From positions 1 through 26,307 of IMG/VR virus record IMGVR_UViG_3300044960_000076: a stretch of DNA of 26,307 bases; one strand, given 5' to 3'. The notes below the pieces were generated by a model that was not told the DNA's origin, made no database searches, and saw only the letters and a program-made list of their open reading frames with translations. The translations under genes were made by a program, and so were the position numbers. Of the stretch, positions 1 through 26,307 are shown one piece after another (within the stretch, counting starts at the first letter, position 1; the number at the start of each line of letters is the position of its first letter). This DNA comes from a virus.

Positions 1-125
1 CTGGCACCATCATTCCGAGCGTCGCCCTTGTGACGGCGGCTGCTGCGATCGTGAAAGCTGGCTCTTACTTCCGCGTGCAACGAATTGGGCCGACGGGCGC
101 TCTCGCGATTGGAGCCTGGAGCTAA
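1..125 (+). CDS. 3' end of an unidentified phage protein (partial)
   Basis: An open frame enters from the left edge and stops with TAA at 123-125, leaving 40 visible residues that include a VTAAAAIVKAGSYFRVQ stretch and end in IGAWS. The next gene starts three bases after the stop, so it belongs to the same co-transcribed virion gene run. From its position just before the adaptor and nozzle genes it is probably a capsid-associated or other structural protein, but the fragment is too short to assign to a family. The 5' end lies outside the window. Confidence 0.6.
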   Translation, partial: GTIIPSVALVTAAAAIVKAGSYFRVQRIGPTGALAIGAWS

Positions 126-128
126 GCA

Positions 129-926
129 ATGGGTGCAATAGCCTTACAGTCCGGGACCGGACGCATCGCACTACAAAGCGGCACAGGCGTGATCCTGCTG
201 CCGAGCGATCCAGGTCCGGGGCGGCCTGATCCTGGCCGCATCACGCAGTTCCGCAGCTCCTTGCAAATCCTAGGCATGACCTATGGTTCGTTTGCGGGGC
301 GGACGGGCGGGGGGACCTTCTTTGCATCCCTCTCAGACACCGTGGCGCTCAATGAAGCTCTTGCGAAGCTGGCAGCTGTACGGGAAGCTGAGACTGTCTC
401 ACTTGTTGAGGCCTTCGCCAGGATCGCGCAAATCTTTCGCGGTGACACTGTTGCCTTTACTGAAGGTCTAGCTGCGCTACGCACAAGAGTCGCCAGCTTG
501 GCAGACACGGTAGGCTTGACCGAAGCTCTCCAGACCACCAAAGTATCACTTCTCAACCTTGCTGAGAGCGTCGGTCTTAGCGAGAGCTTTGTTAAGAGTG
601 TTAATCGCGGCGTGGCTGAGAGTGTGGTTCTGGCCGAAGGCTACATCAAAGCCGTGAATCGCTCTTTGGCTGAGAGTGTGAGCTTCGCAGAGTCCAGGTT
701 GCTAAGCTTGGCTCGAACATTCACAGACACCATAGGCCTGACGGAGTCGCTGAGCGCTACCAAGGTGACTGCGGTCGCTGGCGCGGACACGGTCACATTT
801 ACTGAGAACCTAAGTGCCACAATCATCCCTAGCGGGAGCTTTCAGCCAACGTTCTACAAGCCTCTGACTTGTTTGTATCGCAAGAATTGGAATTACTTGA
901 ACGGTCCCTATACCCCATATCAGTGA
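129..926 (+). CDS. Virion-region protein with nine 18-20-residue repeats
   Basis: 265 residues; function not recognised. The start ATG follows a GGAG at 118-121 by 7 bases. Residues 1-20 contain a short duplicated IALQSGTG unit. Residues 69-228 hold nine copies of a ten-residue unit of pattern [AGST]-[DE]-[ST]-[VI]-x-[LF]-x-E-[AGS]-x, starting at residues 69, 87, 105, 125, 145, 163, 181, 199 and 219, so every 18 or 20 residues. The tail (residues 232-265) is aromatic-rich with paired N/Y/W residues. Such short periodic repeats suggest an elongated fibrous or oligomeric structural protein, which is inference. It sits between an unknown virion gene and a gene preceding the head-tail adaptor. 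No signal peptide or membrane segment is seen. Confidence 0.85.
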   Translation: MGAIALQSGTGRIALQSGTGVILLPSDPGPGRPDPGRITQFRSSLQILGMTYGSFAGRTGGGTFFASLSDTVALNEALAKLAAVREAETVSLVEAFARIAQIFRGDTVAFTEGLAALRTRVASLADTVGLTEALQTTKVSLLNLAESVGLSESFVKSVNRGVAESVVLAEGYIKAVNRSLAESVSFAESRLLSLARTFTDTIGLTESLSATKVTAVAGADTVTFTENLSATIIPSGSFQPTFYKPLTCLYRKNWNYLNGPYTPYQ

Positions 927-938
927 TAGGAGGTTTTT

Positions 939-1415
939 GTGAGTTGGACACTTGAAAGATTCATGCGCGAATGTAAGAAGTTTGATCCGCTACTGCGGGC
1001 CAGACTGTCGTACTCAGACCCTTCCATCTACATCATCGAGCGCAAATGCCGACGTGAGTCGCCATGTTTGCGTAAGCCTTTGGAGCGCAGGGGTTGGGAT
1101 GCTTGGGTGCAAGATCGAGATGGTTATGTTGAGGTAATGCGCGTGAGGCGTGAGCTGCTTGGCCATCAAGTGTTTCTAGAACTCCGCGCTCATGATATGT
1201 GGCAGTATCGGGGTGCTGGCTACTATGCAGATATGCTGGAAGAGCAAGAGCGTCAGGAACAGGCCCGGCTTGAGCGCGAGCAGAGCGACTACTTGCAATC
1301 GCTTAGTGAGGAAGCCTACGATCGTGGGATGGTAATGCAAGGAGATGTGGTTTCAGGATTTCATTCTAAGGTAGGTGGTTATGAACCTGGCACAACTCAA
1401 GACGCAGTTGCGTGA
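939..1415 (+). CDS. Hypothetical virion-region protein, charged C-terminal helix
   Basis: 158 residues, family not recognised. It begins with GTG; an AGGAGG at 928-933 lies 5 bases upstream and decides this start. The N-terminal half is basic and mixed alpha/beta, with a WDAWVQDRDGYVEVMRV segment around residues 53-69. Residues about 98-120 are rich in E/Q/R (EEQERQEQARLEREQ) and likely form a helix or short coiled coil. The last 35 bases overlap the adaptor gene, implying translational coupling. Position between the repeat protein and the adaptor suggests a role in head completion or connector assembly, but nothing in the sequence proves it. Confidence 0.8.
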   Translation: MSWTLERFMRECKKFDPLLRARLSYSDPSIYIIERKCRRESPCLRKPLERRGWDAWVQDRDGYVEVMRVRRELLGHQVFLELRAHDMWQYRGAGYYADMLEEQERQEQARLEREQSDYLQSLSEEAYDRGMVMQGDVVSGFHSKVGGYEPGTTQDAVA

Positions 1416-2358
1416 TCTGCTAACAGCTGGTGGCGGGCAAAACACTGCAACTAGCAAGGATGACTTCTGGAGCGAGAGCGAGCTGGGCACTTACATCAAC
1501 ATGGCCCAGCAGGAAGTCTACAAGATCATCAGGCGCGCGAGGAGCGACTACTTCACTCGCATCTTGCGCAGCACAGACTCTCCACTGGTGATTAGTGGCC
1601 AACTGTTTGATCCGGCGTCGCTGGCGTGGGTCGCCGGCCAGGGCAACTACACACTCCCACCGGACTTTGTGCGCATGAAACTCATCACTGATTTGAGTAT
1701 TGACAACGTGCGGTTGATTGGGAGTGATATTGCGAGGAATGAGTTCCGAGTCATTATGCAGATGTCTGGTGGCAACACGGCCAGGGAGTTCTTGTATGAT
1801 ATTCTTGGGGTACGCACTCTTGTAATACGCCCAATCCCCGACACTGAGCGCCAATTCGAGTTCATTTATGAGAAGATGCTAGACCCTTTGAGGGACTGGT
1901 CCACTGGTAACGTGAGCGTTGTGAATGGCAACAACACAGTGACGTTTAGTGGGATAACTGACATTCGGACGGTCTTTGTTCCTGGCGACGAGCTGATCGT
2001 GGGCACGTCCACAGCGCAAGCTACACCAGACCCAGACACGGTGTATCCAGTGATTAAGTCTCTCGACTCCCCAACCCAAGCCACACTAGCGAACGTCTAT
2101 AGCGGTGCAACGCAGTCTGGTGTCAAGTTCACAGTGTCGAGTGTGTCTGAAATCCCCAAGCACCACCACTATCTCTTGGTAGCAAAAGCTGCGGTGTATG
2201 CTTTCAAGAAGGGCACCAATCCATCCTCAGACGCCGCAGCGCTTTGGCAAGCGGAGTTTGATTCTATGATACCTAGTTTGGTGAATGATGTAGAGACGCG
2301 CCAAGGCTCAGACATCGAGACCACGATGCCTTATTTGGAGGACATCTACGATGCCTAG
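1381..2358 (+). CDS. Putative head-tail adaptor protein
   Basis: 325 residues from ATG 1381. An in-frame GTG at 1375 exists, but AAGG at 1368-1371 is correctly spaced only for the ATG. The N-terminus (MNLAQLKTQLRDLL, then FWSESELGTYINMAQQEVY) has the helical pattern of phage adaptor proteins of the SU10/T7-gp11 type, which bind the portal ring and receive the nozzle. The middle carries a beta-rich insertion (residues about 180-250). The gene overlaps its upstream neighbour by 35 bases and the nozzle gene by 8. Its position immediately before a nozzle-like protein matches short-tailed phage order. The adaptor call rests on this pattern and synteny, not on a database match. Confidence 0.65.
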   Translation: MNLAQLKTQLRDLLTAGGGQNTATSKDDFWSESELGTYINMAQQEVYKIIRRARSDYFTRILRSTDSPLVISGQLFDPASLAWVAGQGNYTLPPDFVRMKLITDLSIDNVRLIGSDIARNEFRVIMQMSGGNTAREFLYDILGVRTLVIRPIPDTERQFEFIYEKMLDPLRDWSTGNVSVVNGNNTVTFSGITDIRTVFVPGDELIVGTSTAQATPDPDTVYPVIKSLDSPTQATLANVYSGATQSGVKFTVSSVSEIPKHHHYLLVAKAAVYAFKKGTNPSSDAAALWQAEFDSMIPSLVNDVETRQGSDIETTMPYLEDIYDA

Positions 2359-3922
2359 TGCAGACCTCTCCCGCAAGCTGCCAGCTTACGCAGATGTTAT
2401 TTATGATGTTTTGAGCTTTGCTGGCGGGATGAATACTAGGTCATCACAACTCTTTCTAGGCCGGGACTCCTTGTTTGCCTTGCGCAAGGACCAAGCTCCT
2501 CTCATCGTGAACTTGGTTAGGAATTCCAGCGGAGCGTTGCAAACCAGGCCTGGGCGCGTCAAGATCAATAGTGCGCCTGTGGTGCCGCCAGCAGGCGACT
2601 CCGTTATTCGCTCTTTGTTTGAGCTTCGCACTCAGAGCGGTACGAACGTGATATTGATGAATGCTGGTAACACAGTGTACAAGCTGGTTGGCACAACTTG
2701 GACCAGCATTGGCACAGTTGCAACCAACAACCTTCGCATGTTGTGGGCGCAATTCAACGATCTGGCACTTGGCATCAATGGCACGGATGCGATGGTGAGC
2801 TATGATGGGACAACCTTCACGACCGTGACTGGCGCTCCAACCAACGGCTCAGCAATTGCATCGCATAGAAACCGAGTGTGGATTGTAGCTGGCCGCACGC
2901 TTAAATACTCGGCTCTTGGCAACCATGCAGACTGGAGTACTCCCAACAACGCCGGCGCTCTGCCAATCCCAACAACTCGCGGCAGGGGCGGCACGGCACT
3001 TATCTCACTTTGGGACCGGCTTATAGTGTTCACCAGCGATCAGGTGTTTCAGGTGCTTGGCACCGGTCCATCAACCTTCGCCCTCGAACCGATCAACCTC
3101 CAATATGGCCACGAGTTGTCGCCTTATGGAGTGGTAGCAGCTGGGAATGATATTTATTATGGTTCTCAGCGAGGTTGCCACGGGCTTAGCATTGACTACT
3201 CTCAATCTGTGACTGGCGACGTAAGCTACGACTACGTCAGTGGGGTGATTGAACCGACGTGGCAGGATATTGACAAATCCAACCTCTCCAACGTTGTCGC
3301 CGTGCATGATAGTGAGAGGAATCTGTTGATCTATCTTTGCAACCGCAGCGGGACGCAGAATGCAGAAGCGCTAGTTGCAGACTACTACCACCTTGACGCC
3401 AGGGGCCGGCCTACTTGGAGTATCTATGCCAACATGCCTTTCGCTTGTGGCGCTGAGGTCTATTCCATCAACAACACCAAAGAGGTGATCTTTGGTAGTT
3501 ATGATGGCTATGTATATCGACAAGACCCAGATGTCTTCCAGGATGATGGCAGTGACGTTAGTGTGCAGCTTCAGTATGTCACTGATCTAGATTTGCCTGT
3601 CTTTAGCAAGTTGTGGAGGCACATGCTGTTGTTTGCCAGCTCAACCGCCTCAGAAGTCCTGACTGGCAACATTATCTACGACTTTGGTGCATTGGCAAAA
3701 GGTTTTGACGTCAGTCTCGGCGGCGCTCAAGGTGACAGGATCGGTTCGACCTTCACTATTGGTGTGTCGCCTATTGGAACCGCCGACTACCAACAACATC
3801 GAGTGTCAATTGCTGGCCATGGGAGGTTTGCAACTATCTACCTAGCCGGCTCGGTTAGCTCGAAACTTAGCATTGGAGGGATGATATTCTATGCTGGCAT
3901 TAGGCGTGCGATTCATCACTAG
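2351..3922 (+). CDS. Putative tail nozzle / tail-stabilisation protein
   Basis: 523 residues, beta-rich throughout. The N-terminus has the pattern seen in phage nozzle (T7 gp12-like) and stabilisation proteins: a GGMNTRSS motif near residue 25, then a region pairing a ligand-type loop (APLIVNLVRNSSGALQTRPG, about 49-68). This is followed by repeated WD/Kelch-like beta strands with many G-W-S/T turns and a LYV-type propeller texture (for example VWIVAGRTLKYS, DRLIVFTSDQVFQVLG). In known phages this protein forms the distal conical nozzle under the adaptor. It starts inside the adaptor gene (8-base overlap) and its 3' end overlaps the tail fibre gene by 32 bases, so the three genes are translationally linked. 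Confidence 0.65.
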   Translation: MPSADLSRKLPAYADVIYDVLSFAGGMNTRSSQLFLGRDSLFALRKDQAPLIVNLVRNSSGALQTRPGRVKINSAPVVPPAGDSVIRSLFELRTQSGTNVILMNAGNTVYKLVGTTWTSIGTVATNNLRMLWAQFNDLALGINGTDAMVSYDGTTFTTVTGAPTNGSAIASHRNRVWIVAGRTLKYSALGNHADWSTPNNAGALPIPTTRGRGGTALISLWDRLIVFTSDQVFQVLGTGPSTFALEPINLQYGHELSPYGVVAAGNDIYYGSQRGCHGLSIDYSQSVTGDVSYDYVSGVIEPTWQDIDKSNLSNVVAVHDSERNLLIYLCNRSGTQNAEALVADYYHLDARGRPTWSIYANMPFACGAEVYSINNTKEVIFGSYDGYVYRQDPDVFQDDGSDVSVQLQYVTDLDLPVFSKLWRHMLLFASSTASEVLTGNIIYDFGALAKGFDVSLGGAQGDRIGSTFTIGVSPIGTADYQQHRVSIAGHGRFATIYLAGSVSSKLSIGGMIFYAGIRRAIHH

Positions 3923-5186
3923 TTTGTTGGTTTTGTTGTTGGCTACTCCATCCTTGGCCGGTACCATCAGTCGGCCGGCCAAGTCTTTTGGTGGGAATGT
4001 TTGGATCAACGGAGTGGTGCCACAGGCCAGCGATCTGAATGGCGATATTGACACAATCTATAGCGAGTTTAATGGCAATATCTCAGATGCCAATATCAGT
4101 ACCAGTGCGTCTATTGCGCCGACAAAGATCAACCCTGATGGGTTCACAGTCAACATCAGAACCGTCAACACCCAGCCCTGCACAACGTTGGAGGAGTCTG
4201 ACCAGCCGGCAGACTCCAAACGTTGGGCCTTGTGTTCGGTTGGGGGAGAGTTTCGAGTCTCAACTTATAGCGACGCCGGCAGCCCTCAAGCTAACTGGCT
4301 CGCAATCAACCGGGCTAATGGAGGATTCCAGCTAGGTGGCGCCAGCGGGACCAACACAGTTAACGGGGCAACCACCTTCAACCATGCGGTGACCTTCCTT
4401 GGGAGCAGTTCGCTAGTACCGACAGGCACCGTGATGATGTTTATGGGAACAACTGCGCCGGTGGGCTGGTTGTTGATGGATGGAGCCACTAATAGTTGCA
4501 CAGGCACTTCTAGCGCCAATGCCAACTTGTGTGCGCAGTTGGTTGGGCTGTTTCCAACCGCCAACTACAAAGGTGCTGCCGCAGGCACGGTGACAGTTGA
4601 TACGGCGAGTGATGAGGTGATTAGTCTTGGTCATGGCAACAGTGTCGGCGACCGAGTGCACTTCAGCACCACTGGAACGTTGCCAGCGCCGCTGGGTGCC
4701 TCTACTGTCTATTGCATCGTGTCAGTGACAACTGATCGCTACAAGATCGGCACGGCTTGTGGAGGCGCGGCGGTTGACATTACGAGTACTGGCAGCGGCA
4801 CACACAGCCACCATTTTAATTTTGTGACGCCAGACGCAAGAGGCAGAAACGTCATTGGGAGTGGAACTGGCGCTGGATTGACAGCAAGAACGATAGGTGC
4901 GACTGGTGGCGAGGAGCAACACCAGTTGCTGGCGTCGGAGTCAGGGCTGCCTGCCCACTCTCACACCATCAATGATCCTGGGCATTCGCACAGCCTCCAA
5001 TCTGGTGAAGAGTTAGCTATTGGAGGTATTCCGGCGCTTCTTAAACAATTCTCCACTAGTAGCACTGCATTCACCAGCACGAATTCCACTGGCATCACTA
5101 TCAACAGCACCGGCCCCCTGAACGCCCCCACCCCCCACAACGTCATGGACCCCTTCATCGTGATGACCTACATCATCAAGCTCTAA
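3891..5186 (+). CDS. Tail fibre / receptor-binding protein with collar domain and N-terminal signal-like segment
   Basis: 431 residues. Residues 1-23 look like a secretory signal: Arg at 7, a hydrophobic stretch ITSLLVLLLATPSLA, and a possible cleavage site after Ala23. GGAGGG about 10 bases upstream supports this ATG rather than a later one. Residues about 176-225 match the phage tail collar domain (PTGTVMMFMGTTAPVGW, then LLMDG). Residues about 226-308 form a beta-sandwich insertion (TVTVDTASDEV, SVGDRVHFSTTGTLP), a module common in phage fibres. The C-terminus has a T4 gp12-like ending: DARGRNVIGSG (315-325), His pairs at 356/358 and 365/367 that could bind metal, and a final HNVMDPFIVMTYIIKL. 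It overlaps the nozzle gene by 32 bases. It likely binds the host surface. Confidence 0.85.
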   Translation: MLALGVRFITSLLVLLLATPSLAGTISRPAKSFGGNVWINGVVPQASDLNGDIDTIYSEFNGNISDANISTSASIAPTKINPDGFTVNIRTVNTQPCTTLEESDQPADSKRWALCSVGGEFRVSTYSDAGSPQANWLAINRANGGFQLGGASGTNTVNGATTFNHAVTFLGSSSLVPTGTVMMFMGTTAPVGWLLMDGATNSCTGTSSANANLCAQLVGLFPTANYKGAAAGTVTVDTASDEVISLGHGNSVGDRVHFSTTGTLPAPLGASTVYCIVSVTTDRYKIGTACGGAAVDITSTGSGTHSHHFNFVTPDARGRNVIGSGTGAGLTARTIGATGGEEQHQLLASESGLPAHSHTINDPGHSHSLQSGEELAIGGIPALLKQFSTSSTAFTSTNSTGITINSTGPLNAPTPHNVMDPFIVMTYIIKL

Positions 5187-5195
5187 GGAGAACTT

Positions 5196-5426
5196 ATGAG
5201 AGTTGACGTTGATACCAAGAACAAATCAATCTCAATCACTCTCGACGACAACGAGTGGAGAGTTGTGACACGAGCCAGCCCAACCGAGCTTCGAGATGTT
5301 CTGGCGAACTATTTCAAAAGCCGAAGCGCAGGGTTGTTGGAGGAAGACCTCCAAGCTATCTCTGCGAAGCTGCGCTCGGCTACTGAGGCCCAAGTGCAAG
5401 CTGTGAAGATGGCGCTTGGGTTGTGA
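5196..5426 (+). CDS. Small hypothetical protein, two-part alpha/beta
   Basis: 76 residues, family not recognised. AAGGAG lies 5-8 bases before ATG and the gene starts 9 bases after the fibre stop. Residues 1-25 predict beta strands (MRVDVDTKNKSISITL), and residues 28-76 predict helices with a pattern of acidic and basic residues (LLEEDLQAISAKLRSATEAQ). Placed between the fibre and the S74 protein, it could be a fibre chaperone or minor virion component, but that is only positional inference. Confidence 0.7.
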   Translation: MRVDVDTKNKSISITLDDNEWRVVTRASPTELRDVLANYFKSRSAGLLEEDLQAISAKLRSATEAQVQAVKMALGL

Positions 5427-5438
5427 GGAGGTGAGCAA

Positions 5439-6452
5439 ATGGGGCTTTTTGGAAGTACAAAGGTTATCATACCTCCCAATCCCACGCTCAGCATGGGGGA
5501 TGTCTCACAAGCTGGCGAAGCAGCCAGGGCTCTAACCGCCCAAACACCTGAGGAGCGCGCGCTGCTGGCCCAGCTTGCGGCAGGCCTGGAGGGGGTTGAC
5601 CTGGGTGTTCTTGATGAGATGGCCGCGCTTCGGGCCAGGGGCGAAAGCCTAGCCGATGTGGATGAGGCCTACATGCGCAGGGCCTACCAACCTGCTTATG
5701 AGCGCCTCATGAACGACTACCAGCTCATGGACAGGCAGCTGATGGAGGACCTCAACGCCAGGGGCATTGCAGCGATTCCTGGCGGGATGAGCGAGCAAGA
5801 AGCCTACCAGCGAATGTTGCTGGCGAGAGATACAAAGGAGGCCTTGGCCAGGAATATTCTTGAAGCCCAGAACCAAGCTGTCCAGCAGAAGCTGGCCCAG
5901 TACAATGCACGCCTGGCTGAGATGAACCAGGCCAACGTGCGTAGGGGGCAGGTCTTCGACCCTTACTATGAGGCTACGGTAGTGCCTGAAGCTGAGCGCA
6001 TGCAGACTAGGGTTGGGGCAGCGAGTAACATCTACAACGCCAGGCTCGGCCACCAAGCCCAGATGCACCAGATCAACACTCAACGCAAGATGGCCGGGCA
6101 ACAGAACATTATGAACGCGATTGGTGCTGGCACTGGGTTGTTGGGTTCTTTGGCGATAGCTGGCGCTATAGCGAGTGACCAAAACGTCAAGAAGGATTTC
6201 TCTCCCCCAAACACTCCTGAACAAGACTTGGAGGAACTCACCTCCATTCCGGTGGCTCGCTGGCGTTACCAATTTGAGAGCGAAGCTGAGCCCATGCACA
6301 CTGGCGGAATGGCACAAGACATGCCACCTGACATCTCGCCTGATGGCAGAAGCGTAGATGTAGTGAGCTATCTTGGCAAAACAACTCAGGCCATAAAGGC
6401 TCTTGCTAAGAAGGTCAACGGGTTTGAACAACTTTTGATGGGAGGTTTGTGA
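5439..6452 (+). CDS. Helical virion protein with C-terminal S74 intramolecular chaperone domain
   Basis: 337 residues; AGGAGG precedes the ATG. Residues 25-220 are almost wholly helical and rich in A, E, Q, R, with long coiled-coil-like stretches. Residues 224-245 form a Gly/Ala hydrophobic segment (NAIGAGTGLLGSLAIAGAIA). From Ser246 the sequence matches the S74 (endosialidase-type) chaperone: S246-D247, Lys251 five residues on (the Ser-Lys dyad spacing known from MYRF), VARWRYQF, HTGGMAQD at 287-294, and a final SVDVVSYLGKTTQAIKALAKKV helix. Such domains trimerise the protein then cleave themselves off at the Ser. They are usually attached to beta-helical fibres; here the partner is helical and lies in the internal-virion-protein region. 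Cleavage before Ser246 would leave a 245-residue product. Confidence 0.85.
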   Translation: MGLFGSTKVIIPPNPTLSMGDVSQAGEAARALTAQTPEERALLAQLAAGLEGVDLGVLDEMAALRARGESLADVDEAYMRRAYQPAYERLMNDYQLMDRQLMEDLNARGIAAIPGGMSEQEAYQRMLLARDTKEALARNILEAQNQAVQQKLAQYNARLAEMNQANVRRGQVFDPYYEATVVPEAERMQTRVGAASNIYNARLGHQAQMHQINTQRKMAGQQNIMNAIGAGTGLLGSLAIAGAIASDQNVKKDFSPPNTPEQDLEELTSIPVARWRYQFESEAEPMHTGGMAQDMPPDISPDGRSVDVVSYLGKTTQAIKALAKKVNGFEQLLMGGL

Positions 6453-6453
6453 G

Positions 6454-6732
6454 ATGGATTACTCGAGACTTATGATGCTGGGCGCAGGGGCTTTGCAGGG
6501 ACTTGGCCAAGGGATGATGAGCCCTGAAATGCGAAATACTTACAATGCCGCCAGCGGAGGCTATGGTGATCTCTATCGAATGGCTAACGCGGCAACAAAC
6601 CTTGAAGACTTGCGCCGGCATGCAACTCGCAGGCTGTCGCCAATGGATGAGGTGGAGGCTTTGAGAGCCAAGAGCATCCGTTCTCGTGCTAACGCTGGCG
6701 CGGCTTATCAAGGTCCTGGGATTGAACGCTAA
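6454..6732 (+). CDS. Small putative virion protein
   Basis: 92 residues, not recognised. The ATG is one base after the stop of the S74 protein, with GGGAGG 8 bases upstream inside that gene. The N-terminus is Gly/Met rich and mildly hydrophobic (LMMLGAGALQGLGQGMM), like the small helical core proteins of podoviruses. The C-terminal half is basic (RRHATRRL, LRAKSIRSRANAG). Its place among the presumed ejection proteins suggests an internal virion or ejection component; this is inference. Confidence 0.7.
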   Translation: MDYSRLMMLGAGALQGLGQGMMSPEMRNTYNAASGGYGDLYRMANAATNLEDLRRHATRRLSPMDEVEALRAKSIRSRANAGAAYQGPGIER

Positions 6733-6750
6733 GAAGGAGGTCTTTTATCC

Positions 6751-7206
6751 ATGATGAATGCTTACGATGCGTTGTTGAGAGCAGCACAGACGAGTCGGGC
6801 CAGGCCTCAAGCCATCCCAGTTCATCACATTCTTGAAGAAAAGCCGAGGCCAACTCCACAAAACCCTCAAGCCACAGTGGTGGTTGGGAGTAATTTGAGG
6901 AATGAGATGGTCAGCAAGCTGGAGGAGTTTGAGGCTAGGGCATCTGACCCCAGTCTCCCTTTCACCGAGCGCCACCAATACCAGCAAGCAATCAATCACT
7001 TGAAGAGAATGATTGCTGATGAAGATGCTTATCATGCGACTCAGAAGGAAAGGGAAGCTGGCGCTATGGCAGGTGCGGATGTTGCAGACCTCGAGGCCGC
7101 TCGTGCCAGAGCAAGAGCTGGCGTGCAGGGCTCTGACATGAGGGGTCTTAGCTTGGAAGAGGCAATGAGGAAGGGATGGCGTCCGCCTAGCCCGCAGGGT
7201 AGGTAA
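6751..7206 (+). CDS. Hypothetical internal-virion-region protein
   Basis: 151 residues, not recognised. AGGAGG at 6735-6740 lies 10 bases from the first of two adjacent ATG codons, so the start may be 6751 or 6754. Residues 1-45 are proline-rich and probably disordered; residues 50-140 are charged helices (VSKLEEFEARASD, ADLEAARARARAG). The C-terminus (RKGWRPPSPQGR) is basic. It lies 12 bases before the giant ejection protein and may be its partner in the virion core, by position only. Confidence 0.75.
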   Translation: MMNAYDALLRAAQTSRARPQAIPVHHILEEKPRPTPQNPQATVVVGSNLRNEMVSKLEEFEARASDPSLPFTERHQYQQAINHLKRMIADEDAYHATQKEREAGAMAGADVADLEAARARARAGVQGSDMRGLSLEEAMRKGWRPPSPQGR

Positions 7207-7217
7207 GGAGGTAACCA

Positions 7218-10200
7218 ATGCCACAAACTGAAAAGTGGTATTCGCCAGAAGAACTTGCCACAGAAATGGCGCAAGAAACTGCTAAGCGAAAGCGCTTGAT
7301 GGTGACTGGGCCTCCGCTGGATCTTCCAACGTTTTCAGAGCAGGCTGAGATGGCGCGCCAAGTTCGCGCTATTAATAGGGCCAACAGTCGCATGGCGCAG
7401 GAGGAAGGAGAAGCATATTCGCCGGAGCGTTCGGCAGCAAGTGCGCCCGCACCTGCGAAGCCTGGGCCTTACGACCAGCAATTCTCTTATTGGGACTCCA
7501 TGCTGGCCACAGAGGCAAAACTCTCAAGGGCTGCAGAGGACTACGACCGGCGTGCGCCCAATCTCACGCCAGAGGCTTGGCAAACTGCGGCTAAGCTAAA
7601 GCATGAATTGGCCAAGGTGAGAGAGCAGTTCTCAAAGGATCGAGACGATCCCGACTTGGCCGAAGCCTATGAGGCTTGGTACAACGCCAGGTTTGGTTCT
7701 GAACGGCAAGAACCACAAGAGCCAGGCTTGCTGAGCAAGATTCTTTCTGGTGTCGCAGACACTGCTAAGTATGCAGTCCAGCACCCAGCAGAAGCTGCCA
7801 AGGATGTTGGGTTGGGGGTGCAAACCTTTGCCTCGCTGCCTCTAAGGGCAATTGAGAGCTTGACTTCTGGTGGCAAAGGCTGGCCGATCTTATCACCTTA
7901 CAAAGGCATCAGCCAGCGTGAACAAGAGGTTGCCAAGAGCCATGAGGAAGCCGGCGTGGAGCCGAGAGGTACTGGCCCAGTGGTTGCGAAAGCTCTTGGC
8001 GAAGCTATGGTGCCAGTTGGGCCTACGTTCAAGTCCGGCCAGTGGATCAGGAATATCTTGAGAGGCAGTGCCTTTACTACTGGTGCTTATGGCCTTGAGC
8101 GATTGGCTGAGAATGAGCCAATTGATGCTGGGGGTGTTACTACCAGCGGTGGCATTGGTGCTGCTATTGGTGGACTGGCGACGCTGCTAAGCAGAGGTAA
8201 ACTGAAACCTGGGCGCGTTGGTGGCGAGCCTTCGGCTGGGCCTGCACCGGAGCCTTCGGCAGGACCTCCCCCTAAGCCTCTTGGGATTCCTTATCGTGAT
8301 ACCACGGCTGGGACTTTTGGGCCGGAAGGGGAGTTCTATGGTCCTCCGCCTCCGCCCAGACTTCCAGCTCCTGAACCCCCGGCCAGAAGCTACTACCGGG
8401 AGATGATGGAACGAGTCACCTCCAAGCCGGCGTCGGAGCTGACGCAAGAAGAGAAAGGCTTCTTGCTCAACGAACTACGAAGGGGTCGGCATGAACCGCC
8501 TAATGCTGGTGGAACGTTTGAGGCTATTGAGAGTCCTAAAGACATTAGAACTGCGGCTGCGGCGAAGGAGATTGCAGAGCCACCAGCTTCGCCACCCTAT
8601 CCTGGTTCGATTTATGGACTTCCTGGGGTCAAAGCCCCTGAACCTTTGCCTGAACCTTTGCCTGAACCTTTGGTGGAAGCGCCAAAACCAAGCGCCAAAG
8701 CCAAGCCCAGCAAGACGGATTCTAAACTGGCTGAGATTTTGGGAAGGCTAGAAGCTAGAGCTCCGCAGGTTGAGAAGGCGGTGCCAGAGGAAGTTCCAAT
8801 CGCAACTACGCCGTTCAGGGTTGAACCAACACCTTCGGCCAAGGTTGAGGCGCCTAGCAAGCTTGAATCGCCGGCGCCAAAAGCTACCAAGGTGGATGAG
8901 GCCGTGAAGCGGGCAGAAGAAGAGCTTCTCTCAGACGTCATTAAAGGCAAGAAGGACGTCACTAGCTTGCCCCTCGAACGCCCCCCAAAAGCAGAAGCTC
9001 CAAAGGCAGAAAAGGCTCCTGAGCCTATAGCTTTTGGAGCGCCAGAAGCAGAGCTGCCGAAAAGTGTTGGCAAAATTGCCAAAACTAAAAAGACGGCTCA
9101 AGAACTTTATGAGGAGCAACTGGCGCTTGGCAAATCTCCAAAAGAAGCACAGGAGTTTGCCGAGTTCAAGACTAATGTTAAGCTGGCGCCAGAACAACTT
9201 AAGCCGGCGCAGGAGATTCGCCTTGAGGACTTCATCAAGTCTAAAGGCTATAAAATCGAGGAAAAGGAACCGTTCCCTGGCCAAAAGTCTTACAACCTCA
9301 TCAACCCTCGCAATGGCAAGATTGTTGCCAGAGGCGACCGTCAAACCATTCTCAACGCTTTGAATGCTTTGCACGAAGGCCAGGGAGTGAAGCTCTATAG
9401 CTTCCCTGGCAATCTGGATGCTTTCAAAGACATGTTTGAGGGGATGCTGGACTTGGCCCGTACCAGGGCCAAAGCACCGGCCGGCGTCTCGGTTGAGAAC
9501 CAACCCACCAAACGCTCGGTGGTGAATAAGATTTTGCAACCTTTTGAGACGCCAGAGTTCTTGATGCGCAAGTATGCGCCAGGGAAGGCTGTTGTTGAGG
9601 AAACAAAGTGGGCTGAGCGCCAGATTGGCAAACGTATCAATGACTTGTTGTATAGAGAGACTCGGGAAGGTTATGAACAAACCAAGCTCTTCAGGTATTT
9701 TGAGATGCCCGAGGCTGACAGAGCCCAGGTTGACAGGGCTCTTGTTGTCGGGGATCGGATTGGGAGAGAGTTCTCACCTGAGCAATTGAAGAAGTTTGGC
9801 TTGACGGATGCCCAGATCGAAGCCTACCAAGGCGTGCGTGAGGCTCTCAAGGATGTGCGAAGCTGGGTGAAGGATATGCCTGGGTCTGAGGACCTGGACC
9901 TTGGCGATATTCCCGGCTACATTCCTCGTGTCTGGCATGGCAACATGGAGATTTTTGTTGATGGAAGTAAGTACCTCAAACCAGATGGCAGCAGCGCTTT
10001 TGGAACTTTGCGGGAGGCTTCTGTCGAGGCCTACCGAATTAAGCAACGCCAACCTGACGCGAAGGTTGAGATTAGGTTCTTTGCAGACCCAGAGTACCTT
10101 GGTGGCAGAGCCTTCCAAGATGCTCAAGTCATCTCTCGAATCAAGCGCAACTTGGAGAAGATGGGCTCCGCCCGCCCTGAGGATGTGGACAGGGCTTATG

Positions 10201-11855
10201 CAATGGGGAGAGACTTGAAAGGGTTTGTGAAGCATCTTGAGAAGCGCAAAGGCGAGGAGGGTTATGAGACTGAAGGGCTAGACAAAATCCTCTTCAACTA
10301 CTTCCATCAGGCTGCTAAGATGGTGGAGATGAGGAATCTGAGGGAGGTGGTGAAGGACATCATCTCGAATCATGCAAGAGAACTCACCTCAGACCAGATA
10401 CACTACCTGCAGAACTATGTTGAGCGCGTGGCCGGGAGACCGACGTGGGATCAGATCTGGCTCCATGACATTCTAGCGAACACGAAAATTGGGGATTGGT
10501 TGGATCCGGTGCATGGGAGCAAAGCTCTTTCAGACATTCGCCAGCTTGTCAACCACTTGACTCTTGGGCTTGGTAACATAAGCTGGGCCATCGTCAACGT
10601 AGATAGCTTGATTCGCCACGCTTGGCCAGCACTGCAGCGGGAGGCTAATGCCATTGGAATGGCCAACCCAGCGGCTGCTGAGAAATACCTGGCTTCTGGC
10701 ATCAAAGAATTCTTCACCAACCGCCAGCTTCGCCAGAAACTAGCCCACTGGGGCGTGGTTGATATTCAACATATGAGCGAGAAGCGCCCGCAAATTGGCC
10801 ACATTCTGGGTAAAGGTGAATGGACTCCAGATCGCGTGAGCATGGCGCTGGGCACTGCAACTGAGGAGTTTGTGCGAGGTGTCTCGGCTATTGCTAGGTA
10901 TCGGATGGCCAAGGATATGGGGGCCAAGGAGCTAGAAGCCCTCCAAGCTGCCGCCAGGTTTGTTGATGAGACCTCTGGCCGCTACACCAGAGCTGGCAAG
11001 CCTGCGGCTTTCACAGGAGCTCTTGGCGAGACCATTGGCATGTACAAAACCTACACCTCAGTTTTTGCCCAGAATGCTTGGAAGGCTTTCGCTGGCGCTA
11101 AAGATGATCCTGGCGCCTTCATTCGTTACGTAATTGCAACACTGGGCGTTAGTGGGTTACTTGGCCTGCCAGGGGTTGATGATCTGGATGAACTCATCAC
11201 TAGGAATTTTGGCTGGTCGCCTATCGAGGCCATGCAACGCACCATGCCGAAAGCAATCTTGACAGGCCTGGCCAGTGTTGCTCCTGGGTGGTTAGGCGTG
11301 CCTGAGTTGAATGTTGACTTGAGCAAGAAGGCTGGCGCACCAGACATCATCCCCAACGACTTGAAGTCTGCGCTCGGGCCGGTCATCAACAGATTCGCTA
11401 GTGTGGTTTCTGATCTAGCCAAAGGCGAATACAAAGAGGCTGCGCTGGACTTGCTTCCCAACTCACTGCGGGGCCCAGTGCAAGTGATTCGAGGGATGGA
11501 TCGAGGTGTTGCGATTGGAAGGTATGACAAGCCTGTGATAAAGCTGCGGCCAGGGGAGGAGATCCCAAAGGTTCTTGGCTTTCCACCTGCTAGGGAGGTC
11601 GAAGATCAGCGGATGGTGGGGAGGATTTCTAGCAAGGCGGCTTATAGAGATGAACGCTTGCGCGAGCTGAGTCACAAGATAGTGCAAGGCACGGCCAGCC
11701 ATGCAGAGCGGCAAGAGTTCCGCAAACTTGGCGGTACTGCAGAGCGTCTGCGTGGTGAGCGCGAGCGGGAACGTCTCACCACCCGTGAACGCCAGTTTAG
11801 ACATCTGCCGAAGATCCTCAGACGCGAAGCCAGGCCATCAGTTGTCGGGGAGTGA
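7218..11855 (+). CDS. Giant virion/ejection protein with PLxRFG-like C-terminal module
   Basis: 1545 residues; AAGGAGG precedes the ATG. Residues about 1-170 are charged helices. About 180-330 contain a Gly/Ala-rich segment with hydrophobic stretches. About 330-640 form a Pro/Ala/Glu/Lys-rich linker including a tandem EPLP repeat. From about 750 on the protein is folded: PGYIPRVWHG near residue 899 resembles the motif that names PLxRFG domains of phage polyvalent proteins. Downstream are the other family landmarks: LGLGNISWAIVN near 1115, a GETIGMYKTYTSVFAQNAWKA helix near 1270, and a hydrophobic GVSGLLGLPGVDD near 1310. Proteins of this kind are packaged and injected with the DNA, often protecting it or modifying the host early. 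The C-terminal 18 bases overlap the opposing HTH gene. No peptidase or transglycosylase motif was identified. Confidence 0.8.
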   Translation: MPQTEKWYSPEELATEMAQETAKRKRLMVTGPPLDLPTFSEQAEMARQVRAINRANSRMAQEEGEAYSPERSAASAPAPAKPGPYDQQFSYWDSMLATEAKLSRAAEDYDRRAPNLTPEAWQTAAKLKHELAKVREQFSKDRDDPDLAEAYEAWYNARFGSERQEPQEPGLLSKILSGVADTAKYAVQHPAEAAKDVGLGVQTFASLPLRAIESLTSGGKGWPILSPYKGISQREQEVAKSHEEAGVEPRGTGPVVAKALGEAMVPVGPTFKSGQWIRNILRGSAFTTGAYGLERLAENEPIDAGGVTTSGGIGAAIGGLATLLSRGKLKPGRVGGEPSAGPAPEPSAGPPPKPLGIPYRDTTAGTFGPEGEFYGPPPPPRLPAPEPPARSYYREMMERVTSKPASELTQEEKGFLLNELRRGRHEPPNAGGTFEAIESPKDIRTAAAAKEIAEPPASPPYPGSIYGLPGVKAPEPLPEPLPEPLVEAPKPSAKAKPSKTDSKLAEILGRLEARAPQVEKAVPEEVPIATTPFRVEPTPSAKVEAPSKLESPAPKATKVDEAVKRAEEELLSDVIKGKKDVTSLPLERPPKAEAPKAEKAPEPIAFGAPEAELPKSVGKIAKTKKTAQELYEEQLALGKSPKEAQEFAEFKTNVKLAPEQLKPAQEIRLEDFIKSKGYKIEEKEPFPGQKSYNLINPRNGKIVARGDRQTILNALNALHEGQGVKLYSFPGNLDAFKDMFEGMLDLARTRAKAPAGVSVENQPTKRSVVNKILQPFETPEFLMRKYAPGKAVVEETKWAERQIGKRINDLLYRETREGYEQTKLFRYFEMPEADRAQVDRALVVGDRIGREFSPEQLKKFGLTDAQIEAYQGVREALKDVRSWVKDMPGSEDLDLGDIPGYIPRVWHGNMEIFVDGSKYLKPDGSSAFGTLREASVEAYRIKQRQPDAKVEIRFFADPEYLGGRAFQDAQVISRIKRNLEKMGSARPEDVDRAYAMGRDLKGFVKHLEKRKGEEGYETEGLDKILFNYFHQAAKMVEMRNLREVVKDIISNHARELTSDQIHYLQNYVERVAGRPTWDQIWLHDILANTKIGDWLDPVHGSKALSDIRQLVNHLTLGLGNISWAIVNVDSLIRHAWPALQREANAIGMANPAAAEKYLASGIKEFFTNRQLRQKLAHWGVVDIQHMSEKRPQIGHILGKGEWTPDRVSMALGTATEEFVRGVSAIARYRMAKDMGAKELEALQAAARFVDETSGRYTRAGKPAAFTGALGETIGMYKTYTSVFAQNAWKAFAGAKDDPGAFIRYVIATLGVSGLLGLPGVDDLDELITRNFGWSPIEAMQRTMPKAILTGLASVAPGWLGVPELNVDLSKKAGAPDIIPNDLKSALGPVINRFASVVSDLAKGEYKEAALDLLPNSLRGPVQVIRGMDRGVAIGRYDKPVIKLRPGEEIPKVLGFPPAREVEDQRMVGRISSKAAYRDERLRELSHKIVQGTASHAERQEFRKLGGTAERLRGERERERLTTRERQFRHLPKILRREARPSVVGE
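8637..8672 (+). repeat. Three tandem copies of a 12-base unit
   Basis: The unit CCTGAACCTTTG occurs three times head to tail (8637-8648, 8649-8660, 8661-8672). It encodes a PEPLPEPLPEPL stretch in the disordered linker of the giant virion protein. Perfect repetition suggests recent slippage expansion, and the copy number may differ between relatives. Confidence 0.9.
9067..9082. repeat. Inverted repeat TTGGCAA-AA-TTGCCAA (copy 1, inside coding sequence)
   Basis: The 16-base sequence TTGGCAAAATTGCCAA lies in the giant virion protein gene, read as GGC AAA ATT GCC AAA. The same 16 bases recur between the two paralogous genes at 25231-25246, and a variant with GT spacer at 16981-16996. This copy is probably a by-product of coding for GKIAK. 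Confidence 0.5.
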
Positions 11856-12155
11856 GTCTTTGAGTGCCCTGAGCTTGGCGCGCCAGGCTGTGGACTTCGT
11901 TACATGGTAGCGTTTGGAGATTTGTTGGACTGTGAGGTTCACCGCTTCTTTGTGCGAGATTGTGAGCAGCTCCCGCTTCCTATTCACAATACCAAGAACT
12001 TGCATCAAGCGCTGGACAGTTACTCGGTGAATCTCTAGTTCATTGGCGATGTTTTCTTTGGAGAGACCTTTTGTTAGGTATAGATCCTCCAACAACTGCT
12101 TGATTGAGGGGTAGCCTTTGGCTTGCGCTACTAGATCCCAGTGTTCCATCTTCAT
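11838..12155 (-). CDS. Double helix-turn-helix DNA-binding protein
   Basis: 105 residues. AAAGGAG lies 6 bases before the ATG at 12155; a second ATG follows two codons on. Residues about 15-56 form a HTH of the phage/homing type (GYPSIKQLLEDLYLTKGL, then IANELEIHRVTVQRLMQVLGI). Residues about 74-98 form a second one (LTVQQISKRYHVTKSTAWRAKL). It is the last gene of the - strand operon and its 3' end overlaps the last virion gene by 18 bases on the opposite strand. Role unknown: a regulator or an accessory to replication is plausible, given the adjacent helicase. Confidence 0.75.
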   Translation of the reverse strand: MKMEHWDLVAQAKGYPSIKQLLEDLYLTKGLSKENIANELEIHRVTVQRLMQVLGIVNRKRELLTISHKEAVNLTVQQISKRYHVTKSTAWRAKLRALKDSLPDN

Positions 12156-12165
12156 AATAACTCCT

Positions 12166-13587
12166 TTACTCCTCTGTTAGCGACACCAGTCGGTAGCATC
12201 GCTTCTTGTTAACAGTGATGAGTTTGACTACGTCTGCTTCTATTAAGGTACTTAGGATGATGTCAAGCCCGGCGCAATCTAAGCGGCGATAGACTTTTTT
12301 CATAAGAGTGCTGCGATCAAGAACCCCGCCGTTGCGCCGGAGGACTTCTATTACATAGAGCGCCAGCTTACCCCTGTCGCTGGTGTCAATCATTTTGGCC
12401 ACATCTGCACAATTTGCATGGGCCATTGCGACGATGTTGAAGGCACGTTGAAGCACGCTATCGTCAAGTTCCATGCCTCCCCCAACCAAGCTCTCACAGG
12501 CCCTAAGACACATTGCTACTTTGATGATTTGGTCAGGCTGGCGTTCGATGACGCCTGAGGAAGTGGTGGTCTCAAGTATCCTATGGTGGTGTTTGTAGTA
12601 TTTGATAAACCACTCACGGCCAGAAGCAGAGAATCCCACCGGCCCAACAAACTCCTTGTCGATGTTTCGCAGGCCATTCACCAAGTTCTCACGAATCGTA
12701 GGATCAACCGGAACGGCAAACGGCACCACTCGTGGGGTGCTGTCTTTGATTACGATTGAGAGCCGGCTCATCAACCCTCCGCCGGTGGCTGCTTGAGGGA
12801 TGGCTCTGCTGATCTCGCTTGGGGTAGTGGCGCCAAGTAAACACACAAAGATGTTTTTGAGCTTCTCCACCCCTCTCGAAATAGTCTCAACCTCTTGTAC
12901 ATCTGCGCAATCATAAAGACGCGTTAGCATGGTGATGAGGGAGGCGTTGTATTGTTCGGAGCCTAGAAACACTGTCAGCTCCGGCGCCACAATAACGCCT
13001 TCGGCACGAGACTCGATCTTCATTCCACCAGACTCTTTAACCTTCTCAATCGGTTTGGAGAGCCTCCTGGCCAGTGCTTCAGGTGTACACTTCTCACTTA
13101 TGATCCGCATTTCTGGCACGGCTTCGCGCATCAGATTAACCCCGATGTTGATAGCAGTGGTTTTCTTGCCAATGCCAGGAGGGCTTACTAGGATGGTGTA
13201 GAGGTTTGGGTAGAGTTTGTGATAGACATTATCAAACCAGACCTTTCGGCGCAAGGCAGAAGCTACAACAGTGAGACCGACCCAAACATGGAAATCCTCC
13301 GGCGCCTCATGGCCGGCGGTGTAGTCTAGGTAGTCTCTCAACCACCCGGGTTTGATGTTTCGATGAAGGCTCTCCAACCCCCAGCAGAGCTCTGGGTTCA
13401 TAAGGAGGTTGTTGAAGGAATGAGAGGAGAGTTCAAGCTTCTTACAAACCGCATCTTGCACAAGCAAAGGATCGGGGAGTTCGGTCCAATACTTCCTGAT
13501 GAAATTAAACAGTTCGTAGCGAACGGCACTTGGGGAGTCGAGACTGATGTCTTCGATGAGTGCTAGGAGTTCTTCGGTCTTTGTCAT
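12166..13587 (-). CDS. DUF3987-like replicative helicase / AAA+ ATPase
   Basis: 473 residues from ATG 13587, chosen over an ATG at 13614 because GGAGGA lies about 8 bases before it and because it makes an ATGA overlap with the polymerase stop. A primase-type N-terminal helical region (1-95) is followed by an ATPase core. The core has the P-loop SPPGIGKKTT at 135-144 (Lys follows GK where Ser/Thr is usual), a Walker-B-like VIVAPELTVF at 198-207 with Glu203, and a GGGLMSRLSIV segment at 269-279 whose Arg275 may be an arginine finger. The C-terminus contains a winged-helix-like segment (STLMKKVYRRLDCAGL, then STLIEADVV). Family knowledge: DUF3987 proteins act as phage replicative helicases. Location beside the polymerase supports that role. 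Confidence 0.7.
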   Translation of the reverse strand: MTKTEELLALIEDISLDSPSAVRYELFNFIRKYWTELPDPLLVQDAVCKKLELSSHSFNNLLMNPELCWGLESLHRNIKPGWLRDYLDYTAGHEAPEDFHVWVGLTVVASALRRKVWFDNVYHKLYPNLYTILVSPPGIGKKTTAINIGVNLMREAVPEMRIISEKCTPEALARRLSKPIEKVKESGGMKIESRAEGVIVAPELTVFLGSEQYNASLITMLTRLYDCADVQEVETISRGVEKLKNIFVCLLGATTPSEISRAIPQAATGGGLMSRLSIVIKDSTPRVVPFAVPVDPTIRENLVNGLRNIDKEFVGPVGFSASGREWFIKYYKHHHRILETTTSSGVIERQPDQIIKVAMCLRACESLVGGGMELDDSVLQRAFNIVAMAHANCADVAKMIDTSDRGKLALYVIEVLRRNGGVLDRSTLMKKVYRRLDCAGLDIILSTLIEADVVKLITVNKKRCYRLVSLTEE

Positions 13588-14828
13588 GGTTTGAATTCCT
13601 CCATGCTTCCCCAACTACGGCCTAGCTTTGCTTCAACTGGGAACTTGACCTCTCTTCCGAACACCCGCACTGGCGTTTCCATAAGCTCTTTCAGCTTCGC
13701 TAGTTCGCTGGTGCTGGAGTCCTCTTGCACCTCAAACACCAGCGAATCGTGAACTTGGCAGATGCAACGGGTGGAGGGGAGTAGATGTCCCTGGCGCTTC
13801 GCTCTATCAATTCTCACCATCGCCCTGTTCATGATCCCGCTGGCGGTAGCTTGAGTGGGCCAGGAATAGGCCACTTGGCGGCGTTCGCCAGGAGCACTGT
13901 AGAGTACACGCGGGACCCCAAAGCCATCATGGAGTATGCCTGTTTTCTCACACTCTGCCCAACAACGGTTGCGCCAGGCAAGGAGTTCAGGAATGCCAGC
14001 ATCTAAGCGTTCCGCCATAGGCTTTAGCTCACTCACTGGGTGCCATTCGCCGGTGTCGACTAGGAGCTTGTCTGCCACTGCCGCCAGCGAAGCACCATAG
14101 TTACGCGAGTACACAAAGCGCTTGCTGAAGTTGTATTCCGCTGCTTGTTTGTGTTTGTCGGTTATTGGGCGCCCAAAGATGATTGATGCTCGGTAGAGGT
14201 GTGTGTTCTGGCCCTTCTCAAACATCTCAATCAGAGTCGCGCAGCCAGAAGCATAAGCTGGGATGCGGTCCTCAAGCGCCGAGTAGTCGAGCTCTGCGAG
14301 CACAAACCCAGGAGGGGCGATGTAGATGTCCTTGATGTTGATTCCGTGAGTGGCGCTGCGTGGGAGGTTTTGGAGGTCTGGATCACGACTACTCAAGCGC
14401 CAAGTCACAGTGCCATAGAGTCTGAACTGGCTGCGCACTCTACCGTCAGACCACACAACCGGCCGGAGGTAGGTGCCTTTCTTCTTGCCAAGATCTCGAT
14501 ATGCCAGGATGAGTTGGATTATTGGCTTGGCCTCTGGCACCTCAATCCCAGCCTTCAACAACGACAGTTCGTCGCTAGAGACACCTTTCTTGGATTGATT
14601 CAAGTTCAGCCCAAGATCCTTCTCAAGCACTTCAATAACTTGTTTGGAGGAGTTGGGATTGAATGGATAGCCTAGAGCCTCTTCAAGCAACTCAGTGATT
14701 TTAGATTGCTTGGCTTCGCACTCCTGGCGGTAGTGGGTGATGAGTTCTCTATCCACCAACATTCCGGCGCGTTGGATGGCTAGGACAATCCATTGCAGTG
14801 GTTCTATTACCTCATCATAATAAGCCAT
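13584..14828 (-). CDS. Family A DNA polymerase, polymerase domain only
   Basis: 414 residues, thumb/palm/fingers without exonuclease. It opens with EVIEPLQWIVLAIQRAGMLVD, the helix that normally follows the exonuclease in PolA. Motif A is LDYSALEDR (Asp181, Glu186), motif B is KRFVYSRNYGAS (Lys236, Tyr240, Tyr244), motif C is VHDSL (His360, Asp361). TWRLSSRDPDLQNLPR (142-157) is the typical primer-template segment. Tyr240 sits at the E. coli Phe762 position, as in T7 polymerase. The conserved O-helix Arg four residues before the motif B Lys is Tyr232 here. Glu of HDE is Ser362. The gene overlaps the UDG-exonuclease gene by 14 bases in the +1 frame; AAGGAG lies 13 bases before ATG, so reinitiation is likely. 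It ends in an ATGA overlap with the helicase gene. Confidence 0.93.
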   Translation of the reverse strand: MAYYDEVIEPLQWIVLAIQRAGMLVDRELITHYRQECEAKQSKITELLEEALGYPFNPNSSKQVIEVLEKDLGLNLNQSKKGVSSDELSLLKAGIEVPEAKPIIQLILAYRDLGKKKGTYLRPVVWSDGRVRSQFRLYGTVTWRLSSRDPDLQNLPRSATHGINIKDIYIAPPGFVLAELDYSALEDRIPAYASGCATLIEMFEKGQNTHLYRASIIFGRPITDKHKQAAEYNFSKRFVYSRNYGASLAAVADKLLVDTGEWHPVSELKPMAERLDAGIPELLAWRNRCWAECEKTGILHDGFGVPRVLYSAPGERRQVAYSWPTQATASGIMNRAMVRIDRAKRQGHLLPSTRCICQVHDSLVFEVQEDSSTSELAKLKELMETPVRVFGREVKFPVEAKLGRSWGSMEEFKP

Positions 14829-15963
14829 CGCTCAGCTTTAGCTCCTTCATCTCAGCATCGAGTTGAAAGTTTGTAATGTAGGTTGCGATGCAATCGAGAA
14901 CGTTGTAGCGGCGAACTACGTCGTCGGGTGCCCAGAGCATCCCCCCATGACGCCTTACGTCACCTTTGTAGTAGGGGAGATCGGTGTAGATGGAGGTTAA
15001 GAATGCCAAGCTATGCGGTAGCTCTGTGGCGACTATGTGGTGTTTGATTAGAGTGTCAACGACAGTGCCATGGCGGAACTTCACGCCCAAGTCCATCAAC
15101 ACCGGCAAGTCAAAGGTGAAACCGTTCTGGGTGATTTTGAGGCAGTCGCTGGCGAAAAGCTTGCAGAGCGCTTCCCAAGCCTTGAACTCCTCCCAATCAT
15201 TGTGCCAATAAGGATAGCCTCCTCGGCGGAGGAATGGTACGCACAGTGCGTCTTTGTGCGACCACGCCAGCCCAACACACAAAACGTTGGTTTGTTCGAG
15301 TTCTCCAATTGTCTCGATGTCAAAAGCCACGGCAAGGTGGTTGGTGAGAATGTGGTCGATGGTGGAGGTGATGTCTGATAGTGAGGGGTTGAGGATGAAG
15401 TTCTCCTCCCTTGGCGCCAGCTCACCAGAATGAGAATGCTGGCGGACCTTTTTGAGGTCTGTTACGGTAATGGCCCAGTACTCAGGATTCCCACGTGCGA
15501 CAAAAGAAGGGTGGACGATTGGGATGAGTTTGCCGAACTCAGTCTTAAAGATGTGACCCCGGAGTTGGGTGATTCCGGCCGGCGCTTTTGGGAGCAAGAA
15601 CTTGAGCGCAGTCTCCCCAACCGCTACAACGACGTTGGGACGAATCTTGCGTAGCTCATCCACAAGATAACGTTGAGTGCAATGGGAGATTTCATCTTTG
15701 GTTGGGACACGATTCCCTGGCGGTCTACATTTGACTACGTTGGTTAGGTAGTAGTCGGCTGGCGACAGGCCTGCTTGCCACAACATGGTGCGAAGCATTC
15801 GGCCAGTGCCTCCGACAAAAGGCCGGCCTTCGACAGCCTCGCTCTCCCCTAGCGCCTCCCCCACCAAAACAATTCTGGCCTCGTGATTACCTTCGCCAGG
15901 CGCAAAGCCTTGGTTGAGGGAGGCACTAGGACACCCTGCACACTCACTCGGTTTAGTTTTCAT
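14815..15963 (-). CDS. Uracil-DNA glycosylase (family 4-like) fused to PolA-type 3'-5' exonuclease
   Basis: 382 residues. Residues 1-175 are a family 4-type UDG: iron-sulfur cysteines C8-x2-C11 and C79-x15-C95, the GEALGESE...GRPFVG motif (35-51) and HPSFVAR (151-157). Residues 205-365 are a DEDD exonuclease: Exo I FDIET (Asp215, Glu217), Exo II NGFTFD (Asn280, Asp285), Exo III YNVLD (Tyr353, Asp357, DEDDy type). The protein ends (KLSDGLL) exactly where the polymerase domain should begin, and the next gene supplies that domain after a 14-base overlap. Together the pair equals one UDG-exonuclease-PolA polypeptide. The likely role is proofreading with uracil removal or sensing at the fork. RBS is weak (GGTGAG). 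The gene starts 3 bases after the upstream stop. Confidence 0.9.
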   Translation of the reverse strand: MKTKPSECAGCPSASLNQGFAPGEGNHEARIVLVGEALGESEAVEGRPFVGGTGRMLRTMLWQAGLSPADYYLTNVVKCRPPGNRVPTKDEISHCTQRYLVDELRKIRPNVVVAVGETALKFLLPKAPAGITQLRGHIFKTEFGKLIPIVHPSFVARGNPEYWAITVTDLKKVRQHSHSGELAPREENFILNPSLSDITSTIDHILTNHLAVAFDIETIGELEQTNVLCVGLAWSHKDALCVPFLRRGGYPYWHNDWEEFKAWEALCKLFASDCLKITQNGFTFDLPVLMDLGVKFRHGTVVDTLIKHHIVATELPHSLAFLTSIYTDLPYYKGDVRRHGGMLWAPDDVVRRYNVLDCIATYITNFQLDAEMKELKLSDGLL

Positions 15964-15966
15964 ATC

Positions 15967-16170
15967 TCACCGTTCGTAGCGTCGCCAGTCTTGGTAATCT
16001 TCTCTCAGGAACTCTCTTTTATCTGGCCAATAACTGGGGTTGTTGTGGTGGGTCCAGAAGTCATTGGCCCACTTCATGGCTTCATTACAATCCATAGCTC
16101 TCACAAACGTAACTGCCCCAAGAGCAAACCCAAGCACAAAACCGGCAACGAAGGCTTTTTGAGTTTTCAT
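15967..16170 (-). CDS. Small protein with N-terminal membrane/signal segment
   Basis: 67 residues, not recognised. MKTQK is followed by a Gly/Ala/Val/Phe hydrophobic segment (residues 6-24, FVAGFVLGFALGAVTFVRA) that could be a signal peptide with cleavage near Ala25 or a membrane anchor. The rest (about 42 residues) is polar and aromatic with several Trp (MKWANDFWTHHNN, YWPDK, DWRRYER). AGGAGG lies 5 bases before ATG, and the gene overlaps the methyltransferase stop by ATGA. It probably acts in the envelope, and its position inside a replication operon is odd. Confidence 0.75.
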   Translation of the reverse strand: MKTQKAFVAGFVLGFALGAVTFVRAMDCNEAMKWANDFWTHHNNPSYWPDKREFLREDYQDWRRYER

Positions 16171-17441
16171 TTGGTCCTCCTCATCACAACAATATCACCG
16201 TGGTTGGGGAGTAAGAACTTCCCTTGCTTTGCAGCTTCTACATCAAAACCTTTGTAAAGAGTGGTTGGGTAGGTGACACCTATGCGAGTCCAAGGAGTCA
16301 TGCCGGCGTCGAGAAGTAGTTGGTAGGTCTTGATGGGCCAGTCTATGTAACCTTCAGGTAAACCTTCTGGAAGTCTGAAGTACTGACTCATGTTAATGAC
16401 TGCCACGAAACCTCCAACACAAACGGTTTGCGCAGCATCGCGCAAGAGCTTCGCGTAGAAGGCCTCGAACTCTTCTAGCGCCAGCCGACTGGCCGAGGCG
16501 TCTGAGTAGCCTTCATCCTTCATGTTCCAGTAAGGAGGGTCCATGAAGATGAGCGCAGCATCTTTGGCCTCTTCTGGGAACCCTTCTTTGATGTCATGCT
16601 GGATGATGTCTGGGCGTTTGGGGGCTACGTCGTAGCCTAGACATTCTCTGCCCAGAAATGATGCAGCGTCAAGAGTACTCCCACCGCCAGCCATAGGATC
16701 AACCACCAGATCGCCGGGCTCTGTAAAATAGTAGATAACGTTGGCCGGGATCTGGCCCGGGATTCGGCCAGGGTGGGGTATCCCAAATCGTGGATCGTTC
16801 TCAGTGAACTGCCAAGAATTGTAGAATCTAATGAAATCGGGTATTTCGGGTTCAGATTCGCTGGGCTCTTTGATGAGAGGTCTGAGTGCCTTGTAGGCAG
16901 CGTCGATGGAGAGTTCTCCCCTGTCGACTTTCTCGAGTTTGGCTTTGGCATTCTCATTCTCCTTGGCCAGTTCATAAATTTTGGCAAGTTTGCCAAAACT
17001 TCGCGGTTTCATCCCAACAGCTTCCGCCACCACCGCCCTGGTGTCGATCTTTTCCTCAACACTAATAACACGGCCAGCTCCGAGACGATTACGAGCGGCC
17101 TTCTCAGCAATAACCTGCTGAATAAGTTCCGCTTCGCGCATCTTCTCAGATGCAGTCTTGTCACGGTAACGATTGTACTCAACGAGGAGTTCACGATCAT
17201 CACCTCCTTCGCGGAACTCAACTGGCACTTGGGCCAGGCCTAGATGCTTGGCGACTGCAAGCCGGCGGTGGCCGGAGAGGAGTTTGTATGTTCCTGGCCG
17301 AACCACCAAAGGCGTTAGTATTCCATGCTCACGCACCGAGCTCTCCATCTCAGCAAAGCCAAGGCACGTATCATCGAAGGTTGTGTAGATCTTTTCGTTT
17401 AATGGATCTGGCTGGATTAGGTTTGTGTCTATCATTTCCAT
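16167..17441 (-). CDS. ParB/Srx-type domain fused to DNA methyltransferase
   Basis: 424 residues; AAGGAGG lies 11-12 bases before ATG 17441, too far from the ATG two codons later. Residues 1-95 match the ParB N-terminal fold with GHRR at 57-60 (LLSGHRRLAVAKHLGL). Residues about 100-195 are helical with a HTH-like stretch (VVAEAVGMKPRSFGKLAKIYEL). Residues 200-424 are an N6-adenine or N4-cytosine methyltransferase: SAM motif VVDPMAGGGST (246-256) with acidic Asp271 in the next strand, and catalytic DPPYWN at 301-306. Motif I precedes motif IV. No cognate nuclease is nearby, so this is an orphan phage methyltransferase, possibly for self-protection or control. It overlaps the dNMP kinase by 10 bases. 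Confidence 0.9.
   Translation of the reverse strand: MEMIDTNLIQPDPLNEKIYTTFDDTCLGFAEMESSVREHGILTPLVVRPGTYKLLSGHRRLAVAKHLGLAQVPVEFREGGDDRELLVEYNRYRDKTASEKMREAELIQQVIAEKAARNRLGAGRVISVEEKIDTRAVVAEAVGMKPRSFGKLAKIYELAKENENAKAKLEKVDRGELSIDAAYKALRPLIKEPSESEPEIPDFIRFYNSWQFTENDPRFGIPHPGRIPGQIPANVIYYFTEPGDLVVDPMAGGGSTLDAASFLGRECLGYDVAPKRPDIIQHDIKEGFPEEAKDAALIFMDPPYWNMKDEGYSDASASRLALEEFEAFYAKLLRDAAQTVCVGGFVAVINMSQYFRLPEGLPEGYIDWPIKTYQLLLDAGMTPWTRIGVTYPTTLYKGFDVEAAKQGKFLLPNHGDIVVMRRTK
16981..16996. repeat. Inverted repeat TTGGCAA-GT-TTGCCAA (copy 2, inside coding sequence)
   Basis: Arms extend to 9 bases (16979-16987 and 16990-16998). Same arms as the copies at 9067-9082 and 25231-25246 but with GT spacer. 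It lies in the HTH-like segment of the ParB-methyltransferase gene, read on the - strand as GGC AAA CTT GCC AAA. Confidence 0.5.
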
Positions 17442-17998
17442 AGGCTATTTTGCACCTCCTTGTTCTTGTTGGTGATTCTATCTAGCTGACTGCGTAGCTC
17501 ATCAATCCCAGCATCGTTTCTGATGTAGCTATCAACTGGGATGAAGAGTTGTTCTTGTTCAGTTGGGTGGTCGCCGGCGCAACCAGCGAAGTTGCTGATG
17601 CGAATGATGCGATGGATGGTGCCCCCAAGCTCTCTAATTGCGTTAGCTTCGTTCAAGAACCTCACGTCATCCACTACGACTTTCTGGCCTTTGCTTAGAA
17701 GCTTCTTGGCTTTCGCAATGAATAAGTTGGCCCAAAGATCCTCCCCTATGAGCTTGCGCCCCCACTCCGTTCCGAGAGTTTGCATGATGTAGCGAGGCGT
17801 GTGGTTGCACCAAGTCGGAAGGGGAGTGTTTTTGGCATCTCCATCCAACTGTTCTGGCGTGAATCCCACTGCCGCCAGCATGGATTTGAGGGAGGAGGCG
17901 AACCTCAATCTAATAAAACCTTGTTCTTCAAGAAGCTTGGCACAAGTAGTCTTTCCGCTGCCGGCAAAACCTGTGAAACCTATCAACTCACCGTTCAT
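17432..17998 (-). CDS. Deoxynucleoside monophosphate kinase
   Basis: 188 residues. P-loop GFAGSGKTT (10-18) opens the protein. RLRFASSLKSML (about 30-41), IMQTLGTEWGRKLIGEDLW (about 71-89) and VVVDDVRFLNEANAIRELGG (about 106-125) are the substrate-binding and LID-region signatures of phage dNMP kinases (T4 gp1 type). These phosphorylate dNMPs to dNDPs to supply replication and can handle modified nucleotides. AAGGAGG precedes ATG; the start overlaps the LysM-like gene stop by ATGA. Neighbours (MazG-like pyrophosphohydrolase, UDG, polymerase) form a nucleotide-pool set. Confidence 0.88.
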   Translation of the reverse strand: MNGELIGFTGFAGSGKTTCAKLLEEQGFIRLRFASSLKSMLAAVGFTPEQLDGDAKNTPLPTWCNHTPRYIMQTLGTEWGRKLIGEDLWANLFIAKAKKLLSKGQKVVVDDVRFLNEANAIRELGGTIHRIIRISNFAGCAGDHPTEQEQLFIPVDSYIRNDAGIDELRSQLDRITNKNKEVQNSLWK

Positions 17999-18225
17999 TT
18001 ATCCTCCTTGGCTTTCCACTTCCGGACCATCTCAAGCACGTCTACATCCACAAACCCCACCACGAACAGTTCGCCGGGGTAGATGATGCTAGGATCTCTC
18101 ACCCCAAACTCATCAAACTGAGGGTTGAGGGCTGCGAATTCTGGAAACGTCAGTCCATGGATCTTGCATATCGAAAGGATGGAGTCACCCTTTCGGACTT
18201 TGTAGAGCTTCGCTACCTTGTTCAT
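17995..18225 (-). CDS. LysM-domain protein without signal peptide
   Basis: 76 residues, nearly all one LysM module: YKVRKGDSILSICKIHGL (8-25), FPEFAALNPQ (28-37), and IIYPGELFVV (47-56). The tail (57-76) is acidic then basic. LysM normally binds peptidoglycan or chitin; here there is no signal peptide or catalytic domain, and the gene lies between the dNMP kinase and a Cys-rich protein. It could be a virion or tail-associated piece, a lysis accessory, or a re-purposed binding module. AAGGAG lies 6-8 bases before ATG and the gene overlaps the Cys-rich gene by 41 bases. Confidence 0.8.
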   Translation of the reverse strand: MNKVAKLYKVRKGDSILSICKIHGLTFPEFAALNPQFDEFGVRDPSIIYPGELFVVGFVDVDVLEMVRKWKAKEDK

Positions 18226-18592
18226 TGGGAGCTCCTTCCTTGAGAGATTTCAAGAACGCCAGTTCAGCCCTGGCGGCGGCGAGACCTTCAACCACGTTAC
18301 CTTGCGCTAGCGCTTCTTTGTATTTGACGAAAGGTGTAGATGCGCAGTATGCTACGTTAGTGGCTTCGGCTACTATGCATCCTTGGCAATGCTTGCCAAA
18401 GTACATCTCACACAACCCACAAGTATCTGCTTGGCCATCATAAAGTAACTTGCCGGTCCGTTCGATATAGTCTACTACAGTTTCCCACTTGGCGATGGAC
18501 ATGTCGAGAGCTGCTTCGCTGGAGGCAATAGACCCAGGCCAGGCTGGCCCACGTTCTAGCTCATTATTCTTAATCACGAATAAGTCTTTCAT
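18185..18592 (-). CDS. Cys-rich (probable metal-binding) phage protein
   Basis: 135 residues. A CGLC-x7-CQGC cluster (Cys58, 61, 69, 72) plus Cys83 fits a zinc-binding knuckle; a similar C-x2-C...C-x2-C...C-x-x-TP pattern is common in uncharacterised phage proteins. The segment MSIAKWETVVDYIERTG (31-47) precedes it, a Trp-helix often seen before such clusters. The C-terminus is helical and Ala-rich (LAAARAELAFLKSL). AAGGAGG lies 7 bases before ATG, and its start makes an ATGA overlap with the upstream gene. Function unknown. Confidence 0.8.
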   Translation of the reverse strand: MKDLFVIKNNELERGPAWPGSIASSEAALDMSIAKWETVVDYIERTGKLLYDGQADTCGLCEMYFGKHCQGCIVAEATNVAYCASTPFVKYKEALAQGNVVEGLAAARAELAFLKSLKEGAPNEQGSEALQSPKG

Positions 18593-18807
18593 TTCTTGCC
18601 CTCCTTCGTTATTGCATCCACCACCAGCTTGGCTAGTTTGGCGGCCTCGAACTTAGTGAGTTTCACCCCAACATGTACATCATCCGCCAAGAACAACAAA
18701 CTAACGTACTGGTTGGATGGTTCTACCCTCACAGCATAGGTGACTACTTCTTGGTGGTGGTCTTTGAACATGTTGACTCGCAAGAGAGCAGTTGGGCTTT
18801 TCTTCAT
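18589..18807 (-). CDS. Small hypothetical alpha/beta protein
   Basis: 72 residues from ATG 18807. An upstream in-frame ATG at 18861 is rejected because GGAGGTGAT is spaced for 18807 and the longer form would overlap the small membrane gene. Predicted strands (ALLRVNMF, EVVTYAVRVEP, YVSLLFLADDVHVGVKLT) are followed by one helix (FEAAKLAKLVVDAITKEG). Not recognised. It ends in an ATGA overlap with the Cys-rich gene. Confidence 0.75.
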   Translation of the reverse strand: MKKSPTALLRVNMFKDHHQEVVTYAVRVEPSNQYVSLLFLADDVHVGVKLTKFEAAKLAKLVVDAITKEGKK

Positions 18808-18811
18808 GGCA

Positions 18812-18973
18812 TCACCTCCATAATCCAAACAAAACCCAAAACGCCAACCAAAGCCAACCACCCGCAGTGAGTATGATTATGAGCATACCGATGAGAGGGC
18901 CAAAGTCTCGTTCTGGCTTGTGCCTCATGCTTTCGATTAGCTTCAGTCTTTGCATTGTTCCGTAGTCGTCCAT
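18812..18973 (-). CDS. 53-residue single-pass membrane protein
   Basis: Short gene found by reading the gap. ATG 18973 is preceded by GGGAGG about 5 bases upstream; TGA at 18814-18812 ends 4 bases before the next start. Residues 1-25 are polar (MDDYGTMQRLKLIESMRHK). Residues about 27-52 are strongly hydrophobic and Trp-rich (LIGMLIIILTAGGW, then LWLAFWVLFGLW), ending with Arg. A single transmembrane helix with its N-terminus in the cytoplasm is likely. Size and topology fit a small inner-membrane effector; holin-like action is possible but unsupported by context. Confidence 0.75.
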   Translation of the reverse strand: MDDYGTMQRLKLIESMRHKPERDFGPLIGMLIIILTAGGWLWLAFWVLFGLWR

Positions 18974-18995
18974 GTTCTACCTCCCTTTGTTTTGG

Positions 18996-19078
18996 GCTGG
19001 CGGGGGGCAAGCACCCCGGTCTTGTTGCGGGAGGAGGCCGCCATGGATGCGGTCCAGGGCCCGCTGCGCCCCGCCAGC
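18996..19078 (-). ncRNA. GC-rich structured intergenic element (candidate leader RNA)
   Basis: Perfect 10-base inverted repeat GCTGGCGGGG (18996-19005) and CCCCGCCAGC (19069-19078) closes a 63-base GC-rich segment in the 128-base gap between the MazG-like and membrane-protein genes. Inside is a GGGG-CAAGCA-CCCC hairpin (19004-19017) overlapping the outer stem by two bases. It has no tRNA T-loop and no U-run for a terminator. As an RNA on the - strand it would sit just upstream of the small membrane gene's ribosome site. Function unknown; GC content contrasts with the flanks. Confidence 0.4.
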
Positions 19079-19101
19079 TTCGCTATTTAGAGTATTTAGA
19101 G

Positions 19102-19485
19102 TTAGAAGTCCATATCAAAAGGCCTCAACACCCTCGCAATGTCAGGCGCTTTGTAAGTGTTTGGTTTGATCCATTTGCCTGTCTTAGGATCATTCCACCC
19201 TCCAATTTTCGTCATATTAGAGCGGTGGATTTCATCAAACACAGGCTGAGCATCAAAGCCAAAAGCAACCGCGGTGCCGTAGACTACATAGAGCAAGTCT
19301 CCGACTGCGTCCGCCACCTCGATAATGGAACGATCTTGGATGGCTTGTTTGAGTTCTGAGAGTTCCTCCTCAATCAACTTCACCCTCAGCTCTGCGTCCT
19401 TCTTAGGTGGAAACTCCGGCTCCACCCCGATGTAATGATTGAATTGTTGGTGGAAGATGAGAACTTTTCTCTGCTCAAACGTCAT
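19102..19485 (-). CDS. MazG-like nucleotide pyrophosphohydrolase
   Basis: 127 residues. The metal-binding helices are clear: LIEEELSELKQAI (38-50) and EVADAVGDLLYVVYGTA (56-72) with Glu41/Glu44 and Asp59/Asp63, then PVFDEIHRSNMTKI (81-94) forming the usual third helix. The family hydrolyses (d)NTPs to monophosphates plus pyrophosphate, or clears aberrant nucleotides; phage members may also affect host ppGpp or dCTP/dUTP pools. AAGGAGG lies 5 bases before ATG. It stands alone between two structured intergenic elements but serves the same nucleotide-pool function as the nearby dNMP kinase. Confidence 0.85.
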   Translation of the reverse strand: MTFEQRKVLIFHQQFNHYIGVEPEFPPKKDAELRVKLIEEELSELKQAIQDRSIIEVADAVGDLLYVVYGTAVAFGFDAQPVFDEIHRSNMTKIGGWNDPKTGKWIKPNTYKAPDIARVLRPFDMDF

Positions 19486-19502
19486 AGGTGCCTCCTTGCT
19501 TT

Positions 19503-19538
19503 GGTGAGGGAAGAGCCTAACTTGGCCCTTCCCCCACC
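19503..19538 (-). other. Strong 15-pair intergenic RNA hairpin
   Basis: On the - strand the arms GGTGGGGGAAGGGCC (19538-19524) and GGCTCTTCCCTCACC (19517-19503) pair over all 15 positions with two G-U pairs; the loop is AAGTTA. It lies 10-15 bases upstream of the MazG gene's ribosome site. There is no U-run after it, so a classic terminator is unlikely; RNA stabilisation, an RNase III site or translational control are possible. Confidence 0.65.
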
Positions 19539-19543
19539 TTGTT

Positions 19544-19555
19544 GCTGGCGCCAGC
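19544..19555. repeat. Perfect palindrome after a stop codon
   Basis: GCTGGCGCCAGC, a 12-base perfect palindrome that begins in the TAG stop of the SSB-like gene and precedes the 19503-19538 hairpin. It could bind a dimeric protein or add to the RNA structure. Confidence 0.6.
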
Positions 19556-19956
19556 TAGGCTTTCAGGAAGTGGTCGACAACGTTCCTGGTTCTAGCTCCT
19601 CCACTGCGGCTATCCTCATAAGTCTCAACCGCAACGGCCAGCTTGAGGTTGGCCCCAACGAAGTCTGCTGTGTCGGGATTCTCAAGCGACACACCACAGG
19701 CTTCGCAGATCTCGCGCATCTTGAAGTGTTCCCATCCCATCTCAGCACTCTTCCAAACAGTATGCTTGATGGTACGAGGGACGCCTGGTGCGATCTCAGT
19801 GCCTGGGTCAGTGAGTTTGAAGGTGAAGGCAAGGCCTGGGGTCTTCTTCTCCTTGCTCTCCACCAGCTTCGGCTCCTCAGGAATGAAGGCCGAATACACG
19901 CCGCCAGGAAGGGCCTCGATCTCCTTCACATTATTTAGATTAGCATCGATTCTCAT
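19555..19956 (-). CDS. DUF669/SSB-like single-strand DNA-binding protein
   Basis: 133 residues from ATG 19956, chosen because AAAGGAG lies 7 bases before it and it makes an ATGA overlap with the ATPase gene; an upstream ATG at 20007 lies inside that gene. The pattern is LPGGVYSAFIPEEPKL (about 17-32), GLAFTFKLTD, MREICEACGVSLENPDTADFVGANLKLAVAVE, then a short tail. It resembles the OB-fold DUF669-type phage proteins that accompany recombination ATPases. Likely coats ssDNA during annealing with its upstream partner. The acidic C-terminal tail typical of bacterial SSB is absent. Confidence 0.65.
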   Translation of the reverse strand: MRIDANLNNVKEIEALPGGVYSAFIPEEPKLVESKEKKTPGLAFTFKLTDPGTEIAPGVPRTIKHTVWKSAEMGWEHFKMREICEACGVSLENPDTADFVGANLKLAVAVETYEDSRSGGARTRNVVDHFLKA

Positions 19957-20723
19957 TGCTTTGCTCCTTTCGATTGAGATTGAGATTGTTTTGAGATTTT
20001 CTCCCACATCTTCTCAAAGTCCGGCTCCTCTCGAAACGAGAGAGAAGCTGTCTTGTCTCCTGCCGGCCACAAGTTATCGCCAGCACACTGCACCCAGTAG
20101 TCAGGTTCCCCTCCAGCTTTCGTCGTTATGACGAAGTGCAGGAAGAGATTGAACATGGGTGGGATTTCATCTGGGAGACTTTTGCCGGGGACCAAAAGCC
20201 TCCCAACTGCACGACCGTAGATCTCCTCTTTCTCCAGTTGCTGGTGGAAGGTCACATAGGTCATTGCAGGGAGTTCCAGGATTTCCTTCAACCGGACCTT
20301 TAGCCGCTCTCCAGCGAGGCCCCAGTCCTGGATCCTGGCGCCGTCTGCATCCGAACGCCCGTTGATCTTCATGATGTAGTCAAAGATCGCCCGGTGCATC
20401 TGGCCGCCATTCTCAACACAAACCAGGTCATAGTCACACTGCTTCTTGAGCGCAACTATCTTACGCACCAGGTTATCATAGCCGGTTGTTTCGGGCATGT
20501 TAAACTGGTCGAACTCCACCCAGCCGGCGATGTCTGCCTGCTTCGCAATTGGAAGCAGGTTATCCCGACTGTCGAAGTTGAAGATATAGCACTTCGGATC
20601 TCGCCCGAGTTGCTTCTTCAAGCTTCGCAAGATAGTTGCAATGAAGCGGGTCTTGCCTGCCATAGGCTGACCATAACCCAGGATGTTGAGCTTTGAGAGC
20701 TTAACTTCCGTTAGGGATGGCAT
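19953..20723 (-). CDS. Sak4-like (AAA_24 type) recombination ATPase
   Basis: 256 residues from ATG 20723; a GTG three codons upstream lies inside the ribosome site (AAAGGAGG) so is rejected. Walker A GQPMAGKT is at 18-25 (ILGYGQPMAGKTRF), and a Walker B-like strand DYDLVCVENGG is at about 94-104. The central AMTYVTFHQQLEKEEIYG strand and PGKSLPDEIPPMFN are typical of AAA_24 phage nucleotide-binding proteins. Sak4 proteins are small RecA relatives that anneal single strands and are usually paired with an SSB, which fits the overlapping downstream gene. The Lys/Ser/Gln-rich tail (SKQSQSQSKGAKQ) is probably flexible. Confidence 0.75.
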   Translation of the reverse strand: MPSLTEVKLSKLNILGYGQPMAGKTRFIATILRSLKKQLGRDPKCYIFNFDSRDNLLPIAKQADIAGWVEFDQFNMPETTGYDNLVRKIVALKKQCDYDLVCVENGGQMHRAIFDYIMKINGRSDADGARIQDWGLAGERLKVRLKEILELPAMTYVTFHQQLEKEEIYGRAVGRLLVPGKSLPDEIPPMFNLFLHFVITTKAGGEPDYWVQCAGDNLWPAGDKTASLSFREEPDFEKMWEKISKQSQSQSKGAKQ

Positions 20724-20907
20724 CTTTTTCACCTCCTTTCTTTAGTAGAGTAACTGAGACATACCACACTCCTTTCTTGAGAAAAGTATGAATTGTCCAC
20801 ATCTCCAGATCCCAACAACGTTCCCGCCAGGTTCTGGCCAGTTCGGAGAATCCTTCTGGCGTTGCTGGGGCTGTTAGGACTTCTCGCTTCTGGATGCCTG
20901 AAACCAT
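20701..20907 (-). CDS. Small hypothetical protein, paralogue B of the 20922-21107 gene
   Basis: 68 residues from ATG 20907 with AGGAGG 5 bases upstream; longer in-frame starts fall inside the upstream gene. Pattern ATPEGFSELARTWRERC (31-47 in the longer reading) and WYVSVTLLKKGG match the next gene upstream position by position, so the two are tandem duplicates. Predicted fold: helix then beta hairpin. It overlaps the Sak4-like gene by 23 bases. Function unknown; location suggests a recombination accessory. Confidence 0.75.
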   Translation of the reverse strand: MVSGIQKREVLTAPATPEGFSELARTWRERCWDLEMWTIHTFLKKGVWYVSVTLLKKGGEKDAIPNGS

Positions 20908-20921
20908 CTTATCCTCCTTTC

Positions 20922-21107
20922 TCATCCTCCTTTGCTCTGAAGCGTAATACTCACGTGCCATTCTGCGTTGCGAGGGTCAACTGAGGCGCCCCAGATTTCC
21001 ATGGATGGGTAGAGTTCACCCCAAATCCTGGCGAGTTCGGCCAGGCCTTGGGGAGTAGCTTTTGCACTCAGAATTACTTGTACTTCATGATCGACCTCTG
21101 TGCTCAT
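20922..21107 (-). CDS. Small hypothetical protein, paralogue A
   Basis: 61 residues from ATG 21107 (AGGAGGG just upstream, ATGA overlap with the nuclease gene). The pattern is VQVILSAKATPQGLAELARIWGELY followed by EWHVSITLQSKGG. It shares ATPxGxxELARxW and WxVSxTLxxKGG with its neighbour (20701-20907). No known family recognised. Lies between the Cas4-like nuclease and Sak4-like ATPase. Confidence 0.75.
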   Translation of the reverse strand: MSTEVDHEVQVILSAKATPQGLAELARIWGELYPSMEIWGASVDPRNAEWHVSITLQSKGG

Positions 21108-21970
21108 GTTCCCTCCTTTGGTTTTGGTTTGCGAGGCTGGTAGAAAGTCTTTATCATGGCTTGGTCTTGGTAGAGGCACAACTTGCGATAGTCACATTCA
21201 CCCCAGAGCTGGACGCATTGGGCGCCGGCCTTCGGCCAGAATCCGGTGCGTTCGCAATCTTCAATCTCACGACGGATGGACTGAATAGTTGGCACAAACT
21301 CAGCCACCTCAGATTCGCTGTAGTGGATGGGTTCTCGGTCGAACTCACACTCAAGCGTCTTGGTGCCTTTGAAGCGAATGCCATTCACCAGCGAATGCAC
21401 CACCTCATTGCGTTGTTGCGAGAGCGCAATGGCGTAGCCTTTCAGGCTCAAATCAAAGCGGAGCTTCTTGAACAGATGCGTTAGCTGCATCGAGGTAGTT
21501 TTGTGGTCGACGATGTAGACCACCCCGTGCCACTTCGCAACCAGGTCCACGATGCCTGTGTGGATGTAGTCGCCAGCTTGGACCTTGACGGGAAGTTCGA
21601 CTGCTATTGGCTCCAAGTCATCCACTTCGTATTTTTGGCAGTATTGGTCGAGGGCTGAGATGAGTTCCTCTTTCAGCAAAGGAACTAGGTTCTCATCCAG
21701 TCTGAAATTCTTTATTGAATCTATGGCATGCTTAATTGCCAGCACCACCCGGTCGGCATAAGGTGTAGTGGGCTGGTGGAGCTTTAGTTCGTAGAACTTT
21801 TGGAGGCCGGCGTGCATTAGGGTGCCTTTGGTCGGTGCCAGCTTCGCCTCCAGAGGCACTAGTCCTTGGCCACCTTCTGGGTGCTCTGCCACAAACTCCC
21901 AGAAGTATTTTTGTTTGCAAGTTTGGGCGCAGGTCATTCGAGACCCGCCCCAGTCAGAGCCTCTAATCAT
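21104..21970 (-). CDS. Cas4/RecB-like PD-(D/E)XK nuclease with cysteine cluster
   Basis: 288 residues; AAGGAGG lies 7 bases before ATG. Motifs: His53 in GTLMHAGL, Asp142 in HTGIVDLV, Asp155-His-Lys157 in VDHKTT, and Tyr179 of the LxxY-type helix (LKGYAIAL). Cysteines at 14 and 18 near the N-terminus and at 252, 259, 265 at the C-terminus could ligate an iron-sulfur cluster as in Cas4 and AddB-like exonucleases. The order nuclease, Sak4-like ATPase, SSB-like protein on one operon is a recombination module, giving DNA end resection then annealing. Start overlaps the upstream stop by ATGA. Confidence 0.85.
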   Translation of the reverse strand: MIRGSDWGGSRMTCAQTCKQKYFWEFVAEHPEGGQGLVPLEAKLAPTKGTLMHAGLQKFYELKLHQPTTPYADRVVLAIKHAIDSIKNFRLDENLVPLLKEELISALDQYCQKYEVDDLEPIAVELPVKVQAGDYIHTGIVDLVAKWHGVVYIVDHKTTSMQLTHLFKKLRFDLSLKGYAIALSQQRNEVVHSLVNGIRFKGTKTLECEFDREPIHYSESEVAEFVPTIQSIRREIEDCERTGFWPKAGAQCVQLWGECDYRKLCLYQDQAMIKTFYQPRKPKPKEGT

Positions 21971-22203
21971 GACGTGGCCTCCTTCTTATCCTTATCTAGC
22001 CTGGTGCGCAAGCTAGTGAGAGCCTCACGCATCTCGCTCCACTCATGTTCCCCATACTCACGCAAATAGATATCTAGATGCTGGCTGAGCCAGTAGACCT
22101 CGTATGGACTTAGAGTGATGGAGAGGCTTGGACTTTTGTCTGCCTCACTCCAGGTTGGAGCGGGCTCAGGCTTCAGCTCTTTGAGTAGATCGTCTAGATC
22201 CAT
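21967..22203 (-). CDS. Small acidic hypothetical protein
   Basis: 78 residues, not recognised. AAAGGAGGG precedes ATG. Residues 1-25 are acidic and proline-containing, probably disordered; 28-68 predict a strand then helices (LSPYEVYWLSQHLDIYLREYG, SEMREALTSLRTRLDKDKK). The PYEVYWLSQHL segment resembles those of small phage coiled proteins but no family is assigned. Coupled to the nuclease gene by ATGA. Confidence 0.75.
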   Translation of the reverse strand: MDLDDLLKELKPEPAPTWSEADKSPSLSITLSPYEVYWLSQHLDIYLREYGEHEWSEMREALTSLRTRLDKDKKEATS

Positions 22204-22235
22204 GACTCCCTCCTTTCAGTTGCATAGTTGGGGGT

Positions 22236-22276
22236 GGGCCCCCACGCCAGCTACTAGAGCGTTGGCGTGAGGACCC
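22236..22276 (-). other. 16-position intergenic RNA hairpin
   Basis: - strand arms 22276-22261 (GGGTCCTCACGCCAAC) and 22251-22236 (GCTGGCGTGGGGGCCC) pair at 15 of 16 positions with two G-U pairs; the loop is 9 bases. Lies in the 86-base gap before the 21967-22203 gene, about 20 bases upstream of its ribosome site. No U-run follows, so not a classic terminator. Confidence 0.6.
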
Positions 22277-22289
22277 AGCCAGGAGAGCG

Positions 22290-22487
22290 TTAGCGTTTGT
22301 TGACGCTGAACACTCCCTTGAAGATGCCCTGGACGAGTTTCTTCACGTCTGCAGGATCAATCTTCTTCCCATACGCGGCTTCCATCTCACCCCACTCAGC
22401 CGCGGTGAAGGAGACATACCGCTTCTCAGCGGTTTTCTTCTCCTTCTTGTCTGCCTGAAGAGTTGCTAACACATCCCCTAATGCCAT
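22290..22487 (-). CDS. Small basic protein downstream of a pseudoknot-capable leader
   Basis: 65 residues from ATG 22487, chosen because AAGGAGG (22493-22499) is 5 bases upstream. A GTG at 22577 would extend it by 30 residues of low-complexity Ser/Gln/Gly sequence, overlapping the upstream stop by 4 bases, and cannot be excluded. Residues 10-22 are lysine-rich (ADKKEKKTAEKR); 24-65 predict helices with WGEMEAAY and VKKLVQGIFKGVF. Not recognised. The interleaved repeats directly upstream suggest its translation is regulated, perhaps by its own product. Confidence 0.7.
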   Translation of the reverse strand: MALGDVLATLQADKKEKKTAEKRYVSFTAAEWGEMEAAYGKKIDPADVKKLVQGIFKGVFSVNKR

Positions 22488-22499
22488 AGGAACCTCCTT

Positions 22500-22556
22500 A
22501 AGTGCGTCTGATTGAGTTTGGCCCAGGCTACCAGACGCACTTGAGGTAGCCTGGGC
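22500..22556 (-). promoter_or_regulatory. Interleaved inverted repeats: potential H-type RNA pseudoknot or two-state switch
   Basis: Two perfect inverted repeats interleave. Stem 1: 22521-22532 with 22545-22556, 12 bases (GCCCAGGCTACC / GGTAGCCTGGGC). Stem 2: 22500-22510 with 22532-22542, 11 bases (AAGTGCGTCTG / CAGACGCACTT). Read 5' to 3' on the - strand, the transcribed order gives stem 1 left, a 2-base loop, stem 2 left, stem 1 right, a 10-base loop (22520-22511), stem 2 right, then the AAGGAGG. One base (22532) is shared. Short first loop, no middle loop and longer third loop is the classic H-type topology. Alternatively the two hairpins are mutually exclusive. Stem 2 abuts the ribosome site, so translational control is likely. 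Confidence 0.75.
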
Positions 22557-22573
22557 TTGGCCGGACACCCGGC

Positions 22574-22750
22574 TCACGAGAAGAGGTCCTTAAAGACCTC
22601 CTCCACTGGTAAGGACGTATCTGTTGTAGACTTCTTGCTGGCTTTGCCTTGAGGCTTGTAGTCCCGCAAGGCAGGTATAGCAGAACGTCGCTCGCGCAGC
22701 TTTGCGATGGACTCTTTGATCTCTTCTAGACTCATCTCGCTATCGCTCAC
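22574..22750 (-). CDS. Small hypothetical charged protein
   Basis: 58 residues from GTG 22750, with AGGAGG 8 bases upstream; GTG 22759 is too close to that site and ATG 22735 is too far. Residues 5-25 are a charged helix (SLEEIKESIAKLRERR), 30-50 are Lys/Ser/Thr rich and probably disordered, and the end is PVEEVFKDLFS, an acidic-hydrophobic tail of a kind that may dock onto a partner. Not recognised. Confidence 0.65.
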   Translation of the reverse strand: MSDSEMSLEEIKESIAKLRERRSAIPALRDYKPQGKASKKSTTDTSLPVEEVFKDLFS

Positions 22751-22815
22751 TTCTCTCACCTCCTGCTAAATCGTTCACGGCAAGGTTTGTTAATGCAAAA
22801 GCTGTGCCGAGATGG

Positions 22816-23532
22816 CTAGGTAAGCAGTGCTTTGACAGCCTTGCCTTCTAGCGTCTTGGGTTGGTATTCTATTGCAAGAGCTTTGTTGGAGGCCAGTAGG
22901 ACTGTGATTATGTCCTCGAAGCACTCGGCTGAGGTTGAGGACAAATAGAACGCTTTGCCTCCAGATAACTTGGCGATCTTCTCGAATGCCTCCACAGTGT
23001 CTGGATGCCGCGCGGTGTAGAGCGCATAGATAGGACACCCCGCCAGCCGGCACTCATGGGCCTCGGTGTAACCTTCTGAGCCTTTGTGCCCTGGCGCATC
23101 TCCGATGAGGATGATTTGAGATGGGCCTTCATGAATGACCTCTTTGAGACCATCCCCAATCGACTCGGGAAAGTCTCCGCCGCCGGTGCAATAGACTGAT
23201 CCGACGAACTCCTTCAGGTAACCAGTGTTGTCAGACCATTCGCAAGCTTCTATCGGGTAGTTGTCGCACCTTACATCCCGATACCCCACCACTTTGATTT
23301 GGATGGGCACCGTTGATTGGTTCTTGATGCCGTCAATTACTCGGTTGAGAGTTTTGGTGGCCACCTCCCAGTATGGCCCCATAGAGCTGGTGCAGTCAAA
23401 CACTAGAGCGATGCGCTGGCGCCGACTCTCAAGAGCTTCCGCCAGCTCTCTCAGTTCGTCAAGATCATCCAACGAAGTTTCTCCAAACTCACCAAACTCG
23501 CTCACTTCCTTTTTTGGCTCTAGCTTGTCCAT
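22816..23532 (-). CDS. von Willebrand factor A domain protein
   Basis: 238 residues. An acidic N-terminal segment (8-36) precedes a vWA fold from about 38. MIDAS motif: Asp46-x-Thr48-x-Ser50 in LVFDCTSSMG; VVGYRDV (81-87); TGGGDFPES (116-124); and LIGDAPGHKG (142-151) with Asp145. YRD, GGGDxPE and GDAPxH are characteristic of the vWA subgroup found with alpha-kinases and in some bacterial operons. A metal-dependent protein-binding or scaffold role is inferred. No kinase is present in the window. Neighbours are a coiled-coil/J-like protein and a Zn-ribbon protein. AAGGAGGG precedes ATG. Confidence 0.85.
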   Translation of the reverse strand: MDKLEPKKEVSEFGEFGETSLDDLDELRELAEALESRRQRIALVFDCTSSMGPYWEVATKTLNRVIDGIKNQSTVPIQIKVVGYRDVRCDNYPIEACEWSDNTGYLKEFVGSVYCTGGGDFPESIGDGLKEVIHEGPSQIILIGDAPGHKGSEGYTEAHECRLAGCPIYALYTARHPDTVEAFEKIAKLSGGKAFYLSSTSAECFEDIITVLLASNKALAIEYQPKTLEGKAVKALLT

Positions 23533-23558
23533 GGTTCCCTCCTTACGTTAGACGTTAG

Positions 23559-23780
23559 TCAGCGTAGCTTGCAGTTGAAACTTACCTCAGACTTACCTTC
23601 TGGTGACGCAGTCACGGTAGTTGTCATGGCATAGGTCTTGTCGCAAAAGTCTATCTCCTCCTGGGTAATCTTGACACTCCCACCACATCTCACTACCAAT
23701 GCCTTCTCAACAGCAAGGTGCATGTTGAGAATTTCGTTTGTGACGGCCAGTTTGGCCAGGAGTTCTAGCTCACGATCCAT
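23559..23780 (-). CDS. Small hypothetical protein
   Basis: 73 residues from ATG 23780; AAGGAGG lies 6 bases upstream and decides the start over a spurious 120-residue reading. Helix (MDRELELLAKLAVTNEILN) then a strand-rich part with three Cys (RCGG, DFC, FNC). Not recognised. Starts one base after the J-like gene stop; the gap to the vWA gene is 26 bases, which includes two copies of CTAACGT. Confidence 0.7.
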   Translation of the reverse strand: MDRELELLAKLAVTNEILNMHLAVEKALVVRCGGSVKITQEEIDFCDKTYAMTTTVTASPEGKSEVSFNCKLR

Positions 23781-23781
23781 A

Positions 23782-24558
23782 TCATACCTCCTTAAATACT
23801 TGGTTGATGAGAACCATGATGTCGTGGTTGCCGGTGGGAGTGTCTGGATGGTACTTACTTGCCAAAATGCGGTAGATTTTGGACTTGTCCTCTTTGTCGA
23901 GTTTTGCCATGAGCTGGTCAAACTTGGTAGCGGGTACTGCTTTTGGCACTCCTATGACTTGGACGTCTTTGAAGAAGTTTTTGAGCACCAACTTTACAGT
24001 TGGAACTATTGAGGGGTGGAGCTCAAAAACTTGCTCGATTCCGTTCCAGCGCACCTTGGAACGATCCATGTCATGGAACTTGCGAATTAGTTCTTCCGCT
24101 AGCATGCACCTCAGAATGATGCAAGCTTTGGCAGGATGTACTGATAGGTAGGCCGTCTCGCTGGCCAGATCACACAGTGGGTGGATTGAGGCTGGCCGGC
24201 TCAGGTCCTTGAATAGAGCTTCCTCCAGCTTTTGCTTGCGCTCCTTCTCAAGGCGCTCACGGGCTTCGCGCAATTCGCGTTCACGCCTCTCACGTTCTTC
24301 GCGCTCACGCTCTCGCTCTCGCCGTTCCGCCTCCTCACGTCTCCTTATCGCAGCCTCCTCCATACGCCTTCGGGCTTCTTCATCGGGGACGTAAGTGCGG
24401 TATGGATCGGTATACGGGGAGCTTGTTATAGTTCTGGATTTATACCTTCTTGTGGTCTTTTTGGTCTCAGATAGAATGGACTCGATAACTCCCTTAGTAA
24501 CATCATCCATAGGCTTCCTCCAGAGCTTGACCTTCCTTAGGTCGGCCTCAATTTTCAT
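23782..24558 (-). CDS. Coiled-coil protein with C-terminal J-domain-like HPD
   Basis: 258 residues from ATG 24558 (ATGA overlap with the Zn-ribbon gene). An N-terminal 57-residue polar region is followed by a long E/R-rich coiled coil (58-118, REREREREERERRERELREAR pattern). A globular part lies at about 125-205 with RWNGIEQVFELHPS, and a J-like C-terminus at 213-258. KIYRILASKYHPDTPTG (228-244) carries the invariant HPD at 237-239, and the DIMVLINQVFKEV helix follows. J-domain helix I is very short or missing. HPD proteins recruit and activate DnaK; a phage protein of this kind may redirect host chaperone or scaffold complexes. Confidence 0.75.
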   Translation of the reverse strand: MKIEADLRKVKLWRKPMDDVTKGVIESILSETKKTTRRYKSRTITSSPYTDPYRTYVPDEEARRRMEEAAIRRREEAERREREREREERERRERELREARERLEKERKQKLEEALFKDLSRPASIHPLCDLASETAYLSVHPAKACIILRCMLAEELIRKFHDMDRSKVRWNGIEQVFELHPSIVPTVKLVLKNFFKDVQVIGVPKAVPATKFDQLMAKLDKEDKSKIYRILASKYHPDTPTGNHDIMVLINQVFKEV

Positions 24559-24785
24559 CCCTGACCCGCTCCCCAGGTCAAGTGGCAGAATGAACATTCC
24601 CAGTACCTGGGAAGGGTTGCAGTGGACACCTTACCAGTATCGGGGTTTCTTTTGTGGACTCTCACTAATGGTGAGAGCTTAACTGCCCCGGTGGTTTTGC
24701 ATTTTGGGCAAGTGAGAGGCCGGCGAGAAGGCCCGGCCTCGCTTGCTTGGCTACGCAGTTCTTCTAGGATAGCCGCTAGGCTCAT
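24555..24785 (-). CDS. Zinc-ribbon protein
   Basis: 76 residues. CPKC at 26-29 and CSFC at 65-68 form a four-Cys zinc ribbon, separated by a basic loop (VRVHKRNPDTGK) and followed by HLTWGAG. An acidic/helical N-terminus precedes it (MSLAAILEELRSQASEAG). Such ribbons bind nucleic acid or protein partners. GGAGGAGG lies 8 bases before ATG; start overlaps the upstream stop and end overlaps the J-like gene, both ATGA, so the three genes are translationally linked. Confidence 0.8.
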   Translation of the reverse strand: MSLAAILEELRSQASEAGPSRRPLTCPKCKTTGAVKLSPLVRVHKRNPDTGKVSTATLPRYWECSFCHLTWGAGQG

Positions 24786-25207
24786 GCTACACCTCCTCCC
24801 AATGTGAGATAAGCGTGGATGGCTAGAAGAAGCTTCTCTGTGCAGTCTCCAATAACATCAATGATCGTTGGTGCATAGTCGTTCCACACTGGGTGGAACT
24901 GGCTATTCAGAACGGCCTCGATTGTGTGATCCAGATAGTGGATCACTGCCCGGGCGATTGATTCGCCAATTTCGGGCTGGGCGGATAGGATGGATTCCAC
25001 CCAATCAGGGATGGCTTGCAGTGCCTGCCTGATTCTGGTGAGAGCTTCCTCATCAAAGGGCGTGCTGCATGACAAGGGACCGTACTCCTCAACCTCGGCT
25101 ACATGACGCAGCCTGGCGGTTAGTTCTTCTTTCAGGACCTTGAGTCCTGGGTTGCGCAGGTCTGGCCCCCTCAAAGAACTCATTAATGTGTAGGTTGGTT
25201 GGTCCAT
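24782..25207 (-). CDS. Hypothetical helical protein, paralogue 1
   Basis: 141 residues from ATG 25207 with GGAGGAGG upstream. A longer in-frame ATG at 25246 lacks a ribosome site and runs through the inverted repeat. Begins with YTLMSSLRGPD; landmark motifs shared with the upstream gene are LRGPD, RHV, YGP, AxxxW.E, HYLDHT.xA, HPVW and C. Predicted all-helical. Neither gene belongs to a family I recognise. Ends in an ATGA overlap with the Zn-ribbon gene. Confidence 0.75.
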   Translation of the reverse strand: MDQPTYTLMSSLRGPDLRNPGLKVLKEELTARLRHVAEVEEYGPLSCSTPFDEEALTRIRQALQAIPDWVESILSAQPEIGESIARAVIHYLDHTIEAVLNSQFHPVWNDYAPTIIDVIGDCTEKLLLAIHAYLTLGGGVA

Positions 25208-25229
25208 GATTCCTCCTCCTTTAATTAGT

Positions 25230-25247
25230 TTTGGCAAAATTGCCAAA
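25230..25247. promoter_or_regulatory. Operator-like inverted repeat TTTGGCAA-AA-TTGCCAAA
   Basis: 8-base arms with a 2-base AA spacer in the 41-base gap between the two paralogous helical genes, just upstream of the second gene's ribosome site. Symmetry fits a dimeric repressor site or an RNA hairpin. The 16-base core also occurs at 9067-9082. Confidence 0.5.
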
Positions 25248-25248
25248 G

Positions 25249-25668
25249 TTAGTTTCCTATTTTGTCCACGACCACTGCCAGACTAATGATATCCATACAC
25301 AAGGTTATTTCCGCCAGAATTTTTTGTGCGTGCCCTCCCCACACTGGGTGGGCTTTGTGATAGACGAGAGCCCCCATGGTGTGGTCTAGGTAGTGTTCTA
25401 CTGCTCTTACCACTTGTGGTGCCAGGGGGTTCTTGGACTTTATTTGTGTCTCAGTCCACTCAGCCAGGGCTTTGAGAGCTTCTTTGAGGCTCTCAAGTTC
25501 CTGGGAATCCATTACGTGTTCAGTGACACAGGGACCATAAGGATTGTGTGTGATGCCCACTATGTGGCGCATCCTCCCGGTGATTGAGGTCTTAATTACC
25601 TGGAGTTCAGGGGTCCAGACATCTGGACCCCGTAACCCCATTAACAAGGTCACTCGCTTGACTTCCAT
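25249..25668 (-). CDS. Hypothetical helical protein, paralogue 2; first gene of the early operon
   Basis: 139 residues from ATG 25668; AAAAGGAGGA precedes it. VTLLMGLRGPD, RMRHIVG, NPYGP, LKALAEWTE, RAVEHYLDHTMGAL, HPVWGGHA and C match the next gene with the same spacing, so the pair arose by tandem duplication and diverged. Predicted helical bundle; no family recognised. It is the first gene after the consensus promoter, so it should be made earliest, typical for host-takeover or regulatory proteins. Confidence 0.75.
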   Translation of the reverse strand: MEVKRVTLLMGLRGPDVWTPELQVIKTSITGRMRHIVGITHNPYGPCVTEHVMDSQELESLKEALKALAEWTETQIKSKNPLAPQVVRAVEHYLDHTMGALVYHKAHPVWGGHAQKILAEITLCMDIISLAVVVDKIGN

Positions 25669-25741
25669 GATTCCTCCTTTTGGTTGGATTGGGTCTAATG
25701 TTGGCTTTTTGCCGCGGCCGTTATTATTTCAGCTGTCGTCG

Positions 25742-25770
25742 ATTATAGCGGCATGCTGCAGCGTTGTCAA
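25742..25770 (-). promoter_or_regulatory. Consensus sigma70 promoter for the leftward operon
   Basis: On the - strand, -35 TTGACA (25770-25765), exactly 17 bases spacer (25764-25748), -10 TATAAT (25747-25742). Both hexamers are perfect. Predicted start near 25735, giving a leader of about 67 bases to the first gene. A strong constitutive early promoter read by host RNA polymerase is expected; no comparable site was found for the + strand. Confidence 0.85.
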
Positions 25771-25786
25771 TATGCCAACATGACAA
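25764..25786. promoter_or_regulatory. Inverted repeat overlapping the -35: TTGTCA-N11-TGACAA
   Basis: Arms 25764-25769 and 25781-25786 are perfectly complementary with an 11-base spacer. It overlaps the -35 hexamer of the leftward promoter, so a repressor or activator site is possible. Confidence 0.45.
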
Positions 25787-25818
25787 TTTTTGACGTGCAA
25801 TGTTTGTGCCGAATTTCG

Positions 25819-25928
25819 CCAGCTTGCGCCAGCATGCACGTTTCATGCCAGCTTGTCGGCGTGCAAACAGCATGCCAGCTCGCCAGCTTGCAAAGTGAAT
25901 GCCAGCTTGTGCAGCATGCGCCAGCACG
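25819..25928. repeat. Iteron array of CCAGCWTG-like units, helical phasing
   Basis: Nine units at 25819, 25829, 25848, 25867, 25875, 25883, 25902, 25911 and 25921. Spacings are 10, 19, 19, 8, 8, 19, 9 and 10 bases, near one or two DNA turns. Units are CCAGCTTG, CCAGCATG, CAGCATG, CCAGCTCG and CCAGCACG. Part of the 639-base non-coding region (25669-26307). Looks like a protein-bound iteron array (replication initiator, partition or regulator). Confidence 0.65.
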
Positions 25929-25959
25929 TGCTTCATGACGCAAGCGGCGCGAGCTTGCG

Positions 25960-26046
25960 TAAGCTATTGAAAAACTTGCGACTTCTGCACTTCCCAGCAC
26001 GTTCCGCTCACGTAAGTGATTGAAAAACTTGCGACTTCTGCATTTC
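25960..26046 (+). repeat. Two direct long repeats (left arm of origin-like region)
   Basis: 24 bases are identical at 25966-25989 and 26019-26042 (starting ATTGAAAAACTTGCGAC, ending CTTCTGCA), 53 bases apart. Both are preceded by TAAG and followed by more CTTC/TTCTGCA units. Inverted relatives lie at 26191-26226 and 26251-26286. Confidence 0.85.
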
Positions 26047-26190
26047 TGCAACTTCTACGCTCGCGAATTGTATTATATATAGCCGACAAACAACATTCAT
26101 CAATTTTTTTTGATATGTATATCATTTATAATACACTCCCCGCTCATTACACAAAAAAACAAAAAAACGTTGACGGCTGCAGAAGTTGCA
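26047..26190. other. AT-rich core between converging repeats (origin candidate)
   Basis: No gene. Contains TATTATATATAG (26071-26082), T8 run (26104-26111), TGATATGTATATCA (near-palindrome, 26111-26124), TATAAT (26127-26132) and poly-A tracts (26152-26167). Two -10-like hexamers (TATAAT at 26127-26132 on + and 26077-26072 on -) lack good -35 partners. Easy-melting DNA flanked by symmetric repeats is typical of replication origins; promoters for divergent transcription are the alternative. Confidence 0.5.
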
Positions 26191-26286
26191 GAAGTGCAGA
26201 AACGCGCGTGTTTTCAATAGCTTGCGAAATTTTTTCGTGTAGATTGGCAGCAGAACTTGCAGAACTTCGTTGTTTTTCAATAGCTT
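26191..26286 (-). repeat. Two inverted long repeats (right arm of origin-like region)
   Basis: On the - strand, AAGCTATTGAAAAC followed by CTTCTGCA-type units occurs at 26226-26191 and 26286-26251, facing the left-arm repeats. TGCAGAA heptamers recur on the + strand at about 8-9-base spacing in 26178-26200 and as GCAGAAC twice in 26250-26267. The arrangement is two units pointing in from each side. Confidence 0.75.
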
Positions 26287-26307
26287 ATGCTGGCGCTCGC
26301 TCACGTG

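Follow-up and report, generated by a model that had tools for sequence, protein, structure and literature searches.

A phage family A DNA polymerase in two genes, parted at the exonuclease/polymerase boundary, and its probable assembly from two subunits

SPO1 gp31 joins UDG, exonuclease and PolA domains in a single chain. The same UDG-exo-PolA arrangement is found as one chain in gp205 of Pseudomonas phage PaBG (PMC7412058). Two-cistron replicative polymerases are also described in phages: in Aeromonas phages 25 and 44RR the T4-like gp43A and gp43B, whose genes have variable DNA where they meet, purify together and have activity (PMC2988022). These differ from the case described here in belonging to family B, in lacking a UDG and in an origin that may involve homing endonucleases, none of which was seen in our split group. 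Closer by family are the OM43 phages MEP401 and MEP402 and their relatives, in which a family A polymerase is reported to be divided group-wide over two ORFs that flank a small third one; there the break falls inside the polymerase domain rather than at the exonuclease/polymerase boundary, and a UDG is not reported for them (PMC10580990).

Here we analysed a stretch of 26,307 bases, virus record IMGVR_UViG_3300044960_000076 (hereafter the window), in which gene 1 encodes a UDG-exonuclease protein and gene 2 the polymerase domain. Our preferred reading, with a probability of about 0.8, is a two-subunit family A replicative phage polymerase, in which an ancestral chain was broken and the halves assemble in trans. 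New here is a domain-boundary split with the UDG on the exonuclease subunit; split phage polymerases and UDG-exo-Pol chains were each already known. None of the open-access papers searched describes a PolA that is split at this boundary and has a UDG on its exonuclease part.

The gene pair and its domains

The preliminary description of the window had reported two ORFs overlapping by 14 nt, with gene 2 in the +1 frame, and coordinates derived again give the same layout, positions 14815-14828 being common to both (Table 1). The phage DNA polymerase family PHROG 17 spans the pair, protein 1 corresponding to profile positions 476-818 and protein 2 to 839-1235. Since the two proteins cover this profile in order, they represent a single family member in two pieces, and as correctly ordered halves of one enzyme they exclude a chance pair of ORFs. 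No tRNA was found in the window.

Table 1. Positions of the polymerase genes, their domains, junction elements and syntenic neighbours in the window
Feature	Position	Strand	Detail	Basis
ParB-N / N6_N4 methyltransferase fusion	16167..17441	minus	syntenic upstream gene	
Gene 1, UDG + 3'-5' exonuclease protein	14815..15963	minus	382 aa	Pfam; kept in L003, L002 and L006
Family-4-type UDG domain	15442..15951	minus	gene 1 residues 5-174	PF03167; PDB 1vk2 (TM0511), E 1e-34; motifs
DEDDy 3'-5' exonuclease domain	14860..15348	minus	gene 1 residues 206-368	PF01612; motifs; Klenow superposition
Gene 2-frame stops TGA, TAA, TGA	14832..14849	minus	directly upstream of the ATG, within 21 nt	
Candidate Shine-Dalgarno AAGGAG	14842..14847	minus	13 nt 5' of gene 2 ATG	
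Overlap ATGGCTTATTATGA	14815..14828	minus	14 nt; gene 2 start within gene 1 end, +1 frame	
Gene 2, family A polymerase domain	13584..14828	minus	414 aa; thumb, palm, fingers	Pfam PF00476
DUF3987 primase/helicase-like protein	12166..13614	minus	syntenic downstream gene	PF13148; PHROG 14296 (DNA primase)

By sequence, gene 1 begins with a predicted family 4 UDG, carrying the four Fe-S cysteines and the pocket motifs of that family. The Pfam match is strong (E 1.3e-32, residues 22-165) and among solved structures the best hits, TM0511 (1vk2) and 1ui0, belong to family 4. The cysteines that had been picked out earlier, C8, C11, C79 and C95, are found, together with GEALGESE, TNVVK and HPS; F49, N75 and H151 are kept. 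The four cysteines and the UDG motifs are conserved in each of the four full-length split copies. We count GEALGE in place of GEAPGE as a departure against the two-subunit reading.

The remainder of gene 1 is, by its motifs and modelled fold, a predicted DEDDy proofreading exonuclease. PF01612 (DNA_pol_A_exo1) matches residues 206-368 with E 6e-5 and 23.3 bits, slightly under the gathering score of 23.6. The domain had been described as complete, and D215/E217 (DxE), D285 (N-x-F-T-F-D) and Y353/D357 (Y-x3-D) are indeed all found, and kept in the four full-length split copies.

Gene 2 is a family A DNA polymerase, with a thumb-palm-fingers match to PF00476 (DNA_pol_A; E 4e-57, residues 29-407) and motifs A (D181/E186/R188), B (K236/Y240/Y244) and C (HDS, 360-362). 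It aligns to Taq from residue 430 and to the Klenow fragment from residue 204, in both cases from the first thumb helix through to the C-terminus, in agreement with the earlier observation that gene 2 starts at the helix following the exonuclease in PolA. With E. coli numbers assigned by motif spacing, an inferred mapping, position 762 is Tyr in gene 2, a type associated with virulent phages (PMC6302109), and the position of R754 is Tyr throughout the split group. HDS replaces HDE in motif C, as it does in many fused relatives, and YR replaces YG in two members of the split group. These four departures from E. coli are also counted against the preferred reading. Between L006 and L042, two of the split relatives introduced below, gene 2 has dN 0.11 and dS 1.58, values given for this pair only as dS is saturated in most pairs; gene 2, taken by itself, is thus under purifying selection in this comparison.

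When the two frames are read through, alignment to E. coli Klenow gives a single uninterrupted match (212-785). An AF2 model of this read-through chain (21 aligned rows) reached pLDDT 84 and pTM 0.74, and 564 residues could be superposed on Klenow 326-928 at an rmsd of 4.2 (Z 37.6); the joined chain is a modelling device, so that these values show compatible domains and are not proof of docking in trans. The modelled break lies in a loop, between the helix 346-374 that ends the exonuclease and the helix 378-399 that starts the thumb. An initial model from six rows was poor (pLDDT 62) and was discarded.

Two-gene and one-gene relatives

The split set comprises five genomes: the window, L003, MW202554.1 (L002), L006 and L054/L042. 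Few relatives emerged when viral contigs were scanned with only the window proteins or with three-row profiles; adding L006 yielded the fifth genome. Identity to the window is 53-65% for protein 1 (L003, L002 and L006) and 46-61% for protein 2. The break is at the same residue in all four relatives and the DNA in the gap differs in each, separating the genes by 151-481 nt. L003 has its genes at 2421-3572 and 3912-5138, with a 125-aa ORF between that overlaps both and resembles nucleoside 2-deoxyribosyltransferase (PHROG 355, E 6e-16). In L006 (4992-6140 and 6622-7842) a 160-aa ORF of no assigned function intervenes, and in L054/L042 two small ORFs lie between the end of the exonuclease at 166 and the polymerase at 604-1821.

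The fourth relative, MW202554.1 (Podoviridae sp. ctLwi270, from Manatee Spring), is a complete circular genome of 44,345 bp with the split and synteny of the window, where the split is known as annotation only: both genes (UOF78523.1 and UOF78525.1) are annotated 'DNA polymerase'. Whereas the window has a 14-nt overlap, here the UDG-exo gene (1850-2986) and the polymerase gene (3138-4364) are 151 nt apart, and the 86-aa ORF at 2878-3138 that overlaps both encodes an NrdR-type zinc ribbon (PF22811, E 4e-15). This is the single polymerase place, no other polymerase being annotated in the complete genome. PurZ and DatZ are not annotated there either, and the idea of a connection with the 2-aminoadenine (DpoZ) phages was dropped.

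In all five genomes genes 1 and 2 are adjacent in order and co-oriented, and the main catalytic residues are kept in both. The polymerase N-terminus M-x-Y/F-Y is common to the group. The order, where contigs reach, is ParB-methyltransferase, UDG-exo, polymerase, DUF3987-like and helix-turn-helix, the ParB-methyltransferase preceding gene 1 in every split relative whose contig extends that far. Together these comparisons argue for a naturally split replicative polymerase in which the break is inherited and both parts are conserved.

A search for one-ORF and two-ORF versions, as the preliminary description had advised, returned two-ORF forms for all close relatives; the refuting case named there, close relatives with a single ORF, did not arise, and single ORFs begin to appear once identity has fallen to about 32%. 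SPO1 gp31, PaBG gp205, vir526, Mel-JY34 and the Desulfofustis phage have the same domains in the same order, about 25-32% identical to the split group, but as one chain; the single chain of the SPO1 type is thus not the form seen here, where five genomes carry two ORFs. UDG-PolA fusion had been noted for SPO1-type phages, which is correct, but its spread is wider, 82 phage records matching gene 1, with SPO1-type, Serratia, Pseudomonas and Microcystis phages among them. A scan of genome contigs matched the UDG part only (residues to about 212) and gave no two-gene relative from a cellular genome.

The fused single ORFs of vir526, Mel-JY34, MW202489 and the Desulfofustis phage (779-859 aa) belong to a related module in which a DUF3987/primase-type gene comes next. 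Several distant relatives with a fused ORF share the gene order, and in syntenic fused relatives the neighbours are also similar (ParB or methylase, DUF3987 primase). More distant DUF3987 phages have a single-chain PolA, and those polymerases are absent from the matches listed with gene 1 as query. In the polymerase tree and the UDG-exo tree alike, the split genomes group as a single clade (support 100/100), and the placement of this clade relative to its fused neighbours has weak support (46/84). By parsimony, fusion is the ancestral state, with a single break in the split lineage. For two other split polymerases, descent from this same break was weighed and rejected: in Caulobacter phage Kuura the break is between Exo II and Exo III, in Vibrio phage ABTNL-3 it is inside the polymerase domain, and both group elsewhere in the tree; each stands for a break of its own at a different site.

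Alternative explanations for the split

Four options had been raised in the preliminary description: an ancestral fusion broken by a frame change, +1 recoding, a true two-subunit enzyme and a sequencing indel. The broken ancestral fusion and the two-gene enzyme are favoured by the single clade of five genomes, and indel and recoding are opposed by the gaps in the relatives. A sequencing or assembly indel in a single ORF has in its favour that the window sequence is known from one record. However, the split recurs in four independent assemblies with 46-61% polymerase identity and differing inserts, and comparison with these relatives has already refuted an indel as a general explanation. The overlap contains no homopolymer. 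The run closest to it, G6 at 14941-14946, could gain or lose a base without the frames being joined, as the three polymerase-frame stops would block this; we give an indel practically no weight. The same stops fix the start of gene 2 and exclude a join upstream. The frames can be joined only inside 17 nt (GCGATGGCTTATTATGA), which contain no homopolymer.

Programmed +1 frameshifting in the overlap, giving a fused UDG-exo-Pol chain whether or not the two proteins are also made singly, would accord with frames that overlap, differ by exactly +1 and yield a natural linker when joined. It cannot, however, join the genes in the four relatives, across 151-481 nt and other ORFs, and neither an overlap nor a slippery site is conserved among them. 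A recognised +1 slip motif is absent from the 17-nt join region, and a P-site TTA slipping to TAT would pair poorly, leaving frameshifting very improbable. As for introns, no Rfam match at gathering score (known families only), to an intron or to any other RNA, was found at the junctions in the window and six relatives, and a group I or II intron would not fit at the window junction, where the 14-nt overlap leaves no room.

The more serious alternative is that the proteins are independent, gene 2 being a polymerase that works by itself and does not proofread, and gene 1 a UDG-exonuclease with a repair role of its own. Various genes intervene in four genomes, the starts are separate, and repair is a task that a UDG-nuclease protein could carry out alone. 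Moreover, since whole ORFs lie between the genes in four genomes, expression need not be stoichiometric, a point against the two-subunit reading. Set against independence, neighbours, order and orientation are constant in five genomes with the main catalytic residues retained in both proteins, the break is exactly at a natural domain boundary with the Klenow interface sequence intact, and split T4-like polymerases do reassemble (PMC2988022). We consider independent proteins unlikely.

A polymerase working in two parts

On the sequence comparisons above, the break is real and is inherited as a two-gene form. Most likely, by analogy with split gp43A/43B, the two proteins assemble in trans to give a Klenow-like polymerase that carries a UDG module. 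In the two-subunit reading, a single-chain UDG-exonuclease-polymerase was broken at the loop that leads from the end of the exonuclease into the first helix of the thumb, and the comparisons show that the two-gene form has been inherited since. Gene 2 would start at its own ATG. In the window, the position of this ATG inside the end of gene 1 suggests coupled translation, probably by termination-reinitiation; the AAGGAG there has a long spacing (13 nt) and also codes for conserved gene 1 residues. In the relatives the start would probably use its own ribosome-binding site: three of them have a good Shine-Dalgarno ahead of the polymerase ATG, which reads AAGGAGG in L003 and in L002, and GGAGG in L054. 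The two proteins would dock via the exonuclease-polymerase interface of Klenow-type enzymes, gene 2 extending the primer and gene 1 proofreading, so as to work as one polymerase. The UDG domain may bind or remove uracil near the fork, in line with the hypothesis, put forward in the preliminary description, that uracil sensing is coupled to proofreading.

A further and doubtful extension is that the proofreading half is now a detachable UDG-exonuclease subunit, similar in role to DnaQ for Pol III, which would be recruited to termini that are stalled or that carry uracil and may act alone, while the gap would be a place where small cargo genes insert, some of them with a part in nucleotide metabolism.

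The split group provides five divergent examples in which Pol I is naturally divided between its exonuclease and polymerase domains, at a conserved site. It makes testable both family A proofreading in trans and the role of a UDG module at the phage fork, and it offers naturally two-part polymerases for protein engineering.

Possible gene movement and breaks in the polymerase

L003 and L006, two related genomes with the same two-gene polymerase split as the window, carry deoxyribosyltransferase-like (DUF4406-type) genes that are alike in sequence but differently placed, at the exonuclease/polymerase junction in L003 and upstream of ParB in L006, suggesting that such a gene moved into the junction. 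In Caulobacter phage Kuura, two small ORFs interrupt the UDG-exonuclease-PolA enzyme between Exo II and Exo III; this is a break of the same enzyme and a separate event. In Vibrio phage VS-ABTNL-3, the interruption is a 184-aa ORF, without Pfam match, within the polymerase domain.

Coordinates of the features discussed
Feature	Genome	Position	Strand
1545-aa protein	window	7218-11855	+
ParB N-terminal domain/N6/N4 DNA methyltransferase fusion	window	16167-17441	-
LysM-domain protein, 76 aa	window	17995-18225	-
von Willebrand factor A domain protein	window	22816-23532	-
Repeat-rich stretch	window	25820-26300	
ORF similar to the LysM-domain gene	L003	160-432	
Deoxyribosyltransferase-like gene	L003	3556-3933	
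Deoxyribosyltransferase-like gene	L006	2907-3224	
Interrupted enzyme, Kuura	L034 (OQ067476)	3953-7357	
Interrupted enzyme, VS-ABTNL-3	L037 (MF497422)	3956-7090	

Surrounding genes and repeats

The ParB-methyltransferase fusion gene adjoins the polymerase and is kept across the window's phage group. Within the replication/nucleotide gene block lies the LysM-domain gene, which an L003 ORF resembles. The gene for the 1545-aa protein is transcribed toward the replication block, and its product has a single match in the phage collection (MW202554.1, a complete circular relative; 33%). The von Willebrand factor A domain gene is located among early genes, and the MW202554.1 annotation likewise includes such a protein. 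The repeat-rich stretch is apparently non-coding and possibly an origin or regulatory region; it contains long inverted repeats as well as direct repeats spaced by 27 nt.

Follow-up and report, generated by a model that had tools for sequence, protein, structure and literature searches.

Do two long inverted repeats that cross each other in front of a ribosome binding site form an RNA structure, and does such a structure control the gene behind it? This question is raised by a 26-kb contig of an uncultured virus, podovirus-like by its relative MW202554.1 (the window, i.e. the whole stretch of 26,307 nucleotides analysed). An early operon on its - strand contains DNA polymerase parts, a Sak4-like protein, an exonuclease (PHROGs) and small genes. 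The crossing repeats sit in an 86-base gap separating two conserved early genes of 61 and 65 amino acids. A sequence-only reading had described them as a candidate H-type pseudoknot or RNA switch and had suggested control like that of T4 gene 32.

Results

Crossing repeats between two early genes

On the - strand two perfect inverted repeats of 12 and 11 bases cross in the order a-b-a'-b' (22500-22556, Table 1). The 12-base stem pairs 22556-22545 with 22532-22521, the 11-base stem 22542-22532 with 22510-22500. Without its shared first G, a' reads GTAGCCTGGGC; this G is the last base of b and is present in a single copy. The lengths, the order and the single shared base given by the sequence-only reading were confirmed at these coordinates, as were loops of 2, 0 and 10 bases on the transcribed strand with H-type topology. 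The reported contact of the last strand with AAGGAGG was also found, b' ending at 22500 and the strong Shine-Dalgarno sequence (SD) beginning at 22499. The span of 22500-22573 given for the element is correct for the crossing repeats only up to 22556, whereas 22559-22573 forms a separate small hairpin. Both stems follow the H-type order S1-L1-S2-L2-S1'-L3-S2'. A repeat finder returned the 12-nt pair with 100% identity and the 11-nt pair inside a 15-nt pair of 93%, which reaches into the SD. Between the SD AAGGAGG and ATG 22487-22485 (- strand) lie the five bases TTCCT.

Table 1 Features of the locus and hairpin spacers of the related phages
Feature	Position	Strand	Remarks
Upstream conserved gene, 61 aa or shorter	22574..22759	-	From alignment; UGA 22576-22574, 17 nt before stem 1
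Small separate hairpin GCCGG..CCGGC	22559..22573	-	Just 3' of the upstream stop codon; about -9.4 kcal/mol
Stem 1, 5' strand (a)	22545..22556	-	DNA GCCCAGGCTACC, RNA GCCCAGGCUACC
ACCUC	22543..22547	-	In the alternative nested fold can pair with GAGGU (22496-22492) of the SD; cannot coexist with the pairs of stem 1 next to its loop
Loop 1	22544-22543	-	TC (RNA UC), 2 nt
Stem 2, 5' strand (b)	22532..22542	-	DNA AAGTGCGTCTG, RNA AAGUGCGUCUG
Stem 1, 3' strand (a')	22521..22532	-	DNA GGTAGCCTGGGC, RNA GGUAGCCUGGGC; G22532 common to b
Loop 3	22511..22520	-	DNA CAAACTCAAT, RNA CAAACUCAAU, 10 nt
Stem 2, 3' strand (b')	22500..22510	-	DNA CAGACGCACTT, RNA CAGACGCACUU
Shine-Dalgarno AAGGAGG	22493..22499	-	Directly abuts b'
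65-aa conserved early protein P0001, presumed controlled gene	22290..22487	-	Function unassigned; homologues in four other phages
Hairpin spacer after the 65-aa gene, window	22204-22289
Hairpin spacer after the 65-aa gene, L001	5202-5275
Hairpin spacer after the 65-aa gene, L010	6359-6482
Hairpin spacer after the 65-aa gene, L011	6466-6563
Hairpin spacer after the 65-aa gene, L025	39488-39554

The crossing repeats are real and far beyond chance. An exact search of the 26.3-kb window for crossing pairs with 8 bp or more in each stem returned this site alone, present on both strands by symmetry. With a simple stacking-plus-penalty scheme the pseudoknot scored -37.8. None of 4000 dinucleotide shuffles of the spacer reached this value (best shuffle -24.3), which bears out the earlier statement that two overlapping perfect stems are improbable by chance. 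When the window was scanned for pseudoknots together with three related contigs, the site ranked first among the four, on this strand and its complement; the best other site scored about -25. The order a-b-a'-b' would not be expected from one simple mutation, because a single inverted duplication would give a-b-b'-a'.

The genes on both sides have homologues in the same order in the four other phages. The start of P0001 at ATG 22487 is supported by these homologues, all of which begin with M[AG]L. P0001 is small and lysine-rich, with a predicted order of helix, extended stretch, helix and helix in a low-confidence model (pLDDT 65). Neither Pfam nor PHROG gave a match. The only matches listed in the structural search had Z values of 3.2 and 2.4, and no fold is claimed; sequence search against solved structures gave chance-level matches only. 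Diverged paralogues of the protein occur in three relatives (L018, L019 and L020, near 1501), so that these small phage proteins make up a family present in several copies, for which Pfam gave no match. The nearby gene at 22816-23532 had no PHROG match; MW202554.1 has a homologue of it with the annotation VWFA-domain protein, and it is conserved beside the locus in all four relatives.

In the 86-base spacer no promoter-like site and no terminator were called. Stem 1 is followed by CAAACUCAAU and not by the U run of an intrinsic terminator. The bases could instead be codons of a 95-aa form of the protein starting at GTG 22577, or of a frameshift fusion, and the structure would then be incidental. 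In the window this frame is uninterrupted, and GTG 22577 overlaps the UGA of the upstream gene, but the homologues start at ATG, the extension frame has stops in three of them (L001, L011 and L003) and the 30 extra residues are unconserved. Given the ATG starts and the upstream in-frame stops of the relatives, the bases are therefore not kept merely as codons of a longer protein, a case that the sequence-only reading had raised. Crossing perfect stems are, moreover, no coding feature, and we regard this explanation as extremely improbable. A fusion of the 61-aa and 65-aa genes by frameshifting was rejected: inspection by eye showed no slippery heptamer, the stop lies 17 nt before the structure, and L001 has a closed frame here.

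Predicted folds

In the nested minimum fold (-46.2 kcal/mol) stem 2 is lengthened by the pairing ACCUC:GAGGU, so that the SD is hidden; about 99% pairing was computed for its last four bases (GAGG) across the nested ensemble. For the pseudoknot together with the small upstream hairpin about -44 to -47 kcal/mol was calculated, varying with the A-U pairs opened, by a crude model with a pseudoknot penalty of 9.6 kcal/mol and errors of several kcal/mol. To cross the grooves, L3 is amply long with 10 nt, and the 2 nt of L1 are few for an S2 of 11 bp. Because of the short L1, one or two A-U pairs are probably open, and with L1 = 4 and S2 = 8 the crude model still predicts about -35 kcal/mol. The pseudoknot and the nested fold pairing the SD are thus predicted to be about level within error. 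The H-type topology and the intergenic position against the SD agree with the proposed pseudoknot or RNA switch; since the SD-sequestering fold is of similar energy, both remain live. That the other strand is sterically poor, as had been assumed, is less clear: a trimmed pseudoknot scores similarly there in the crude model.

Partial transcripts ending before the SD were computed to fold as stem 1 alone. Stem 1 would therefore form first, and the pseudoknot could be reached without melting it. If a longer segment is folded under the constraint that stem 1 is kept, the SD can pair with bases of the coding region behind it, so the 'on' state would not simply be a free SD.

Related loci

Viral scans yielded only three contigs and a protein search one phage record, and DNA similarity search of phages and plasmids gave no relatives. 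The sole match of a genome-collection scan, a Clostridium stretch, has stops inside and was taken as spurious.

A spacer of 79 bases with the same crossing architecture is present in L001, which at 72% protein identity is the closest relative. Its S1 pairs GUAGCUAGG with CCUAGCUAU (4942-4950/4962-4970, 9 bp) and its S2 GGGGCA with UGCCCU (4956-4961/4979-4984, 6 bp). The loops are CUUUA (L1, 5 nt), none (L2) and GUAUCUCA (L3, 8 nt), followed by AUCU (4 nt) and the SD AGGAGG. Each of these stems includes one G-U pair, whereas the stems of the window have none; the stem bases are replaced and not conserved in sequence. The automatic search ranked this pseudoknot first in its spacer. A pseudoknot of any kind as good was obtained with 76 of 4000 shuffles, and 18 of 4000 matched topology and SD distance as well, a proportion (0.5%) that is optimistic since the filter was set after seeing L001. 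For the L001 spacer the nested minimum free energy is ordinary (z -0.1).

Of the five homologous loci, three gave no pseudoknot. The 121-base spacer of L010 contains no convincing one (29 of 100 shuffles do as well), and the spacers of L011 (34 bases) and L003 (2 bases) are too short for it. Judged from these spacers, the element is lineage-restricted, and the 65-aa gene therefore does not need it. Covariation in relatives, which the sequence-only reading had looked to, gave a divided picture: L001 keeps the topology with different bases, but L010, L011 and L003 do not. The single case of L001 hints faintly at base replacement under a kept structure, and deep conservation is not seen.

Discussion

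The repeats probably act as an RNA element, and a function in translation is plausible. We consider the chances about even that the spacer is a lineage-restricted, cis-acting and possibly bistable leader RNA controlling translation of the 65-aa protein. The perfect non-random stems, the exact intergenic position, the contact with the SD, the look-alike in L001, the near-equal crude energies of both folds, the paired SD of the nested ensemble and the early folding of stem 1 count for this reading. Against it count the loci L010, L011 and L003 without the element, the dependence on one relative with a filter set afterwards, the ordinary nested energy of the L001 spacer, the SD pairing seen when stem 1 is forced and the errors of the energies. 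Such a leader would act in cis within the early polycistronic message. During transcription a-a' would close first as a 12-bp hairpin. Once b' and the SD are made, b' would pair with the hairpin loop to a coaxially stacked H-type pseudoknot, in which the SD is left unpaired by the element (on). Alternatively, by refolding, b-b' together with ACCUC:GAGGU would hide the SD (off). A trigger, which may be a host factor, ribosome traffic or a phage protein, would shift the balance between both states in the cell. The boldest reading is a rapidly evolving RNA switch of the phage. Its long pseudoknot, formed during transcription, would rival a hairpin that hides the SD for the same strands, selection would act on topology and not on sequence, and an undescribed trigger would control a conserved early protein without assigned function; this we regard as rather unlikely.

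The leader of gene 32 in T4 and RB69 has, like the structure proposed here, an H-type pseudoknot in an intercistronic phage leader 5' of the SD and varies among relatives, being reportedly missing in RB49 (PMC535899). There the pseudoknot has about 28 nt, and behind it come more than 40 nt of RNA with less structure that include UUAAA/UAAA repeats and the ribosome binding site; the product is a single-stranded DNA-binding protein, SSB (PMC535899). In contrast, the element described here has 57 nt with stems of 12 and 11 bp and lies directly against the SD. UUAAA/UAAA repeats between pseudoknot and AUG are absent, as only AAGGAGGTTCCT separates b' from ATG. P0001 has no family match in the libraries searched (Pfam and PHROG gave none of any kind), no SSB similarity was found, and its low-confidence model is mostly helical. 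The proposed gene-32-like control by the own product is thus not supported, in view of the missing SSB similarity, the missing UUAAA repeats and the different position.

Translational riboswitches of the preQ1 classes and SAM-II have an H-type pseudoknot near or including the SD and alternative folds. The leader as proposed here would resemble them in both respects, but its gene is no known metabolic gene and conserved aptamer bases are lacking, the stems of the window and L001 being different. With Rfam no match at gathering was obtained in the window, and what matched near the site or in L001 did not exceed chance level; the covariance match to PreQ1-III reached 12 bits compared with a gathering score of 63. 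In the E. coli S15 and alpha operon leaders a bistable hairpin/pseudoknot overlaps the initiation region, as proposed here, but this locus has no ribosomal protein. By kind the element is a candidate phage leader pseudoknot; by family, none is described in the libraries searched. To our knowledge, few phage leader pseudoknots are proven and most searches need sequence conservation. If the element is real, such controls can persist as topology while the stem bases change. It would also offer a small bistable leader that makes a clear on/off prediction and is easy to test, and a first way into a conserved family of phage proteins without known function.

The strongest rival is a role in mRNA processing or stability, because the same operon carries other strong intercistronic hairpins. 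Long perfect helices between cistrons could be an exonuclease barrier or the substrate of a double-strand-specific nuclease, separating or protecting early operon messages, with secondary effects on the SD. Spacers with long hairpins just before an SD are found at 19486-19554 (z -4.8) and 22204-22289 (z -3.6), a strong hairpin of unrelated sequence follows the 65-aa gene in the spacers of 5 of 5 phages, and perfect pairing without G-U suits a duplex substrate. A plain hairpin would suffice for this purpose, however; a crossing second stem up to the SD is unneeded, and the look-alike stems of L001 are short (9 and 6 bp). We hold this role to be somewhat unlikely.

Blocking of the SD by a protein bound to the leader pseudoknot, either P0001 itself or another early phage protein, as with T4 gp32, would fit the leader position. 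It would also fit a small, lysine-rich product whose low-confidence model (pLDDT 65) could suit a ribbon-helix-helix nucleic-acid binder. In front of the homologues in L011 and L003 the spacers are too short to hold an operator of this kind, and family match, usable structural match and UUAAA repeats are all missing, which makes an autogenous operator quite doubtful. Perfect symmetry without G-U is also expected of DNA sites, and the repeats are by nature on both strands; they could be sites of a DNA-binding or recombination protein or a replication-related cruciform. The spacer without promoter-like site or terminator, the contact with the SD at H-type spacing and the L001 repeats, with the same crossing order, different bases and a G-U pair in each stem, argue against a function at the DNA level, and we find it very unlikely.

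Further hairpins and repeats

The hairpin in the spacer after the 65-aa gene (z -2.7 to -7.0 in the five phages, Table 1) is conserved in its position. Its flank in the window, CUCUCCU, could form pairs with the SD of the next gene. The hairpin at 19486-19554 has 15 bp (GGUGGGGGAAGGGCC/GGCUCUUCCCUCACC) and lies shortly 5' of the SD of a 127-aa ORF. An intergenic hairpin with z -5.8 was detected in MW202554.1 (L025) at 35600-35681. Two 22-nt direct repeats, 82% alike and 28 nt apart, follow the 65-aa gene of the window at 22247-22296.
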